From: an uncultured Bacteroidales bacterium | Lineage (GTDB): Bacteria; Bacteroidota; Bacteroidia; Bacteroidales; UBA932 | Direction: 5' to 3' | NCBI GenBank assembly: GCA_945487035.1 | Contig: CALYTI010000004.1 | Location: 1-64,000 of the forward strand | Length of the DNA: 64,000 nucleotides | Shown: positions 1 through 64,000 of the stretch, in pieces | How positions within the stretch are numbered: the first letter of the stretch is position 1 | How the letters are laid out: every line of letters starts with the position of its first letter | The notes under the pieces: generated by a model | What the model saw: the letters and a program-made list of their open reading frames with translations, nothing else | Told to the model about the DNA's origin: nothing | The model's database searches: none | Translations under genes and position numbers: made by a program

Positions 1-9
1 ACCAGAATT

Positions 10-82
10 CCTGATGTGTGACATCAGGAACAAAAACACCCTCCCACACACTTTTCCCTCCTAATGTGCAACATCAGGAAAA
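10..82. repeat. Diverged copy of the ACATCAGG intergenic repeat
   Basis: The stretch begins with a perfect palindrome, CCTGATGT-gtg-ACATCAGG, and contains a second ACATCAGGAA about 48 nt later. The order of motifs (TGTGACATCAGGAAC, a CCTC-CAC segment, CACTTTTC, then ACATCAGGAAA) matches part of the long inverted repeats at 45429-45623 and 49256-49450, so it is a third, degenerate family member that lacks the A-rich half. No ORF covers it convincingly. Confidence 0.7.
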
Positions 83-141
83 AGTACAAAATGTTTTGGC
101 AGTTTACATCGCTGAAATCAGAAATTGTTTTCAGAATTTTA

Positions 142-149
142 TAAATTTG
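142..149 (+). promoter_or_regulatory. -7 box (TAAATTTG) of the LysR-like gene
   Basis: TAAATTTG fits the Bacteroidetes -7 consensus TAnnTTTG. Its last base is only 7 nt before the ATG at 157, so transcription would start at or almost at the start codon. No clear TTTG -33 box is visible 19-21 nt upstream. Confidence 0.5.
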
Positions 150-156
150 CAGAGTT

Positions 157-519
157 ATGATAGTGGATTTCAGACTGAAAGTTTTTGAGGCTGTCGCAGA
201 GCTCGGGAGTTTTACTGCCGCAGCAAGAAAATTGGGGATTAGCCAACCAGCCATCAGCAATCACATAAATGAGCTGGAAAAACAAATGCAGACCAAGTTG
301 GTGGCGCGAAGCCGTGCGGAAGTCAGCCTGACCGAAAACGGGCGAAAGTTCCTCAGTTATGTCCACCAGATACTTCATTGGTACGATGCCGCAAACGCTG
401 CTTTCGGCCTTATCCCTGACACTGACTCCTCACTGAAACCTCTGACCCTCAAATTGTCAGAAAACCGCCAGGCCCAAGTCTGGTCCCACGACGGCGATAT
501 CCATATCACACTCAAATAA
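157..519 (+). CDS. Short LysR-type winged-HTH protein
   Basis: A 120-residue protein whose first ~65 residues are a typical LysR-family DNA-binding domain: VFEAVAELGSFTAAARKLG, then SQPAISNHINELEKQ as the recognition helix, followed by the wing (RSRAEVSLTENGRKFL). The ~200-residue effector-binding domain of full LysR regulators is absent, and the DNA after the stop does not encode one in any frame. It is therefore either a stand-alone DNA-binding protein or a truncated regulator. The start was chosen because a -7 box lies immediately upstream. It opens the accessory island; the following 110 nt are non-coding up to the first 150 bp element. Target unknown. Confidence 0.75.
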   Translation: MIVDFRLKVFEAVAELGSFTAAARKLGISQPAISNHINELEKQMQTKLVARSRAEVSLTENGRKFLSYVHQILHWYDAANAAFGLIPDTDSSLKPLTLKLSENRQAQVWSHDGDIHITLK

Positions 520-580
520 ACAACATCTGGAAGCCATATCCTGCACCAAAGACTGGCAGGCTTGTATCGCCGGTGCTGCT

Positions 581-630
581 GAGAGCCGTTGAGAGCAATT
601 GAGGGCCGTCGAGAGCAGTTGAGAGCCGTT
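581..630 (+). repeat. Five tandem copies of a 10 bp unit
   Basis: Five consecutive 10-mers are in register: gagagccgtt, gagagcaatt, gagggccgtc, gagagcagtt, gagagccgtt. The last unit runs into the left arm of the 150 bp palindromic element at 628. The other two copies of that element lack this array. The region 520-580 holds nothing I recognise. Confidence 0.85.
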
Positions 631-779
631 GTTCCAAATCGTTTGGTGCCCAATGTGCCCTGGAGGGCGTTCCAGAAGGGGTACTTTCACCAAACTCCGG
701 GATTTCGGCGAGTTTGGTGACTCACCCGCCTTCTACGCACTTCTGTGAGGGTGTGTTTCACCAAACGATTTGGAACAAC
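628..779 (+). repeat. 150 bp palindromic element, copy 1
   Basis: A 152 bp element bounded by a perfect 21 bp terminal inverted repeat (left arm contains GTTCCAAATCGTTTGGTG, right arm its reverse complement). Inside are a second perfect 10 bp inverted repeat (CACCAAACTC at 688, GAGTTTGGTG at 710) and a small GCCCTGGAGGGC hairpin. The inner arms carry the same CACCAAAC core as the outer ones, so two alternative foldings are possible (outer with outer and inner with inner, or left pair and right pair). It has no credible ORF. Two relatives lie at 1999-2148 and 3985-4135 in the same orientation. A MITE-like or structured-RNA element is possible; I know of no named family. Confidence 0.85.
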
Positions 780-863
780 TACTCCCCACAAACTACAACA
801 ATTTTGATGCGCAGGGTGAAGCCGACTAGGCGCGCAATGTCGAAAGGCAGGGGGACTATTTCG

Positions 864-894
864 TTTGTGATAATAAAGTGTTTTTGTATATTTG
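864..894 (+). promoter_or_regulatory. Promoter TTTG-N19-TATATTTG
   Basis: TTTG at 864-867 and TATATTTG at 887-894 are separated by 19 nt, matching the Bacteroidetes -33/-7 architecture. The -7 box ends 5 nt before ATG 900, predicting a leaderless or near-leaderless transcript for the kinase-like gene. Confidence 0.65.
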
Positions 895-899
895 CGAAA

Positions 900-1796
900 A
901 TGTATGAAACTATGACCTATCACGAAATAGTGTTAGAATCCTGCAAGATATTGGATTCACTCAACCAACGAATATGGGAAACAGGTTTTAATAAAAATAC
1001 ATTGAAAGAAGTTGAGACAATAGCAACTGAAATAAACAATGGCACCAAAGTACTTGAACGAATTCCACAAGGCCAACAGTCAGGCTTGTCGAAAGGATCT
1101 TCAATCCTTACGTCAGCGGGGATTATCTGTCGAGGATGTCCTAGAACAGAGTCGGAAGTTCGGGAGATCTACGATACAGATGATCTCATCGGAGAAGGCA
1201 TTATCCAAGAACTCTTAGTTGAGCAATGGGCTAAAAAAACTCATTGCTGGTGGGATTTCCCCGAGCGGTTTCTCTCATCCCTTAGCGAAATGAAAGATTT
1301 CGGAACAGAGAGTGAAGTCTATTTTGATGTTAATAATCAAACTGTAAGGAAACTGATTTCATTAAAGCACTATAATGTTCTCCGTATCGCTCTTGACAGA
1401 ATTATTATTCATAATGCTTTATTCCCGGATACTTGTTTGAAACTGATTGGATTTGGGAGGAATGAGAAAAAGGAGTTTGTTCTCATTGTGGAACAAGCGT
1501 ATTGTAAAGGGGATGTAGTTTCTGAGCAGGAAAGACAAGACTTCATGCATAGATTAGGGTTCAAAGATGCGGGGATGGATTATGGGATGCATTTGAACTA
1601 TTGTACTGAATTCTTATATGTTGGTGACCTTAACGAGTATAATCTTATTAAAGGAGAGAACTGCATCCACGTAATTGATGCAGATTGTCGTCTGAATACC
1701 AAAACACTAGGCTGTGGCGGAAGTTACGTCATCCCAGAGCCCAATATCGATTTCTCCAAAGATTGCTTCCTGCAGAATAAAGTTAAAATCTTTTGA
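900..1796 (+). CDS. Stand-alone polyvalent-protein kinase-like domain
   Basis: A 298-residue protein. I take ATG 900 rather than the ORF-track start at 714, because the longer version would translate through the palindromic element and the promoter. The middle and C-terminal parts resemble the kinase-like domain found in phage and conjugative-element polyvalent proteins: GTESEVYFD, a lysine-containing strand (VRKLIS), LFPDTCLKLIGF, EFVLIVEQAYCKGDVVSE, LGFKDAGMDYG, then a catalytic-loop-like DLNEYNLI followed by HVIDAD. That family assignment is from memory of the motif order, not a search. Polyvalent kinases normally sit inside very large proteins; here the domain is alone with a ~100-residue N-terminal extension. 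Substrate unknown. Confidence 0.55.
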   Translation: MYETMTYHEIVLESCKILDSLNQRIWETGFNKNTLKEVETIATEINNGTKVLERIPQGQQSGLSKGSSILTSAGIICRGCPRTESEVREIYDTDDLIGEGIIQELLVEQWAKKTHCWWDFPERFLSSLSEMKDFGTESEVYFDVNNQTVRKLISLKHYNVLRIALDRIIIHNALFPDTCLKLIGFGRNEKKEFVLIVEQAYCKGDVVSEQERQDFMHRLGFKDAGMDYGMHLNYCTEFLYVGDLNEYNLIKGENCIHVIDADCRLNTKTLGCGGSYVIPEPNIDFSKDCFLQNKVKIF

Positions 1797-1975
1797 TTGC
1801 CTGCTTTGAGGCTGTGATTCTTTATTGCACATCCACCATCCTGTACAAATCCACGGCAGCATTGCAAGAATCAGGAGAAATACTCCGTTTCATTTCCGAG
1901 AGCCCATACATTACGACTACAGAAACAGCCGAGGCATACAACTTGAGCGAGAAACAAATCGTAGAATTCTATTAA
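1793..1975 (+). CDS. Possible small ORF overlapping the kinase-like gene
   Basis: A 60-codon frame starts with TTG inside the stop of the upstream gene. Its last ~35 residues (ILRFISESPYITTTETAEAY then NLSEKQIVEFY) look like a short HTH-like helical segment, suggesting either a real small protein or the 3' remnant of a lost gene. The nucleotide string around its end (AATCGTAGAATTCT, then TAAGCG) recurs at ~3943-3965 just before element copy 3, which supports the remnant view. Low confidence as an expressed gene. Confidence 0.3.
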   Translation: MIACFEAVILYCTSTILYKSTAALQESGEILRFISESPYITTTETAEAYNLSEKQIVEFY

Positions 1976-1998
1976 GCGTCAGTCCCTGCTGATAGTAG

Positions 1999-2148
1999 TT
2001 GTTCCAAATCGTTTTGGGATTGATGTGCCCTGCAGGGCCTTCTGTGAGGGGTGAATCTCAAAACGGGGAGATATCACGGGTATTTCGGGATACACCTGCC
2101 TTCTGCGCATCTCTGGGAGGGGGTGAATCCCAAAACGATTTGGAACAA
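1999..2148 (+). repeat. 150 bp palindromic element, copy 2
   Basis: A 150 bp copy with a perfect 23 bp terminal inverted repeat. Compared with copy 1, the outer half of the arm is the same (TTCCAAATCG) but the inner half reads TTTTGGGATT instead of TTTGGTG, and the opposite arm has changed in step (AATCCCAAAA), so pairing is kept. It contains a GCCCTGCAGGGC palindrome and an inner segment GAATCTCAAAACG that mirrors the right arm. It starts 23 nt after the small ORF above. Confidence 0.85.
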
Positions 2149-2189
2149 GGGGTAATGAGGGGTATGACCAAACAACTTCTTGTCTATCA

Positions 2190-2197
2190 TATATTTG
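2190..2197 (+). promoter_or_regulatory. -7 box-like TATATTTG
   Basis: TATATTTG lies 41 nt downstream of element copy 2 and 3 nt before an ATG that opens only a 26-codon frame running into the toxin's 3' end. A promoter-like box follows each element copy. No -33 partner is clear here. Confidence 0.3.
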
Positions 2198-2256
2198 CTT
2201 ATGCAGGAGATTGAGAATAGACAGAAAAGGCGCCCAGCAGGACGCAATAAAAGAAA

Positions 2257-2535
2257 CTATTTCTTAAACAAGTCGGAATGAGTTCCGGTATCAACAAAGA
2301 CCAGTTCCAAGATTGTATCATTCTGCCGCCAGACGAGCAACCAGTCCGGTTCCAGATGGCATTCCCAGCACCCTGCATATTGCCCCTTCAACCGATGAGG
2401 GCAATAACTTGCAGGCAAAGAGCCTTTCTCCTGTAAGATAGTAACGGCTGCAGTAAGCAAAGAAACGTCCAAGCCCCTCTTGACGCAGCGTTTAAGAGAC
2501 TTCTTGAACTGATTGGTATAAACAATGCTGTACAT
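2257..2535 (-). CDS. YafQ/RelE-family mRNA interferase toxin
   Basis: A 92-residue protein of the RelE/YafQ fold. It has an N-terminal basic helix (FKKSLKRCVKRG), the strand motif PHRLKGQYAGCWECHLEPDW with LLVWRQN, and the C-terminal FVDTGTHSDLF, where the histidine corresponds to the catalytic His of YafQ toxins. Such toxins cleave mRNA on the ribosome. The ORF track's first codon is TTG at 2538; ATG at 2535 is better because it overlaps the antitoxin stop as TGATG, giving translational coupling. Only the antitoxin gene is upstream. Confidence 0.85.
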   Translation of the reverse strand: MYSIVYTNQFKKSLKRCVKRGLDVSLLTAAVTILQEKGSLPASYCPHRLKGQYAGCWECHLEPDWLLVWRQNDTILELVFVDTGTHSDLFKK

Positions 2536-2729
2536 CAACCAAGAATCTGAGCAATCATATCCTCGGCATTGGCAGCATGATAGACACGCCCGGCCTCAAT
2601 ATCTTCAAGGCCCAGCTCAACACCACTCTTCTTTGTAGAAGTAATGGTCCAACCCATCCCCTTCGCTATCTTGCGAAGGAAAGGGAGATCCGCTTTCGGG
2701 ATATTGATCTGAACATTAGATGCTTCCAT
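2535..2729 (-). CDS. Antitoxin of the YafQ-type pair
   Basis: A 64-residue protein starting at the ATG of MEASNVQINIPKADL, which leaves a sensible 5' leader after the -7 box at 2749-2756; the longer ORF-track start would read through that promoter. The N-terminal half (VQINIPKADLPFLRKIAKGMGW) resembles the antitoxin subunits common in Bacteroidetes. The C-terminal half (GLEDIEAGRVYHAANAEDMI) is the likely toxin-binding tail. It precedes and overlaps the toxin gene by one base. Family inferred from position and general pattern rather than a specific domain. Confidence 0.75.
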   Translation of the reverse strand: MEASNVQINIPKADLPFLRKIAKGMGWTITSTKKSGVELGLEDIEAGRVYHAANAEDMIAQILG

Positions 2730-2748
2730 AACTCTTTTCTTATCGATG

Positions 2749-2756
2749 CAAAAATA
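2749..2756 (-). promoter_or_regulatory. -7 box (TATTTTTG) of the first TA operon
   Basis: Read on the minus strand, TATTTTTG matches TAnnTTTG and lies 19 nt upstream of the antitoxin ATG. It also decides the start codon choice. Confidence 0.5.
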
Positions 2757-2815
2757 GCAAAAAACCAGCCAAGTCACAAGATGTCATTGACTTTCTTCTT
2801 TCCGATGCAACGTAA

Positions 2816-2843
2816 GCATCTGCGTTTTTGCAGGTGCTTTTTT
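2816..2843 (+). terminator. Rho-independent terminator, orphan
   Basis: GCATCTGC and GCAGGTGC pair (one G-U wobble) around a GTTTTT loop and are followed by six T. No plus-strand gene ends just upstream. A 43 bp block containing it (2815-2857) is repeated identically at 4633-4675 behind the Rpn remnant, so it probably marks the 3' edge of a deleted homologous gene. Confidence 0.7.
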
Positions 2844-2969
2844 GTGAGACCAATCTCTTGACGACATTGTGCTGCAGTCAGAATACTGCAAATCCGTCCC
2901 ATTTCACCCGGTCCGTACACCAAAGGAGTTCTTCATAGAAACTAGGAGAAATGGATATCTATTATGCTC

Positions 2970-3392
2970 TCAATCTGGGATACAATCCATTGATTCTATG
3001 ATTCTAAGCAACTCTGCTGGAGTGACCACAATCGGTGTGGCAGGAAAATGCTTTGTGTTCCCTGTCACAAGATAGGCCCCCTCCTTGGATAGAGCTATTT
3101 CGTAGAACACGACATCCTTAGAATCTGTAAAGATTTCTTCTGTCTTTGTCCTTTCCAAACAAATGCCTTTCTGACGAATTACATTCAAAAGGCTAGTGAC
3201 CAGGTCAATGGGAAAATGGAATTTTGGCCGAGAAAGGACATCTTGGTATTCATCGACAATCTCTCCATTATAGAGTGGAACAATGGTGCCGTCCATAATC
3301 TTCTCGCGAATGATTACGGTTGCTGAATTTGGATGGACTGCCAAAATTGCTGACACAAGCACATTTGTGTCAATCACTGCATATACTACCAT
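2970..3392 (-). CDS. PIN-domain ribonuclease toxin
   Basis: A 140-residue PIN-family protein. The fold is recognisable from VIDTNVLVSAIL at the N-terminus (first acidic residue), EIVDEYQDVLSRPKF in the middle (conserved Glu), and KDVVFYEIALSKEGAYLVTGN with HFPATPIVVTPAELL at the end (the Asp of KDVVF and the TGN motif). PIN toxins are metal-dependent RNases. The ATG at 3392 overlaps the antitoxin stop as TGATG; the ORF-track GTG at 3395 is less likely. Downstream 2858-2969 holds no gene. Confidence 0.85.
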   Translation of the reverse strand: MVVYAVIDTNVLVSAILAVHPNSATVIIREKIMDGTIVPLYNGEIVDEYQDVLSRPKFHFPIDLVTSLLNVIRQKGICLERTKTEEIFTDSKDVVFYEIALSKEGAYLVTGNTKHFPATPIVVTPAELLRIIESMDCIPD

Positions 3393-3685
3393 CACTTTCC
3401 CTCCCTTGCCAGAGCTATCTCTTTGTTGATTTCCTCAAGGCTCATCCCAGAGAGTCCGTTTTCGGCTGCTATTCGGCGCAGTTCGTCAAATGCTGCTTTT
3501 CCTTTGTTTACGACTTCTTCATTGTTAGATGCCTCGATTACAAAGGGAATCCTACGGTTACGTACAACGGCGCGGGCGAATATATTGAATGCTGTGTTGG
3601 TACTCATTCCAAACTCGTCACATAGGGCATCGAACTGCACTTTGAGTTCACTATCCATTCGAATTGTCATTGCTGTCTGTGTCAT
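3392..3685 (-). CDS. RelB/DinJ-family antitoxin
   Basis: A 97-residue protein with the ribbon-helix-helix pattern of RelB/DinJ antitoxins: MTIRMDSELKVQFDALCDEF, then GMSTNTAFNIFARAVVRNRRIPF. The acidic, lysine-rich C-terminal half is the expected toxin-binding region. The start is the ATG of MTQTAM; the ORF-track start adds three residues. DinJ/RelB antitoxins usually accompany RelE/YafQ toxins, so the PIN partner here is a mixed pairing, known from other genomes but worth noting beside a YafQ-type toxin 430 bp away. Confidence 0.85.
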   Translation of the reverse strand: MTQTAMTIRMDSELKVQFDALCDEFGMSTNTAFNIFARAVVRNRRIPFVIEASNNEEVVNKGKAAFDELRRIAAENGLSGMSLEEINKEIALAREGK

Positions 3686-3700
3686 AATAATCACTTTTTA

Positions 3701-3731
3701 CAAATATAGTAATTTGCAATCATTATGCAAT
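3701..3731 (-). promoter_or_regulatory. Promoter and possible operator of the PIN TA operon
   Basis: On the minus strand TATATTTG (3708-3701) ends 15 nt before the antitoxin ATG. Immediately upstream are two direct copies of GATTGCA spaced about one helical turn apart (3711-3731), a plausible binding site for the RHH antitoxin. The operator is inference. Confidence 0.45.
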
Positions 3732-3749
3732 CTATATACCATCTATTAG

Positions 3750-3984
3750 ATGATCTTTTTGAGTAATGGCAAGCATCCGAAGATTATCATTGAATAGGGG
3801 CGTGTCATCTCAACATCCATTGGAGCTACAATGAAACACACTTGCAATAATAATAGCGTTGAATAACACACTATTTTGACAAAGGATTTGACAAGCTACA
3901 ATATCAATTCATTGATTTTCAAGAATAAAACCTTTCTATTATAATCGTAGAATTCTGCGTAAGCGCCCGCCACTACTGATGGCA
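3750..3984. other. Non-coding AT-rich spacer
   Basis: I see no gene, RNA or convincing repeat here apart from the short string AATCGTAGAATTCT followed by TAAGCG at the right edge, which also precedes element copy 2. Confidence 0.6.
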
Positions 3985-4135
3985 GTTATTCCAAATCGTT
4001 TGGTGCCCAATGTGCCCTGGAGGGCGTTCCAGAAGGGGTGAATCTCAAAACGGGGAATTATCACGGGTATTTCGGGATGCACATGTCTTCTACGCATCTC
4101 TGGGAAGGGGTGAATCCCAAAACGATTTGGAACAA
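3985..4135 (+). repeat. 150 bp palindromic element, copy 3 (mosaic)
   Basis: The first ~50 bp (TTCCAAATCGTTTGGTGCCC onward) are identical to copy 1, while from GAATCTCAAAACGGGGA onward it follows copy 2. Consequently the two ends no longer pair over their full length: only the outer TTCCAAATCGTTT/AAACGATTTGGAA part matches, and the inner arm halves are of different types. This is the expected product of recombination or gene conversion between two element types. Confidence 0.85.
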
Positions 4136-4214
4136 GGGCCACTTGGAGATAACGCTTGTGGGACAAAGGCCATTGAGGGGTAGGGTATATTCACGGATTT
4201 CCGGGAATTTCGCT

Positions 4215-4222
4215 TATCTTTG
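4215..4222 (+). promoter_or_regulatory. -7 box-like TATCTTTG before the Rpn remnant
   Basis: TATCTTTG matches TAnnTTTG and sits 2 nt before the first recognisable codon of the Rpn remnant and 79 nt after element copy 3. Whether it drives transcription of the remnant is unclear. Confidence 0.35.
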
Positions 4223-4224
4223 TC

Positions 4225-4605
4225 CAGTTGGGCCTTTTCAACAAGAAACCGCAGGAGTGCAAGACCTTGCTGGATAAGTGACTGTACATTTTCAAGCAGT
4301 CCGAGTTTCTTTCCGAGCAACCTTTTGAGATTGAAGATGGGTTGGTTGAAAAGTTTCTCTACGCTTGTGAAGTGGCCAACTTTAATGAGAAGAAACGAAT
4401 TACTTATTTCGAAGACAAGATGAGCGAAATAGATTACCGTTACGAAATGGACAGCGAGCGCGCCGAGGGTCGTGCCGAGGGTCGTGCCGAGGGTCGTGCC
4501 GAGGTGGCGAAAGCCATGCTCACGAAGGGAATGGACCCTCAGATTGTTGCCGAGTGCACAAAGTTGAGCTTCGAGCAGGTTGAGGAACTTAAGAAGGGCC
4601 TTTAG
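4225..4605 (+). pseudogene. Rpn-family (PD-(D/E)XK) nuclease remnant
   Basis: One frame reads QLGLFNKKPQECKTLLDK, then an in-frame TGA at 4279 where the family usually has Trp, then LYIFKQSEFLSEQPFEIEDG and on through VEKFLYACEVANFNEKKR, YFEDKMSEIDYRYEMDSERA, three AEGR repeats and VAKAMLTKGMDPQIVAECTK. This is the C-terminal third of the recombination-promoting nuclease/putative transposase family, normally ~280-300 residues. The catalytic N-terminal domain is missing and the remainder is interrupted, so it is a decayed copy. The AEGR repeats are encoded by near-identical 12 bp units (4464-4502). An ORF of 87 codons from 4342 survives after the stop. Confidence 0.8.
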
Positions 4606-4633
4606 TTCCGGGAGCTTGCGTATCAGTTATTGA

Positions 4634-4661
4634 GCATCTGCGTTTTTGCAGGTGCTTTTTT
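4634..4661 (+). terminator. Rho-independent terminator after the Rpn remnant
   Basis: GCATCTGC-GTTTTT-GCAGGTGC plus T6, identical to the hairpin at 2816-2843 together with its downstream flank GTGAGACCAATCTC. On the minus strand it lies ~40 nt beyond the end of the DUF4906 gene and may also stop that operon. Confidence 0.75.
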
Positions 4662-4697
4662 GTGAGACCAATCTCCTGTAAGGAGTGCGGAGGGGGC

Positions 4698-7600
4698 TTA
4701 GTCCACGCGGATGTCTTTGACGCAGCGGGTGGTGCTGGCTTGCATCGCTTTATCCAAAGTGATATTGGAAGAATAACCATAACCAAATTTGGTGGGAACA
4801 GTCTTCGAACCATAATATCCAAAAGAAAATGCCGTTCGGCTCATCATTTTTCCTTTGGATGTACCGTTGTAGTAGTTGAATTCACTACCGTCATAGAGCT
4901 TGTTGTAGGCCATAATCGCCATTTCCCTTTGGTTTGGGGTACGATAGCCCTCCGGGCAGTACGGATTGTGGTCGCCTTTGGAAATGGCTGTGGTAATGGC
5001 TTCATTAAAGCCCTGAAACTTACGTGACTCACTTGAGACAAACTCTGTTGCAACCTCAAATTTTTCAGAAAGATAATTCTCCTTTTCGTTCTCCAAGTGC
5101 AGAGGCAGTTCAATAGAAGAATAGTCCCTCAGGGAAGCCTTATTTACAAAACTGAGATTATACACCGTAGCGCCATTTTTCGGATTCAGTTCCTTCTGCA
5201 CATAGTCTTGAGGAAGATCCTCAAGGCTGTGGTTAGCATCCATACCGAAGTTCCTGACACAGCGAACCGACATCTCTGCACGAGCTCCCTCCTGGTTGGC
5301 ACCATAAGAACCTGTGGAGATACCCTCTTCTGCCCACACAAGAGCTTCTCCTCCACTTTGCCAGGTTGAAGAGCACACGTGCTGCATCCATTTTGCAGGA
5401 GTATCTTTATTATCTCTATCCTCAGGGCTTCTGTTATACAGACGCGAAGTAGGAGATATCACACCCTCTCCAACATAGATACCGATAAGCTGACGGATGG
5501 AAGCGGCGTACCAGCGCACCTCGTCCCTATCAATCTTGCCGTCACCGTTATTGTCACGGTTTCTGGTCATACAGGAATATCTCAACTTGTTATGGGTACC
5601 GTCCACCTTGAGCTGAGGTGTATCGTTGTTCACCTCTATGTTCATATAATCAGCCCAGGAGATTCCCGTATTGAATGTGGTTGATGACTCATCGCACAGC
5701 CCCCACAGTTTACAAGTATTCAACATTCCGTTAAACAAATCGGTATTGCCAGCGGAAGAGTTGTCACCCCATTGCCAAATATCAGGGAACTCATCCGCAT
5801 GTTCCAAGCCCCAAGCGGTCAGCAAGGCAGTCTCATCCTCCTCAGTATTGAAAAAGGACTGGATACTGTGCTGCTGAATTGTAACAACCGAGCCTGTTGT
5901 GCTGGATTCCAAATCCTTGCTGACACTGGAATCGGAAAGAATATGCATAGTCCTGTCCGCCTTGTTGACAAACTGTTTCCAAAGCGTCTGGCTCTTCACT
6001 CCGGTAAGCGGATGCTCGTCATAGTAATACTCATCCACGAAGGCAGTTACGCAAATTTTCGGACCTTCCGGGTCAGTCGCACCGTTCACCAGGCCGTTGT
6101 CAAAATCTCCGGTATAGGTACCTACGCCTCCGGCATTATTGTAATCCACATAGAGTTTAGCCTGTTCCTTGATATACTTCACCAAATCTATGATATCCAT
6201 CACACCATCATTGTGATAGCCCGCAAGTCCCGGGGTGCCGTCATCCTCCTCATTGTCATCAGCGTCACGATATACTTCGGAGTAGGCAAACGGACGTGTG
6301 GTGAATTTACGCCTCTGGTCAGAATAATATGAACCGTCTGCGGCCTTTTTGTTCAAGCGGAAATGCACCCATTTGTAATCCAAACCTTCAGGAATATCGA
6401 TTCCGTTTTCGATTCTGGGAGAGCCGTTGCAGAATGGGGTTTTCACTTTCCAGGTAAGAGTATTGGAAATATCTGTCATAGAGCCGTCCATTCCAACCTT
6501 AACAAAGTTTTTTGCGTGGAAGGTCATAGTCTTGGAGACATAGTGTGCATCGCAGACTGCAATTTCCTCTTTGGCAATGGTAACCATTCCGGTTGCTCCG
6601 GGCTGATTCTCCGTGGTGTCAGTCTCCACCTCAACCCGGATATTGTTTACGGAGTTGATTGTGACGGTGTAGTTATAACTGTAATTTCTCTTGATGGCAA
6701 AATTGTTCACATCTTTGTAATAATCATCTGTGTATTTACCTGGAGCAGTAGCGATGGTGGCATTCCAGTCTCCGAGGTGAATAAGATAAACCACATCAGC
6801 GCCAAGGACCTTACCCTTGTCATCATCGTGAAGGTCCATTTCGACGCGGCCCTCCACAACTACATAGGTAGAAAAGTCGTTGGCGTTGACAAACTGCTTG
6901 ATATTCTTGCTCACATTTCTGCCGCGCTTGTCAATATAATCGACGTGTACATTTGAGTTCAGACCAGAAGAAGTTTTCACCTCTCGGCTACGGTCGTTGT
7001 AGGATTTGAAAGAAGTGTTTTTCGGAGTCTGCCGATTCTCCATCATGTAGAAGGAGAAGGACATATCCTTGGAGGACTCGGCACTTTCATAATTTACCCA
7101 GTCTGTATCGAAGAAATACTGCGCTGCTTCGGCATATTGCTCCGGGGTACTCATCTTCGGGTCAGCCATATAGGCATCCTTGTCCTGGTCCTCGATTACA
7201 CGCGAGGTGACAGGGACATTCACCACCTTCCACTGAAGGGCCTGGAATGATTTTGCGACCTGGCCATTTTCGTCAGGACGGGTACCGGTGACGAATTTGA
7301 AGTTGATTTTGGAGTCCAGGCGTTTGAGTTTCAGTTCATATTTACTATTCAAATCTTGATTTGTACCTGTCACATCGATGCCTTTCTGGCTTCCGCTCAT
7401 AGGGAAATAAGCGTTTCGGCTGACGGTGTACTGGTTGAGTTGCATAGTGAACTCCTTCAAATCCTGCTCGTTGTTCACCGACGATGCCAGAAGGTCAGAG
7501 GAGATTTTGACCATATCTGCATTCAGGTTGGTAATGAGATAGACTGTCATATTCTGTCCGGCCGGGACTTTGACTTTGAGGCAGCCCTGGCTTGGAGTGC

Positions 7601-7937
7601 CTTCAGTTGAGGTGTTTGCTACATACCAGCATTTGTCGAGAGAAGAAGCTCTTACCGCATCCTCGGAGTCAAGGCGGTCTTCACTCTGAAGCCAATTACC
7701 GAAGACTTTATTTCCCTTACTATCGAAGATGAAGACATAGATGTTGAGAATCTGGTTTTCGGAGGCATAGCCCAAGGTGGCCTTGGTGGAGATTTGTACG
7801 GCATCCTTGGCTCCGAAGTTCATATACAGCCAGCCCTCACCGTCTTTGAGGACAGTGTCCGGTCTGAATTGTTCTTTTACGCAGCCTCCCAGAATCAGGG
7901 TTGCAATTGAGAGGAGTATTGCTATATGTCGTTTCAT
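4698..7937 (-). CDS. Giant DUF4906-type fimbrial lipoprotein
   Basis: A 1079-residue lipoprotein: signal peptide MKRHIAILLSIATLILGGC with a lipobox Cys at 19, so it is exported and lipidated. The N-terminal ~400 residues resemble Mfa/fimbrillin beta domains (NIYVFIFDSKGNKVF; AGQNMTVYLITNLNADM). The C-terminal ~400 residues match what I know of DUF4906 proteins, which accompany fimbrillin operons: GIDIPEGLDYKW, RCVRNFG, and an EF-hand-like loop DNNGDGKIDRDEVRWY. It is the last and largest gene of the operon, 2 nt after the previous stop, consistent with a tip or adhesin subunit. That role is inferred from size and position. The C-terminus ends in TRCVKDIRVD. Confidence 0.75.
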   Translation of the reverse strand: MKRHIAILLSIATLILGGCVKEQFRPDTVLKDGEGWLYMNFGAKDAVQISTKATLGYASENQILNIYVFIFDSKGNKVFGNWLQSEDRLDSEDAVRASSLDKCWYVANTSTEGTPSQGCLKVKVPAGQNMTVYLITNLNADMVKISSDLLASSVNNEQDLKEFTMQLNQYTVSRNAYFPMSGSQKGIDVTGTNQDLNSKYELKLKRLDSKINFKFVTGTRPDENGQVAKSFQALQWKVVNVPVTSRVIEDQDKDAYMADPKMSTPEQYAEAAQYFFDTDWVNYESAESSKDMSFSFYMMENRQTPKNTSFKSYNDRSREVKTSSGLNSNVHVDYIDKRGRNVSKNIKQFVNANDFSTYVVVEGRVEMDLHDDDKGKVLGADVVYLIHLGDWNATIATAPGKYTDDYYKDVNNFAIKRNYSYNYTVTINSVNNIRVEVETDTTENQPGATGMVTIAKEEIAVCDAHYVSKTMTFHAKNFVKVGMDGSMTDISNTLTWKVKTPFCNGSPRIENGIDIPEGLDYKWVHFRLNKKAADGSYYSDQRRKFTTRPFAYSEVYRDADDNEEDDGTPGLAGYHNDGVMDIIDLVKYIKEQAKLYVDYNNAGGVGTYTGDFDNGLVNGATDPEGPKICVTAFVDEYYYDEHPLTGVKSQTLWKQFVNKADRTMHILSDSSVSKDLESSTTGSVVTIQQHSIQSFFNTEEDETALLTAWGLEHADEFPDIWQWGDNSSAGNTDLFNGMLNTCKLWGLCDESSTTFNTGISWADYMNIEVNNDTPQLKVDGTHNKLRYSCMTRNRDNNGDGKIDRDEVRWYAASIRQLIGIYVGEGVISPTSRLYNRSPEDRDNKDTPAKWMQHVCSSTWQSGGEALVWAEEGISTGSYGANQEGARAEMSVRCVRNFGMDANHSLEDLPQDYVQKELNPKNGATVYNLSFVNKASLRDYSSIELPLHLENEKENYLSEKFEVATEFVSSESRKFQGFNEAITTAISKGDHNPYCPEGYRTPNQREMAIMAYNKLYDGSEFNYYNGTSKGKMMSRTAFSFGYYGSKTVPTKFGYGYSSNITLDKAMQASTTRCVKDIRVD

Positions 7938-7939
7938 CG

Positions 7940-9463
7940 TTAATCGAATGTTGTTTCGTTTTTGTCATCAACCCAGTCGCTCGTTTCGAAGAATAGCACT
8001 CCGGAGTTAGGGTTGTAGTGTATGTTGACTACTATCTGGACGTCCTGATTGCGGCGGATCTGCTCCAGCGGCACAGGGATTCCGTATTTGTTGATATAAT
8101 TCAAGGAAGGGATGTTTTTGTCGAAATAGACGGAAGCACCTTCAAGCTGAATGTCGTTATCATCAACAAGATCCTCCTTAAGCTGAAAGACTTTCCAATA
8201 ACGGCTATCATTAGTTTTACTACTACTAGATGCAGCAACTTTTGTTGAATTTGCATACATGTAATAATTGCCAGAATAGAATCTAAAACCTTTGGAACGA
8301 GTATAGCCATCATTTGAAACTGAGGTTCCTGAGTCCAAAGTCACGTTTGTACGATTAATTATAATAGTATTAGCTCCTGATGCACAATTTGTTATTACAT
8401 TATTTGTCGTACCAGTGAAAGTCCAAAGATAATTATCGAAATTACTTTTCGCTAAGATCTCATCTACAGTCTCACTGCTAAGACTTAATGTACCATTGTT
8501 ATTATACAGGTAATATTTGTTACTATATGATTGAATTAAACAACGGCCTGCAGAAGACAACGAACCCCGAGCAGTCACTTCTGCACCTCGGGAATATACA
8601 ACATTGTCCTGAACCTTCGCACTGGTCGTACCATTCGGAAACAACCCGCCGACAATCCGGAAGCCGAGGTTAGCGGCGCCTTTGGTGGCAGTTTCATACA
8701 TATACTGCTGAAGATAAATACGTTCACCACCTTGAGGGATAGTATCAGTGACTGTTTCTCCAGCCGAATGAGCATAAGGCCTAAACTCACCGAAATCAGC
8801 AGCCAAAGGAATTGAATAATCAGATTGCTCAAATAAATAGCCAATATTCGGATTTCTCTTTGAAAGAATCAAATCCTTCAGTATTATCGTATTGTTCGTA
8901 GTATTATTTCGGACAGTAATGGTGAGTTTCGCGCAGGTTCGCACAAGTGCGGCTGAAACCTTATTGGTTCCCGCACCGACTGAAAGGCTGACAGAAGTGG
9001 ACAAAGGCATACCCTGGGTGGAATCTCCATACGGAGGCTCGTAATTCACAACTGTCGGAAGCACATACTTCAAAAAAGCATCATCAATTGCCTTGCCGCC
9101 AACGCGATAATCAGTCGGCAAAGTACTGTCCACCGGCAGATTAGCCACCAGGTAAAGCGTGCAGGCACCGCGAGGGATATTCTTGAAAGTAGCGGTAGCC
9201 GTAGATCCGGTACCCGAGATAGTGCACTCAGCATCATCCTGACAAAGGTAGCCCTCAACCTTAGTACCATATACCAGCCAGATATGAAGATTCTTCATCA
9301 CATCCCCGTCAGAAGCCGTCCCAAGCTTGGTTTGAGGCTTTGCAGAGATATTGATGGCAATATTTGAAGGACCAGTCGCCTCCTCCCTGTCTCCCTGAAG
9401 TTCATTCAGACAGGACGTGAGGAAAAGAAGGCCAATGGCCAATATGTTGAGACATTTTTTCAT
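7940..9463 (-). CDS. Fimbrial lipoprotein, fimbrillin/FimB-Mfa2-like
   Basis: A 507-residue lipoprotein: signal MKKCLNILAIGLLFLTSC with lipobox Cys 18. Residues ~25-300 carry the pattern of fimbrial subunits (NIAINISAKPQTKLG, LHIWLVYG, RGACTLYLVANLPVDS, a KLTITVRNNTTN strand). Residues ~310-430 are an inserted Ser/Thr/Asn- and Tyr-rich segment with short repeats (YYLYNNNGTLSLSS and YYMYANSTKVAASSSS), unlike the rest. The C-terminus ends with DVQIVVNIHYNPNSGVLFFE. The start overlaps the upstream gene's stop as ATGA. It is probably an accessory or anchor subunit; the inserted domain is not one I recognise. Confidence 0.65.
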   Translation of the reverse strand: MKKCLNILAIGLLFLTSCLNELQGDREEATGPSNIAINISAKPQTKLGTASDGDVMKNLHIWLVYGTKVEGYLCQDDAECTISGTGSTATATFKNIPRGACTLYLVANLPVDSTLPTDYRVGGKAIDDAFLKYVLPTVVNYEPPYGDSTQGMPLSTSVSLSVGAGTNKVSAALVRTCAKLTITVRNNTTNNTIILKDLILSKRNPNIGYLFEQSDYSIPLAADFGEFRPYAHSAGETVTDTIPQGGERIYLQQYMYETATKGAANLGFRIVGGLFPNGTTSAKVQDNVVYSRGAEVTARGSLSSAGRCLIQSYSNKYYLYNNNGTLSLSSETVDEILAKSNFDNYLWTFTGTTNNVITNCASGANTIIINRTNVTLDSGTSVSNDGYTRSKGFRFYSGNYYMYANSTKVAASSSSKTNDSRYWKVFQLKEDLVDDNDIQLEGASVYFDKNIPSLNYINKYGIPVPLEQIRRNQDVQIVVNIHYNPNSGVLFFETSDWVDDKNETTFD

Positions 9464-10494
9464 AAGATATGAATATCTTCATTGATTTCTACAGGCTCCC
9501 AATCCTTAATCGTAATTTCCACATCAATCTTTGACTGAGAAATGATAAAGGTATAGCTGTAAATGACACCGGGTTCCCATTGCACTTCAGGAAGAGTAAT
9601 CTCATTAACAGCATCCCCGCCCTCACTGGTAGTAAAAAACACCTTGGTCGGACCCTTGGCACCGCTGCTGCTCTGAGGGATAGCCATCACAACATTGTCT
9701 GGTCCATCAAAAATAGGTGTCGCAGCATGAGCTTCATCAAGTTTATAGAAAGGCTTGCTTCCGGTCCACTGATAATACTTTGTGGATGCATCATAATTCT
9801 CTGCAATCCAAATCATCGTAGCCGCATCAAAATCCCCGTCAGGATGGGTATAAAGCACCGTTCCGTTAGGTATAATGCCACTCACAGCAAAAGAAGTGAC
9901 ATTGTCTGTACGTCTGTCATCAACATCCGGGCTATTTTTGAAACCTATACTGAAACTCAGACCTGCCAGAGCGTGGGTGAAAGACATCGGAACCCTATGG
10001 GAAATGACAGCCTCATTAGCCTGTCCCTTCCAGAACGCAAACATAAGGTCTTCGTTACCGGATGCAACCTTGTAGTCAATACTTATCAAATCCACCGAAG
10101 AAGAGTTGAGCACATTGAAGGCAGAGCCGCTGTAAGGATGATAGGCCCTGAAACGGTAGAACTGGTTAATGCTCCAATATGCAAGGTTGTCATACTCCCA
10201 AGAGTCTGTCCGGTAAGAGACAGCTACAGCATCGGTAGAAAGGAAAACATTGGTACCGGTCTCAGAGCGCGGATCCTGAGCATACAGCCCGTAAATACCG
10301 AAAGGCTTGGATCTCATATTTTCCGTAGTGGACAGGACAGTGTTCTCCCCTGCGCCTGCCTTGGTAGATACAAGCGCACTTTGAGCTGTGGAAGCGAAAG
10401 AAATAGCGACTCCACGCTGCTGCGACGGCTTTTGGCAGGCCGCCAGAGCAAGCAGAGTCAAAGCCAATGACAAAAACTTATCCTTAAATCCCAT
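9460..10494 (-). CDS. Fimbrillin family lipoprotein
   Basis: A 344-residue protein, taking the ATG of MGFKDKFLSLALTLLALAAC (lipobox Cys 20); the ORF-track start at 10557 would extend it deep into the upstream gene. It overlaps the upstream stop by 11 nt. Mfa_like_1-type features are clear: KPFGIYGLYAQD, YRFRAYHPYSG, SFTHALAGLSFSIGF, AIPQSS, and a C-terminal IDVEITIKDWEP tail. Fimbrillins are exported as lipoproteins and polymerise by strand exchange after proteolytic removal of the N-terminus (known for Porphyromonas; inferred here). Confidence 0.8.
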   Translation of the reverse strand: MGFKDKFLSLALTLLALAACQKPSQQRGVAISFASTAQSALVSTKAGAGENTVLSTTENMRSKPFGIYGLYAQDPRSETGTNVFLSTDAVAVSYRTDSWEYDNLAYWSINQFYRFRAYHPYSGSAFNVLNSSSVDLISIDYKVASGNEDLMFAFWKGQANEAVISHRVPMSFTHALAGLSFSIGFKNSPDVDDRRTDNVTSFAVSGIIPNGTVLYTHPDGDFDAATMIWIAENYDASTKYYQWTGSKPFYKLDEAHAATPIFDGPDNVVMAIPQSSSGAKGPTKVFFTTSEGGDAVNEITLPEVQWEPGVIYSYTFIISQSKIDVEITIKDWEPVEINEDIHIL

Positions 10495-11362
10495 CTCTTT
10501 CAATCTTAATGTTGAGATCACCCATAATGGTAATCTTGTAAACTGCACATTTCCCACCTCTCAAAAACAGCGGCTTTTCCGCCTTCAGTACCTGATTTTT
10601 GAGAACGGATTCACCGGTCTCTATGTCACAGGTCAGTTCCCATACAGCAAGGCCGTTCTGAGGAATGAGGTACCGGGCAGGAGACAATTCAATTTCTCCG
10701 TCAGTGATGAGGGCATCATCCTCCCAAAATACCAGTTCTCCGCTTTCTGCTGCCTCGGACCACTGCACAGAAGGGTAAGAAGCAAAACTGGCCTTGGAAG
10801 CGATATTGCTAAGACTCAGGCTCTTTACTCTTACGTTGGTGGAGAAGGTCAGATTGGTGCGCACATAAACCCGCAATGAAGCCAAGGCGTGCTCAAATGA
10901 AAGCGGGAGTTCTATCACTTTGCTTCCCTTTTCCAAATCCACCCTGGACACAGAGTAGAGCAAATCCACATCCTCATCCAAAGCATAATCCGAAGCGCTG
11001 ATTCCGCTCTGAGGAGTAAAACTCATCCTTTCAGCAGGGCTGGCTGCATAAAAGGTCAACTCCTCATTGCTCCTTTTCCAAGCCAAATCTTCAGCGACTT
11101 TCCACAATCCGTCTCCGATAGGATAAGCATCAACACCGTTCAACAGGCTCTCACCCTTGGAATTGAAAGCCCAAAGGCGGATAATCTGCTCTGCCGGGAA
11201 GGCCTTGTCCTCCGAATCGGCTATTTTGGTATTCGGGAGTACAACAGGCCTGAAGAGAATCTCCAAAGTGTCAGTCTGAATTGCAGGATTATTCTTGATG
11301 CAGGACAACAGGCAGCCTACACCAAGAATAACAGCAGCTATTTTCAACACTTTGCTTCCCAT
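10484..11362 (-). CDS. Fimbrillin-like lipoprotein
   Basis: A 292-residue lipoprotein with signal MGSKVLKIAAVILGVGCLLSC and a lipobox Cys. It has the order of elements seen in its neighbours: IRLWAFNSKGESLLN, ELTFYAASPAERMSFTP, DVDLLYSVS, LSFEHALASLRVYVRTN, and a final INIKIERDG-type strand. It differs from the other fimbrillins by lacking the Trp-Glu motif near the C-terminus and is the shortest of the set, so it may be a capping or accessory subunit. It lies 20 nt downstream of the preceding gene's stop in the same operon. Confidence 0.7.
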   Translation of the reverse strand: MGSKVLKIAAVILGVGCLLSCIKNNPAIQTDTLEILFRPVVLPNTKIADSEDKAFPAEQIIRLWAFNSKGESLLNGVDAYPIGDGLWKVAEDLAWKRSNEELTFYAASPAERMSFTPQSGISASDYALDEDVDLLYSVSRVDLEKGSKVIELPLSFEHALASLRVYVRTNLTFSTNVRVKSLSLSNIASKASFASYPSVQWSEAAESGELVFWEDDALITDGEIELSPARYLIPQNGLAVWELTCDIETGESVLKNQVLKAEKPLFLRGGKCAVYKITIMGDLNIKIERDGI

Positions 11363-11382
11363 AGCAATAAATCAATATATAC

Positions 11383-12381
11383 TTATTCTATCTCTATGCC
11401 GACACCATCAGCAAAAGTCCAAGTACTTGCAGATGCATCAAACAAAATCGGGAACATACCGGCACCGACTTTGAGTGTATAGGTAACGTGGGTTCCCATA
11501 GACCAGATACCCGAACGGAAGTCCTTTACGAAATAGAGAGTCACAGGGCCTTCATTATTGACGGTAGCATTCTTAAAACTCTTGTAACTGATGGACAGAT
11601 ACGCCTCTGAACGGATGGACTGCGGTATCATCACTTTGTCGATTACCCAGAAAGCATCAGTCAACTTCATTCCCTTGCTGTCCTCATAGATTACATAATC
11701 GGATGCGGGATTTGAAAGATTGGACCAGCTTTCAGCAGATGTACCTCCCTTCTGATAATCTCCCTTGGTATAGTAACCTCCTATTGCAAGTTTGGTGACA
11801 TAGATTGAATCAGCATCGGAGAGGTCAGATTCCGCAATACGGAAAGTAATCTTGCTGAGCTTCTGCCTGAAATGTGTAGGCACACCGGTAAAACCTGCAA
11901 AGCTTTCGTTCTTTACCTTGTCCTTGGCTATGTCGGCAACCAGGATAAGCTGATCACTCATTCCGCTTTGGGTAATGTCCCAACCGCTAACACTAACGCC
12001 CTCATTAGTAATCACTACTCCCTTATCTTTGAGAGCAGCAGGAGAATAAGAGAAGAAAGTCAGTTTCTTGCCATCTTCCCAGAAGTATTTTTTCTCGGTG
12101 GACCAATAGGTATCTTTGAACTTAACCTCTTCAGGGCCGAACTTGAGAGTTGAAGAAGCATAGTCTGTATCCCAGTCCTTACTGGAGTCCAATTCATAAG
12201 CACTTGACATAAAGGTGCTTGTGGTAGGGAATGCAGAAGCGGCCTTAGTCTGGGCGACAGGCGAAGACACCACGTTATAGGCTACGCGACTCCGTTCTTC
12301 CCATTCCCGGACTTCGTTCTTGGTACAGGAAGCGGACAAAGCGCAAGCTAAAATCAAATATGTCAGTACTCTTCTATTCAT
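11383..12381 (-). CDS. Fimbrillin family lipoprotein
   Basis: A 332-residue protein starting at MNRRVLTYLILACALSASC (lipobox Cys 19). The ORF-track start at 12420 adds 13 residues without a signal; the chosen ATG overlaps the end of the upstream gene by 7 nt. Features: SRVAYNVVSSPVAQTKA near the mature N-terminus, FMSSAYELD, KKYFWEDGKKLTFFSYSPAA, the membrane-usher-like FRQKLSKITFRIAES strand, and a SASTWTFADGVGIEIE end. It is most similar in layout to the next upstream gene (TKAAGEYPTNVPFVSSAFYL), suggesting tandem duplication. Confidence 0.8.
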   Translation of the reverse strand: MNRRVLTYLILACALSASCTKNEVREWEERSRVAYNVVSSPVAQTKAASAFPTTSTFMSSAYELDSSKDWDTDYASSTLKFGPEEVKFKDTYWSTEKKYFWEDGKKLTFFSYSPAALKDKGVVITNEGVSVSGWDITQSGMSDQLILVADIAKDKVKNESFAGFTGVPTHFRQKLSKITFRIAESDLSDADSIYVTKLAIGGYYTKGDYQKGGTSAESWSNLSNPASDYVIYEDSKGMKLTDAFWVIDKVMIPQSIRSEAYLSISYKSFKNATVNNEGPVTLYFVKDFRSGIWSMGTHVTYTLKVGAGMFPILFDASASTWTFADGVGIEIE

Positions 12382-12386
12382 AACAA

Positions 12387-13496
12387 TCAAATAATCACAC
12401 TGAATTCCGAATCGCTCCACTCTTCCTGGTCCGGTGCCCAGGTAATGAGGTCAGCCTGACGGTTGAAGGTGATTCTTACCTTTATCTGGCGATTGATGTT
12501 TATTTTGTTCGCACTGCTCTGGAAAAGGTCATAGAGACTTACATAAGCGGTTTTCTGAACATCGCTGGTACCGCCAGAAGTGTAAGACCTTTGCGTATAA
12601 ACCAGTTTCAGATGCGGCACTGTGCTCGGATCGGCTTCGCCGGGATTCGCGAAGGTCTGAGGCAGGAGCATAATATGGGAGAGGCCTCCTGTTACCGGAG
12701 TCATCGATGATGTGCTGTATAAGACCTCCTTTCCGCTACCATTGTACCAGGTATATGATGAGGCGACGGCGCTTCCGTCCGGAATCCAGGCTCCGATTTT
12801 GGCAACTGCGGTTCCTACATCGTAGGATGAGTAGTAAGTGCCTTTCTGGATGAGCTTGCAGATTTGTATTTCATTGACTATGAAGACAACGTCTCCGTCC
12901 TGATAACTTCCGTTGTGTCCGTTGGCGTAGTCTTCGAAGGTGTTGAATTCGAAGCCGACAATCTGAGAGAGTTTGTGGCGGAATATGGTCGGGACTCCGG
13001 TGTAGAGACCGACATTCTGGTTTGAGGTCTGTTCTGTCTGCACATCGGCGACCATAATGTCGATGTTCTGGTTGGCGTTCACATCCCAGCCGGTGATGGT
13101 TATACCGGTATCTTTGTCTATTTTGGTTTTTGGCTGAATTGCCGCAGGGCTGTAGGAGAGGAAGTTGAGCTTTCCTGTGTGTGGCCAGTAGTAGGAGCGG
13201 GTGGCGTCTTTCCAGAGGCCGTCAACATAGGAGATGGTGGCGTTTTCGATGTAGGCTTTGGCTTCGGAGTGGTTTGCAGCCCAGGTTTTTCCGTCTTCAA
13301 GGTAGAATGCGCTTGAAACGAATGGTACATTGGTAGGATATTCTCCTGCCGCTTTTGTTTGGTTGTATTGGACGACATTATAGCAGATCTGCGCCTGGGT
13401 AGGCTCTGACTGCTCTACCTTGGTGCAGGAGAGCGGCAGGGTTGCGAAGCATAGGCTCCAAATTGCTATTTTACCGAATCGTTTCATCTCTTTCAT
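12387..13496 (-). CDS. Fimbrillin family lipoprotein
   Basis: A 369-residue protein starting at MKEMKRFGKIAIWSLCF with lipobox LSC before TKVEQSEPTQ; ATG 13487 (MKRFGK) is an equally acceptable start. The ORF-track start 13619 is rejected because it translates the intercistronic hairpin. Motifs shared with neighbours: NQTKAAGEYPTNVPFVSSAF, YYWPHTGKLNFLSYSPAA, GVPTIFRHKLSQIVGFEF, HIMLLPQTF, and the C-terminal ITWAPDQEEW. It is probably a pilin-type subunit. The hairpin at 13503-13532 lies 7 nt before its start. Confidence 0.85.
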   Translation of the reverse strand: MKEMKRFGKIAIWSLCFATLPLSCTKVEQSEPTQAQICYNVVQYNQTKAAGEYPTNVPFVSSAFYLEDGKTWAANHSEAKAYIENATISYVDGLWKDATRSYYWPHTGKLNFLSYSPAAIQPKTKIDKDTGITITGWDVNANQNIDIMVADVQTEQTSNQNVGLYTGVPTIFRHKLSQIVGFEFNTFEDYANGHNGSYQDGDVVFIVNEIQICKLIQKGTYYSSYDVGTAVAKIGAWIPDGSAVASSYTWYNGSGKEVLYSTSSMTPVTGGLSHIMLLPQTFANPGEADPSTVPHLKLVYTQRSYTSGGTSDVQKTAYVSLYDLFQSSANKININRQIKVRITFNRQADLITWAPDQEEWSDSEFSVII

Positions 13497-13502
13497 TTTT
13501 GG

Positions 13503-13532
13503 ACCCATCGGGACGGTCAAGTCCCGGTGGGT
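13503..13532 (-). promoter_or_regulatory. Intercistronic hairpin, copy B
   Basis: Two 12 nt arms (ACCCATCGGGAC and GTCCCGGTGGGT on the plus strand) pair with one mismatch around a 6 nt loop. It sits 16 nt after the stop of the upstream fimbrillin and 7 nt before the next ATG. It is the twin of the hairpin at 14695-14724. With no T-run behind it on the minus strand, it is more likely an mRNA processing/stability element or attenuator than a full terminator. Confidence 0.75.
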
Positions 13533-13548
13533 AAGGGGATTAGTTGAT

Positions 13549-14673
13549 TTAAACCCCTGTTGAAGTAACATCATCCCAGTTTTCAACTGAAGGAGCCCAG
13601 TAAATCTGGTTGAGGTCAACAGTAATAGTGAAGGAATATTTCTTGTTGATCCCCCAAGATTGAGTTGCAGAATAAATATTGAAACTCTGAACTACAGTCT
13701 CATCAGAATAATCTGATGCAGAAGTGTAAGAACGGATTACATAGGTAATCTCGATCTTCTTGTTATCATTTTCTGCAAAAATCTGAGGACGAACAAGAAG
13801 GTAACCGTTTGTATTGATATCTCCTGAGCTTAATGCAACTGCAGTGGTATTGAACTCAGAGGCATTTCCCTGAGCAAGAGTGGCCTCTTCATTATTATAC
13901 CAGGTATAATCCGTTCCCTCAGAACTTGTAAGAGGAAACCAAACACCAATGTTAATATTTGAAGGTTCAATTCCAGAAGAGAATGAACCTTTGGTAACAA
14001 TTTTCTGAAGCTCAATCTTCTTGAGGAAGAAGAGCTTTGAACCAGCCTGAGGGAGGTTATTTTCATCAAGATTTCTGAAATCTTCTTTTGTTTTGATAGA
14101 GAACTTTACAATCTGAGCAAGTTTGTGACGGAATACTGTAGGAACTCCGGTATAACCACCATGGCTTCCGTTAGCAGTTTGATTATCAACCCTGTCGGCA
14201 ATCATAATATCAACTTTCTGGTGTGCATCAACATCCCAATTTGGAATCTTGATTTCTGCCATTGCATCATCTGCAGGGGCGCAAGTCACTGTTTCACTCA
14301 ATTCAGCATATGGACTATAAGACATAAAAGTCAAATATCCCTGCTTTGGCCAGTAATACTTAGGATCGGTTGTCCACGCAGAACCATTGGTCGCTGAAGT
14401 TGGATTCGACACCTTAGCATTGTCAATATACTTAGGAGCCGCTTTGCTATAACCATCTTCAGTGGTGTAGAAGAAAGCAAAAGTACCGAAAGGTCTGTCA
14501 GTTGGATACGTGGCACTATTGTCAAAAGTACCCGCTTTCGTTGCAGCCTTGTCTACAACAGCCTGGAAAGTAATTTCCTGATCAATATTCACAGGCTTCA
14601 CCTCATTTTTCGTGCATGCTGCAAGTGCTACACAAGCAGCAAGCGCAATAATGATGTTCTTTTTCATAAGCAT
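13549..14673 (-). CDS. Fimbrillin family lipoprotein (duplicate pair, second)
   Basis: A 374-residue lipoprotein (372 if translated from the second ATG at 14667). Signal KKNIIIALAACVALAAC is followed by TKNEVKPVNIDQEITFQAVV, almost the same as the upstream paralogue. Shared motifs: RPFGTFAFFYTT, KYYWPKQGYLTFMSYSPYAE, GVPTVFRHKLAQIVKFSIKT, and the C-terminal DLNQIYWAPSVENWDD. The degree of similarity over the whole length points to a recent tandem duplication with the 14735-15847 gene, including the intervening hairpin. Likely a major pilin or its variant. Confidence 0.88.
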   Translation of the reverse strand: MLMKKNIIIALAACVALAACTKNEVKPVNIDQEITFQAVVDKAATKAGTFDNSATYPTDRPFGTFAFFYTTEDGYSKAAPKYIDNAKVSNPTSATNGSAWTTDPKYYWPKQGYLTFMSYSPYAELSETVTCAPADDAMAEIKIPNWDVDAHQKVDIMIADRVDNQTANGSHGGYTGVPTVFRHKLAQIVKFSIKTKEDFRNLDENNLPQAGSKLFFLKKIELQKIVTKGSFSSGIEPSNINIGVWFPLTSSEGTDYTWYNNEEATLAQGNASEFNTTAVALSSGDINTNGYLLVRPQIFAENDNKKIEITYVIRSYTSASDYSDETVVQSFNIYSATQSWGINKKYSFTITVDLNQIYWAPSVENWDDVTSTGV

Positions 14674-14694
14674 TATTTGTTATATTATCTTTGG

Positions 14695-14724
14695 ACCCAA
14701 CGGGACGGTCAGGTCCCGGTGGGT
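14695..14724 (-). promoter_or_regulatory. Intercistronic hairpin, copy A
   Basis: Arms ACCCAACGGGAC and GTCCCGGTGGGT pair with a single mismatch at the same position as in copy B, with a nearly identical loop (GGTCAG versus GGTCAA). It starts 11 nt after the stop of the first fimbrillin gene. The arm and loop conservation between the two copies implies a function or very recent duplication. Confidence 0.75.
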
Positions 14725-14734
14725 AAAATTTTTA

Positions 14735-15847
14735 TTAGAAGGAAACTGTTGTTGTAGAGCCGGACTCCCATTCAACAACTGAAGGTGCCCAGTAAATCTG
14801 GTTAAGAGACACTGTGATGTTGTAAGTGTACTTCTTGTTGATTTCCCATTTTTCTGAGACTGACTTAAGGGCAACGGTCTGCTCCACAGTCTCGTCTGAA
14901 TACTGTGTTGTCTCAGTTCCCCAGAAGGTACGGATAGTGTATTTCAACTTCAGATACTCTACGCTTGTATCCTGAGCAGAAGCACTAGCTTTCTCTGTCA
15001 TTTCCTGCGGAAGAACAAGGAGATAATCGTTAGCTATAGTCTTAGGAGAAGTAAACGCATCTGCAGCAAAAAGACTCTCTGTATCAGTCGTTGATTTATA
15101 CCACACATAAGGTGTATTAATCCTGTCATTAGTCTTTTCCCAAGTACCGATATTGGATTGACTTGGCTGGTTTGTACCGTTAAAAGAACCTATGTAGGCA
15201 ATATTGCCTATTTCAATCTCATTAAGATAGAAGAACTTGTCACCTACAGCGGGAGCACCAGGAGTGCCGGTTGAATAAGCCTTGTCTGTCTTGATAGTGA
15301 AGTCAACCACCTGAGCAAGCTTATGACGGAAAACAGTCGGCACACCATTGTACCCTGAACCATTTGCATCGGTAGTGTTGGAAGTCTGGTTATCAATTCT
15401 GTCTGCAACCATCACATCAACAGTCTGATTAGCATCCACATCATAGTTTGTAATCTTGAAGCCATCGCTAAAATCACAAGACACAAGATTATTGAGCGTT
15501 TCGTATGGACTGTAAGAATAGAAGGTCAATTTACCCTGCTTTGGCCAGTAATACTTCGGACTGGTTGTCCAGTTGTTTCCATCTGATCCGGCAGTGTAGC
15601 TAACCTCGGCATTGTTGATATAACGGTTAGAAGTGCTGCCAAAAGAGGTTGTATAGAAGAAAGCAAAAGTACCGAAAGGAGTTTCTTTAGGATATGCAGT
15701 TCCATCTACAATCGCTTTCGTTGAAGCTTTGTTGACTACCGCCTGGAAGGTGATCTGCTGATCAGCCACAACAGGCCTAACCTCGTTCTTTGTGCAAGCT
15801 GCAAGTGCTACACAAGCAGCAAGAGCAAGAAAAATAGATCTTTTCAT
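14735..15847 (-). CDS. Fimbrillin family lipoprotein (duplicate pair, first)
   Basis: A 370-residue lipoprotein, signal MKRSIFLALAACVALAAC with lipobox Cys 18, then TKNEVRPVVADQQITFQAVV. Motifs: TPFGTFAFFYTTS, KYYWPKQGKLTFYSYSPYE, GVPTVFRHKLAQVVDFTIKT, LLVLPQEM, YTIRTFWGTETTQYSDETVE, SLNQIYWAPSVVEWE. It is the first pilin-like gene after the DUF5119 gene (51 bp AT-rich gap without a terminator). As the first and best-placed fimbrillin before a hairpin it may be the most abundant subunit; this is inference. Confidence 0.88.
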   Translation of the reverse strand: MKRSIFLALAACVALAACTKNEVRPVVADQQITFQAVVNKASTKAIVDGTAYPKETPFGTFAFFYTTSFGSTSNRYINNAEVSYTAGSDGNNWTTSPKYYWPKQGKLTFYSYSPYETLNNLVSCDFSDGFKITNYDVDANQTVDVMVADRIDNQTSNTTDANGSGYNGVPTVFRHKLAQVVDFTIKTDKAYSTGTPGAPAVGDKFFYLNEIEIGNIAYIGSFNGTNQPSQSNIGTWEKTNDRINTPYVWYKSTTDTESLFAADAFTSPKTIANDYLLVLPQEMTEKASASAQDTSVEYLKLKYTIRTFWGTETTQYSDETVEQTVALKSVSEKWEINKKYTYNITVSLNQIYWAPSVVEWESGSTTTVSF

Positions 15848-15898
15848 AAATGATAATAGTTAATTGTTAATATTGTTAATGTTTTATAATAATTTCAA

Positions 15899-16915
15899 TT
15901 ACAATTCAATTTCGTGTTCCTCTCTCTCCCAATCATCCACGGTCGGGTCAAATCCCCCACCGCTACCCCCGCTCTCCGGCGGTTTAGGCACCTCAATCTC
16001 ATCATCAATCAGCAGCCAGTGGTGCAGGCGGCAGGCCTCAGACTCAAACAGTTCATTGAGCGAATACTCCCTCTCCAGAATCCTTCCGTCAACAGTCTTC
16101 AGATTGAATTTCACCGACAGCTGATTATCCCTATCCGGAATCCTTCCGAAAGTATTGAACACATTGCACACCACATCATCCCCCTGGTCCGTACTCTTCA
16201 GCAAATCAATATAAATCGACTTGCAGTCATTCATATCCGCCTCGCGGGTATTCAGCTTGGCAGAACCAGCCATACCCGTCAGCACCGCCCTCGCACTGGA
16301 CACATACTCCAGACCCTTCACCCTCACCTGCAGGTAGTAGGACTCCACAACCGACCTCGCCTCCGCCTCAATAGTATAAACTCCCGTATGGTACGGAATG
16401 CTCTCCAGCTCACTTGACGCAACCAGCAGATGGTCAGGCTGATAGCTGATCGGCTCATCCCCATCCGCCTTCAGCGAAAGTGAACGCAGCGCAGCCTCCG
16501 AAAGATTGGAAGTAAACGCCTTGCTCTTCTCCCACGAATCGTAATTCTCAATCTGGGTTGACTCGGTACCGAAAGTATAAATAAGCATCCTGTAGTCACC
16601 AGGCATAATCGAAACCTTACCCTTGATGCCCATACGCCCGCTTCCCGGGTCGGTATAGACATCGTAAATGAAGGAATCTCCCAGCAGCTTGTCCTTCTGA
16701 GTATCGTAGAACAGCACGCGGAACACCTCCGACTCGATAGGAGGAATAGGAATCAGCTCATTGTAGATATCGCAGGTCACATTGAGCACAGCATTGATAT
16801 CCACAGCCACCTGAATATCGGTCTGGAACTCCATATCCTCAAGAGGACGGAACTGGCAGCCTCCCAAAACGAGAGGCAGCAAGGCCATAAGCCCTATGAG
16901 CTTACACTTCTTCAT
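15899..16915 (-). CDS. DUF5119-like fimbrial anchor lipoprotein
   Basis: A 338-residue lipoprotein (MKKCKLIGLMALLPLVLGGC, lipobox Cys 20). The pattern VRVLFYDTQ-like strand, PGDYRMLIYTFGTEST, PDHLLVASSELESIPYH, YYLQVRVKGLEYVSSARAVL with LTGMAGSAKLNTRE, FNTFGRIPD, and the end GGGFDPTVDDWEREEHEIEL is what I associate with DUF5119 and the related FimB/Mfa2 anchor proteins. These tether fimbriae to the outer membrane and end chain growth. It follows the DUF3575 gene by 1 nt, a common pairing in Bacteroidales fimbrial loci. Confidence 0.75.
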   Translation of the reverse strand: MKKCKLIGLMALLPLVLGGCQFRPLEDMEFQTDIQVAVDINAVLNVTCDIYNELIPIPPIESEVFRVLFYDTQKDKLLGDSFIYDVYTDPGSGRMGIKGKVSIMPGDYRMLIYTFGTESTQIENYDSWEKSKAFTSNLSEAALRSLSLKADGDEPISYQPDHLLVASSELESIPYHTGVYTIEAEARSVVESYYLQVRVKGLEYVSSARAVLTGMAGSAKLNTREADMNDCKSIYIDLLKSTDQGDDVVCNVFNTFGRIPDRDNQLSVKFNLKTVDGRILEREYSLNELFESEACRLHHWLLIDDEIEVPKPPESGGSGGGFDPTVDDWEREEHEIEL

Positions 16916-16916
16916 T

Positions 16917-18104
16917 CTACCTCTTGTTCTTTTTCAGATAAATCGGATAAACCAGAGAAACCGTAACTCTCGTCGGTCCCCAGTAATGGAAGGTTCCCGC
17001 CCCGAAATTGTCCCTGATAAGGATGCTGTAGTCCGGAGCCGGCACGTAATGCTGATAATCTATTCCCATATAACCCAGAGTCATACTGAACTCCAGATTG
17101 AAATGCTCTGTGAGCGGCAGGCTGTAGCCGTAGCTTATGCCGGCCTGCCTGTAATAGCACTGGTAGCAGCCTTCGTGGTCCCACTGTATGTCAAACTTGC
17201 CGCCGCTACCCTGCAGGGCAAGATAGTGACCCTGAAGTTTCTCCTCTCCCGGAGCGAACCACCATCTGAACTCCCCTTCTGCATTCAATATCTGAAGCGC
17301 ATACTTGTTTCCGTAAGGACCTGCTGTCCACCACGGGAACATAAAGTGAGCATTAACAGAGAAGTCATTCCCGACAGGAACTTCCAAGCCAAGATTGACA
17401 GCCGTTACCACGTCGCCAAGCAGATTGGTCTTGGCAGCGAAGGTAAACTCGGAAGAAGGCTTGCGGACAGCCTCCACCTTCCTTCCCAGCCCAACCGGCG
17501 GAGGGAGAAGGGTGTCCTTCATCGGCTCGAGCGGCATAATGGCACCGACACTGGTCCACACGCAGACCCAGGTGGCGCTGCGCAACTGCTTCATATAGTG
17601 CCGCTTGAGGTAATTCCAGGTATAGCCGCCATCCAGATTCTTAATGCTCCACTTGCGGGTCTCCTCCCCAATTCCTTCCGCATGCAGAATCCTCAGCAGC
17701 CTGTCGCGGTTAGGCAGACGGTAGTCCCTCTCCACCAGTTCAATCAGTCCCGGCCAGTTCTCCGCAAGAGGACTTATCTTAATCTTGCCCTCATTGAGCC
17801 TGGTGGTATCAGCAGCAAGCTCCAGCAGCAGTTCCTTTGCCGCAGCGGCACGCTTCTCCGAAAGCCATACATTGTGCGGGTAGCCTCCCTCAGGAGAAGC
17901 CCAGGCATAAACCGTAATGCTGTCGATATGCACCGAATGGGTAAGGCAGAAACGAATCGTATCTATGGTAGCGGCATTGTCCATATAGGTGGAATCGACG
18001 TCGATTTTGTCGAAGCGGTAATGGATGGCAAATTCACGCTTTTCCTTCGGCTGGGCAAGCGCAGTCGAAGCACAGAAAAGCAAGCCCGCGAGCATCGCGA
18101 ACAT
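16917..18104 (-). CDS. DUF3575 outer-membrane protein with OmpA-like domain
   Basis: A 395-residue protein taking ATG 18104 (MFAMLAGLLFCASTALA, a standard signal peptide); the ORF-track start is a GTG 12 codons earlier. Residues ~25-190 are OmpA/MotB-like (HYRFDKIDVDSTYMDNAATI, SITVYAWASPEGG, LSEKRAAAAKELLLE), a peptidoglycan-binding-type fold. From ~220 on it is a DUF3575 beta-barrel (FAAKTNLLGDVVTAVNLGLE, GYMGIDYQHYVP, YWGPTRVTVSLVYPIYLK). It is the first gene of the fimbrial operon and probably an outer-membrane platform for the subunits that follow. Confidence 0.82.
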   Translation of the reverse strand: MFAMLAGLLFCASTALAQPKEKREFAIHYRFDKIDVDSTYMDNAATIDTIRFCLTHSVHIDSITVYAWASPEGGYPHNVWLSEKRAAAAKELLLELAADTTRLNEGKIKISPLAENWPGLIELVERDYRLPNRDRLLRILHAEGIGEETRKWSIKNLDGGYTWNYLKRHYMKQLRSATWVCVWTSVGAIMPLEPMKDTLLPPPVGLGRKVEAVRKPSSEFTFAAKTNLLGDVVTAVNLGLEVPVGNDFSVNAHFMFPWWTAGPYGNKYALQILNAEGEFRWWFAPGEEKLQGHYLALQGSGGKFDIQWDHEGCYQCYYRQAGISYGYSLPLTEHFNLEFSMTLGYMGIDYQHYVPAPDYSILIRDNFGAGTFHYWGPTRVTVSLVYPIYLKKNKR

Positions 18105-18422
18105 AATGAACTTATATGAACTTTTACTTGACAAAACCACTCTTATTTCGTATATTGCGAATTAGCCCGCAAAATAGTAAAAAAACATCTATAAATCAAG
18201 TCAATAGATGAATTTTTATACTACCCCCCCCCATTCACCAGAATTTCTGCGCAAAAGCGCACTTCCGGCGTACACGAATCAAATATTTCTGTATTGGAGT
18301 GCTCCCTGGCTTAGGTCAAAACAGGAGCGTGGGGGGAAATGTTTTGCAAATGTACTACAATTTTTGGAAATCAATGCGAAAAATTTAGAAAAATAGCTTG
18401 TTATTAGTAACTTTGGGTGCTT
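18105..18422. other. Divergent intergenic region with a C9/G9 tract
   Basis: This stretch separates the fimbrial operon from the lpxL-like operon. It contains nine consecutive C at 18224-18232 (G9 on the fimbrial strand, about 120 nt upstream of ATG 18104), a small TGCGC-AAAA-GCGCA hairpin at 18248-18261, and the lpxL -7 box at 18408-18415. I found no inverted repeat pair of the kind that flanks invertible promoters and no clear -7 box for the fimbrial operon. Confidence 0.6.
18408..18415 (+). promoter_or_regulatory. -7 box (TAACTTTG) of the lpxL-like operon
   Basis: TAACTTTG matches TAnnTTTG; TTTA at 18384-18387 could be a weak -33. The ATG is 7 nt downstream, so the leader is almost absent. 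Confidence 0.5.
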
Positions 18423-19355
18423 ATGTCTGTCAAAAAAGGAATAATTCAAGCATTGATGGGAATTTTCTCCGCGCTGCCGCTCGGAGTGCACGAAGCGAAT
18501 GCCCATCTGGTGGGCTGGATTGCCATGCATCTGGTGCGCTACCGCCGCAAAGTGGTGGAAGAGAACATAGACCGCAGCTTTCCGGATGCACCTGCGCAAT
18601 TGCGCAAAAAATATGTAAAGGATTTTTACCTTCATTTCGGACAGCTGGTGTGCGAAACCATCTGGTTCAGCCATACCACCCCGCGGAGGATGGCCTCTTC
18701 CAAAATAGTCAGCGTTGTGCATCCGGAGGAGACTTCCAGGCTTCAGAGCGCAGCTCCGGGCACCATAGTTCTTGCGGGGCACTATGCCAACTGGGAGATT
18801 CTGTTCGGCTTCGAGCATTTCGACCTTCCGCCGGGAAGCGAAGCGTGCTATGCGCTCAAGCGCAGCAATGTGGCAATGGTTTACAAGAAGCTCAGTTCCC
18901 CGCTGTGGGATGAAATCTTCAGGGAATGCCGCCTGCGGCTTCTCGGCACTGATTTTGAAAACTACATAGAGTCCGCAAACATTCTGCGTCACGTGGTGGA
19001 GCACCGGGGCGACGGCTATTTCTATTTTTTCGACACCGACCAGAGGCCTTATGCGGGCGCGAAGGCGGTGATGGATGTGGAGTTTATGGGACAGAAGGCA
19101 CAGACTATGTATGCGGGCGCGGGAGTGGCGCACAAGTACGGCCTTGCGGTGGCATATTTTTCGATGCGCCGCAAGCCTTCGGGCAGGGGCTACGAGTGCG
19201 AGATGAAAACAATTTGCGACAACGCCTCCAAAATGGAGGTTAAGGATATAATGAATGAATTCTACCGGCTTCTGGAAGAGGACATACGCAGGGACCCGGG
19301 CGGGTACCTTTGGTCCCACAGACGCTGGAAACAAGTGAACAAGAGAACAATATGA
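18423..19355 (+). CDS. Lipid A biosynthesis lauroyl/acyl acyltransferase
   Basis: A 310-residue LpxL/HtrB-family protein. The family's catalytic HX4E motif is HYANWE (His120, Glu125), preceded by an N-terminal hydrophobic helix and followed by the DTDQRPY segment and the conserved KAQTMYAGAGVAHKYGLAVA region. It transfers an acyl chain from acyl-ACP to the lipid A precursor at the inner face of the cytoplasmic membrane. ATG 18423 is preferred over the ORF-track GTG at 18417 because the -7 box ends at 18415. First gene of an eight-gene plus-strand operon; its stop overlaps the next start (ATGA). Confidence 0.88.
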   Translation: MSVKKGIIQALMGIFSALPLGVHEANAHLVGWIAMHLVRYRRKVVEENIDRSFPDAPAQLRKKYVKDFYLHFGQLVCETIWFSHTTPRRMASSKIVSVVHPEETSRLQSAAPGTIVLAGHYANWEILFGFEHFDLPPGSEACYALKRSNVAMVYKKLSSPLWDEIFRECRLRLLGTDFENYIESANILRHVVEHRGDGYFYFFDTDQRPYAGAKAVMDVEFMGQKAQTMYAGAGVAHKYGLAVAYFSMRRKPSGRGYECEMKTICDNASKMEVKDIMNEFYRLLEEDIRRDPGGYLWSHRRWKQVNKRTI

Positions 19356-20320
19356 TACTTGCATCAGCAATTCTTGCAGCCGCCCTTGCGGCGGAGCCCC
19401 AGACGGTGAGCTATTCGCTCCCGCAAACGGTAATAGTTGTGGAAATCAGCGCGACCCGCGAGCAGTGGGAGGCGGGCCCGTATTCGCAGTGGGCCTCAGA
19501 ACTGCTCGGCATCGAAGCAGTAGAGGCGGATTCCACTGCCTACAGCATCAGCGGCATAGACATACGCTGCGAAGCTGAAGCCGACCAGAGCAGGCGCTAC
19601 AGCCTGCGCCTGAGCGAAGGGGCCAGGCCCGTATATCTTTCGATGACAAGGCAGGGACTGGTGGCAGGCAAGAATCTTCAGCTGCGCAATGGTTCCGCTA
19701 TCAACAGGCGCCTGAGCCCTGTGGAAGCCCCCCGGCTCGGAGCGAAGCTGCCGGGTTCGGGCAATATGAAAAAGGAGGCCCAGGCGGCAGCAAAACGCAT
19801 CGCGGAACTGCGGCAGGCGCGCTATGACATACTCATAGGCAATACCGACGCGACCTACAGCGGAGATGCGCTGAGGGCTGCCGTGGAGGACCTGCGCAGG
19901 ATGGAGGACGAGCTGATGCTGTATTTCACAGGAACTTACAGCAGTACAAGCGAAAACTATACCTTCGAAATCGTGCCTTCAGCCGAGGGCACTGCGGTCT
20001 ATGAGGCGTTCTGCCTGCTTCCGGGCGAAGGAATCGTGCCCGCAGGCTCGGTGGACGGCATTCCTTACTACCTGGAAGTGGATGCGGAGCCTGTTGCGAC
20101 AATAGAGCGCGACCCCGAACCGGAGCCGGTAGAGGAAGAAAAGCCGAAAAAGAAGAAGAAGAAAAACGAACCAGAGCCGGTGCTGCCTTCCCAGTACATC
20201 ACCTACCGCATTCCGGCAATGTGCCAGGTCAGGCTGAGCGACGGGGAGAAGACCATTGCGGAGCTGCGCCTGCCCGTTTATCAGCTCGGAATAGAAGAAC
20301 AATACCCGATATACAATTAA
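19352..20320 (+). CDS. DUF4831 family protein
   Basis: A 322-residue protein starting at MILASAILAAALAA, a short signal-like hydrophobic stretch; the start overlaps the acyltransferase stop by 4 nt. The PF16115/DUF4831 pattern is recognisable: YSLPQTVIVVEISATRE, GPYSQWASELLGIE, GIDIRCEAEADQSRRYSL, then ARYDILIGNTDATYSGDALR, and a YRIPAMCQVRLSDGEKTI end. A charged linker rich in Glu, Pro and Lys (EEEKPKKKKKKNEPEP) precedes the last domain. Function unknown; conserved in Bacteroidetes and probably exported. Confidence 0.78.
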   Translation: MILASAILAAALAAEPQTVSYSLPQTVIVVEISATREQWEAGPYSQWASELLGIEAVEADSTAYSISGIDIRCEAEADQSRRYSLRLSEGARPVYLSMTRQGLVAGKNLQLRNGSAINRRLSPVEAPRLGAKLPGSGNMKKEAQAAAKRIAELRQARYDILIGNTDATYSGDALRAAVEDLRRMEDELMLYFTGTYSSTSENYTFEIVPSAEGTAVYEAFCLLPGEGIVPAGSVDGIPYYLEVDAEPVATIERDPEPEPVEEEKPKKKKKKNEPEPVLPSQYITYRIPAMCQVRLSDGEKTIAELRLPVYQLGIEEQYPIYN

Positions 20321-20333
20321 AAGACAACAGAAT

Positions 20334-21809
20334 ATGACCATCAAAGATTTGACCCCGGCCGTAGTGTGGAACAATTTCTACGGCATCACCAGAATCCCGC
20401 GTCCTTCAAAGCACGAGGAGAAAATACGCAAGTACCTGCTCGACTGGGCAGCTGAGCATAAGGTCGAGGCCTTTACCGACAAGACCGGCAATGTGATTAT
20501 GCGAGTTCCGGCCACCCCGGGCTACGAGAACCGCAAGGGAGTGGTGCTTCAGGGACATATGGATATGGTTCCGCAGAAGAACAGCGACTCCAACCACGAT
20601 TTCCTCAATGACCCTATAGAGACCCGCGTGGAGGGCGATTGGCTGAAAGCCTGCGGCACCACGCTGGGCGCCGACAACGGACTGGGACTTGCACTCGCAA
20701 TGGCAGTGGCCGAGTCAACGGATGTAAAGCACGGACCTATAGAGATCCTCGCAACCTACGATGAGGAGACCGGAATGACAGGAGCCGAGGCTCTGGAGCC
20801 GGGCATCCTGAAGGGAGATATACTCATCAACCTCGATTCCGAAAGCGAGGGCGAGCTCTATGTGGGCTGCGCAGGAGGACTCGATGCTTCCGCTACCGGC
20901 ACATACAAGCGCTGCGAAGAGCCTGAGGGCTACAGCTGTATGAGCCTTGCAGTGAAGGGCTGCCAGGGCGGACACTCAGGTATGGACATCATCCTTTGCC
21001 GCGCCAACGCCAACAAGGTGGGAGCGCGACTGCTCTATGCCCTGCTCACAAAGTGCGATGCCAAACTGATTGACTTCGAGGGAGGTACGCTGCGCAACGC
21101 GATTCCGCGCGAGTTCTTTGCTACCGTCTATGTGAAGGACGAGGCCGCTGCAAAGGCAGTGGTAGAGGCCGAGGCAAAGGCAATCATCTCCGAATACAAA
21201 GAGACAGACCCTGATATGAGCATCAGCCTTACCCCTTATGTGGAGAGCGAAGCCGAGCCTTGCGACCACGAGGACTGCAAATATGTTGAGGATGCCGATG
21301 CGCTCCGCATCGTGCGCGCCGTACTCGCCTGCCCTGACGGAGTGGAGAGGATGTCCGCTTCCGTTCCGGGCCTTGTGGAGACTTCCAACAATATGGCAAT
21401 GGTGGGCCTGAGTCGCGGACAGTGGTTCGTGAAGTGCCTTATGCGCAGCTCTGTAGATACCGCAAAGGCAGCTCTTGCCGCAAAGATGGAAAGCGTGTTC
21501 AAGCTTGCGGGCGCCGAAATCGAGTTTACCGGAGGCTACAGCGGCTGGGCACCTAACCCGGATTCCACCATACTCAAGGTGATGAAGGAGGTCTATGAGA
21601 AGATGTTCGGATGCGAGCCTAAGGTAATGGCAATCCACGCAGGACTGGAGTGCGGAATTCTTTCCGGTGCTTACCCTAACTGGGATATGGTTTCCTGCGG
21701 TCCTACCCTGCTGAGCCCTCACTCACCTGACGAGCGCGCCTACATTCCTTCTGTACAGAAGGTATGGGACTATCTGAAGGAGGTACTGGCCTCAATTCCT
21801 GAGCGCTAG
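20334..21809 (+). CDS. pepD: Aminoacyl-histidine dipeptidase (M20)
   Basis: A 491-residue cytosolic metallopeptidase of family M20C. Metal ligands and catalytic residues are in place: GHMDMV (His75, Asp77), TLGADNGLG (Asp114), DEETGMTG (Glu144 catalytic, Glu145) and the GGHSGMDI lid motif. The size equals that of E. coli PepD. It hydrolyses Xaa-His and other dipeptides. It starts 13 nt after DUF4831 and ends 1 nt before the DUF2400 gene. Confidence 0.92.
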   Translation: MTIKDLTPAVVWNNFYGITRIPRPSKHEEKIRKYLLDWAAEHKVEAFTDKTGNVIMRVPATPGYENRKGVVLQGHMDMVPQKNSDSNHDFLNDPIETRVEGDWLKACGTTLGADNGLGLALAMAVAESTDVKHGPIEILATYDEETGMTGAEALEPGILKGDILINLDSESEGELYVGCAGGLDASATGTYKRCEEPEGYSCMSLAVKGCQGGHSGMDIILCRANANKVGARLLYALLTKCDAKLIDFEGGTLRNAIPREFFATVYVKDEAAAKAVVEAEAKAIISEYKETDPDMSISLTPYVESEAEPCDHEDCKYVEDADALRIVRAVLACPDGVERMSASVPGLVETSNNMAMVGLSRGQWFVKCLMRSSVDTAKAALAAKMESVFKLAGAEIEFTGGYSGWAPNPDSTILKVMKEVYEKMFGCEPKVMAIHAGLECGILSGAYPNWDMVSCGPTLLSPHSPDERAYIPSVQKVWDYLKEVLASIPER

Positions 21810-21810
21810 G

Positions 21811-22506
21811 ATGCTGCCGCAGACAAGACAGCTGCTTATCGACAGGGCCGAAAAGTACAACGACCCTGTCTGGTTTGCCGAAGACCCGATTGCGTTCCCG
21901 AGACAGATTCTGGAGCGCGGAGGGTCGCTTCAGGACATAGAAATCGCGGCAGTGTTTGCCGCGCATTTCGCCTGGGGGCGCAGGGCTATGATAGTGCGCG
22001 ACTGCACCCGCCTTATGGACGAGATGCAGTGGAGGCCTGCCGACTATGTGATGGCGGGCGAGTGGAGGGATGACGATACGAGCATACACCGCACGGTGAA
22101 ATGGAGCGAAGTGGCGCGCATCTGCGCCAATCTTCGCGGGTTCTACCTCTCGCAGCCCAGCCTCGAAGTGCTGAGCCCCGCGCAGATGCGCACCCGGATT
22201 TACGGCCAGAAGGAGGACCCCAAGGCCGCAAACAAGAAAATCAATATGCTGAGACGCTGGATGGCAAGGCGCGACGGCAAGGTGGACCTTGGGCTGTGGA
22301 AGAACACCGACCCGGCCTCTCTGGTGATTCCCCTTGATGTTCACGTTTACAACCAGGCCTGCGAACTCGGCCTTACCGACAGAAAAGCCAAGGACATCAC
22401 AACTGCCCTGCAGATTACCGATGTCTTTCGCGAAATATGGCCGGACGACCCTCTGCTGGGGGATTTTGCACTGTTCGGCTATGGAGTGACACAACGCAAT
22501 GCCTAA
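21811..22506 (+). CDS. TIGR02757/DUF2400 family protein
   Basis: A 231-residue protein with the family's hallmarks: EDPIAFPRQ at the N-terminus, AAVFAAHFAWGRRAMI, the central NMLRRWMARRDGKVDLGLW stretch, and LVIPLDVHVYNQACELGLTD followed by DFALFGYGV. The fold is related to HhH-GPD DNA glycosylases, but no activity is established. It is 1 nt downstream of pepD and its end overlaps the zeta-like kinase by 8 nt. Confidence 0.85.
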   Translation: MLPQTRQLLIDRAEKYNDPVWFAEDPIAFPRQILERGGSLQDIEIAAVFAAHFAWGRRAMIVRDCTRLMDEMQWRPADYVMAGEWRDDDTSIHRTVKWSEVARICANLRGFYLSQPSLEVLSPAQMRTRIYGQKEDPKAANKKINMLRRWMARRDGKVDLGLWKNTDPASLVIPLDVHVYNQACELGLTDRKAKDITTALQITDVFREIWPDDPLLGDFALFGYGVTQRNA

Positions 22507-23077
22507 GTTTTTCATCATTTCGGGATGCAACGGTGCAGGCAAGACCACCGCATCATACTCCCTGCTTCCGGAGCTTCTGGACTGTCGCGAGTTCGTCAAT
22601 TCCGACGAGTTCGCCAAGAGCCTGTCCCCTTTCGACCCGTCCGCAGCTTCGGTGTCGGCGAGCCGCTTTATGCTCAAAAAGATTTGGTACCTGCTTGAGC
22701 GCGGGGAGGATTTTGCGCTGGAGACCACGCTTGCAACCCGTTCGCTGATGAAAATCATCCAGGCGGCCCGGCAGAGGGGGTATTCCATCACCCTTCTGTA
22801 TTTCTGGCTCAATACCCCGGAGCTTGCAATACGCAGGGTCAAGGCGAGGGTTGAAGCCGGAGGACACAATATCCCCGATGATGTGGTGCGCAGGCGCTAT
22901 GTGATGGGGCTGAAATATTTCTTCGAGGACTACAAGCCGGAGAGTGACCACTGGATACTCGCGGACAACTCGAAGAGCCCTTTCGTGGTTGTTGCGGAAG
23001 GGAGCAGGACAGAGACTATAATAAGAGATGCAACCAAATACGAACTTATCAGAAACATTTGCGCTGAGCAGCCGTGA
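22499..23077 (+). CDS. Zeta-toxin-like P-loop kinase
   Basis: A 192-residue ATP-binding protein. The Walker A motif is GCNGAGKTT (Lys15), followed by EFVNSDEFAKSLSPF (the acidic sensor typical of zeta/COG4185 proteins), DFALETTLATRSLM, and RRVKARVEAGGHNIPDDVVRRRY. Zeta toxins phosphorylate UDP-N-acetylglucosamine, but no epsilon antitoxin is present, and the gene is embedded between DUF2400 and tldD with overlaps on both sides (8 and 50 nt). A housekeeping small-molecule kinase role is therefore more plausible than a toxin. Confidence 0.82.
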   Translation: MPKFFIISGCNGAGKTTASYSLLPELLDCREFVNSDEFAKSLSPFDPSAASVSASRFMLKKIWYLLERGEDFALETTLATRSLMKIIQAARQRGYSITLLYFWLNTPELAIRRVKARVEAGGHNIPDDVVRRRYVMGLKYFFEDYKPESDHWILADNSKSPFVVVAEGSRTETIIRDATKYELIRNICAEQP

Positions 23078-24455
23078 GCTTGAAACGCTGGTGGCCGAGG
23101 CCCTGCGCTGCGGCGGGAACTGGTGCGACCTCTATTTCGAGAACACGACCATTTCCAACCTGATGCTGCGCGACGGACAGGTTTCCTCGGGCGGACATCA
23201 TCTGGATTACGGCTGCGGCATCAGGGTGCTCAGCGGAGAGAAGACGGGCTATGCCTATTCGGAATCCACCGATATGCCCTCGCTGCTGAAGGCGGCAAGG
23301 GCGGCAGGAGCCATTGCGGAAGGCAGAAGCGCTGTGGCACCCGCTTTCGGACGCAGCACTGTGTGCGTGCAGAAGCAGGACTTCTACCCTATGCGGCAGA
23401 GCTGGAAGGGCTGCGACCCTGCTGGCTTCGTGCCGGGACTGCTTTCGATTGAGAGCGCAATCAAAGCAAAGGACAGCCGCGCAATCAAGGTTATCGCAAT
23501 GCTGGGCTGGTCGCTGAGCGAAGTGATGATGTACAATTCCTTCGGGGAGCTGTGCTGCGACCTCAGGCCCACGGGGAGTCTCAGCGTTTCGGTGATATAT
23601 TGCGACGGCAGGAGCACCCAGACCAAGAACGCTTCGCGCAGCTTCCGCCAGGGGGCCGAGTTCTTCTGCAAGGAGAATATCGATGCCGTGGTGGAGGAAG
23701 TTACCCGAGGGGTGGACGCCCTGTTCGAGGCACGCAGGCCGAAGGGCGGGCAGATGAGCGTTGTGATGGGAGCCGGAGCTTCGGGCATTCTGCTGCACGA
23801 GGCTATGGGCCACGCTTTCGAGGCGGACTTCAACCGCAAGGGGCAGTCCATTTTCGCCGGGCGCCTCGGTGAGCAGATCTGCCGCAAGGGCATCAACATA
23901 GTGGATGATGCTACGCTTCCCGCCTGCCGCGGAAGCCTCAACTGGGACGACGAAGGAGTTCCCGGACAGAAGACCTATATGGTGACGGACGGAGTGCTGA
24001 CCAGCTACCTGCACGACCGAATCAGCGCCGGCTGGTACGGGGTGGAGCCTACGGGCAACGGGCGCAGGGAGTCCTTCCGCTACAACCCCATCCCGAGGAT
24101 GAGGGCGACCTATATGGAGAACGGCAGCGACGGTAGCCTGGAGGACCTTATCGCCTCCGTCAACCGCGGCATCTATGTGGACGAGTTCTCCAATGGTGAA
24201 GTGAAAATAGGCGAAGGAGACTTCACCTTCTATGTGCGCAGCGGCTTCCTTATCGAGGGCGGGCGTCTCACCATGCCGGTTAAGGATATCAATATCATAG
24301 GCAACGGTCCGCAGGCCCTTGCCGACATAAGGGCTGTGGCAAGCGACCTTGTGGTCGATCCCGGCAAATGGACCTGCGGAAAGGGGCAGAGCGTCCCTGT
24401 AAGCTGCGGAATTCCGTCAGTGCTCATAGACAACCTTACAGTCGGAGGAGAATGA
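23028..24455 (+). CDS. tldD: Metalloprotease subunit TldD
   Basis: A 475-residue TldD. The zinc-binding HExxxH motif is LLHEAMGHAFEAD (His257, Glu258, His262), followed by the typical GQSIFAGRLGEQI and NIIGNGPQALADI regions. With TldE it forms a heterodimeric protease that degrades unfolded or ribosomally made peptides. The start (MQPNTNLSETF) lies 50 nt inside the kinase gene; no later in-frame ATG keeps the N-terminal domain, so the overlap is probably real. Its stop overlaps the tldE start as ATGA. Confidence 0.92.
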   Translation: MQPNTNLSETFALSSRELETLVAEALRCGGNWCDLYFENTTISNLMLRDGQVSSGGHHLDYGCGIRVLSGEKTGYAYSESTDMPSLLKAARAAGAIAEGRSAVAPAFGRSTVCVQKQDFYPMRQSWKGCDPAGFVPGLLSIESAIKAKDSRAIKVIAMLGWSLSEVMMYNSFGELCCDLRPTGSLSVSVIYCDGRSTQTKNASRSFRQGAEFFCKENIDAVVEEVTRGVDALFEARRPKGGQMSVVMGAGASGILLHEAMGHAFEADFNRKGQSIFAGRLGEQICRKGINIVDDATLPACRGSLNWDDEGVPGQKTYMVTDGVLTSYLHDRISAGWYGVEPTGNGRRESFRYNPIPRMRATYMENGSDGSLEDLIASVNRGIYVDEFSNGEVKIGEGDFTFYVRSGFLIEGGRLTMPVKDINIIGNGPQALADIRAVASDLVVDPGKWTCGKGQSVPVSCGIPSVLIDNLTVGGE

Positions 24456-25786
24456 TAAGCAAGCAGGAAAAAGAACTGGCGCTGCAAAGCCTTGAGCTGG
24501 CGCGCCGGGAAGGTGCGCAGCATTGCCGCATCTGCCTGAGCAAAAATGTTACCGATATGGTGGATACCCTGGACGGGGAGGTGGACAAGATTACGCATTG
24601 CCTTGACAGGAGCCTGAGCATCAGCCTTTTTGTGGACGGTCGCTTCGGCACTTTCTCCACCAACAGGCTGGATGGGCAGGAGCTGCAGGGCTTTATCCGC
24701 GAAGCTGTGGCGATGACCCGCCTGCTCGCAGAAGACCCTTGCCGCAAACTGCCGGCCCCTGAGCGTTGCTGCCGCGAGGCCACGGAGGGCACTGAGATGC
24801 AAACTTATGATGAGAGTTATGAGTCTTTCGATGCTGAAAGCCTTCGCACTTTGGCTCTTGCGGCTGTTGTGGACAGGACCGGCTACCAGGGCTTCAAGGT
24901 GGTTTCCGAGGAAGGCGAAGCGAGCGCTTCGGAGTTCGACACCATCACCGCGGACAGCAACGGACTGATGTGCCGCCTGCGCGAGACCAACTTCGACTAC
25001 TCCTCACAGGTGACGGTGGAAACCCCCGACGGACGCAAATACAGCGGCTACTGGTGGGAATCCACCCCGTTCCTGGGCAAACTGGATATCAGCGGCACAG
25101 GACGCGAAGCCGTAAGGCGTGCCGCAGCACAGATAGGCAGCGCACCGGTTGCAGGCGGAAGGTACAATATGGTCGTCAGCTCCGAGATGGGCTTCAAGCT
25201 GGTATCCCCGGTGCTGAATGCCCTTGGAGGCTACTCCCTTCAGCAGAACAACAGCTTTATGGCGGAGAGCCTGGGCAAGCAGGTCTTCAGCGGAGGACTT
25301 ACGGTCATCGATGATTGCTGGAGGAAGGGAGAAAGCGGTTCGCGCCTGTTCGACAGCGAGGGCGTGGCAAGCAGGCCGGACGACATCATCAGAGACGGAG
25401 TCGTGAAGAAATATTTCATCAATACCTATATTGCCGGCAAAATGGGCCTCTCCCCTACCATAGAGGAGCCCGTGAGGGCAAGGGTGATGCCTTACCCCGA
25501 GCCGGGACTCGACAGGGATGCGATACTGCGCAAAGTGGGCAGCGGCATCTATGTGACGGGCTTCAACGGAGGCAACTGCAATTCGGCCACGGGAGACTTT
25601 TCCTACGGCATCGAGGGCTTCCGCTTCGAGGACGGGGTGCTCAGGGAGCCTGTGAGCGGAATGCTGGTAACGGGCAATTTCCTGGAGCTGTGGAAGCATT
25701 TCCTGTATGCGGGCGACGATGCCAGGACCTGTATGTCCAAACTCATTCCTACCCTGGCCTTTGCCGAGGTGGATTTCAACGGATAA
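24452..25786 (+). CDS. pmbA: TldD-partner TldE/PmbA
   Basis: A 444-residue PmbA/TldE protein starting at MISKQEKELALQSLELARRE; the ORF-track start 84 nt earlier is inside tldD. It has the TldE fold without HExxxH: the corresponding region is SPVLNALGGYSLQQNNSFMA. Conserved features: SRLFDSEGVASRP, KKYFINTYIAGKMG and NCNSATGDFSYGIEGF. It is the non-catalytic or regulatory half of the TldD/E protease. 21 nt before slyD. Confidence 0.9.
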   Translation: MISKQEKELALQSLELARREGAQHCRICLSKNVTDMVDTLDGEVDKITHCLDRSLSISLFVDGRFGTFSTNRLDGQELQGFIREAVAMTRLLAEDPCRKLPAPERCCREATEGTEMQTYDESYESFDAESLRTLALAAVVDRTGYQGFKVVSEEGEASASEFDTITADSNGLMCRLRETNFDYSSQVTVETPDGRKYSGYWWESTPFLGKLDISGTGREAVRRAAAQIGSAPVAGGRYNMVVSSEMGFKLVSPVLNALGGYSLQQNNSFMAESLGKQVFSGGLTVIDDCWRKGESGSRLFDSEGVASRPDDIIRDGVVKKYFINTYIAGKMGLSPTIEEPVRARVMPYPEPGLDRDAILRKVGSGIYVTGFNGGNCNSATGDFSYGIEGFRFEDGVLREPVSGMLVTGNFLELWKHFLYAGDDARTCMSKLIPTLAFAEVDFNG

Positions 25787-25807
25787 TCAATTAATTTTCA
25801 AATAGAT

Positions 25808-26404
25808 ATGAAAGTAAGCAAAAATTCAGTTGTAGCAATCAGCTACGAACTTATGGTTGACGGAGGCCTTGCAGACAAGGCCGTGGCCGAGAAGCCGCTG
25901 GAGTACATCCACGGCACAGGTATGCTTCTTCCGCGTTTCGAGGAGGAACTCGAAGGCAAGGAGCAGGGAGATGATTTCGCATTCGTGCTTTCCCCTGAGG
26001 AGGGCTACGGTGTGCACAATCCGGAGTATGTGTTCGACCTTCCGATTGAGGCTTTCGCAATCGATGGGGAGGTACGCAGAGACCTGCTGCAGCTGGGACG
26101 TACGATTCCTATGCTCAATTCCACCGGACAGGTAGTGCAGGGCACCATACGCGAAATCCGCGAAGAGGCCGTGACTATGGATTTCAACCACCCTATGGCA
26201 GGCAAGACTCTCAATTTCTCTGGAAAGGTGGAGAGCGTGCGCGAGGCTACCGAAAAGGAACTCACCGAGGGACTTCACGGAGAATACCTCCCTCAGGAGG
26301 GCTGCCACTGCAAGGGCGGCTGCCACAAGGGAGAAGAAGGCGGCTGCGAGGGTGACTGCAAGTGCGAAGGCGAGTGCGAGGGCGGCTGCAACTGCGGGAA
26401 CTAG
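25808..26404 (+). CDS. slyD: SlyD-type FKBP peptidyl-prolyl isomerase
   Basis: A 198-residue protein. Residues 1-~145 are an FKBP domain with the inserted-flap (IF) layout of SlyD (LEYIHGTGMLLPRFEEELEG, SPEEGYGVHNPEYV, DFNHPMAGKTLNFSGKVESV). The last ~35 residues contain nine Cys and two His in repeats such as GCHCKGGCHKGEEGGCEGDC, a metal-binding tail like that of SlyD, which hands Ni(II) to hydrogenase maturation factors. Last gene of the operon. Its stop codon shares a CTAG palindrome with the convergent trkA stop. Confidence 0.9.
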   Translation: MKVSKNSVVAISYELMVDGGLADKAVAEKPLEYIHGTGMLLPRFEEELEGKEQGDDFAFVLSPEEGYGVHNPEYVFDLPIEAFAIDGEVRRDLLQLGRTIPMLNSTGQVVQGTIREIREEAVTMDFNHPMAGKTLNFSGKVESVREATEKELTEGLHGEYLPQEGCHCKGGCHKGEEGGCEGDCKCEGECEGGCNCGN

Positions 26405-27762
26405 TTGAAGATACGCTCCACCTTCCGGGCGCTCTGAGGGCTGGTGAAGATGACCACGCGGTCTCCTGCCAGCACCTGGGTGTCGCCTACGGCTATGAAA
26501 GCGTCATCACCTCTGGCAATGCCTCCTACCAGGGCATCCCTAGGGAAATCGACATCGCGAAGAGGTGCTTTCGTAACAGGACTGTCAGGCGCGGCGGTGA
26601 ATTCCATCACCTCCGCGTCTATCACATTCATATAGCGCACGAAGCGTGCGTTCTCGCTTAGCGTAAGCCTGAAGATGCGGTTGGCTGACACAGATTTCTT
26701 GTTGACCACGCAGTCCACGCCCATTTCCTCTGCAAGACGCACATATTCCATATTTTCCACCTCTGCAACGGTCCTGCGCACGCCGAATTTCTTGGCTGCT
26801 ACGCAGGCGAGTATGTTGACCTCGTCATTTCCGGTAACGGCAACGAAGGCATCGTATTCGTGTATTCCCTCTTCGTAGAGGAAGTCAGAATTGCGTCCGT
26901 CCCCGTTGACCACGGCAACCTCGTCCGGGAGCTTGCCCGAAAGGGTCTCGCATTTGTCGAGATCCAGCTCTATCAGCTTCACATCCTGGATTTCCTTTGA
27001 AAGGCTGAGTGCTGTCAGGTAGCCGACCATTCCGCCTCCCATTATCATCACCTTGTTGATTTCGATGTCATCCACTCCCATAAAGTCGGTCATAGCTTTC
27101 AGTTCGTCCGCACGGATGGTGATATATACCACATCGCCGTAGCGGAACTTGGTATCGTACTGAGGGATGAAGCTGGAATTGCCTCTGGAGACAGCTATCA
27201 CGCGGAAAGCGACATCATTGTCGGTGGAGAAGAGTTTGGTGAAGTCCACGAGGGTCATATCGAGCAGGGGGCTGTCCTCGCCTACGCGGTATGCCTCAAT
27301 CTGAAGCTTTCCTCCGGCAAGGTCCAGGGTGTCCGAATCCACTCCCCGGCGGAGCTGGGAGACGATTTCGTCCGCACCGAACTTCTCCGGGCAGAACGCC
27401 AGGTCTATGCCCATATCCTCAACGATGGGCTGCACCCCTCTTGAGAGCAGCTCGACATCCTTGATTCTGGCCACCACCTTGCGCGCTCCCATCCTCTTGG
27501 CCAGCATTGCAGCCACCATATTGACCTCCTGGTTGACATAAGGGTAGGTCGCTATAAAGAGGTCAGCCTCGTCCACACTGGCTTCCTTGAGGGCGCTGAC
27601 CGAAGCGGGTTCACCCTCTATGGCCTCAATGTCGGTGTAGGCGGAGACGCCTTCCAGCCTTTTGCGGTCATTGTCTATTACCGTAATCTTGGCCCCTTCA
27701 CGGGCAAGCATTTTCGCAAGATGGGAACCAACTTCACCGGCTCCGTCAATCACTACGTTCAT
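26401..27762 (-). CDS. trkA: Trk potassium transporter NAD-binding protein TrkA
   Basis: A 453-residue TrkA with the classical duplicated layout: RCK/KTN domain 1 (GAGEVGSHLAKMLAREGAKI, NAD-binding), TrkA_C 1, KTN domain 2 (GGGMVGYLTALSLS, VVNGDGRNSDFL) and TrkA_C 2. It is the cytosolic gating subunit of a Trk/Ktr K+ channel; the membrane subunit TrkH is not in this window. It is the last gene of a seven-gene minus operon and overlaps the GT2 stop by 4 nt. Confidence 0.93.
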   Translation of the reverse strand: MNVVIDGAGEVGSHLAKMLAREGAKITVIDNDRKRLEGVSAYTDIEAIEGEPASVSALKEASVDEADLFIATYPYVNQEVNMVAAMLAKRMGARKVVARIKDVELLSRGVQPIVEDMGIDLAFCPEKFGADEIVSQLRRGVDSDTLDLAGGKLQIEAYRVGEDSPLLDMTLVDFTKLFSTDNDVAFRVIAVSRGNSSFIPQYDTKFRYGDVVYITIRADELKAMTDFMGVDDIEINKVMIMGGGMVGYLTALSLSKEIQDVKLIELDLDKCETLSGKLPDEVAVVNGDGRNSDFLYEEGIHEYDAFVAVTGNDEVNILACVAAKKFGVRRTVAEVENMEYVRLAEEMGVDCVVNKKSVSANRIFRLTLSENARFVRYMNVIDAEVMEFTAAPDSPVTKAPLRDVDFPRDALVGGIARGDDAFIAVGDTQVLAGDRVVIFTSPQSARKVERIFN

Positions 27763-28766
27763 CTGTTCAGAAAATTAAGTAAAATAAGTTTTCCGCTGAG
27801 CACCCGGGGTCTCGGCCCGGTGCACCCGCAGGGCTCTATATGCCTTCGGGAAGCATCCCTGTGGGCCTGGACGACAGCTTTCGCAAAGTCGGGACGGCCT
27901 CCGAGAAGATACACCAGCGCGGAGCCCCAGTCCAGAAGGCGGCGTGCAGTCAACTTGAGAAAGGCCCTTGCGGGGCCCACCGTAGAGGGCAGGTTACGTC
28001 TGAGCATCCAGAGCGAATTGCGGAAATTGAGTTTCAGCTTGAAAGGAGACTCCTGCGGCAGAGTGCCTCCACCTATGTGCCATACAAGGCTTTCAGGGAC
28101 CACATCCACCGTCCAGCCGCGCAGCTGTGCGCGCCAGCAGAGATCTATCTCCTCCATATGGGCAAAGAACTCGCCGTCAAAGCCGCCGAGGCTCTCCCAG
28201 GCGCTGCGCCTTATCATCAGAGCGGCTCCGGTCACCCAGGCTACGCCTGAAGGAAGGCTGTCATATTGCCCTTTGTCCTGCTCTACCTTTTTGAGAATGC
28301 GGCCGCGGCAATAAGGGTAGCCCAGCGCATCCAGGCAGCCTCCCGCAGCACCTGCGTACTCGAAGCGGCCTGTGCGCACCCACCCGTCCGGGCCCTTGTC
28401 CAGGGCGTGGAGCTTGGGACCGCATATCGCGCAGCCCGGGTGCTGCTCCATAAAGCCGACAAGAGGCTCTATCCAGCCCGGCTGCACCTGAACATCCGAG
28501 TTGAGCAGCAGATAATACTCCGCCTTCAGGGAGGAGAGCCGCCCGAGAGCGAGGTTGTAGCCTTGTGCGAAGCCGTAGTTGCCCTCGAGCGGGACCCGCA
28601 GCACCTGAGGCCAGTTGCGCTCAAGGTATTCGAGAGAACCGTCGGTAGAGCCGCTGTCAGCCACTGCCAGCGCGTCTTCGCTGCCCAGGGACTCGAGAAT
28701 CCCGGGCACGAAGTCGCGCAGATATCCGACCGTGTTCCAATTGAGTACGACTACGGCTACACGCAT
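27759..28766 (-). CDS. Glycosyltransferase family 2 (rhamnosyltransferase-like)
   Basis: A 335-residue GT-A enzyme: nucleotide-binding start VAVVVLNWNTVGYL, ADSGSTDGS, EGNYGFAQGYNLAL, the metal-binding NSDV (DXD position), and GGFDGEFFAHMEEIDLCWRA with its catalytic acidic pair. This is the sub-family that includes dTDP-rhamnosyl and related transferases acting on cell-surface glycans. The C-terminal ~70 residues form an amphipathic membrane-associated region. Acceptor unknown. Spaced 3 nt from DUF4855 and overlapping trkA. Confidence 0.85.
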   Translation of the reverse strand: MRVAVVVLNWNTVGYLRDFVPGILESLGSEDALAVADSGSTDGSLEYLERNWPQVLRVPLEGNYGFAQGYNLALGRLSSLKAEYYLLLNSDVQVQPGWIEPLVGFMEQHPGCAICGPKLHALDKGPDGWVRTGRFEYAGAAGGCLDALGYPYCRGRILKKVEQDKGQYDSLPSGVAWVTGAALMIRRSAWESLGGFDGEFFAHMEEIDLCWRAQLRGWTVDVVPESLVWHIGGGTLPQESPFKLKLNFRNSLWMLRRNLPSTVGPARAFLKLTARRLLDWGSALVYLLGGRPDFAKAVVQAHRDASRRHIEPCGCTGPRPRVLSGKLILLNFLNR

Positions 28767-28769
28767 AAG

Positions 28770-29885
28770 CTATCTTTTGACCTTATGTCCTGCGACGAAG
28801 CGGCAGAAGTCGTGATAGAGCTGCTGGTCTACAGGGTCGGAGGAGTTCTTCAGATCATTGAGGCTGTTGCCTCCGAGATAGTATGAGAGCTCGCGCTTGC
28901 CGTAGAGGTCGAGCTCGCGGCAGATTTCCATATAGCGGTAGAAACGCTCGCGTGCGCTGTCGGCACCTGTCCTTCCGTTCATCACGCTGCCGTCAAGTTC
29001 GAGCTCCATAGAAAGGCCGTTCTTGCGCACGCTCTCCTTGTATGTATCCATCGAATACTCCGGATGCCACAGGTAGTTCGGCTGCATCATCACATAGTCC
29101 AGATGAAAGTCCTGCCATTTGTTGTAGCCTCCCGCGTGGTTGTACGGTATCCAGGACATAGTGTAGCCGAGGCTGTGCACATAGTCCGAGATGGCCGGGT
29201 ACAGCTGGTCGCTCTTCTTGAGTTCGTAAGACCAGCCGTTGCCGGGAGTGACAATATCCTCGGTGAAGCAGTAGAAGCCTTCGAGCACGATGTTCCTGTA
29301 GCCTGCAGCCTTCCAGCGCCTGATGGCCTGGTCGATAAACCAGTGCACTGCGGCGAGACGGTCCTCACCCTTGCTGAAATCCAGCTGCTTTCCGTCCAAC
29401 TCTCCCCAATAGACTGTAGATGAGAGGGTATCCTTGTAATCCTCGTAGATGATAGGGTCCGGCACTGAAATCACCACCTTGCGTTTGGTAGCGGGACGGC
29501 CTATTCTCTTTTTGGCATCCTCAACAGCCTGGTCCAGAGCATCGAAGCCGTTGCCTGGGGTGAACCACCAGTCGAGAAAATGCTGCCAGGAAACCCTGTC
29601 ACCCGACTTGTTGCCGTAGCCTGTGCCAAGGGAGCGCACCCGGTTGCCGTCTGTTCCCTTGTCCCAGATTTCGAGTGCCAGAAAAGCATCGAAAAGCCAG
29701 GTCTCATTTCCCTCTGGATCGGTGTAGGTAACGTGGCTGGCAAGTCTCTCCTTTGTCCAATCGGAAGGATTTCGCTGAACATTGCCTCCGTAGAGCAGAG
29801 CCATGTTGTCATAGCCCTTCTTCTCCGCACATCCGGTGAGGAGAAGCGCGGCGCCAAGGCCGATAATGAGTGAACGTAATTTCAT
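28770..29885 (-). CDS. DUF4855 lipoprotein, glycosidase-like
   Basis: A 371-residue lipoprotein (MKLRSLIIGLGAALLLTGC, lipobox Cys 19). It matches my knowledge of DUF4855: NMALLYGGN near the start, WLFDAFLALEIWDKGTDGNR, WQHFLDWWFTPGNGFDALDQ, a YRNIVLEGFYCFTED strand, SWIPYNHAGGYNKWQDFHLD, QPNYLW, GLSMELELDGSV. The TIM-barrel-like pattern with conserved Glu and Asp at strand ends suggests a surface glycoside hydrolase-like enzyme, unproven. 1 nt after the phosphohexomutase. Confidence 0.75.
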   Translation of the reverse strand: MKLRSLIIGLGAALLLTGCAEKKGYDNMALLYGGNVQRNPSDWTKERLASHVTYTDPEGNETWLFDAFLALEIWDKGTDGNRVRSLGTGYGNKSGDRVSWQHFLDWWFTPGNGFDALDQAVEDAKKRIGRPATKRKVVISVPDPIIYEDYKDTLSSTVYWGELDGKQLDFSKGEDRLAAVHWFIDQAIRRWKAAGYRNIVLEGFYCFTEDIVTPGNGWSYELKKSDQLYPAISDYVHSLGYTMSWIPYNHAGGYNKWQDFHLDYVMMQPNYLWHPEYSMDTYKESVRKNGLSMELELDGSVMNGRTGADSARERFYRYMEICRELDLYGKRELSYYLGGNSLNDLKNSSDPVDQQLYHDFCRFVAGHKVKR

Positions 29886-29886
29886 A

Positions 29887-31548
29887 TTACTTGATCAATT
29901 GAGCTTTGAGTTGTTCAATCTTTGCATCAGCGTCTGCACCCTTGGCTCCGAAGTAGAACTTGATCTTCGGCTCGGTGCCGGAAGGACGTACGGAAACCAC
30001 ATCTCCGGCTTCGGTGAAGAACTGCAGCACATTGGACTTAGGCTGACCGGTCTTCTCCGGCTCAAGGTAGTCAACCACCTTTACGACAGGGCTGCCGCAA
30101 AGCTCGGCCGGAGGGGTGGCACGGAAATCTGCCATAATCTTCTGGATTTCCTCTGCTCCGCTCTTGCCCTTGCGCACAAGGCTTACGAGGCCTTCCTTAC
30201 GGTAGCCGTACTCCTTGTAGATGCGCTGCATAAGCTGATAAAGGGTGAGGCCCTGCTCAGCTGCCCAGGCGGAAGCCTCCGCAACCATTGCGGCAGCAAT
30301 CTGGGCGTCCTTGTCACGAACGAACTGGCCTACATTGAAGCCGTAGCTCTCTTCTCCGCCGCAGATGAATTCACCTGTGGCTTCGTTGCGCTTGACAACC
30401 TCTGCTATGTATTTGAAGCCGGTGAGCACATTGTAAACAGGAATGCCGAAGCTCTCGCAGATTTCGCGGATGAGCTCGGTGGTCACTATGGTCTTTACGA
30501 CATATTTGCCCTCGCCAAGGGTTCCGAGTTCCTTGCGGCGGCACAGGATGTAGTAAGTCATAAGGGATGCGGTCTGGTTGCCGTTGAAGAGCACCATACG
30601 GCCCTCATTGTCGCGCACTGCTATGCCCATACGGTCGGCATCCGGGTCGGTTGCGATTACAAGGTCTGCACCGGTCTCTTCCGCTTTGGCGATAGCCATC
30701 TTAAGGGCTGAAGCCTCCTCAGGGTTAGGAGAAACCACTGTCGGGAAGTCTCCGTCATTGATATCCTGCTCAGGGACGTGGATGATGTTCTTGAAGCCCA
30801 TACGGGACAGGGTTTCAGGCACGAGCTTGACGCCGCAGCCGTGCAGAGGGGTATAGACAATCTTGATGTCGCTGTGCTTTGCGTCCAGCTCAGGGCTGAG
30901 GGTTAGAGAAAGTATGTCGCGAAGGTAGCACTCGTCCTCGGCAGCGCCCATCATCTCTATGCATCCGCGGCTTTCAGGGTCGTGGAACTTGACCATTGAA
31001 GGGGAGGTAATCTTGGCAACCTCGGCAACGATGGCGGTATCCACAGGCGAAGTAATCTGTCCTCCGTCACTCCAGAACACCTTGTAGCCGTTGTATTCCT
31101 TAGGGTTGTGGGAGGCTGTCACCATAACTCCGGCGGTAGCGCCCTTGAGGCGTATGCTGTAACTGAGTTCAGGAGTAGGGCGTATGCCGTCGAAGAGGTA
31201 AACGTGAAGTCCGTTTGCGCTGAGCACATCTGCGGTAATCTGTGCGAACTCGCGGCTGTGGTTGCGGCTGTCATAGGAGATGCAGACCTTGAGGTCTTCC
31301 CCCTTCACATTCTGGAGAATGTAGTTGGCAAGTCCCTGGGTGGCCATTCCGACAGTGTACTTGTTCATTCTGTTGGTGCCGACTCCCATAATACCGCGAA
31401 GTCCGCCGGTTCCGAATTCGAGATTGCGGTAGAATGCATCCTCGAGCTCGGCCTGAGGGCCTTCCATAAGGGCTTTTACTTCGTTTCTTGTCTGCTCGTC
31501 GAATTCCTCGCTGAGCCAGCTTTGTGCTGTAGTCCTGTAGTCAGTCAT
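29887..31548 (-). CDS. Phosphoglucomutase/phosphomannomutase
   Basis: A 553-residue alpha-D-phosphohexomutase. The phosphoserine loop is TASHNPKEYNGYK (Ser146), the metal-binding loop DPDADRMGIAV, the sugar-binding loop CGGEESYGF, and the phosphate-binding loop RPSGTEPKIKFY. Length and motif spelling fit the PGM2/PgcA-type family found in Bacteroidetes. It interconverts hexose 1- and 6-phosphates, feeding sugar nucleotide synthesis (a GT2 enzyme is two genes downstream). Confidence 0.92.
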   Translation of the reverse strand: MTDYRTTAQSWLSEEFDEQTRNEVKALMEGPQAELEDAFYRNLEFGTGGLRGIMGVGTNRMNKYTVGMATQGLANYILQNVKGEDLKVCISYDSRNHSREFAQITADVLSANGLHVYLFDGIRPTPELSYSIRLKGATAGVMVTASHNPKEYNGYKVFWSDGGQITSPVDTAIVAEVAKITSPSMVKFHDPESRGCIEMMGAAEDECYLRDILSLTLSPELDAKHSDIKIVYTPLHGCGVKLVPETLSRMGFKNIIHVPEQDINDGDFPTVVSPNPEEASALKMAIAKAEETGADLVIATDPDADRMGIAVRDNEGRMVLFNGNQTASLMTYYILCRRKELGTLGEGKYVVKTIVTTELIREICESFGIPVYNVLTGFKYIAEVVKRNEATGEFICGGEESYGFNVGQFVRDKDAQIAAAMVAEASAWAAEQGLTLYQLMQRIYKEYGYRKEGLVSLVRKGKSGAEEIQKIMADFRATPPAELCGSPVVKVVDYLEPEKTGQPKSNVLQFFTEAGDVVSVRPSGTEPKIKFYFGAKGADADAKIEQLKAQLIK

Positions 31549-31567
31549 AATGATATCGTTTTGCGTG

Positions 31568-33397
31568 TTAGTTGTTCAGTTTCAAATGCTTTGTCCAGAA
31601 AGCCGCATCGGCGGCCATATCGTGCTGTCCCTGAGCTCCGCGGTAGCCGTGCATACCGTCAGGGTAAATCATCAGCTCGAACTGCTTGCCCGCCTGCTGC
31701 AGGGCGTCGATGAGCTGAAGGGTGTTCTGGAAATGCACATTGTCGTCCCCGGTGCCGTGGGTAAGCTTGAGGCAGCTGCGGGTATCGTCATAGCACTCCA
31801 CATAGTTGAGCACACGGGCTGTGGCGTAACCCTCAGGGTTGCGCTGCGGAGTGTCCATAAAGCGCTCGGTGTAGTGGGTGTCATAGAGTTCCCAGTCATA
31901 GACTCCCCCGCCGGCGATGCCGCAACGGAAGATTTCCGGATGGGTGAAGACCAGCATTGCGGTCATAGTGCCTCCGAAGGAGAAGCCCTCGACTCCTATC
32001 CTTTCGGCATCCACATAAGGCAGGCTCTGGAAATAGCGGCCCCAGGCGCAGAAATCCTCGACCGGCACGCTAACGAGGTCCCTGTAGATGAGGTCTATGT
32101 CGGCGCGGCCGTTGTGCCCTGCCGCCCTGCTGTCGGCTACGACTTTGATTATGCCGTTGTTGTAATACCAGAAATCGCGCTGCGAAGGGCCCCTGCGCCA
32201 GGAATCATAGACATAAGGCGTGTCCGGGCCTCCATATATTTCCATCACCAGAGGATACTGCTTTTCCGGGTCGAAGTCCTTCGGGAAGGCGATTTTTGCA
32301 GGCAGGGAGGTGCCGTCCCCAAGGGTGAGGCGTATGATTTCCCATTGCGGGCGCTCCTCCTCCTGAGGGGCTGCCTTCTTTTCTATATGGCCCCTGGCTT
32401 TTCCTGTCTTGAAGCTGTATCTGACAGGTGGGGTGTTGCAGGTGGAGAGGTCTGCCTTGAATTTGGACCAGTCGTCGGAGAACTCCACATTGGAAACGGA
32501 GAAGTTCGGATTGGTAAGAGGCTGCACGGCTCCGCTGCGGTCCAGGCGGTAGAGGGTGCACCTCACATCGCTGTCCCTGTAGGCGGTGAAATATATATCG
32601 CCCCTGGCGCTGTCCATTCCGAGCAGCTTCACCCTCCAGTTAGGGCCGTCGGTAAGGCGCTTGAAGATGCTGCCGTCGTAGGAGAGGAAATAGAGCTGTT
32701 GCCAGCCTGTCTCGAAATCGCGCACCATCACAAGACCCTCAGGGCCGAAAAGCATATCTTCCATCCACTTGGTCCAGGTATGGTACTCTTCGGTATATAT
32801 GCTTGAAAGCGAACCGTCCTGCGCACTCACGGCAAAGAGCTCGAGCTGCTGCTGGACACGCGGCATCCTCTGCACAAAGAGCCGCTGCGAATCGTCACCC
32901 CAGAACGGGGTGCCGAAATACTGGTCCTGGGAGTAATCAAAATCTGCCCATACCGTCGTCTGAGGCTCGTCAAGGGAGATGATGCCGATGCGGCAGCCCG
33001 GGTTGGTGTCTCCGGCCTTCGGATAACGGGTCTGCGAGAGGCTGCCGTATTTGCCGCAGGCGCTGTAAATCGGAAACATAGCCACCTGGCTGTTGTCGAA
33101 GCGGTAGAAGGCCAGCTTGCGGGAGTCCGGACTCCACCAGAAGGCCCTGTAGTTGGACTGACGTCCGAAGATTTCCTCATAATAGACCCAGGAGGCATAG
33201 CCGTTGAGTATGAGCTCTGACCCGTCGTCAGTGAGTCGCAGGGTGGCACCTGAAGCGAGCTCGCGCACATAGAGGTCGTGGTGAGCGTCGGTGAAAGCTT
33301 CCCATTTGCCGTCAGGCGAAAGGGTGTTGTTGAATTCCTGAGCTCCGGCCATAAGGGCGGCAAGCAGGCAGGCAAGTATCAGTATTGTCTTTTTCAT
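31568..33397 (-). CDS. S9 dipeptidyl peptidase IV-type protease
   Basis: A 609-residue exported prolyl peptidase with signal MKKTILILACLLAALMAGA. It has an N-terminal eight-bladed propeller with DPP-IV landmarks (NYRAFWWSPDSRKLAFYRFD, YEEIF providing the Glu of the substrate-binding pair) and a C-terminal alpha/beta hydrolase with GFSFGG (Ser473), GTGDDNVHFQN (Asp551/552) and DGMHGYRG (His583). It removes Xaa-Pro dipeptides in the periplasm. At 609 residues it is shorter than the usual 700-740. The start overlaps the helicase stop (ATGA). Confidence 0.88.
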   Translation of the reverse strand: MKKTILILACLLAALMAGAQEFNNTLSPDGKWEAFTDAHHDLYVRELASGATLRLTDDGSELILNGYASWVYYEEIFGRQSNYRAFWWSPDSRKLAFYRFDNSQVAMFPIYSACGKYGSLSQTRYPKAGDTNPGCRIGIISLDEPQTTVWADFDYSQDQYFGTPFWGDDSQRLFVQRMPRVQQQLELFAVSAQDGSLSSIYTEEYHTWTKWMEDMLFGPEGLVMVRDFETGWQQLYFLSYDGSIFKRLTDGPNWRVKLLGMDSARGDIYFTAYRDSDVRCTLYRLDRSGAVQPLTNPNFSVSNVEFSDDWSKFKADLSTCNTPPVRYSFKTGKARGHIEKKAAPQEEERPQWEIIRLTLGDGTSLPAKIAFPKDFDPEKQYPLVMEIYGGPDTPYVYDSWRRGPSQRDFWYYNNGIIKVVADSRAAGHNGRADIDLIYRDLVSVPVEDFCAWGRYFQSLPYVDAERIGVEGFSFGGTMTAMLVFTHPEIFRCGIAGGGVYDWELYDTHYTERFMDTPQRNPEGYATARVLNYVECYDDTRSCLKLTHGTGDDNVHFQNTLQLIDALQQAGKQFELMIYPDGMHGYRGAQGQHDMAADAAFWTKHLKLNN

Positions 33398-34806
33398 ACG
33401 AAGAATCTGTCAGGGAAATTGACGAGGTAAACTTTTTCCACCGCCCTCGTCAGTGCGGTATAAAGCCATTTGAGGTCATCGGGGCTCTGGTCCGGCATCC
33501 AGAACGGACAGTCGATGAAAACGCATTTCCATTGCCCGCCCTGCGATTTGTGGCAGGTGACGGCCTGGGCGTATTTGAGCTGCAGGGCGTTGTAGTACGG
33601 GTCTTCGCGCACGGCATTGTAGCGCTTGCGCTTGGAGCTGATATCGGCATAATCCGCATCCACCCCTCTGTAGAGAGCGTTCTGCAGCTCTGCGCTGAGG
33701 CTGGCGGACTCGGACTCCAGGGTGTCGAGACAGACCTTGGCGTGCACCTGCTCGTCATCGTAGTCCGGAAAGCTGAGAACCGCATCGGCGAAATGCAGGC
33801 CGTAGCGCTGCTCGTAGCCGCCTATCCTGCGCAGCTCGGCAATATCTCCGTTGGCAATATAGCCCATCTGTGAATCCTGCTCCAGGAATTGGTAGCAGTT
33901 CTTGACTATCATCAGTTTGTCTCCGCGCAGCAGCCTTTCCTCCTTGAACTGGACCGTGGAGCGTATGCCGAGGTTGTAGCGTATTGCCATCTTGTTGGAG
34001 CGGCAGAGGACTATGGTCTCATCCTCCCCGTAAGTCTCGTAGGCGGAGGAAAGCGTGTCGATGAGGCGGTCTCCGCTCACCCTTTCCACATCGGAGCAGC
34101 CGCGAAGGTCCAGCTTTATGCTGCCGGCCAGAAGGTCGCGACGAAGGATGGTGGCATTGCGCAGAATCCCGGAGCTCTCGGCCTGGCGCACTACGGTGGA
34201 AAGCTCCTCGAACATCACTCCCCCATAAACGGAAATGAAATCCTTTGCAAGTGCGGGACTTTCGTCCATTCCCACTGGAGGGAGCTGGGCGCTGTCCCCC
34301 ACGAGCACCAGACGGCAGTCCACTCCCGAGCGCACGAAGCTTATCAGGTCGTCCAGCAGATTGCCCGAGCCGAAGATGGAGGAGACATTTTCGAGGGGAG
34401 TATCAATGCCTATGAGCGAGGCCTCATCCACAACGAAGAGGGTGCTTCGGGCTTTGTTCGGATTGAGGGTGAAGTTGCCTACACCTTCGCTCGAGACCCC
34501 TTTCTGGCGGTATATGCATTTGTGTATCGTCTGGGCGGGGGCGCCCGCAAAGCCGCTGAGCACCTTGGCGGCGCGTCCGGTAGGGGCGAGCAGCACGGAA
34601 TTGATTCCGTAGTCCTTCAGGGAATTGATGACAGCGGCAAGAGCCGAGGTTTTTCCGGTGCCGGCATAGCCGTTCACTACCAGGATATCGGCATCATCTC
34701 CGGCAAGGAACTCTCCCATAGTGTGGAACAGTCTTGCCTGGCACGGGGTGGGTTCGTAGCCGAACTTCCCCAGGAAACCGTTTTCGAAGAAGGCCGCCCT
34801 GTCCAT
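33394..34806 (-). CDS. RecD-like superfamily 1 DNA helicase
   Basis: A 470-residue SF1B helicase. Walker A is GYAGTGKTS (Lys52), motif Ia LLAPTGRAAKVLS, Walker B VVDEAS, motif III VGDSAQLPPVG, motif V/VI AVTCHKSQGGQWKCVFID and YTALTRAVEKVYLV. The PTGRAA and AQLPPVG strings are typical of RecD/Dda-like proteins. It lacks the RecD2 N-terminal domain. Likely an ATP-dependent 5'-3' helicase in repair or replication. It starts 1 nt after the HAMP-like gene. Confidence 0.88.
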   Translation of the reverse strand: MDRAAFFENGFLGKFGYEPTPCQARLFHTMGEFLAGDDADILVVNGYAGTGKTSALAAVINSLKDYGINSVLLAPTGRAAKVLSGFAGAPAQTIHKCIYRQKGVSSEGVGNFTLNPNKARSTLFVVDEASLIGIDTPLENVSSIFGSGNLLDDLISFVRSGVDCRLVLVGDSAQLPPVGMDESPALAKDFISVYGGVMFEELSTVVRQAESSGILRNATILRRDLLAGSIKLDLRGCSDVERVSGDRLIDTLSSAYETYGEDETIVLCRSNKMAIRYNLGIRSTVQFKEERLLRGDKLMIVKNCYQFLEQDSQMGYIANGDIAELRRIGGYEQRYGLHFADAVLSFPDYDDEQVHAKVCLDTLESESASLSAELQNALYRGVDADYADISSKRKRYNAVREDPYYNALQLKYAQAVTCHKSQGGQWKCVFIDCPFWMPDQSPDDLKWLYTALTRAVEKVYLVNFPDRFFV

Positions 34807-34807
34807 A

Positions 34808-35650
34808 TCATTCAGTCTTGCTTCCCGATTTCAGGGCTGTGATGCGGCGGCGCAGCTGGTCGTTTTCTTCGGCAAGCTCGCGTATGCCGTCATTTATCTG
34901 CTTTATCTGGTCGTCGCCCTCGAAGTCCACATTGTATTTGCGGTTCTGGGTGGAATGGCGCTTGAGGGCTGCCGCTATCCTGTAGAGCGGCTTGACATAG
35001 TAGAACTGCAGGAAGAAAAGCAGCATCAGCACAAGTACCAGCCCCACTCCGGCAGTCACGATTCCGGGCATAATGCTGCGGTAGTAGCCGCTGTCGAAGT
35101 CCTCCGACTTGCCCCGGAGATTCTCGTATATGGCCTGTGAAAGCAGGTCTATGGAGCGCCTCAGCCTCTGGTAGCGCGGCTGCAGACGGTTGAAGTACCA
35201 CTCCCTGGTGTCGATGAAATCGGAAGAATAGACCTCCGGAAGTTCAAGGGAGGTAAGCATATAGGCTGCATAGGAATACTCTACGGAGTCTGCGAGCGCC
35301 AGGGTGGAAGCATTGCTCTCCTTCAGTGCGGTTCGGAGCCTGTCGCATTTGTCCATAAAGGACTCGGCATCGAACAGAGGCATCTGCTGCCCGCTGCCGT
35401 CACCAATCAGGGCAAGAAGGTCAAGATTGTACTCGTTGGCAACATCGGAGAGCTGCCTTGCCACATTGATGCTGTTGATATCTTTGGAGATTCCATCCGA
35501 GACATAGCGGCTCATTTTGGAATACTCCATTACCGAAATTACGCTTGACAGAAGAAGAACTGTCGCAATAGCACCGAGACTCAGGGAGAGTTTCGGACTT
35601 ATTCCCAGCTTCAGTTCTTTTTTACTTTTTTTCGCTTTCGCGGACGCCAT
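34808..35650 (-). CDS. Two-helix membrane protein with HAMP-like tail
   Basis: A 280-residue protein: a basic cytoplasmic N-terminus (KAKKSKKELKLG), TM1 ~22-42, a helical extracytoplasmic domain ~45-190 of the four-helix-bundle sensor type (VARQLSDVANEYNLDLLALI), TM2 ~194-217 (VTAGVGLVLVLMLLFFLQFY), then VKPLYRIAAALKRHST as the start of a HAMP-like linker and a C-terminal coiled coil (IKQINDGIRELAEENDQLRR). There is no kinase, cyclase or methyl-accepting output domain. It heads the seven-gene operon. Possibly a signalling scaffold; function unknown. Confidence 0.7.
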   Translation of the reverse strand: MASAKAKKSKKELKLGISPKLSLSLGAIATVLLLSSVISVMEYSKMSRYVSDGISKDINSINVARQLSDVANEYNLDLLALIGDGSGQQMPLFDAESFMDKCDRLRTALKESNASTLALADSVEYSYAAYMLTSLELPEVYSSDFIDTREWYFNRLQPRYQRLRRSIDLLSQAIYENLRGKSEDFDSGYYRSIMPGIVTAGVGLVLVLMLLFFLQFYYVKPLYRIAAALKRHSTQNRKYNVDFEGDDQIKQINDGIRELAEENDQLRRRITALKSGSKTE

Positions 35651-35685
35651 TTTTAAATTTTTTGAAAAAATTTCTAAAATACCCT

Positions 35686-35693
35686 CAAATATA
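35686..35693 (-). promoter_or_regulatory. -7 box (TATATTTG) of the HAMP-like/helicase operon
   Basis: On the minus strand TATATTTG lies 35 nt before ATG 35650 and 14 nt from the divergent ROK gene's -7 box at 35708-35715. Confidence 0.5.
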
Positions 35694-35707
35694 CGAAATG
35701 TTTTTAA

Positions 35708-35715
35708 TAAATTTG
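35708..35715 (+). promoter_or_regulatory. -7 box (TAAATTTG) of the ROK gene
   Basis: TAAATTTG lies 32 nt before ATG 35748, giving a leader of about 25 nt. No good -33 box at the expected spacing. Confidence 0.45.
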
Positions 35716-35747
35716 TGAGTTAATACTATATCAAAAGAATAAAAAAT

Positions 35748-36920
35748 ATGACGAAGTTGAAGCCTATAGAAAAAGACATTCTGAGGCTTTGCATAGAAAA
35801 CGATACCTACAGCATCGCGGATTTCAGCAAGAGCCTCAATGTCAGTGTTCCTACCATAACGAAGACCGTTCTGGATATGATAGAACGCGGACTTCTGCAG
35901 GATGAGGGCAAGGTCGGCACCAAGGGCGGACGACGTCCCAGCATTTATGGGCTCAATCCTGATGCCGGTTATTTTGTAGGCGTTGACATTTCCAGGCAGC
36001 ATTTCCATCTTGCCGTCTGCGACTTCAAGGGCAATCTGCTGGCTTTCATCCCGGAGATTCCTTTCGTTCTGGAAGCAAATGCCGATTCTTTCAAGAAAAT
36101 CTGCCAGTGCGTCAAGGACGAAGTTGCCAAAACAGGCATACACTGGGACAAGGTTCTGGGAGTAGGCGTAAGCCTCTCCGGAAGGGTTAATCCGGAAAAG
36201 GGCTATTCGCTGACCTATTTCGTAAGCGACGATATTCCTATGCGCATTCTCTTCGAGCAGCAGCTGGAAGTGCCTGTGAACATCGAAAACGACTCCAGGG
36301 CGATGACCTACGGAGAATATATGCATCTGGGCAAGGATGCCGACAAAAATATGATATTCATCAACCTCAGCTGGGGCTTGGGCATGGGAATGATACTTGG
36401 CGGCGAACTGTACTACGGCAAGTCCGGTTTTTCCGGAGAGATAGGCCACTTCCCCGTTCTCGACAACAACCTTATCTGCCGTTGCGGCAAGGTTGGCTGC
36501 CTGGAAACCGGCGCATCCGGAAGCGCTCTGCACCGGATGATATTGGAGAAGATTTCTTCGGGGCGCAAGTCATCGCTGGCCAAAATATTTGCCCAGAAGG
36601 GAGAAATCCACCTCAACGACATTCTGGATGCAGTAAAGAATGAGGATGTGCTTGCCATCGAGTGCATTGAGACAGTGGGTTCCACTCTCGGACAGGGTCT
36701 TGCAGGTGTTATCAATATCTTCAATCCGGGGCTGGTGGTAATCGGCGGACGCCTGATTGTGGGCAAGGATTATCTTATGCTCCCTATCAAGACTGCCGTC
36801 AACAGGTATTCCCTTTCCAAGGTCAGCTCGGATACCCGCTTCAAATTCTCCGAACTCGGTCTGAAAGCCGCCGGTGTGGGAGATTGCCTGCTGAGCCGCT
36901 CCAAAATACTCGGAATTTAA
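35748..36920 (+). CDS. ROK-family transcriptional regulator (NagC-like)
   Basis: A 390-residue protein. Residues 1-~75 are a MarR-like winged HTH (KPIEKDILRLCIENDTYSIA, SLNVSVPTITKTVLDMIERG). The rest is an ROK sugar-kinase fold: VGVDISRQHFHLAVCDFKGN, ENDSRAMTYGE, INLSWGLGMGMILGGELYYG, SGEIGHFPVL and the zinc motif CRCGKVGCLE. Such proteins repress sugar genes and are released by a sugar or sugar phosphate. It lies 12 nt upstream of a sialate O-acetylesterase, so an amino-sugar or sialic-acid ligand is a reasonable guess. Confidence 0.88.
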   Translation: MTKLKPIEKDILRLCIENDTYSIADFSKSLNVSVPTITKTVLDMIERGLLQDEGKVGTKGGRRPSIYGLNPDAGYFVGVDISRQHFHLAVCDFKGNLLAFIPEIPFVLEANADSFKKICQCVKDEVAKTGIHWDKVLGVGVSLSGRVNPEKGYSLTYFVSDDIPMRILFEQQLEVPVNIENDSRAMTYGEYMHLGKDADKNMIFINLSWGLGMGMILGGELYYGKSGFSGEIGHFPVLDNNLICRCGKVGCLETGASGSALHRMILEKISSGRKSSLAKIFAQKGEIHLNDILDAVKNEDVLAIECIETVGSTLGQGLAGVINIFNPGLVVIGGRLIVGKDYLMLPIKTAVNRYSLSKVSSDTRFKFSELGLKAAGVGDCLLSRSKILGI

Positions 36921-36932
36921 GACCCGCATATA

Positions 36933-38378
36933 ATGAAAAGATTGCTCTTCTCTCTTGCAGCCGCCCTTATCTGCATTTCGGCGGCCGCACGCTTAAGCGT
37001 TAAGGAACCTTGCAGTGACGGTATGGTGCTCCAGCAGCAGACTTCCGCCCTCGTATGGGGACACTGCAGCCCGGGAGCCAAAATCAGCGTCAAGGCTTCC
37101 TGGGACAACAAGACCGTCAAGGTAACGGCAGACAGCAGCGGTACCTGGCGCGCACGGCTCCAGACCCCGGAGGCTTCCTATACTCCCTGGACCATTGAGG
37201 TGAAGGGTGACGGGGAGCGTATGCTGCTGCGCGATGTGCTGGTCGGTGAGGTATGGCTCGCAAGCGGCCAGTCTAATATGGAAATGCCTATGCACGGCTA
37301 CTCTTCCAGCACCGTTGAAGGGGCCGCAGACGCCATTGCACTGTCCGTGAAGCTGGTGGGCAAGATGCGTATGTTTACGGTCAAAGTAACTGAGTCAGAG
37401 GAGATTCTGGATGATGTTGCAAACGGCACCGGCTGGAAGGACCCGCTTCCGGAGAACACCCGATGGATGAGCGCTACCGCCTTCTTTTTTGCCCGCAGGC
37501 TGCAGGAAGTGCTGGATGTGCCGGTAGGCATCATTTCCTTCGCACGCGGAGGGGCCCGGGTCGAGAGCTGGCTTCCGAAGACTGTGCTGGAGGCATACGG
37601 GGACGAGGATTTGTCTCCCGAAACGGTTGCCGCACGCCAGTGGGGCAAGCCTTATATGATGTACCACGGGATGCAGCACCCGATTCAGGGCTATACCGCC
37701 AAGGGCTTCATCTGGTATCAGGGATGCTCCAATGTGGGGCTGCACGATACTTTCGTTCAGAGGATGAGCGATATGGTGGCCCTTTGGAGAAGCGACTGGG
37801 GAGACGAGGACAATGCTATGCCTTTCTATCAGGTTGAGATTACTCCTTACGACTATGCCAACGAGCCGGGCCAGGGCGGCCAGGCCTGCCTGCTGCGCGC
37901 AGCCCAGCTCGAAAGCACCAAGGTGATTCCGAACTCGGCCATAGTGATTACGGACGATCTGGTGAAGCCTTGGGAGTATGACAACATACATCCTTCAATG
38001 AAGGAGCCGGTCGGCTGCAGGCTTGCCGCCCTCGCCCTGAACCGAGACTACGGCTTCCCGGGGATACGCATAGACTACCCTCAGGCGCAGGGTGCCAGGA
38101 TGCAGGCGGACGGACTGGTGAAAGTGAGTATGAGCGGAGCCCGCAACGGCTTTGACAGGTGCCATATGATAGAGGGCCTGGAAGTGGTGGATGCGGCAGG
38201 CAGCGTACACAAAATCAGCGATATCATCTACGACTGGAACGGCAACATCCTGGTGGATGTGAGAACAATAACGGACCCTCGTGAGGTCCGTTACTGCTGG
38301 GGAGATTTCGTGCCGGGCAATCTCCACAATATCGAGGCCAACCCGGTAGCCCCTTTCTGCTGCCCTATAGAATATTAA
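36933..38378 (+). CDS. Sialate O-acetylesterase (SGNH hydrolase)
   Basis: A 481-residue exported esterase, signal MKRLLFSLAAALICISAAA. The catalytic serine motif is ASGQSNMEM (Ser114) and the Asp-His pair lies in YDNIHPSMKEPVG. Two conserved positions are altered from the commoner spelling: FARGGARVESW where many members have a Gly-Thr pair, and WYQGCSN where WYQGESN is usual. It removes O-acetyl groups from sialic acid or from acetylated plant glycans. Its stop interlocks with the convergent glnS stop (TTAA). Confidence 0.87.
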   Translation: MKRLLFSLAAALICISAAARLSVKEPCSDGMVLQQQTSALVWGHCSPGAKISVKASWDNKTVKVTADSSGTWRARLQTPEASYTPWTIEVKGDGERMLLRDVLVGEVWLASGQSNMEMPMHGYSSSTVEGAADAIALSVKLVGKMRMFTVKVTESEEILDDVANGTGWKDPLPENTRWMSATAFFFARRLQEVLDVPVGIISFARGGARVESWLPKTVLEAYGDEDLSPETVAARQWGKPYMMYHGMQHPIQGYTAKGFIWYQGCSNVGLHDTFVQRMSDMVALWRSDWGDEDNAMPFYQVEITPYDYANEPGQGGQACLLRAAQLESTKVIPNSAIVITDDLVKPWEYDNIHPSMKEPVGCRLAALALNRDYGFPGIRIDYPQAQGARMQADGLVKVSMSGARNGFDRCHMIEGLEVVDAAGSVHKISDIIYDWNGNILVDVRTITDPREVRYCWGDFVPGNLHNIEANPVAPFCCPIEY

Positions 38379-40033
38379 TTCTCAGGCTTATAGGAATCCT
38401 TGAGCGTCACGGTTCTGTTGAAGACCGGATGCTCAGGGGTGCTGTCGGCATCCTTTACATAGTAGCCCACGCGCTCGAACTGCACTGCAAGGCCTGAGGC
38501 GTCTTCGAGCAGTGCCGGCTCGGCGTAGCCCTTCACTACCACAAGGCTCTCAGGATTCAGGAAGTCCTTGTAGTCCTTATCCTCAGGCACCTGGCTCATA
38601 TCCGCGAGGGTGAAGAGGCGGTCGTATTTGCGCAGCTCGACTTCCTTCATATAGGCTGTGGATACCCAGTGGATGGTGCCCTTGACGGAGCGCCACTCGC
38701 CGCTGCCCGGCCTGGTTGAAGGGTCGTAGGTGCACTTGAGCTCTACCACACGGCCATTTTCGTCCTTGATGACCTCATTGCATTTGATGATGTAGGTGTA
38801 TTTGAGACGCACTTCCCCGTCCGGTTTGAGGCGGAAGAACTTCTTAGGAGCATCCTCCATAAAGTCCGCCCTGTCGATGAGCAGTTCGCCTGTGAAAGGC
38901 ACCTTGCGGCTCGCACCCTCAGGGTCTGCAGGGTTGAGCGGGCAGTCGTACCATTCTACCTGACCTTCAGGCCAGTTGGTGAGAGTCACCTTGATTGGGT
39001 CGTCCACTACCATATAGCGGTTGGAACGGGCATTGAGGTCCTGGCGCACGCACCATTCGAGGAGCTGCAGGTCAATGAGCTGGTCACGCTTGGTGACTCC
39101 GATTTTGTCGCAGAACATCTTGAGGGACTCGGCGGTATAGCCGCGGCGCCTTACTCCGCAGAGCGTAGGCATACGGGGATCGTCCCAGCCCGATACGAGG
39201 CCCATCTGCACGAGTTCTAGGAGCTTGCGCTTGGACATCAGGGTATAGGTGAGGTTGAGTCTTGCGAACTCATACTGGTGGGACGGATAAATGCCGAGAG
39301 TCTCGATAAACCAGTCGTAGAGCGGACGGTGCACATCGAACTCGAGGGTACAGATGGAGTGGGTGATATGCTCTATGGAGTCGCACTGGCCGTGGGTGTA
39401 GTCGTACATAGGATATATGCACCATTTGTCACCCGTGCGGTGGTGGTGTGCGTGCTTGATGCGGTAGAGAAGCGGGTCGCGGAACATCATATTCGGATGT
39501 GCCATATCGATTTTGGCGCGGAGCACCTTCTCGCCGTCGGCATATTTGCCCTCCTTCATCTCACGGAAGAGACGGAGGTTCTCCTCGACGCTGCGGTTGC
39601 GGTAAGGACTCTCGATGCCCGGCTTGTCCACGGTGCCGCGGTGTGCGGAGATTTCCTCCTGGGTTTCGTCATCCACATAGGCGAGACCGCGCTTGATAAG
39701 CTCCTCGGCCCACTCGTAGAGCTGGTCGAAGTAGTCCGATGCGTAGCACTCCTTCTCCCACTGGAAGCCGAGCCACTTGATGTCTTCCTTGATGGCATCA
39801 ACATATTCGGTGTCCTCCTTGGTAGGATTGGTGTCGTCGTAGCGCAGGTTGGTCTTGCCACCGTACTTCTGGGCAAGTCCGAAATTTATGCAAAGGCTCT
39901 TGGCGTGTCCAAGATGGAGATATCCGTTCGGTTCCGGAGGGAAGCGGGTAAGAATGGAGCTTACTTTTCCGGTTTTCAGGTCATTTTCAATAATCTCTTC
40001 GAGAAAATTGAGCTTCTTTACTTCTTCTTCCAT
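38375..40033 (-). CDS. glnS: Glutaminyl-tRNA synthetase
   Basis: A 552-residue class I synthetase. The HIGH motif is YLHLGHAKS (His40, His43), preceded by the GlnRS signature RFPPEPNG; the KMSKS motif is MSKRKL. The RGYTAESLKMFCDKIGV segment and C-terminal beta-barrel anticodon-binding domain (DFLNPESLVVVKGYAEPALL) distinguish it from GluRS. It charges tRNA-Gln directly, so this organism does not depend only on the amidotransferase route. Transcribed from a promoter that abuts that of yicC. Confidence 0.95.
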   Translation of the reverse strand: MEEEVKKLNFLEEIIENDLKTGKVSSILTRFPPEPNGYLHLGHAKSLCINFGLAQKYGGKTNLRYDDTNPTKEDTEYVDAIKEDIKWLGFQWEKECYASDYFDQLYEWAEELIKRGLAYVDDETQEEISAHRGTVDKPGIESPYRNRSVEENLRLFREMKEGKYADGEKVLRAKIDMAHPNMMFRDPLLYRIKHAHHHRTGDKWCIYPMYDYTHGQCDSIEHITHSICTLEFDVHRPLYDWFIETLGIYPSHQYEFARLNLTYTLMSKRKLLELVQMGLVSGWDDPRMPTLCGVRRRGYTAESLKMFCDKIGVTKRDQLIDLQLLEWCVRQDLNARSNRYMVVDDPIKVTLTNWPEGQVEWYDCPLNPADPEGASRKVPFTGELLIDRADFMEDAPKKFFRLKPDGEVRLKYTYIIKCNEVIKDENGRVVELKCTYDPSTRPGSGEWRSVKGTIHWVSTAYMKEVELRKYDRLFTLADMSQVPEDKDYKDFLNPESLVVVKGYAEPALLEDASGLAVQFERVGYYVKDADSTPEHPVFNRTVTLKDSYKPEN

Positions 40034-40056
40034 AAGGCTGGTTTAATAAAATCGGA

Positions 40057-40073
40057 CAAATATAGTATATTTG
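40057..40073. promoter_or_regulatory. Back-to-back divergent -7 boxes (glnS/yicC)
   Basis: CAAATATAGTATATTTG is a 17 nt perfect palindrome: a minus-strand TATATTTG (40064-40057, for glnS, leader ~20 nt) and a plus-strand TATATTTG (40066-40073, for yicC, leader ~20 nt) separated by a single G. TTTA at 40042 could be a weak -33 for yicC. Simultaneous polymerase binding at both boxes looks impossible. Confidence 0.65.
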
Positions 40074-40096
40074 CGGCAGTTTTTAATACTCTTGCA

Positions 40097-40984
40097 ATGG
40101 TAAAATCAATGACAGGCTACGGCAAAGCCGTCGCAAATCTCGAAAACGGCAATCTTACCGTAGAAATCCGCACCCTCAATTCCAAAAATGCAGACATCAA
40201 CCTCAAGAGCAGCCTGCTTCCTAAGGACAAGGAACTGGGAATCAGGACCAAAATCTCAGGCGCCCTTCAGAGGGGAACGATAGATGTGTTCCTGACCTGG
40301 GAGCCCAATGCGGCAGAGAACGCCAAGCTTGTGAACATGGCTCTTGCAAAGGAGTATTTCAGGCAAATCAGTGAGCTGGGAGCCGAAATCGGTGCCCGCA
40401 ATCTGATGCTGGACAATCCCAACGAGCTGCTGGCAAATATCCTGAGGATGCCGGATGTGATAGATGCCCGCAAGCAGGATGTGATTACCGAGGAGAACTG
40501 GCCTTCAGTGGAGGCAGCCTTTGACCGCTGCCTTGAGGCTGTGAACTTGTACAGAGCCCACGAGGGAGAGGTGCTCTACAGGGATGTGACGAGCCGTGTC
40601 CACAAGATTGAAGCCATCTACGACGAGGTGGAGACCCTGATTCCGGAACGCGTTGCTGCAGTCCGTGAGAGAATACTCAAGGCTGCGGAGGAGCTCAGCC
40701 TCAAACTGGACGGCGAGAGACTGGAGCAGGAGATGATTTTCTATCTTGAAAAACTGGACATCAACGAAGAGCGGGTACGCCTGCGCCAGCATTGCAAGTA
40801 TTTTATGGATACCATTGACGGCGAACCTTACCCGGGCAAGAAGCTCGGCTTCATCATCCAGGAGATGGGAAGGGAAATAAACACAACCGGATCCAAGGCG
40901 AATCACGCCGGGATCCAGAATTGTGTTGTGCGTATGAAAGACGAGCTCGAGAAAATACGCGAGCAGTCGATGAATATCCTTTAG
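40097..40984 (+). CDS. yicC: YicC-family endoribonuclease
   Basis: A 295-residue protein starting at MVKSMTGYGKA; the ORF-track start 819 nt earlier runs antisense through glnS and is not real. N-terminal YicC_N domain (SMTGYGKAVANLENGNLTVE, IRTLNSKNADINLK, RGTIDVFLTWE) and C-terminal DUF1732 domain (RLRQHCKYFMDTIDGEPYPG, GKKLGFIIQEMGREINTTGS, KANHAG, MKDELEKIREQSMNIL). YicC proteins are endoribonucleases linked to sRNA turnover and stationary-phase survival. The stop interlocks with the convergent phosphatase gene. Confidence 0.92.
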   Translation: MVKSMTGYGKAVANLENGNLTVEIRTLNSKNADINLKSSLLPKDKELGIRTKISGALQRGTIDVFLTWEPNAAENAKLVNMALAKEYFRQISELGAEIGARNLMLDNPNELLANILRMPDVIDARKQDVITEENWPSVEAAFDRCLEAVNLYRAHEGEVLYRDVTSRVHKIEAIYDEVETLIPERVAAVRERILKAAEELSLKLDGERLEQEMIFYLEKLDINEERVRLRQHCKYFMDTIDGEPYPGKKLGFIIQEMGREINTTGSKANHAGIQNCVVRMKDELEKIREQSMNIL

Positions 40985-41784
40985 AAGCTTACCGTTACCT
41001 CTCCGACTTCAAGGCCCCAGCATCCGTCGGTTACCACAGGCACTTTCTTGCCTGAAGCGTCCTTGGGATAAACCAGATCCTCCACAAAAGTGTGGGTATG
41101 ACCTCCGATTACAAGGTCAAGCCAGCGTGTCTTCGGGACGAGTGCAAGGTCATCCTCATAGCCCAGATGGGAGAGGAAGATGATAAGGTCGCACTTCTCC
41201 ACTTTGTGCAAATACTCGGCCCACTTCCCAACTGCCTCCGCGGTGTCTATTTGGCGGATACGCTGTGATATGCTTGCTGCCACATTGGAACGCAGATCCG
41301 GCGCAGCACCTATGATTCCTATCTTCTTCCCCGCCTTTTCGATTATGGCATAAGGACTTACAAGGCTGGCAAGAGGCGTTCCGCCGAAATCCACATTGGA
41401 GCAGACCACCGGGCATTTCACCCTTTCCAGGCGAAGCGCAAGGTCTTCGATACCGTTGTCGAACTCGTGATTGCCGAGGGTGATGCAATCATAGCTCATG
41501 GCATTGATAACATTAACTTCAAGATACCCTCCCAGCTTGGTGTAGTAGGATGACCCCTGGTTGAAGTCTCCCGCGTGCACAAGCAGCACATTCTGCGGGC
41601 CGCGTGCGTTGCGCACGCTGTCGAGAATTGCAGCCCTTTCTATGATGCCCCCTTCAGGAGGATCAGTGCGCAGGGCTTCGTGATGGCTATGGGTGTCATT
41701 TAAGTGCAGAACGGAAAGTTCCTTACGGACGGCGCAGCTGCAGAGTGCAAGCGCGCAGGCTGTTATGCATAATATCTTTCTCAT
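40981..41784 (-). CDS. 5'-nucleotidase-type metallophosphatase domain protein
   Basis: A 267-residue lipoprotein-like protein (MRKILCITACALALCSC). It contains the full calcineurin-like metallophosphatase core of UshA: LHLNDTHSHHEA, VHAGDFNQGS, TLGNHEFDNG, FLSHLGYEDD, VIGGHTHT. It lacks the C-terminal nucleotide-specificity domain, which is encoded by the gene immediately upstream (ATGA overlap). The two products probably form a periplasmic 5'-nucleotidase together, a two-gene arrangement I know from Bacteroidetes. Confidence 0.87.
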   Translation of the reverse strand: MRKILCITACALALCSCAVRKELSVLHLNDTHSHHEALRTDPPEGGIIERAAILDSVRNARGPQNVLLVHAGDFNQGSSYYTKLGGYLEVNVINAMSYDCITLGNHEFDNGIEDLALRLERVKCPVVCSNVDFGGTPLASLVSPYAIIEKAGKKIGIIGAAPDLRSNVAASISQRIRQIDTAEAVGKWAEYLHKVEKCDLIIFLSHLGYEDDLALVPKTRWLDLVIGGHTHTFVEDLVYPKDASGKKVPVVTDGCWGLEVGEVTVSF

Positions 41785-42602
41785 TTGCTGACTTTGACCC
41801 TCCCGTCGGTCTTGTATTCAAAAGGTTTTGATTCTTCGGTGAAGCGCTTTACTGCAGGAAGTATTGCATCGCGCAGCAGCAGCTCGGACTGCACCAGTTC
41901 TATGGCATCCTTCCCCAGATAATAGTGGTCGCCTCCGCCCAGAAGGAAGTCTATGGAAACGAGATTATAAACTTTGTCATCATCCAGAGGCTGCCCTCCG
42001 ACTTCTGCGCTCACCAGCTGCCTGTTTTCTATGGCTATTCTGGCTCCGCCTATGATCTGAGGGCCGGTCTGTGCCATTTGGGTAAATATTTCCCTGAGCC
42101 TGCTGCCTTTCACCCTTATGAGGCAAAGGCAGTTGTTGAACGGGAACATTGAAATGATATCGTCCAGCAGTATGTCTCCTTGCGGCACATCGCACCTGAC
42201 TCCTCCCTTGTTGAGTATGGCTACATCCATCTTCTCACCGAAAAGTGCGGTTCCAGCGTCGAGTACAGCGTCTGCCGCAAAGTCGTAGAGTTCGCATTCC
42301 GGGCTGGTGCGCAACATTGCCTTCGGAGCATAGCCTATCACCTGCTTGAGTTCACGCATTTCAGGCTGCGCCTGAATGAGCAGAAGGGCCACATCCGGAG
42401 TACAACCGCCTTCGAAGAGTGTTCCGTTGGGGGCGTGGTAGCTGCCGGCTTCCACCGTGCCGAGTGCTTCGGTCACATTGTCTGCCGTGGTTGCCGTGAC
42501 TCCCGTGCGGTGGCTGTCAGCAGGAATTGCCTTCCAGCTGTAGCTCGGGGCGCAGGCAACAAGTGAGAGAGTTGCCGCAAAGAGGGCTGCTGTTCTTTTC
42601 AT
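41781..42602 (-). CDS. 5'-nucleotidase C-terminal domain protein
   Basis: A 273-residue lipoprotein-like protein starting at MKRTAALFAATLSLVAC (the ORF-track start is 7 codons earlier and would overlap natB). It carries the 5_nucleotid_C pattern: ECELYDFAADAVLDAG, DVAILNKGGVRCDVPQGDI, DIISMFPFNNCLCLIRVKGS, and YNLVSIDFLLGGGDHYY. This domain binds the nucleotide base in UshA-type enzymes. It is 2 nt after natB and translationally coupled to the metallophosphatase. Confidence 0.87.
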   Translation of the reverse strand: MKRTAALFAATLSLVACAPSYSWKAIPADSHRTGVTATTADNVTEALGTVEAGSYHAPNGTLFEGGCTPDVALLLIQAQPEMRELKQVIGYAPKAMLRTSPECELYDFAADAVLDAGTALFGEKMDVAILNKGGVRCDVPQGDILLDDIISMFPFNNCLCLIRVKGSRLREIFTQMAQTGPQIIGGARIAIENRQLVSAEVGGQPLDDDKVYNLVSIDFLLGGGDHYYLGKDAIELVQSELLLRDAILPAVKRFTEESKPFEYKTDGRVKVSK

Positions 42603-42604
42603 AT

Positions 42605-43975
42605 CTACTTCATTCTTAGCCACTTCCAGAGGTCCTTGAAAGTGGATTTCTTGCCGAACATAAGGATTCCGACTTTATAGATTTTGGCACTGAGCCAAGC
42701 CATTGCGCCTGTGGTCAGAAGCAGAAGCACAATGGAGAGGGCAATCTGCCAGCCGGGCACTCCGAACGGAATGCGGGCGAGCATTACGATAGGGGAAGTG
42801 AACGGAATCATCGAGCCCCATACCGCGAGGGCACTGTCAGGAGCATTGAAAGCATACAGGGCTATGAAGTATCCTATCATCAGAGGAATGGTCACTGGCA
42901 TCTGCAGCTGCTGGGTGTCCCCTTCGTTCTCAACTGCCGAGCCTATAGCCGCGAAGAGCGAAGCGTAGAGCAGGTAGCCGAGGATGAAGAATATTATGAA
43001 ATAGAGCACTATAGCTCCTATGTTGATGCCCTGGATGGTGGCGATGACGCTGCCCAGCTCGCTGTTTTGGCTGAGGGTTTCCATCATATCGGAAGCGGCG
43101 TTCATACCTTCCACCGACTCCATTCCTCCAGTCATCTGCCCAAGCATTTCGGTAGGGTCGGCTTCGCCCATAAGTTTAGGGGCGATTATGCCCATACCGG
43201 CACCGACGAGCACTCCGGTGAGGAGTATCCAGAGGATGAACTGGGTGAGGGCTACTGCGGCTATTCCTATGATTTTGCCGAACATAAGCTCTGTGGCGCG
43301 AACGGAGCTGATGAGCACCTCCACCACGCGGCTGGCCTTTTCTTCGATTACTGCCGACATTACCATTCCTCCGAACATTGTGATGAAGAGGAAGATGATG
43401 ATGCCGAGCACCATTGAGAGTATGGAGTTGACTCCGGCGTCAGAGGCCTTTTCTTCTCCGGATTCGGTGTCTATGGTGTAGCTGTTGATGTGTATGTCAG
43501 CCTTGACATCCTTCATTATCTTCTCCAGGCCGTCAATGTTGTAAGTGCTTATCCTATAAGCTTCTACTGCTTCTTCAATGCGACCGGAAATAAGCTCGGT
43601 AGTGGTCATTCCTATAGGCTTGAGCGAGGTGAAGTCGGCGCTTACGCTCTTTTCGGCATTGATTGGGGAGATGCCGAGCACTGCATCTAGTTTGTATTCC
43701 TCAAGATGGGCTTTGATGCTGTCCAGGGGCATATCGGACATATCCACATAGCGTATGATGTCGTTGCTTTCCAGATATGGCATTACGATGCCCGAACGGT
43801 CCACTACGGCTACGCTCTTGGTGTCTTCCTTCGAGTTCATCATCATCAGGATAGGCACTACGCAGAGTGCGGCCATCAGAATAGGCACCACGAAGGTGGT
43901 GATGAGGAAGCTCTTTTTCTTTACGCGGGTGGAGTATTCGCGCTTGATTATTATTCCTATTGTATGCAGATTCAT
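42605..43975 (-). CDS. ABC transporter permease, NatB-like
   Basis: A 456-residue ABC-2/NatB-type permease. TM1 lies at ~23-46, after the family's amphipathic KREYSTRVKKKSFLITTFVV start. A ~150-residue extracytoplasmic domain follows, then five or more TM segments (SMVLGIIIFLFITMFGGMVM, LTQFILWILLTGVLVGAG, VLYFIIFFILGYLLYASLF, LMIGYFIALYAFNAPDS, IALSIVLLLLTTGAMAWL). The EEKASRVVEVLISSV coupling helix is typical. NatAB in Bacillus exports Na+; the substrate here is unproven. 3 nt after natA. Confidence 0.87.
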   Translation of the reverse strand: MNLHTIGIIIKREYSTRVKKKSFLITTFVVPILMAALCVVPILMMMNSKEDTKSVAVVDRSGIVMPYLESNDIIRYVDMSDMPLDSIKAHLEEYKLDAVLGISPINAEKSVSADFTSLKPIGMTTTELISGRIEEAVEAYRISTYNIDGLEKIMKDVKADIHINSYTIDTESGEEKASDAGVNSILSMVLGIIIFLFITMFGGMVMSAVIEEKASRVVEVLISSVRATELMFGKIIGIAAVALTQFILWILLTGVLVGAGMGIIAPKLMGEADPTEMLGQMTGGMESVEGMNAASDMMETLSQNSELGSVIATIQGINIGAIVLYFIIFFILGYLLYASLFAAIGSAVENEGDTQQLQMPVTIPLMIGYFIALYAFNAPDSALAVWGSMIPFTSPIVMLARIPFGVPGWQIALSIVLLLLTTGAMAWLSAKIYKVGILMFGKKSTFKDLWKWLRMK

Positions 43976-43978
43976 AGT

Positions 43979-44833
43979 TTACCTCCCTTCAGTTACGAGT
44001 TTGATGAAAATGTCGTTCATTCTAGGCATCAGCTCTTTGTAGGAGTTGATGGTGACACCTTTTGCGATATAGCTCTCGAGGGTGCTGGTGCCGTCGGTTT
44101 CTTTCGGGAGGACAAGTTCGTGACGACCTTGGTCATCCGTATAGATGAGTTCGACATTGTTGTTGCCGTATTCGCGGCGGATGTCGCTTACGCCTCCGGT
44201 GATTACGAGCTTGGACTGGTTGATGAGGGCTATGTTGTCGCAGAGTTCCTCGACGCTTTCCATATTGTGGGTGGAAAGGATGATGGTGGCTCCTTCGTCT
44301 TTGAGCCTGAGAATCTCGTTGCGGATAATTTCAGCGTTGACCGGGTCGAATCCGGAGAAAGGTTCATCGAGTATCATCAGTTTCGGCTTATGGACTACAG
44401 TTGTGATGAACTGGAGTTTCTGGGCCATACCTTTGGAGAGTTCTTCGACTTTTTTGTCCCACCAGCCTTCTATGCCGAAGCGGACGAACCATTCTTTGAG
44501 GGCCTGCTGCGCCTGGGATGAGCTCATCCCCTTGAGTTGGGCGAGATACATTGCCTGTTCGCCGACTTTCATTTTGCGATACAGGCCGCGCTCCTCAGGC
44601 ATATAGCCTATTTTTTCGACATCGCGCTGGGTGATTCTCTTTCCCTGAAAGAGGACTTCCCCGCTGGTCGGGATGGTGATTCTGTTGATGATGCGGATGA
44701 GGGTGGTTTTTCCCGCTCCGTTCGGTCCGAGCAAGCCGAAGATTTTCCCTTCGGGGATTTCGAGGCTCACATTGTCGAGAGCCACCTTCGGTCCGAAGGT
44801 CTTGCTTACGTTTTTGATTTGGATGATTGACAT
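43979..44833 (-). CDS. ABC transporter ATPase, NatA-like
   Basis: A 284-residue ATPase: Walker A GPNGAGKTT (Lys42), Q-loop region YMPEERGLYRKMKVGEQ, signature ELSKGMAQK (a normal variant of LSGGQ in this sub-family), Walker B LMILDEPFSG, H-loop STHNMESVEELC, and a C-terminal regulatory extension (residues ~225-284). It pairs with the following permease. It is preceded by a ~190 nt leader full of GC-rich repeats (see separate entry). Confidence 0.9.
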   Translation of the reverse strand: MSIIQIKNVSKTFGPKVALDNVSLEIPEGKIFGLLGPNGAGKTTLIRIINRITIPTSGEVLFQGKRITQRDVEKIGYMPEERGLYRKMKVGEQAMYLAQLKGMSSSQAQQALKEWFVRFGIEGWWDKKVEELSKGMAQKLQFITTVVHKPKLMILDEPFSGFDPVNAEIIRNEILRLKDEGATIILSTHNMESVEELCDNIALINQSKLVITGGVSDIRREYGNNNVELIYTDDQGRHELVLPKETDGTSTLESYIAKGVTINSYKELMPRMNDIFIKLVTEGR

Positions 44834-45037
44834 AGTTTGTTATTTGTTTATCTGCTGCCTCCGCGTTGCTGCGGCTTGGCAGTTGCTGTTGCTGCTGCTT
44901 GGCCTGGCTGCTTTGGCTTGGCTGCCTGGCTTGGCATGGCTGCTGCTTGGCTTGGCTGCTGCTTGGCTGCTTTGGCTTGGCTGCCTGGCTTGGCATGGCT
45001 GCTTTGTCGTTTGCGGGGCGCACAACTTACAAATATA
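44834..45037 (-). promoter_or_regulatory. natA leader with promoter and repeats
   Basis: On the minus strand a perfect -7 box TATATTTG lies at 45037-45030, giving a leader of about 190 nt. Within it, 44903-45005 is low-complexity sequence built from GGCTTGGCTGCC and GGCTGCTT-type units, including an exact ~37 bp block (CTGCTTTGGCTTGGCTGCCT onward) repeated with a 59 bp period. The leader is open in one frame (rich in Gln, Ala, Lys, Ser) but that is likely a by-product of the repeat. Confidence 0.6.
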
Positions 45038-45136
45038 CAAAAATATTGCAAAAACCATCGGAAGACATGCGGCTGCTGGCTTCTTCTCCCAGCCCGCGCC
45101 GGCAGGCTGTGCCCTCCAGAACCGTCTCGCTTCGCT

Positions 45137-45317
45137 CGACAGGCTTGCGCCTGTCGCAAAACTTCTCAACCCCAGTCAGCTTTGCTGACAGCCCCTTTCA
45201 GGGGCACACGGCCTTCACGATGTTGCGGCCGGTGGCTCCGCTGCTTCGGTTTTCTACGAAAACCTCGCTGACGCTCCACCACGACCGCTGACGCGGTCCC
45301 ATCGCGCCTCAGCGCGA
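45137..45317. repeat. Array of six perfect short hairpins
   Basis: Six perfect inverted repeats follow one another: CGACAGGC-ttgc-GCCTGTCG (45137), GTCAGC-ttt-GCTGAC (45175), GCCCCT-ttc-AGGGGC (45191), GGTTTTC-tac-GAAAACC (45248), GACCGC-tgac-GCGGTC (45283), TCGCGC-ctca-GCGCGA (45302). Stems are 6-8 bp and loops 3-4 nt, and each stem has its own sequence, so they are not copies of one repeat. A seventh, GAGGC-gga-GCCTC, is at 45380. No ORF in the region shows protein-like composition. Confidence 0.85.
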
Positions 45318-45428
45318 CGGCGGAGGCCGGGATGTAGCGAAGCGGAATCGGTAGGCCGGGAGCCGCAGAGGATGGTGCGGAGGCGGAGCCTCTGCCAAAA
45401 GTGCCGAGGGTGGCACAGGTTCTCGGAG
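45318..45428. other. Rest of the natA-holA spacer
   Basis: GC-rich non-coding DNA between the hairpin array and the left 195 bp inverted repeat; the only structure I see is the GAGGC-gga-GCCTC hairpin at 45380-45392. Together with the flanking entries this makes the 44834-45703 gap the largest gene-free stretch in the window. Confidence 0.5.
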
Positions 45429-45623
45429 GGCAGCTGCCTGCCGTCTCTCCGAAGTATCCCAATGTGTCACATCAGGAACAAAATCGGCCTCTCACGCACT
45501 TTTCTCTCCTCTTCTCACACATCAGGAAACCACTAACCTGCCCGCGGTGCAAAAAACAGGGCAAAAATTGCTTTTGGGGCGGAAAAACCGAGTCAAAAGC
45601 AAAAAATGAGGCAAAAATTGCAC
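45429..45623 (+). repeat. 195 bp inverted repeat, left copy
   Basis: Matches the reverse complement of 49256-49450 over 195 bp with only about 6-9 differences by eye. It starts with the palindrome GGCAGCTGCC, then has two ACATCAGGAA motifs ~50 bp apart, then an A-rich half with nested pairing: TTGCTTTTG (45568) with CAAAAGCAA (45594) around a CGG-AAAAA-CCG hairpin, all enclosed by GTGCAA and TTGCAC. It ends 45 nt before the holA promoter. Confidence 0.9.
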
Positions 45624-45667
45624 CGTGGGGGATACTGTGAGTAAATTTCCAGAAATCCATCCCGAAA

Positions 45668-45699
45668 TTTGACACAGTCGGGAATTGTTGCGATATTTG
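45668..45699 (+). promoter_or_regulatory. holA promoter TTTG-N20-GATATTTG
   Basis: TTTG at 45668-45671 and GATATTTG at 45692-45699 (one mismatch to TAnnTTTG) are 20 nt apart. The ATG is at 45704, five bases after the box, again predicting no 5' leader. Confidence 0.55.
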
Positions 45700-45703
45700 C
45701 CGT

Positions 45704-46747
45704 ATGGCAAAACAAAGTACGGACGCTGCGGCCCTGAGCCGCCAAATGATTGATGACATCAAAGCCGGCAGTTTCAAACCGGTATATCTGCTGATGGGAG
45801 ACGAGCCCTATTACCCGGACCTCGTTTGTCAGGCCATTCTCGACAATTGCGTTGACGAGATGGCACAGGACTTCAACCAGACCGTGTGCTATGGCGCTGA
45901 TGTAACTGCCGATTCGGTTGTAAGTGCAGCCAGGCAGTATCCTATGATGTCCGACCACGTGCTTGTAGTTGTCAAGGAAGCCCAGCTGATGAAGACTCTG
46001 GAGAAACTCAGCGTCTATACCGAAAACCCTCAGGACACAACCGTACTGGTAATTCTGATGCACGGAGCCTCAGCAGACAAACGCAAAGCCCTCTACAAAT
46101 CCATTCAGAAAAGCGGAGCCGTTCTCGAAAGCAACGCCCTCAGGGACTATGAGATTCCCCGCTGGATAGACAATTATTACAAGTCCAGGGGCCTCACCAT
46201 CGAGCCTGCCGCTGCAGCTCTTATGGCGGAAAGCATAGGCACAAGTCTTTCCACCATAGTCGTGGAGACCGACAAGATGCTCAAGAATCTGCCGGAAGGA
46301 ACCACCTCCATCGGTGTTTCCGATGTAGAGAAGAACATAGGAGTCTCCCGCCAGTACAGTATTTTCGAACTCACCAAGGAACTCTCGGCACGCAATTCCG
46401 CCAAGGCGCTCAAAATCGCTTCCCACATAGGCAACGCCGCAAAATTTGCTATGCCTATGGCCGTCAGCGCATTATATACCCACTTCAACAGGATTCTGCG
46501 CTATGGTGCACTGCTCTCCCGCGGCGGCTACCCTTCGCCTGAAGACAAAGCCAGGGCCCTCGCAGGAGTGAATCCTTATTTCTATAAAGAATACGACCAG
46601 GCCGTCCGCAACTACTCCGTGCGACAGGCTATGGAAGCCGTTACCCTGCTCTGCGATTACGATTATCTGGGCAAGGGTGGCGATGGAGGCAATCAGAACC
46701 CGGGGGAACTGCTGGTGGAGCTTACCGCGAAACTGCTGAGCTTGTGA
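45704..46747 (+). CDS. holA: DNA polymerase III delta subunit
   Basis: A 347-residue HolA-family clamp-loader subunit. Landmarks: PVYLLMGDEPYYPDLVCQAI at the N-terminus, SDHVLVVVKEAQLMK, IPRWIDNYYKSRGLTIEPAA, SIGTSLSTIVVETDKML, and the domain III region ISRQYSIFELTKELSARNSA-like stretch. Delta opens the beta clamp within the tau/gamma complex. It lies inside the inverted-repeat-bounded segment. Its 3' end overlaps the convergent phosphoesterase gene by 26 nt. Confidence 0.9.
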   Translation: MAKQSTDAAALSRQMIDDIKAGSFKPVYLLMGDEPYYPDLVCQAILDNCVDEMAQDFNQTVCYGADVTADSVVSAARQYPMMSDHVLVVVKEAQLMKTLEKLSVYTENPQDTTVLVILMHGASADKRKALYKSIQKSGAVLESNALRDYEIPRWIDNYYKSRGLTIEPAAAALMAESIGTSLSTIVVETDKMLKNLPEGTTSIGVSDVEKNIGVSRQYSIFELTKELSARNSAKALKIASHIGNAAKFAMPMAVSALYTHFNRILRYGALLSRGGYPSPEDKARALAGVNPYFYKEYDQAVRNYSVRQAMEAVTLLCDYDYLGKGGDGGNQNPGELLVELTAKLLSL

Positions 46748-47798
46748 AGCCCCTCTTGCCGTGGTAGCCGTCTGCGCATCCCACGCGCTGCACGGTAAGT
46801 TGTTTGCTTACAGGGTCATATGTAACCAGATTGAAGGCGTCGGCATTCTCGCCGCTGCGGTCGCTGTCCAGCATATAGCGGTCCAGCTCTCCCGCCTTGT
46901 CCACCAGAATCTGCAGCTGGCGCCCGTGATTCTTCACATAGCCCACATAGTCATTGTGGTTATGGCCGCTGAGCCAGCATACGAAGGTACCTCCCTCATC
47001 TATAAACTTGTCCACCGGGTCGAAGGCGCAGTCGGGCATACTCTCGATCTGCACCGCTCCCGGGTTGGATGAGGCCGGATAATCCCTGCCGTCCGGAGTG
47101 AGGGCCGGATCGAAAGGTACCATACCGAACTCCGCAGGATAATGGGTAACTGTAATGACAGCGAGGCCAGCTTCCCTGGCAGAGGCCAAAGTGGCGGTAA
47201 ACCAGTCAGCCTGGGCATCGTCGTAATGGATGCAGTCCAACACAATCAGGCGGGTGGCGCTGCAAGGATAGTCTTTATAATAATAACAAGCTTGATAATC
47301 AGGCGACTGCGCATCATTAACCCCCGCAGGCTGGCACACTCCCCATCCGCTAATGGTAGGATGCTGAGGGTCCGGGCCCACGAAGAAGCGCGAGTAGGCT
47401 TCCTCCTTGGTGGCATCGTAAGGCTTGTCGGTCTGGGACCATAGCAGATGGCCCTTCCAGCAGTCGTGGTTGCCTATTGTGTTGAGGATGCGTCTGCCTC
47501 CGGGCACGCTTTCGAAAACATTTTCATCATCGTAATAGCACATCACTCCGTCTCCCGTGTGGATGGCGTCGTCCACATCGTGGCTGTCCATATATTCCAC
47601 TATTCTCTGAAGATGGAGCGCCGAGCCGTGAAGGTCGGAGAAATGAAGCAGCTGCAGGGGTCTGAGCTGCCCGGCGTCTGTGCCGTGGTTGCAGGCGGAT
47701 GCCGCGATGCAGGTGAGTGCAGGGCTAATGGCGGATGCAGGGCTAGTGGCGGATGCCGTAAGCAGGGCGGCGAGGCAAAGTCTTAGTGTCAAAAGCAT
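46722..47798 (-). CDS. Exported metallophosphoesterase
   Basis: A 358-residue protein starting at MLLTLRLCLAALLTASATS, a signal peptide; the ORF-track start 345 nt upstream lies antisense to cyuA and is rejected. Metallophosphoesterase motifs in order: HFSDLHGSALH, HTGDGVM, NTIGNHDCW, VTHYPAEFG and LSGHNHNDY. The Ala/Cys-rich stretch after the signal is unusual. A secreted phosphatase or phosphodiesterase is likely; substrate unknown. Divergent from cyuA with only 55 bp between start codons. Confidence 0.85.
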   Translation of the reverse strand: MLLTLRLCLAALLTASATSPASAISPALTCIAASACNHGTDAGQLRPLQLLHFSDLHGSALHLQRIVEYMDSHDVDDAIHTGDGVMCYYDDENVFESVPGGRRILNTIGNHDCWKGHLLWSQTDKPYDATKEEAYSRFFVGPDPQHPTISGWGVCQPAGVNDAQSPDYQACYYYKDYPCSATRLIVLDCIHYDDAQADWFTATLASAREAGLAVITVTHYPAEFGMVPFDPALTPDGRDYPASSNPGAVQIESMPDCAFDPVDKFIDEGGTFVCWLSGHNHNDYVGYVKNHGRQLQILVDKAGELDRYMLDSDRSGENADAFNLVTYDPVSKQLTVQRVGCADGYHGKRGFTSSAVSR

Positions 47799-47818
47799 AA
47801 TATTTTTCTTATATACTG

Positions 47819-47848
47819 CAAATTTAAGGAATTGTATTCTTATTTTTG
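47819..47848. promoter_or_regulatory. Divergent promoters of the phosphoesterase and cyuA
   Basis: TAAATTTG on the minus strand (47826-47819, for the phosphoesterase) and TATTTTTG on the plus strand (47841-47848, for cyuA) both match TAnnTTTG. cyuA's ATG is 5 nt after its box. A TTTG usable as -33 for the minus promoter (47852-47849) abuts the cyuA box, so the two promoters overlap. Confidence 0.55.
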
Positions 47849-47853
47849 CAAAT

Positions 47854-49167
47854 ATGGAAAAAGAGATTCTGCAGATTCTTGCCGAGGAGATTGTTCCGGC
47901 AGAGGGTTGTACCGAACCGATTGCACTGGCATATGCCGCTGCGCTGGTTAGTGATGCACTCAACAGCAACAATAGCACCACCAGCACCAAAGCACCGTTA
48001 CTGGACAAGTGGCCGCAGATGGATGTGTATCTGTCCGGGAATATGATTAAGAACGTGAAGAGCGTACATATTCCGAATGCTGAAGGGAAGGTGGGTATTG
48101 AGACGGCAGTGGCGATGGGAGCCTTGCTGGGTTGCAGTGCCAAGAAGCTGATGGTGATTGCGGACGTGGACCACAGCCGGCTGGACGAAGTCTATCAGTA
48201 TGCAGAATCGGGACTTATCAAGGTGCATTTCCAGAAAGACTGTCCAAAGCTTTACATCCGCATCGAGGCGGAGGATGTGCTGGTTGAGATTACCGATTTC
48301 CATACTCACGTCAACAGGTACAGCCGGGCCGGAGTGTCACTGCTTTCGGAAAGCGATGCATCTTGTTCGGATAGCGTCAAGAAAGAGGAACTCACCGACC
48401 GCAGTTTCCTCACTATCGATAACATCTGTCACACTGCCGACACCATAGCACTGGAGAAAATCGAGCCCCTTTTCAACAAGGTCATAGAACTCAACACGGA
48501 GATTGCGCGCGAAGGTCTTCGCGGAGACTATGGAATCTCCATAGGCAAGACCATTCGCGAAGGAATAGATGAGGGAATCTACGGAGCGGATCTCAAGAAT
48601 ATGCTCTCCTCCTTTGCTGCAGCTGGCAGCGATGCCCGAATGAACGGTTGTCCTCTCCCGGTTATGACGACCAGCGGCAGCGGAAACCAGGGTATGACCT
48701 GTTCCCTGCCGATTATCGAGTTCTGCCGGATGCGCGATCTGCCTCACGAGAGACTCATCCGCGGGCTCTTCGTTTCCCACCTCATCACGATTCATATCAA
48801 GGAAGTAATAGGACGCCTTTCGGCATATTGCGGCGCTATGGCTGCGAGTGCTGGAGTGAGCGGCGCGCTGACCTATCTTGACGGAGGCGATGCCAAGCAG
48901 ATAAAAATGGCCGTAGAGACGACTCTGGCCACGGTTTCGGGAGTAATATGCGACGGAGCTAAGAGCAGCTGCGCAACTAAGATTGCCACCGGCATCAGCG
49001 CGGCGGTCGATGCTTTCGTTGCTGCCCGCAAGGGACGCGGACTGAGCTATGGCGAAGGCATTGTCGGCTGCGACATCGAGAAGACCATTGACCACGTCGG
49101 CACCCTCGGTTCCGACGGAATGCGCCTCACCGACGATGTCATCCTCGACATAATGCTTCACGAATAA
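47854..49167 (+). CDS. cyuA: L-cysteine desulfidase family protein (UPF0597/CyuA)
   Basis: A 437-residue protein starting at MEKEILQILAEEIVPAEGCTEP; the ORF-track start lies in the divergent gene. Family landmarks: EGCTEPIALAYA (Cys19, a proposed Fe-S ligand position), GIETAVAMGALLG, MTTSGSGNQGMTCSLPI, GVICDGAKSSCATKI (further conserved cysteines), and SYGEGIVGCDIEKTI. Members related to serine dehydratase alpha break L-cysteine to pyruvate, sulfide and ammonia using a 4Fe-4S cluster. No cyuP transporter is adjacent. Confidence 0.88.
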   Translation: MEKEILQILAEEIVPAEGCTEPIALAYAAALVSDALNSNNSTTSTKAPLLDKWPQMDVYLSGNMIKNVKSVHIPNAEGKVGIETAVAMGALLGCSAKKLMVIADVDHSRLDEVYQYAESGLIKVHFQKDCPKLYIRIEAEDVLVEITDFHTHVNRYSRAGVSLLSESDASCSDSVKKEELTDRSFLTIDNICHTADTIALEKIEPLFNKVIELNTEIAREGLRGDYGISIGKTIREGIDEGIYGADLKNMLSSFAAAGSDARMNGCPLPVMTTSGSGNQGMTCSLPIIEFCRMRDLPHERLIRGLFVSHLITIHIKEVIGRLSAYCGAMAASAGVSGALTYLDGGDAKQIKMAVETTLATVSGVICDGAKSSCATKIATGISAAVDAFVAARKGRGLSYGEGIVGCDIEKTIDHVGTLGSDGMRLTDDVILDIMLHE

Positions 49168-49255
49168 ACTCTATCCTCCCATTCCGTACAGGAGAAGGGT
49201 CTCTGGTGTACAAACCGGGAGAGAACCTGGCCAATCGCGCCTCAGTACCTTCATC
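49168..49255. other. Spacer after cyuA
   Basis: Non-coding. No clear terminator hairpin with a T-run precedes the right inverted repeat; the T-rich half of that repeat may serve this role. Confidence 0.5.
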
Positions 49256-49450
49256 GTGCAATTTTTGCCTCATTTTTTGCTTTTGACTCGGTTTTTCTGC
49301 CCCAAAAGCAATTTTTGCCCTGTTTTTTGCACCGCGGGCAGGTTAGTGGTTTCCTGATGTGTAAGGTAAGGAGAGAAAAGTGCGTGAGAGGCCGATTTTG
49401 CTCCTGATGTGACACATTGGGAAACTTCGGAGAGACGGCAGGCAGCTGCC
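49256..49450 (-). repeat. 195 bp inverted repeat, right copy
   Basis: Reverse complement of the left copy at 45429-45623. Differences cluster around the second ACATCAGG spacer (CTTCTC versus TTACCT in the other copy). It lies between the convergent cyuA and HAD genes, so it is intergenic at both ends of the enclosed 3.6 kb segment. Confidence 0.9.
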
Positions 49451-49503
49451 TGCCGGCGGTTATATGGGAGAAGAAGCGGGCTGCTACCAGCCGGCGGAGG
49501 GCT

Positions 49504-50103
49504 TCAAAGGAGGGCGGAGCGCAGGTCTGCGGCGAACTGGGCGGGGCCCCGGAAGAGTATGGCGGTCATTCCGACGGAGCGGGCGCCGTCAATGTTTTCG
49601 GGGCGGTCATCGGTGAAAAGGCACTCGGCAGGGTCCAGGGAGAACTTCTCGCAGAAACGGCGGAAAATCGCCGGGTCGGGTTTGATGAGCTTCTCTTCTG
49701 AAGAAATGAGGGTACCGTCCATCATCTGAAGAATATCGTATTTGTCCCTGACTTCATATACCGCCTCGCTCCAGTTGGTAAGGCCATAAATCCCGTAACC
49801 CTTGGCCCTGTACTCGTTGATAAGAGACCTCATCCCATCAATCTCACCTATAATGATTTCCATATGCCTGTCGTGGAACTGCTGCAGATGCCACGCAAAC
49901 TGAGGATACTTGGCCTGAAGTTCGGCAGTAAGCTCTGCCGTATTCTGTTCTCCCTTGTCAAGACGGTTCACAAAATGCTCCCTCTCGGTCATAGCAGCAA
50001 ACTGGAGCAAATCCTCCTCGCACCCGAAAAGCGAATAGAAAAACTTCTCTATATTGTAGTCCACCAGGACCTTGCCGAAATCAAAAACAAGATTCTTTAT
50101 CAT
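49504..50103 (-). CDS. HAD-like hydrolase
   Basis: A 199-residue HAD phosphatase starting at MIKNLVFDFGKVLVDYN; the ORF-track start 27 codons earlier overlaps atpG. Motif I is DFGKVLVD (Asp8; the second acidic position is Gly, as in the epoxide-hydrolase-like and YihX-type HADs), motif II YGLTNWSE, motif III Lys in EEKLIKPDPAIF, motif IV LFTDDRPENIDGA. A YihX-like sugar-phosphate phosphatase is a fair guess. It follows atpG by 7 nt and appears to be co-transcribed with the ATP synthase. Confidence 0.85.
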   Translation of the reverse strand: MIKNLVFDFGKVLVDYNIEKFFYSLFGCEEDLLQFAAMTEREHFVNRLDKGEQNTAELTAELQAKYPQFAWHLQQFHDRHMEIIIGEIDGMRSLINEYRAKGYGIYGLTNWSEAVYEVRDKYDILQMMDGTLISSEEKLIKPDPAIFRRFCEKFSLDPAECLFTDDRPENIDGARSVGMTAILFRGPAQFAADLRSALL

Positions 50104-50110
50104 AAAAAAA

Positions 50111-50977
50111 CTATTGCTGGGCACCTCCTGCCAAATCCAGAATCTCAGCAGTAATCTTGGCCTGGCGTCCCTTGTTATACTCAAGTGTAAGTTCGGAAAG
50201 CATTTCGTTGCCGTTGTCGGTCGCTATCTGCATAGCAACGGTGCGCGCCGCGTGCTCGGCAGCATTGCTGTCAAGAAGCACGGAGTAAAGCTTGAGGCGG
50301 AGCACCTGAGGAAGCAATTGCTCGAAAAGTCTTTCCCTTCCAGGCTCAACAATATAGTCCTCATAAGTCTCTGCACCGTTGCCGCTGCTCAGGTCTGCAA
50401 GCAAAGAAGTATCGAAAGGCAGCAGGGTCTCGACTTGAGGCTTCTGGCTTGATGTCGAAACGAAATGGTTCCAAACCATTATCACTTTGGAAAAGCGGCC
50501 GTCAACATAGCCCTTAATCACCTTTTCTGCAAGTTCGCAGGCCTTTGCATAGCCAGGATGATGGGCCATCTCGCTCCAATCCCCCTCACTGGCTATGCCC
50601 GCCGCGGCAAAAGACTCGGCCATCTTCTTTCCTACGGCATAGAGCACAACCCCATCCTTTCCGCCACAGAGGTCAACCATTTTCAATGCTTTCTTGAAGA
50701 CATTGGCATTGAAGGCACCGCATAGCGAAGAGTTGGAACTGAATGCAATAATTGCAACAGGAAGCGACTCAGCCCCTTCCCTGCACAGGGCGGAGAGCGA
50801 AGACGGTTTGGCGATACGAAGGATGGAAGCGAGTTCCTGCTCATAGATGGCACAGCGCTCGGAGGCCTGCTGGGCCTTGTGAAGCTTGGTGGAGGCCACC
50901 ATCTTCATCGCCGAAGTAATCTTCAGCGTGCTGCGTACAGACGAAATGCGCCCCTTTATTTCCTTCAGCGAAGCCAT
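50111..50977 (-). CDS. atpG: ATP synthase gamma subunit
   Basis: A 288-residue gamma subunit. The N-terminal coiled coil is ASLKEIKGRISSVRSTLKIT with the SAMKMVASTKLHKA motif, and the C-terminal coil contains EHAARTVAMQIATDNGNEML and LTLEYNKGRQAKITAEILDL, the catch-loop region. It is the rotor shaft of F1. It starts 1 nt after atpA. Confidence 0.95.
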   Translation of the reverse strand: MASLKEIKGRISSVRSTLKITSAMKMVASTKLHKAQQASERCAIYEQELASILRIAKPSSLSALCREGAESLPVAIIAFSSNSSLCGAFNANVFKKALKMVDLCGGKDGVVLYAVGKKMAESFAAAGIASEGDWSEMAHHPGYAKACELAEKVIKGYVDGRFSKVIMVWNHFVSTSSQKPQVETLLPFDTSLLADLSSGNGAETYEDYIVEPGRERLFEQLLPQVLRLKLYSVLLDSNAAEHAARTVAMQIATDNGNEMLSELTLEYNKGRQAKITAEILDLAGGAQQ

Positions 50978-50978
50978 A

Positions 50979-52559
50979 TCACTTCAGTGAACTGCAAACT
51001 ATTTCGGCTACTTCTTCTATTACTTTTGCCTGTTCATCGCCCAGCACTCCGGCGGCAAGGGCATCCAGCACATCGGAGTGGGAAGCCCTCATAGTCCCGA
51101 GGAAGCGGCTCTGGAACTCGGCAACCTTGTCAATGGCTATGGACGACATCAGGGCGTGGGTGCCGCAGTACAGCACTGCCACCTGCTCGCCCACAGGCAT
51201 AGGGGAATACTGGCTCTGAATCAGGAGCTGATTGTTCTTGCGGCCCTTGTCAAGCGCCATTTCCGTCACCTTGTCCATATCGGAGGAGAACTTGGAGAAG
51301 GACTCGAGCTCGTTGTACTGGGCCTGGTCCATCTTGAGGGTTCCGGCAACCTTCTTCATGGACTTCACCTGGGCGGCACCTCCCACACGGGAAACGGAAA
51401 TGCCCACGTTGATTGCAGGGCGGAAACCCTGGTTGAAGAGGGAGGACTCCAGATATATCTGACCGTCGGTGATGGAAATCACATTGGTCGGAATGTAGGC
51501 AGACACGTCGCCCGCCTGGGTTTCGATGATAGGAAGTGCGGTAAGCGAGCCTCCTGCCTTCACCTTGCCCTTCAGAGACTCCGGCAGGTCATTCATCTGC
51601 TCGGCGACCTCCTGCTGGGAAATGATTTTCGCGGCCCTTTCCAGAAGGCGGGAGTGAAGATAGAACACATCTCCCGGATAGGCCTCACGGCCGGAAGGAC
51701 GGCGGAGAATAAGGGAAACCTCGCGGTAGGCCACGGCCTGCTTCGAAAGGTCGTCGTAAACCACCAGCGCGTGCCTTCCCGTATCGCGGAAATATTCGCC
51801 TATGGCGGCACCGGCAAAAGGGGCATAATACTGCACCGCAGCAGGGTCGGCGGCAGTAGCAGAAACCACTATGGTATAGTCCATTGCGCCCTTGCTGCGA
51901 AGGGTCTCGACTATGTTGGCAACGGTGGAACCTTTCTGCCCAACGGCAACATAGATGCAATAGACAGGCTCTCCCTTGAGATAGTTGTCCCTCTGGTTGA
52001 TGATGGTATCGAGAGCAACTGCGGTCTTGCCGGTCTGGCGGTCGCCGATAATGAGCTCGCGCTGTCCCCTTCCGATAGGAATCATCGCATCCACGCTCTT
52101 CAGACCGGTCTGAAGCGGCTCGTTTACAGGCTGACGGAAGATAACTCCCGGAGCCTTGCGTTCCAGAGGCATCTCACACAATTCACCTTCGATTTGCCCG
52201 AGACCGTCGAGAGGGTTGCCAAGAGGGTCCACCACGCGGCCAACCATCTGCTCTCCTACCCGGATGGAAGCAATACGTCCCGTTCGGGATACCCGCATAC
52301 CTTCCACTATCTGGTCGGTAGGTCCGAGCAGCACCGCTCCGACATTATCCTCCTCAAGGTTCATAGCCACCGCCATCACCCCGTTCTCGAACTTGAGCAG
52401 CTCGCCGGCTTCACAGCAGGCAAGACCATAGATACGGGCGACACCGTCGCTCACCTGCAGCACATAGCCCGTTTCTTCCCAATGGAGGGAATCATCGATG
52501 TTTTTGAGCTGCTCCAGAAGGATTTCCGAAATTTCACTTGGTCTGATTATCTGCGCCAT
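50979..52559 (-). CDS. atpA: ATP synthase alpha subunit
   Basis: A 526-residue alpha subunit. P-loop [15 protein letters not shown]; the DELSEEN-equivalent beta-barrel is [18 protein letters not shown]; the nucleotide-binding domain includes [18 protein letters not shown]; the visiting arginine region is [17 protein letters not shown]. Non-catalytic nucleotide-binding subunit of F1. Its start codon touches the atpH stop. Confidence 0.96.
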
Positions 52560-53035
52560 TATACTATGCGTTTGTTCAATTCATCAAGCCTTCGGCGGAT
52601 ATTCTCCAGATGGCTCCTGGCACTTGCGTCCAGGACCCTGTCATCCACCTCCAGCACAAATCCCCCTATAAGGTCGGGGTCAACCTTTGTAGTGAAGATC
52701 ATCCTGCCGGCAATTGCTTTGCCGAGAGCCTCGCGCAACTTGGTTTCCAGCTCCGGAGCAGGGACTGCCGAAATCAGCCTTGCCCTGACAACCCCGTTCT
52801 GTGCGTAATATTGTTCAACAAAGCTGCGGAGTATGTATTTCACATAAGGGAGCCTTCCGTTCTTGCGAAGCAGGACCACCAGCCTCTGGAGTTCGTCCTC
52901 CAGCGGCTCGCAGACGCTGTCCGGATTCTCCAGCAGCGCAGTGGCCTGGGCACAGACGCGCTCGCCGCCTCCGGTCTGGCGTACCAGTTCCAGAAGCGCC
53001 TTTGCGTACCTTTTCGAAATGGCTCCGGTATTCAT
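52559..53035 (-). CDS. atpH: ATP synthase delta subunit
   Basis: A 158-residue OSCP/delta protein, somewhat shorter than the usual ~175-180. Features: [20 protein letters not shown] at the N-terminus and the conserved C-terminal [20 protein letters not shown] motif, followed by [17 protein letters not shown]. It links the peripheral stalk to alpha. It overlaps atpA by one base and follows atpF by 3 nt. Confidence 0.92.
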
Positions 53036-53038
53036 ATT

Positions 53039-53545
53039 CTAACTTTGCCGTTCAATCTTTCTTACCTCATCCACGAGAGTGTTCAGATAGTCCTTCTGGG
53101 CCTGGTCGGAGGAGAGCTCCTTGCGCACAACCTTCTCCGCAATACTTACGGAGATGCTTGCCACCTCCCTGCGGAGCTCGCGCATAACGCCTTCCCTCTC
53201 GGCCTGAATCTGAGCCCTGGCGTTTTCTATCAGCTTTGCAGCCTCGTCCTGAGCCTGCAGCTTTGCTTTTGCCACTATCTGTTCACTCTGAGCGGAAGCC
53301 TCCTTGAGAATGGCAGCCTGCTTTTCCTTTGTTTCCTTGAGCATAAGCTCACATCTGGTGGAAAGCTCTTCGAACTGTTTCTCGGCTTCTTCCGCTTTGC
53401 GCAGTCCCTCTGCAATCTTGTCGGCCCTCTTCCCGGCCATTCCCGTAATCACAGGGAAGCCGAACTTCGCCACAATGAAGAACACGATGGCGAAAATCAG
53501 CGTCATCCAGAAGATGAGACCGAAATCAGGAGTAATGAGAGACAT
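53039..53545 (-). CDS. atpF: ATP synthase b subunit
   Basis: A 168-residue b subunit: one N-terminal TM helix (GLIFWMTLIFAIVFFIVAKFG) followed by a long, charged Ala/Glu/Lys helix (KAEEAEKQFEELSTRCEL and QAQDEAAKLIENARAQIQAE) that dimerises as the peripheral stalk. It lies 6 nt downstream of atpE. Confidence 0.94.
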   Translation of the reverse strand: MSLITPDFGLIFWMTLIFAIVFFIVAKFGFPVITGMAGKRADKIAEGLRKAEEAEKQFEELSTRCELMLKETKEKQAAILKEASAQSEQIVAKAKLQAQDEAAKLIENARAQIQAEREGVMRELRREVASISVSIAEKVVRKELSSDQAQKDYLNTLVDEVRKIERQS

Positions 53546-53551
53546 AGCCTT

Positions 53552-53806
53552 TTATCCGAGAATACCGAGCAGGCAGACGAGGATTGCGAAAAGGCAGGCA
53601 CCCTCGACGAGCGCACCGATGATGATGGCGATAAGCTGGTACTTGCCCGCATATTCAGGCTGGCGTGCGCCGGCCTCAAGTGCGGACTTACCGATTTTTG
53701 AGATACCGAAAGCGGCTGCAAAGGCTGCCACTGCCGCTGCGATTGCAATACCTGCTTTTCCGAGAGCTGCGCCTGCAGCTGCCTGAAGAATCATTGTGAG
53801 TAACAT
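53552..53806 (-). CDS. atpE: ATP synthase c subunit
   Basis: An 84-residue c-ring subunit with two TM helices and the polar loop ARQPEYAGKYQ. The ion-binding carboxylate is Glu68 in GALVEGACLFAI; the following Gly-Ala, rather than Ser-Thr, argues for H+ rather than Na+ specificity. Confidence 0.94.
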   Translation of the reverse strand: MLLTMILQAAAGAALGKAGIAIAAAVAAFAAAFGISKIGKSALEAGARQPEYAGKYQLIAIIIGALVEGACLFAILVCLLGILG

Positions 53807-53831
53807 AATCTTGCTATATTAATTGTTTATA

Positions 53832-54865
53832 CTATTCGTGTTGCGGATGCTGCCGCGACATTCCTATGAATACGCTGGAGAGCATCGTGAAGACATAAGC
53901 CTGGATGAATGAAACGAGCAGTTCGAGCACGTCCATAAACACTCCGAAGACTACGGACAGGACTCCGAGCCCGCCGTTGAGGGCAGCGCCCAGCTCCGCA
54001 GTAAGGAAGACCACCGCGATGACGCCGAGCAGCATTATGTGGCCTGCCAGCATATTGGCAAAGAGCCTGACCATAAGGCTGAAAGGCTTGGTGAACATAC
54101 CTATGATTTCAATCAACGGCATCAGAGGAAGCGGGACCTTGAGCCAGGTCGGCACCTCCGGCCAAAGTATATCCTTCCAGTAGTGTTTGTTGCCGAAGAG
54201 GTTGACGGCAAGGAAGGTGAAAATTGCCATACAGAAGGTGACGGCAATGTTGCCTGTGGTGTTCGCACCTCCCGGGAAGAACGGGAATATTCCCATCAGG
54301 TTGTTGATGAGTATGAAGAAGAATGCGGTCAGAAGATACGGGGAATAGCGGCGGTAATCCTCTCCCACGCAAGGCTTGATTACATCGTCTTCTATCATCA
54401 TAATAATCATTTCCATAACTCCGGGCAGGCCCCTCGGAGCCTCCTTCAGGCCGTCGTGCCTGCGGTACCAGCGCGCCGTGCCCAGCACCAGCAGGATGAG
54501 AATCAGGCCGTTGATCAGCAGGCCCAGGGCGTTCTTGGTAAAGCTCAAATCCAGAGGCCGCACCAGAGTGCCGTCCGGCTGAATCTCTGCCACCTTGCCG
54601 TTCTCATCGTAGGTGAAACCGTCCCAAGGCTCCCCGTGCGCAAGGTGCGACGAGCTGAAAGCATGCCAGCCCGTGGTTTTGCTTCTTACGATAATGGGAA
54701 GGGGTATGGAGATATGGTGCCCGCCTACCGTGGTGATATGCCACTCGTAGGCATCGGAGATATGGCCGAAGATATAAGCGTTCACATCCAGCTCCTCCGC
54801 CCGGGCGCCCGCAGGCGTCAGAAGCAGCAGAGCCAGAGCTCCGAGCACTATGCGCATCAACTTCT

Positions 54866-54869
<4 letters not shown>
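53832..54869 (-). CDS. atpB: ATP synthase a subunit
   Basis: A 345-residue a subunit starting at MKKLMRIVLGALALLLLTPA. It has a cleavable-looking signal peptide (ending PAGARA) and an extended N-terminal periplasmic domain (~residues 25-110) before the membrane part, a feature I associate with Bacteroidetes AtpB. The essential arginine is in FSLMVRLFANMLAGH. The ORF-track start is a TTG 5 codons earlier; the ATG overlaps the atpC stop (ATGA). Confidence 0.94.
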
Positions 54870-57337
<2,468 letters not shown>

Positions 57338-57365
57338 TGCTATATGGTATTAGGTCTTGCGGATA

Positions 57366-57407
57366 CAAAGTTAACAATTTTAATTTTGAAAAAAAGTTGT
57401 ACCTTTG
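57366..57407. promoter_or_regulatory. Divergent promoters of the atp operon and guaB
   Basis: TAACTTTG on the minus strand (57373-57366) serves the CDP-alcohol transferase/atp operon (leader ~25 nt). TACCTTTG on the plus strand (57400-57407) serves guaB (19 nt to ATG 57427). Neither has a perfect TTTG -33 at the usual distance. Confidence 0.5.
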
Positions 57408-57426
57408 CGTTGCAAATTTTTCAACT

Positions 57427-58515
57427 ATGTCGTTTGCCGAAGAAAAAATCATTCAGGAAGGCTTGACCTTCGATGATGTCCTTCTGGTCCCGGCGTTTTC
57501 GGAAGTTCTTCCGAAGGAAGTGGACCTGAAAACCAATTTTTCCCGAAACATAACTCTCGACATACCGCTAGTGTCCGCAGCTATGGATACAGTGACTGAA
57601 GCGCCGATGGCCAAAGCTCTCGCAAGAGAAGGAGGTATCGGCGTTATTCATAAGAATATGCCGATAGAAGCCCAGGCGGCCCAGGTGGCCGATGTCAAGG
57701 CCGAAGGCCTGAAGGTAGCTGCCGGCATAGGCATTACCTCCAATGCCCTCGAAAGGGTGGAAGCCATGGTGGCCGCGGGAGTGGATGCCGTAGTGCTTGA
57801 CTGCGCACACGGGCATTCCCTCAATGTCGGCACCCTGTTGCGCAAAATCAAGCAGACCTGGCAGGGACTGGATGTGGTGGTAGGCAATATTGCAACCGCT
57901 GATGCGGCGCGCTACCTCATCGAAGGCGGAGCCGATGCGATTAAGGTGGGAATAGGACCGGGCTCAATCTGTACCACCCGCATCGTGGCGGGAGTGGGAG
58001 TTCCCCAACTTTCGGCGATTTATGAATGCTCGCGCGTGGCTGCCGAAGCGGGAGTGCCGGTAATAGGCGACGGAGGACTGCGGTACTCAGGCGATGTGGT
58101 CAAGGCCCTTGCCGCCGGCGCTGACTGCGTGATGTGCGGCTCAATGTTTGCGGGCACCGACGAGGCGCCGGGAGTGACCATAAGCGCCGGCGGCAAGAAA
58201 TACAAGGCTTACCGCGGAATGGGCTCCATCGACGCGATGTTTGCCGGTTCTTCGGACAGATATTTCCAGGGAGATACAAAAGACGAAAAGAAACTCGTAC
58301 CTGAAGGCATTGTGGGACGCGTTGCCTACAAGGGACCGGTGGGCGCAATCATATATCAGATGCTGGGCGGCCTGCGCTCGGGAATGGGCTACTGCGGTGC
58401 CCGTGACCTCCAGGCTCTCAAGCAGGCCCGCTTCGTACGCATCACGGCCTCCGGAATGGCGGAGAGCCACCCTCACGACATCACTATAACGAAAGAAGCA
58501 CCAAACTACAGATGA
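57427..58515 (+). CDS. guaB: IMP dehydrogenase lacking the CBS domains
   Basis: A 362-residue IMPDH, taking ATG 57427 ([20 protein letters not shown]) after the -7 box. The catalytic loop is [11 protein letters not shown] (Cys182), followed by [20 protein letters not shown] and the flap [20 protein letters not shown]. Between [15 protein letters not shown] and [15 protein letters not shown], where ordinary enzymes of ~490 residues carry a ~120-residue Bateman (CBS) domain, there are only a few residues. It oxidises IMP to XMP, the first committed GMP step. ATGA overlap with guaA. Confidence 0.93.
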
Positions 58516-60038
58516 CAGAGAAGATTCTGATACTGGATTTCGGATCCCAATACACCCAGCTGATTGCACGGCGAGTGCGCGAAATAGGTGTTTACAGCGA
58601 GATTCATCCTTTCAACAGAATACCTGCCCCCGATGAGTCCGTGCGCGGAGTCATCCTTTCCGGCAGTCCCGCTTCCGTAAGGGATGCCGACGCCCCCCAG
58701 CCCGAGCTCGGCGCAATACGCGGCAAACTTCCTATTCTCGGGATATGCTACGGAGCGCAGTGGCTTGCGCAAAGCGGAGGCGGCAGCGTGGAGAAGTCGG
58801 ATACCCGCGAATACGGCAGAGCAATATTTTCCGTCAGGGAAGATGATCCGCTGACCTGCGGGCTCACGGAGCAGTCCGTAGTCTGGATGAGCCACGGAGA
58901 TACCATTACCCGCCTTCCTGCGGGCGCAAGGGTTATAGGCTCCACGGATTCGGTTCATAATGCGGCTTACCGCTTCGTGGATGAGCCTACCTGGGCCATA
59001 CAGTTCCACCCGGAAGTGCATCACAGCGAATGCGGAACCGCGCTTCTGCGCAACTTCGTGCTCGGCATCTGCGGCTGCAGGGGCGACTGGACTGCAGAGA
59101 GTTTCGTCGAATCTACAGTCGCTCAGCTTCGCTCCCGGCTCGGGGACGACAAAGTCATACTCGGCCTTTCCGGCGGCGTGGATTCCAGCGTGGCTGCCCT
59201 GCTGCTGCACAGGGCCATAGGCAGCCGCCTGCACTGCATCTTCGTGGACAGCGGCCTGCTTCGCAAGGGCGAATACGGCGAGGTACTCTCTTCTTACGAG
59301 GGTATGGGGCTGAATGTCATTGCGGTGGATGCTCACGAGCGTTTCTTTGCAGACCTGGCGGGCGTGACCGATCCTGAGAGCAAGCGCAAAAGGGTGGGCA
59401 AGGCCTTCGTGGACGTATTCGACAGCGAGGCGCGAAAGCTCAGCGATGTGCGCTGGCTTGCACAGGGAACCATATATCCCGATGTAATAGAATCCTCCTG
59501 CGTAGGAGGGCCATCGGCCACCATCAAGAGCCACCACAACGTGGGAGGCCTGCCCAAGGAAATGAACCTGAAGGTGGTGGAGCCTCTCCGGCTGCTCTTC
59601 AAGGACGAGGTCCGGAAGGTCGGCGCGGCACTCGGGCTGGATCCGAAAATTCTCGGGCGCCATCCTTTCCCGGGACCTGGGCTGAGCATACGCGTGCTCG
59701 GTGAGGTGACACCGGAAAAGGTAGCTATAGCCCAGGAGGCGGATGCGATTTTCATAGGCAAGCTCCGCGAATGGGGCCTGTATGACAAGATATGGCAGGC
59801 GGGCACCATCCTGCTTCCCGTGCAAAGCGTGGGAGTGATGGGTGATGAACGCACCTACGAGCGCACGGCAGCTCTGAGAGCCGTGACATCAGTGGACGGA
59901 ATGACAGCGGACTGGGCCCGTCTTCCTTATGATTTCCTTGCCGAAGTATCCAACGAAATCATACGCAAGGTCAAAGGAATCAACAGGGTTGTCTATGACA
60001 TCTGTTCCAAACCACCTGCAACTATCGAGTGGGAATAA
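58512..60038 (+). CDS. guaA: GMP synthase (glutamine-hydrolysing)
   Basis: A 508-residue GuaA. The glutaminase domain has Cys79 in GICYGAQW and the FHPEVHH His-Glu pair. The ATP-pyrophosphatase P-loop is [15 protein letters not shown]. The C-terminal dimerisation domain includes [20 protein letters not shown] and RPFPGPG-like [17 protein letters not shown], ending in the conserved TIEWE. It amidates XMP to GMP. Confidence 0.96.
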
Positions 60039-60062
60039 CTCATTTTCAATAAACAAGTTAGT

Positions 60063-61367
60063 ATGTCAAACCTTCAGAACCAGCCAGTCTATGACGCGCG
60101 CACTCTCGGTGCAGGCAAGATGACCCTTCTGGGAGTCCAGCACCTGTTTGCGATGTTCGGAGCGACAGTCCTTGTGCCAGTCATCACAGGTCTGTCAGTG
60201 TCAGCCACCCTGCTTTTCGCCGGGCTTGGTACCCTTATCTTCCATCTTTGCACAAAGATGAAGGTTCCGGCCTTCCTCGGTAGTTCCTTCGCCTTCCTCG
60301 GCGGTTATGCCACCGTTACCCAGATGGGTATGGCAAATGGTATGACACTCACGCAGGCCCTGCCTTATGCCTGCATAGGTGTGTTCTTTGCTGGTCTGAT
60401 GTACTTTGTCGTGGCAGCGCTCTTCAAGATTTTCGGTCCTGCCCGCGTGATGAAGTTCTTCCCGCCGGTAGTGACAGGCCCGATTATCATCGCAATCGGA
60501 CTCTGCCTTTCAGGAAGCGCCATCCAGAACTGCAGCAGCAACTGGTGGATTGCTCTGGTTGCCATACTGATTATCGTGGTATGCAATATCTGGGGCAAGG
60601 GAATGGTCAAGATTGTGCCTATCCTGCTGGGAGTGCTCGGCTCCTACATCGCAGCGGCCTGCTTCGGCCTGGTGGACTGGACTTCTGTTGGGGATGCAGC
60701 CTGGGTCGGACTTCCATTCCGTATGGAGGACACCGCTTTTTCTGTGTTCAAGAACCCTGACTGGGGACTTGTCGTTGCCGCTATCATCGCTATTCTTCCT
60801 ATTTCCCTCGCAACTATGATGGAGCATATAGGAGATATGTGCGCAATCAGCTCAACCACAGGCATCAACTACCTTGAGGATCCGGGGCTGCACCGCACCC
60901 TGCTCGGAGACGGTCTCGCAACCTCCCTCGCTTCCCTTTTCGGAGCTCCTGCCAACACTACATACGGAGAGAACACCGGAGTGCTCAACATTACCAAGGT
61001 CTATGACCCTAAGGTTATCCGTATTGCAGCCGTATTTGCAATAGTGCTTTCATTCTGCCCGAAGTTCTCCGCCATCATCGGAGCTATGCCGGCTTCCACC
61101 ATAGGAGGTGTGAGCCTTATCCTCTACGGTATGATTTCGGCTGTTGGCGTACGCAACATAGTTGAGAATCAGGTGGATTTCACCAAGTCCCGCAACCTTA
61201 TAGTGGCAGCCCTCATTCTGGTGCTCGCAATCGGCATCAAGTACGGTGCGGGCGATGCCATCAACATCGGGTTCACCAGCCTCAGCGGCCTTGCAGTGGC
61301 AGCCCTTGTGGGAGTAATAATGAATGCCGTGCTCCCCGGCAAGGATTACGAATTCGGTAAAAAATAG
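60063..61367 (+). CDS. NCS2 nucleobase permease, uracil/xanthine type
   Basis: A 434-residue NCS2 transporter with ~14 TM segments. Family motifs: GVQHLFAMFGATVLVPVITG, SSFAFLGGY, the substrate-site Glu in TMMEHIGDMCAISS, and NTTYGENTGVLNITKVYDP. The MEHIGD and NTTYGEN spelling is that of the UraA (uracil) group, but specificity for xanthine or another base cannot be excluded; its position behind guaBA makes a purine plausible. 24 nt after guaA. Confidence 0.88.
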   Translation: MSNLQNQPVYDARTLGAGKMTLLGVQHLFAMFGATVLVPVITGLSVSATLLFAGLGTLIFHLCTKMKVPAFLGSSFAFLGGYATVTQMGMANGMTLTQALPYACIGVFFAGLMYFVVAALFKIFGPARVMKFFPPVVTGPIIIAIGLCLSGSAIQNCSSNWWIALVAILIIVVCNIWGKGMVKIVPILLGVLGSYIAAACFGLVDWTSVGDAAWVGLPFRMEDTAFSVFKNPDWGLVVAAIIAILPISLATMMEHIGDMCAISSTTGINYLEDPGLHRTLLGDGLATSLASLFGAPANTTYGENTGVLNITKVYDPKVIRIAAVFAIVLSFCPKFSAIIGAMPASTIGGVSLILYGMISAVGVRNIVENQVDFTKSRNLIVAALILVLAIGIKYGAGDAINIGFTSLSGLAVAALVGVIMNAVLPGKDYEFGKK

Positions 61368-61387
61368 CAATCCCTTATTTATAACCA

Positions 61388-61411
61388 GCCCGAAGCCTAC
61401 GTGCTTCGGGC
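61388..61411 (+). promoter_or_regulatory. Intercistronic hairpin GCCCGAAGC/GCTTCGGGC
   Basis: A perfect 9 bp stem with a CTACGT loop lies 20 nt after the NCS2 stop and 22 nt before the DUF5020 ATG. The downstream sequence is A/T-rich without a clean T-run, so it may be a weak terminator or mRNA processing site that sets lower or different expression of the outer-membrane protein. Confidence 0.6.
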
Positions 61412-61433
61412 ATCAAAATCATTTCCTAATTTT

Positions 61434-62180
61434 ATGAAAAAGTCATTCTTTTTCGCGGCTGCTGCGGCAGCTCTCGCGCTGAGCCAGACGGCCGGTGCCC
61501 AGACCAACATCCAGACCTTCTACGACTTCGGACGCGGTTACGCTACAACCACGCTCGAAATGTTCAAAGGAGACAGCTGGGGCAACACTTTCTTCTTCGT
61601 TGACCACTACTACGCAACCGCAGACCAGCGTGCTGACCAGGGCTGCGCAAGTGCAATCAACGGCAGCTACTTCGAGATTGAGCGCAACATCAATTTCTGG
61701 CAGGACAGTGCTCTGGGAGCTCTGAGCGCAATGGTCGAGTACGATGGTTCCACCTGGGGTGCAGGCATTTTCTGCGTGGGTGCAAGCTATTTCCTCCATT
61801 CTGACGATTTCAAGAATACCTATACTCTCGCCCTTCTCTACGACCAGCATATCGGCTACGGCAGCGCCAATGTACCTGTAAAGTTCTCAGGTGTTTGGGG
61901 AATGCAGGACCTGCTGGGAGTGAAGGGACTTCGTTTCAGCGGGTTCATCGATATTTGGGGCAACAACCAGACTTGTGTCATCAACGCTGACCCGCTCAAC
62001 TACGAAGCCAAAGATACCAAGTTCTCCATCCTTACCGAGCCACAGCTCTGGTACAATGTAGGCCAGCACTTCGGTTGCGAGAACCTGCACATCGGTGGCG
62101 AGGTAGAGCTTTCATTCAACTTTGCCGGACATTACGGCTTCATGTGCAACCCTTGTCTGGGTGCAAAGTGGATTTTCTAA
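61434..62180 (+). CDS. DUF5020/Tsx-like outer-membrane protein
   Basis: A 248-residue protein starting at MKKSFFFAAAAAALALSQTA (signal peptide ending GAQ); the ORF-track start lies in the preceding hairpin. Alternating aromatic beta-strands (NIQTFYDFGRGYATTTLEMF, GNTFFFVDHYYA, KGLRFSGFIDIWGNN) resemble DUF5020 and nucleoside-channel Tsx proteins, and it ends in a C-terminal Phe (GAKWIF), typical of outer-membrane barrels. Sitting between two nucleobase permeases, it probably lets nucleosides or bases through the outer membrane. Confidence 0.8.
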   Translation: MKKSFFFAAAAAALALSQTAGAQTNIQTFYDFGRGYATTTLEMFKGDSWGNTFFFVDHYYATADQRADQGCASAINGSYFEIERNINFWQDSALGALSAMVEYDGSTWGAGIFCVGASYFLHSDDFKNTYTLALLYDQHIGYGSANVPVKFSGVWGMQDLLGVKGLRFSGFIDIWGNNQTCVINADPLNYEAKDTKFSILTEPQLWYNVGQHFGCENLHIGGEVELSFNFAGHYGFMCNPCLGAKWIF

Positions 62181-62193
62181 AAGCTGATCCGCA

Positions 62194-63516
62194 ATGAACA
62201 AGTTCCTTTCCAAGGCCTTCGGATTCAATCCGGAGGTTCACAAGCTGCGTACTGAAATAGTAGCAGGCATCACCACTTTCCTGACGATGGCATATATCCT
62301 TGCCGTCAACCCTTCCATTTTCGCAGCCCTTCCGGGAATGCCTAACGGTGCCGTATTTACCGCTACCGCCCTCGCTTCCCTGCTTGCAACTCTGGTGATG
62401 GCTTTCTATGCAAAGAAGCCTTTCGCTCTTGCTCCGGGTATGGGTCTGAACGCGTTCTTCGTGTTCACCGTCTGCCTTACGATGGGCTATAGCTGGCAGT
62501 TCGCGCTTACTGCAGTGCTGCTCGAAGGTATCATTTTCATTATCCTTACCGTGACCAAGGTGCGTTCCTGGCTTATCAATGCCATCCCGTACAGCATCAA
62601 ACAGGCAATCGGAGCGGGAATAGGTCTTTTCATTGCCTTTATCGGTCTTCAGAATGCCGGCATTATCGTTGACAACGGAGCTACTCTCGTTTCACTCGGC
62701 AAGATTACCGAAGGCACCGCACTGCTTGCTGTGATTGGTGTTGTTATTACCAGTGCCCTGCTGATACTCAAGGTGAAGGGAGGCATCCTGCTCGGAATAC
62801 TTGCTACCACCCTTATCGGTCTTCTCATCAAGGACCCTGCTACCGGAGTTGCAATTACCCATTTCAACGGAGTTCTTTCCACACCTCCAAGCATCAAGCC
62901 GATTTTCTGCCAGTTCGAGTGGAGCCAGATTTTCTCGCTTGATATGCTTGCTGTTGTGTTCACATTCCTCTTTATCGATATGTTCGACACTATGGGAACC
63001 GTGATTGGAGTTTCCCACAAGACCGGAGATGTTGATGAGAAGGGCAATATTCCTAATGTTGAGAAGATATTCCTTGCAGATGCTATCGGAACTGTTGCAG
63101 GTGCCTGCTTCGGAACTTCCACCACCACTACCTATGTAGAGAGCTCTGCAGGAGTTGCCGAGGGCGGACGCACCGGTCTTACTGCATTTACCGTAGCACT
63201 CTGCTTTGTGCTCGCGCTGTTCTTCTCACCTCTTTTCCTTGCGATTCCGAGTGCAGCTACCGCTCCGGCGCTGATTCTGGTGGGTGTGATGATGATGGCC
63301 CCGGTGAAGAATCTCGACTGGACCGACTTCACAGAAAGCATCCCGGCCTTCATCACTATGCTTATGATGCCGGTTGCCTACTCCATCTCCGACGGCATCC
63401 TGCTCGGTGTGATTGCCTATGTGCTGGTCAACGCCTGCTCAGGCAAGTTCAAGAAGATTTCCCCGGCAATGTGGGTTCTCGCCGTACTCTTCATCCTGAA
63501 GTATATCTTCATCTAG
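62194..63516 (+). CDS. AzgA-type guanine/hypoxanthine permease
   Basis: A 440-residue member of the AzgA/PbuG branch of NCS2. Features: FGFNPEVHKLRTEIVAGITT, TFLTMAYILAVNP, APGMGLNAFFVFTV, FTFLFIDMFDTMGTVIGVSH, TSTTTTYVESSAGVAEGGRT. These proteins import adenine, guanine or hypoxanthine by H+ symport. 13 nt after the Tsx-like gene and last in the purine cluster, followed by a terminator. Confidence 0.92.
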   Translation: MNKFLSKAFGFNPEVHKLRTEIVAGITTFLTMAYILAVNPSIFAALPGMPNGAVFTATALASLLATLVMAFYAKKPFALAPGMGLNAFFVFTVCLTMGYSWQFALTAVLLEGIIFIILTVTKVRSWLINAIPYSIKQAIGAGIGLFIAFIGLQNAGIIVDNGATLVSLGKITEGTALLAVIGVVITSALLILKVKGGILLGILATTLIGLLIKDPATGVAITHFNGVLSTPPSIKPIFCQFEWSQIFSLDMLAVVFTFLFIDMFDTMGTVIGVSHKTGDVDEKGNIPNVEKIFLADAIGTVAGACFGTSTTTTYVESSAGVAEGGRTGLTAFTVALCFVLALFFSPLFLAIPSAATAPALILVGVMMMAPVKNLDWTDFTESIPAFITMLMMPVAYSISDGILLGVIAYVLVNACSGKFKKISPAMWVLAVLFILKYIFI

Positions 63517-63534
63517 TCAGCATTAAGCTCAAAC

Positions 63535-63566
63535 AAAGAGGGTGGCCTGAACGGTCACCCTCTTTT
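63535..63566. terminator. Bidirectional terminator
   Basis: AAAGAGGGTG at 63535 pairs perfectly with CACCCTCTTT at 63556 around an 11 nt loop and is followed by T; the mirrored A-run makes it usable from both sides, for the convergent permease and dipeptidyl-peptidase genes. Confidence 0.85.
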
Positions 63567-63583
63567 GATTGAGACTATGTGTA

Positions 63584-64000
63584 CTATAGCGCGCGGTAGC
63601 GCTTGCCGTAGTCTAGCTGTTGCTGCAGGAAGTCGTCGCAGTATTCGATTCGGTAATCGACCACCTTGCCGCCGCGCTTTACCGGAACGATTTCAGGATT
63701 GATGAAACCGCCGTAAGGCTTCAGTTCGAGGGCTGCGTAGCGCTCCAGGACCTCCTTGTGGAGCACAGGGTCGATATTGACCGCATAGGTCTCTACCAGA
63801 GCCTTGCCCGCCTCGTAGTCACCTTCGCTCTTGATGCGCTGGATTTCGGCAAGCAGTTCGCCGAACAGACCGCGGAGCTTCTCATAATCATTGACTACAA
63901 AATAGGTCTTTCCGTCCCTTACCTTTTTCTCGATGACATTGTCGGCAGCACCCTTCTCATAGCACCACTCGGCAATGAGCTTGCGGTTCTGCATATGGGC
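63584..64000 (-). CDS. Dipeptidyl-peptidase III, C-terminal part (cut by window end)
   Basis: The frame stays open to the window edge (it reads ...AHMQNRKLIAEWCYE), so the listed ATG at 63994 is internal. The segment IAEWCYEKGAADNVIEKKVR, TYFVVNDYEKLRGLFGELLA, EIQRIKSEGDYEAGKALVET and LKPYGGFINPEIVPVKRGGK matches the C-terminal region of Bacteroidetes M49 dipeptidyl-peptidase III. The zinc-binding HELLGH and EECRAD motifs would lie upstream, outside the window. Confidence 0.8.
   Translation of the reverse strand, partial: AHMQNRKLIAEWCYEKGAADNVIEKKVRDGKTYFVVNDYEKLRGLFGELLAEIQRIKSEGDYEAGKALVETYAVNIDPVLHKEVLERYAALELKPYGGFINPEIVPVKRGGKVVDYRIEYCDDFLQQQLDYGKRYRAL

Follow-up and report, generated by a model that had tools for sequence, protein, structure and literature searches.

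A pair of composite palindromic repeats facing each other across holA, a phosphoesterase-like gene and a cyuA-like gene in an uncultured Bacteroidales bacterium

Long and nearly identical sequences that face each other across an essential replication gene raise the question as to whether the segment between them is a genetic switch, the cargo of a mobile element or the DNA enclosed by two copies of a dispersed repeat. Such a pair is present in a 64,000-nucleotide stretch of DNA (the window) from an uncultured Candidatus Cryptobacteroides-type, gut-type Bacteroidales lineage, where an initial annotation had described two intergenic copies of equal length, about 95% identical and opposite in orientation, enclosing 3.6 kb with holA, a phosphoesterase gene and cyuA. 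Self-comparison of the window confirms the pair and extends it slightly: the two arms (45424-45623 on the plus strand and 49256-49455 on the minus strand) are 200 nt each, 96% complementary, opposite in orientation and separated by 3,632 nt. Their core alignment (45429-45623 / 49450-49256) has 188 identities over 195 positions with E = 4e-90, so that the resemblance is not due to chance, and the arms contain perfect runs of 64, 42, 32, 27 and 21 bp. The left arm ends 80 bp before the start of holA and the right arm starts 88 bp past the stop codon of cyuA. The internal palindromes noted earlier are also present: on the plus strand of the left arm, TTGCTTTTG/CAAAAGCAA give an 86-nt foldback with z = -6.1. 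The Bacteroidales promoter pattern has no match inside either arm, and an Rfam scan of the window returns no match. The arms and the genes inside and around them are as follows.

43979..44833, minus strand: ABC transporter ATPase gene, left outer neighbour, head-to-head with holA
45424..45623, plus strand: left arm of the inverted pair, comprising outer hairpin end, A and B, from self-comparison of the window
45704..46747, plus strand: holA, DNA polymerase III delta subunit (TIGR01128, E=1.6e-66)
46722..47798, minus strand: calcineurin-like phosphoesterase (PF12850, E=3.7e-5, a weak match below the curated cut-off)
47854..49167, plus strand: cyuA-like L-serine/L-cysteine dehydratase-type protein (SDH_alpha, PF03313, E=1.7e-57)
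49256..49455, minus strand: right arm, 96% identical to the left, from self-comparison of the window
49504..50184, minus strand: HAD-family hydrolase gene, right outer neighbour

The three gene names hold, that of the phosphoesterase through its weak metallophosphoesterase match. The phosphoesterase-like gene is convergent with holA, and ATP-synthase genes lie beyond the HAD hydrolase gene. Other features of the window include, between the ABC gene and the element called C below, an irregular array of tandem GCTTGGCTGC-type units (44894-45006), a cluster with four fimbrillin-like (Mfa_like_1) proteins (9460-15850) and a protein with a Kinase-PolyVal domain, a domain type described from polyvalent proteins (807-1793).

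The genome searched for further copies is the window's own, a draft of 60 contigs and 1.94 Mb that is 89.9% complete; genome-wide repeat counts derive from similarity searches scoring a limited number of candidates, plus retrieved stretches. Two repeat families, A and B, are combined in each arm, and the outer side of the left arm, and of this arm only, is broken by a third element, C.

45079..45091, plus strand: outer homology block (GCTTCTTCTCCCA), with its counterpart at 49465-49477, minus strand (p ~0.001)
45098..45443, plus strand: C element, 346 bp, hairpin-rich and non-coding, with terminal inverted repeat CCGGCAGGC.GTGCCCTCC.GAACC
45456..45530, plus strand: A unit of the left arm, with a pair of palindromic sites TTCCTnATGTGTCACATCAGGA spaced by about 50 bp
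45543..45628, plus strand: B module of the left arm, two GCAAAAAxxxGGCAAAAATTGC half units with 50-bp spacing, folding back
49256..49344, minus strand: B module of the right arm, 99% identical to the left B
49349..49423, minus strand: A unit of the right arm
49436..49455, no strand assigned: stub, a 20-bp perfect palindrome CGGCAGGCAGCTGCCTGCCG at the position matching C in the left arm

In family A, palindromic sites of 22 bp come in pairs with a spacing of about 50 bp. The family corresponds to query positions 33-120 of the arm and recurs about 70 times, in about 35 clusters on about 25 contigs, at 73-90% identity, the copies often being arranged in tandem, one about every 117 bp. The clusters are essentially all intergenic and their neighbouring genes have all orientations, convergent neighbours being the commonest (12 of the 33 clusters with both neighbours seen, as taken from simple ORF calls). 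Family B (arm positions 124-200) carries a GCAAAAATTGC motif with 50-bp spacing and has few copies, mainly on contigs C21, C19 and C14; neither family contains a recognised gene. The initial annotation had held that a single orientation in deep data together with many scattered single copies would reduce the pair to an ordinary dispersed repeat: module A is indeed scattered in this manner, whereas the complete A+B unit occurs in the genome only twice, as the two arms. A further A unit lies at the contig start (window 8-82), before a LysR-type HTH gene just 120 aa long.

An alignment of 46 A units yields TTCCTnATGTGTCACATCAGGA ... TCCTCATCTGTCACATCAGGAA, and compensatory changes in these units equal those of shuffled controls for the local and the long hairpin alike; the palindrome thus appears to be kept as a sequence and not as a structure, and A was rejected as an RNA or hairpin element for want of covariation above the controls. 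Judged by its sequence, A looks like a conserved site array, and its palindrome is a candidate binding site or transposition end. The family is limited to few species, being present in 3 of 400 sampled genomes of the same genus, and has no match in plasmid and phage collections. In one other genome (G308), whose holA is 60% identical, an A dimer of 240 bp shares 90% identity with a dimer on contig C8 while its flanks are unrelated, which indicates mobility or horizontal transfer of A. To this extent the suggestion that both ends descend from a mobile element stands, as the repeats from which the arms derive show the behaviour of small mobile elements.

Where C interrupts the left arm, the right arm keeps the 20-bp palindromic stub, and since the 13-bp block that lies beyond C is common to both arms, the duplicated segment was formerly longer than the present arms. 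C is itself dispersed between genes, with five long copies elsewhere (contigs C46, C36, C34, C21 and C44, 86-95% identity) and a total of about 27 places in the genome, many of them occupied by shorter forms. It has terminal inverted repeats of about 28 bp, and its fold is a long hairpin with branches (z = -4.5); seven short copies share a near-constant core, and their outer stems vary by site yet stay complementary. The genome also encodes two Y1 transposase-like genes (contigs C22 and C9), for which the best NCBIfam match, REP_Tyr_transpos, is below cut-off. Pieces of C lie within about 300 bp of both, a closeness that hints at a relationship and is suggestive only, while A and B are absent from the flanks of either gene. 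The Y1 gene of contig C22 (C22:33613-34515; L152 961-1863) has hairpins TTTCGTATGGGT..AAACCACCCATACGAAA on both sides and a C piece about 170 bp from its 3' end. Another palindromic repeat of the window (TTGTTCCAAATCGTTTTGG ... CCAAAACGATTTGGAACAA) has three copies of 160-195 bp, all within 3.5 kb (620-778, 1957-2151 and 3943-4138), and ends resembling it are also found on contigs C8 and C9.

Among known systems, REP/BIME sequences are associated with RAYT (TnpA-REP) transposases, of which the Bacteroidetes subclass 2.6 is reported to have atypical flanking structures (PMC3733652, PMC6006769). As in these systems, the repeats described here are short, palindromic and intergenic, with several families per genome, clustered copies, many of them in the case of A (about 35 clusters), and a restriction to few species; the genome likewise has Y1 transposase genes, one flanked by its own hairpins. 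Unlike REP/BIME, A and B flank neither Y1 gene, and the hairpin of A shows no compensatory changes. There is also a likeness to Bacteroidales MITEs such as BrickBuilt of Porphyromonas gingivalis, which has internal tandem repeats of 23-bp units (PMC4596501): non-coding, always intergenic and species-limited, with palindromic ends and internal tandem repeats. The combination of terminal inverted repeats with a lack of coding capacity is found in C with its ends of about 28 bp, and A and B are without a recognised gene. In this comparison, made by description and not by sequence, the unit length differs from that of BrickBuilt and the copies form inverted pairs.

Inverted pairing recurs in this genome. 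Further pairs 2-4 kb apart are found on contigs C33 (67 bp, 97%) and C21 (B arms, 95%), and weaker ones on C2 (85%), C18 (81%) and C30 (another family, 88%). The C30 pair (L197 19-263 / 3134-3254) belongs to a palindromic family with a 50-bp period (GTGCGCAAAAACG...TGCGCACC), its copies being inverted, 88% identical and 2.9 kb apart. On C21, the second inverted pair of B repeats (L031 1315-1575 / 4591-4800) has arms that take in 98 bp with the 3' end of a gene, of which the other side, the right arm, carries a non-coding copy; read as a simple staggered-break inversion, this pair predicts an ancestral gene order that differs from the order in genome G006. Pairwise identity among A units of the window's genome has a median of 79% and a 99th percentile of 93% (1,531 comparisons). 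The window pair, with 94% over A and 99% over B, and the C33 pair, with 97%, are above this background, and for each window arm the closest copy is the other one. There are four inverted A pairs within 4.5 kb, marginally above random placement (P = 0.05), and all four have the same polarity, plus then minus (P = 0.006, tested after the pattern was noticed). While the pair around holA is ordinary in kind, the recurrence of such pairing is mildly surprising.

The history of the locus can be followed in relatives, compared with one genome per species. Most Bacteroidales relatives compared have holA ahead of the ABC gene and on one strand with it; in nine (L092, L097, L099, L100, L105, L109, L113, L132 and L151) the two genes are head to head as in the window, and the reversal of holA relative to the ABC-transporter operon in this one Cryptobacteroides-type subset is an older flip, independent of these repeats. 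These nine species are without the arms, so that the head-to-head junction is older than the arms and the present ABC-holA arrangement looks ancestral; in the six of the nine with coordinates given, the gap between ABC and holA is about 55-104 bp, as compared with 870 bp in the window. In the nearest relative, L091, with 80% nucleotide identity, the same block of holA, phosphoesterase and cyuA is present, with A units upstream of holA and no repeat in the 205 bp available after cyuA, which suggests an older left cluster and a younger right arm. The ABC contig of L091 starts inside the ABC gene, and HAD was not found among its broken contigs. The cyuA-like protein is 85% identical in L091 and 36-40% identical to those of genus relatives, so that the cyuA block is lineage-specific.

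Does the enclosed block invert? As initially proposed, recombination between the arms would break no gene, both being intergenic, and with their 64-bp perfect run the opposed arms, 96% identical, are long and alike enough for homologous recombination of the RecA type. Arms of such length could support rare RecA-dependent inversion, and a RecA-mediated inversion of the 3.6-kb block is possible. Small gene-order flips are, in addition, common in the clade (holA versus the ABC operon; CobW versus its neighbour). It is nevertheless improbable that recombination between the arms flips holA, the phosphoesterase gene and cyuA back and forth in the population: the assembly contains one orientation of the block and no inverted state was seen in it, and the left junction is that of the nine arm-less species, the present state being the one that looks ancestral. 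Since the segment between the arms also includes the sequence in front of holA that is conserved with L091 (from about 45664), its inversion would have hardly any effect on holA and would not switch it. Invertons of gut Bacteroidales, whose inverted repeats of 10-40 nt are acted on by an invertase with its gene often nearby (PMC11892184), have in common with this locus the inverted repeats around a segment; here, by contrast, the arms are 200 bp long, the segment is a 3.6-kb group of genes, and the scanned ORF proteins of the window include no recognised serine or tyrosine recombinase. It is less probable still that the A+B arms are the ends of a transposable unit with the three genes as cargo. 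Inverted ends around genes do occur on several contigs and cyuA is at most 40% identical to that of other members of the genus, but holA belongs to the core genes and stands beside the ABC gene, its ancestral position, the end families are also found singly, the segment contains no transposase, and the inner boundaries of the arms have no homology in common.

The best reading is that both arms are copies of a single composite cluster, intergenic and built from non-coding, palindromic, dispersed repeats, and we think it likely that these lineage-specific repeats were locally duplicated or converted into an inverted pair that is a passive substrate and not a recombinase-driven switch. Most likely, either the cluster upstream of holA was copied, inverted, to the far side of cyuA, or a pre-existing cluster near cyuA was converted to match the left one. 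Either route could have run through RecA-type repair or template switching, and afterwards the left side would have acquired C or the right side would have lost it. The C21 arms with their non-coding copy of a gene 3' end, a case of local inverted copying elsewhere, are in line with a right arm that is a recent local copy. Against such a copy, independent insertions of A+B could be envisaged, the other copies being absent from a draft that is 90% complete. Two insertions of a discrete A+B mobile element that came to lie close and facing by chance would agree with the mobile behaviour of A, seen in the G308 dimer (90% over 240 bp, with holA only 60% identical and unrelated flanks); they are rather unlikely, as no other A+B unit is found in the genome searched and the outer 13-bp block of both arms is unexpected for unrelated target sites. 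Two observations weigh against a purely passive pair, namely that over 195 bp the arms are much more alike than A copies usually are and that same-polarity pairs are in excess in a post hoc test, and these could point to a function for pairing. An active local process that copies palindromic clusters with adjoining sequence, inverted, to a place 3-4 kb away is a tentative idea, of low probability; if true, it would produce inverted pairs, almost identical, on either side of small blocks of genes (C4, C21 and C33, with weaker cases on C2, C18 and C30) and would seed frequent small inversions.

Inverted repeats around an essential replication gene are easily over-read, and the analysis tells a pair of repeats that is striking but passive apart from a genetic switch: as a passive substrate, the pair may allow rare homologous inversion and would not turn holA on or off. 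It also records, from an uncultured gut-type lineage, several repeat families without an Rfam match in the window, and the recurring pattern of inverted pairs could help to explain the fluid gene order of the group.
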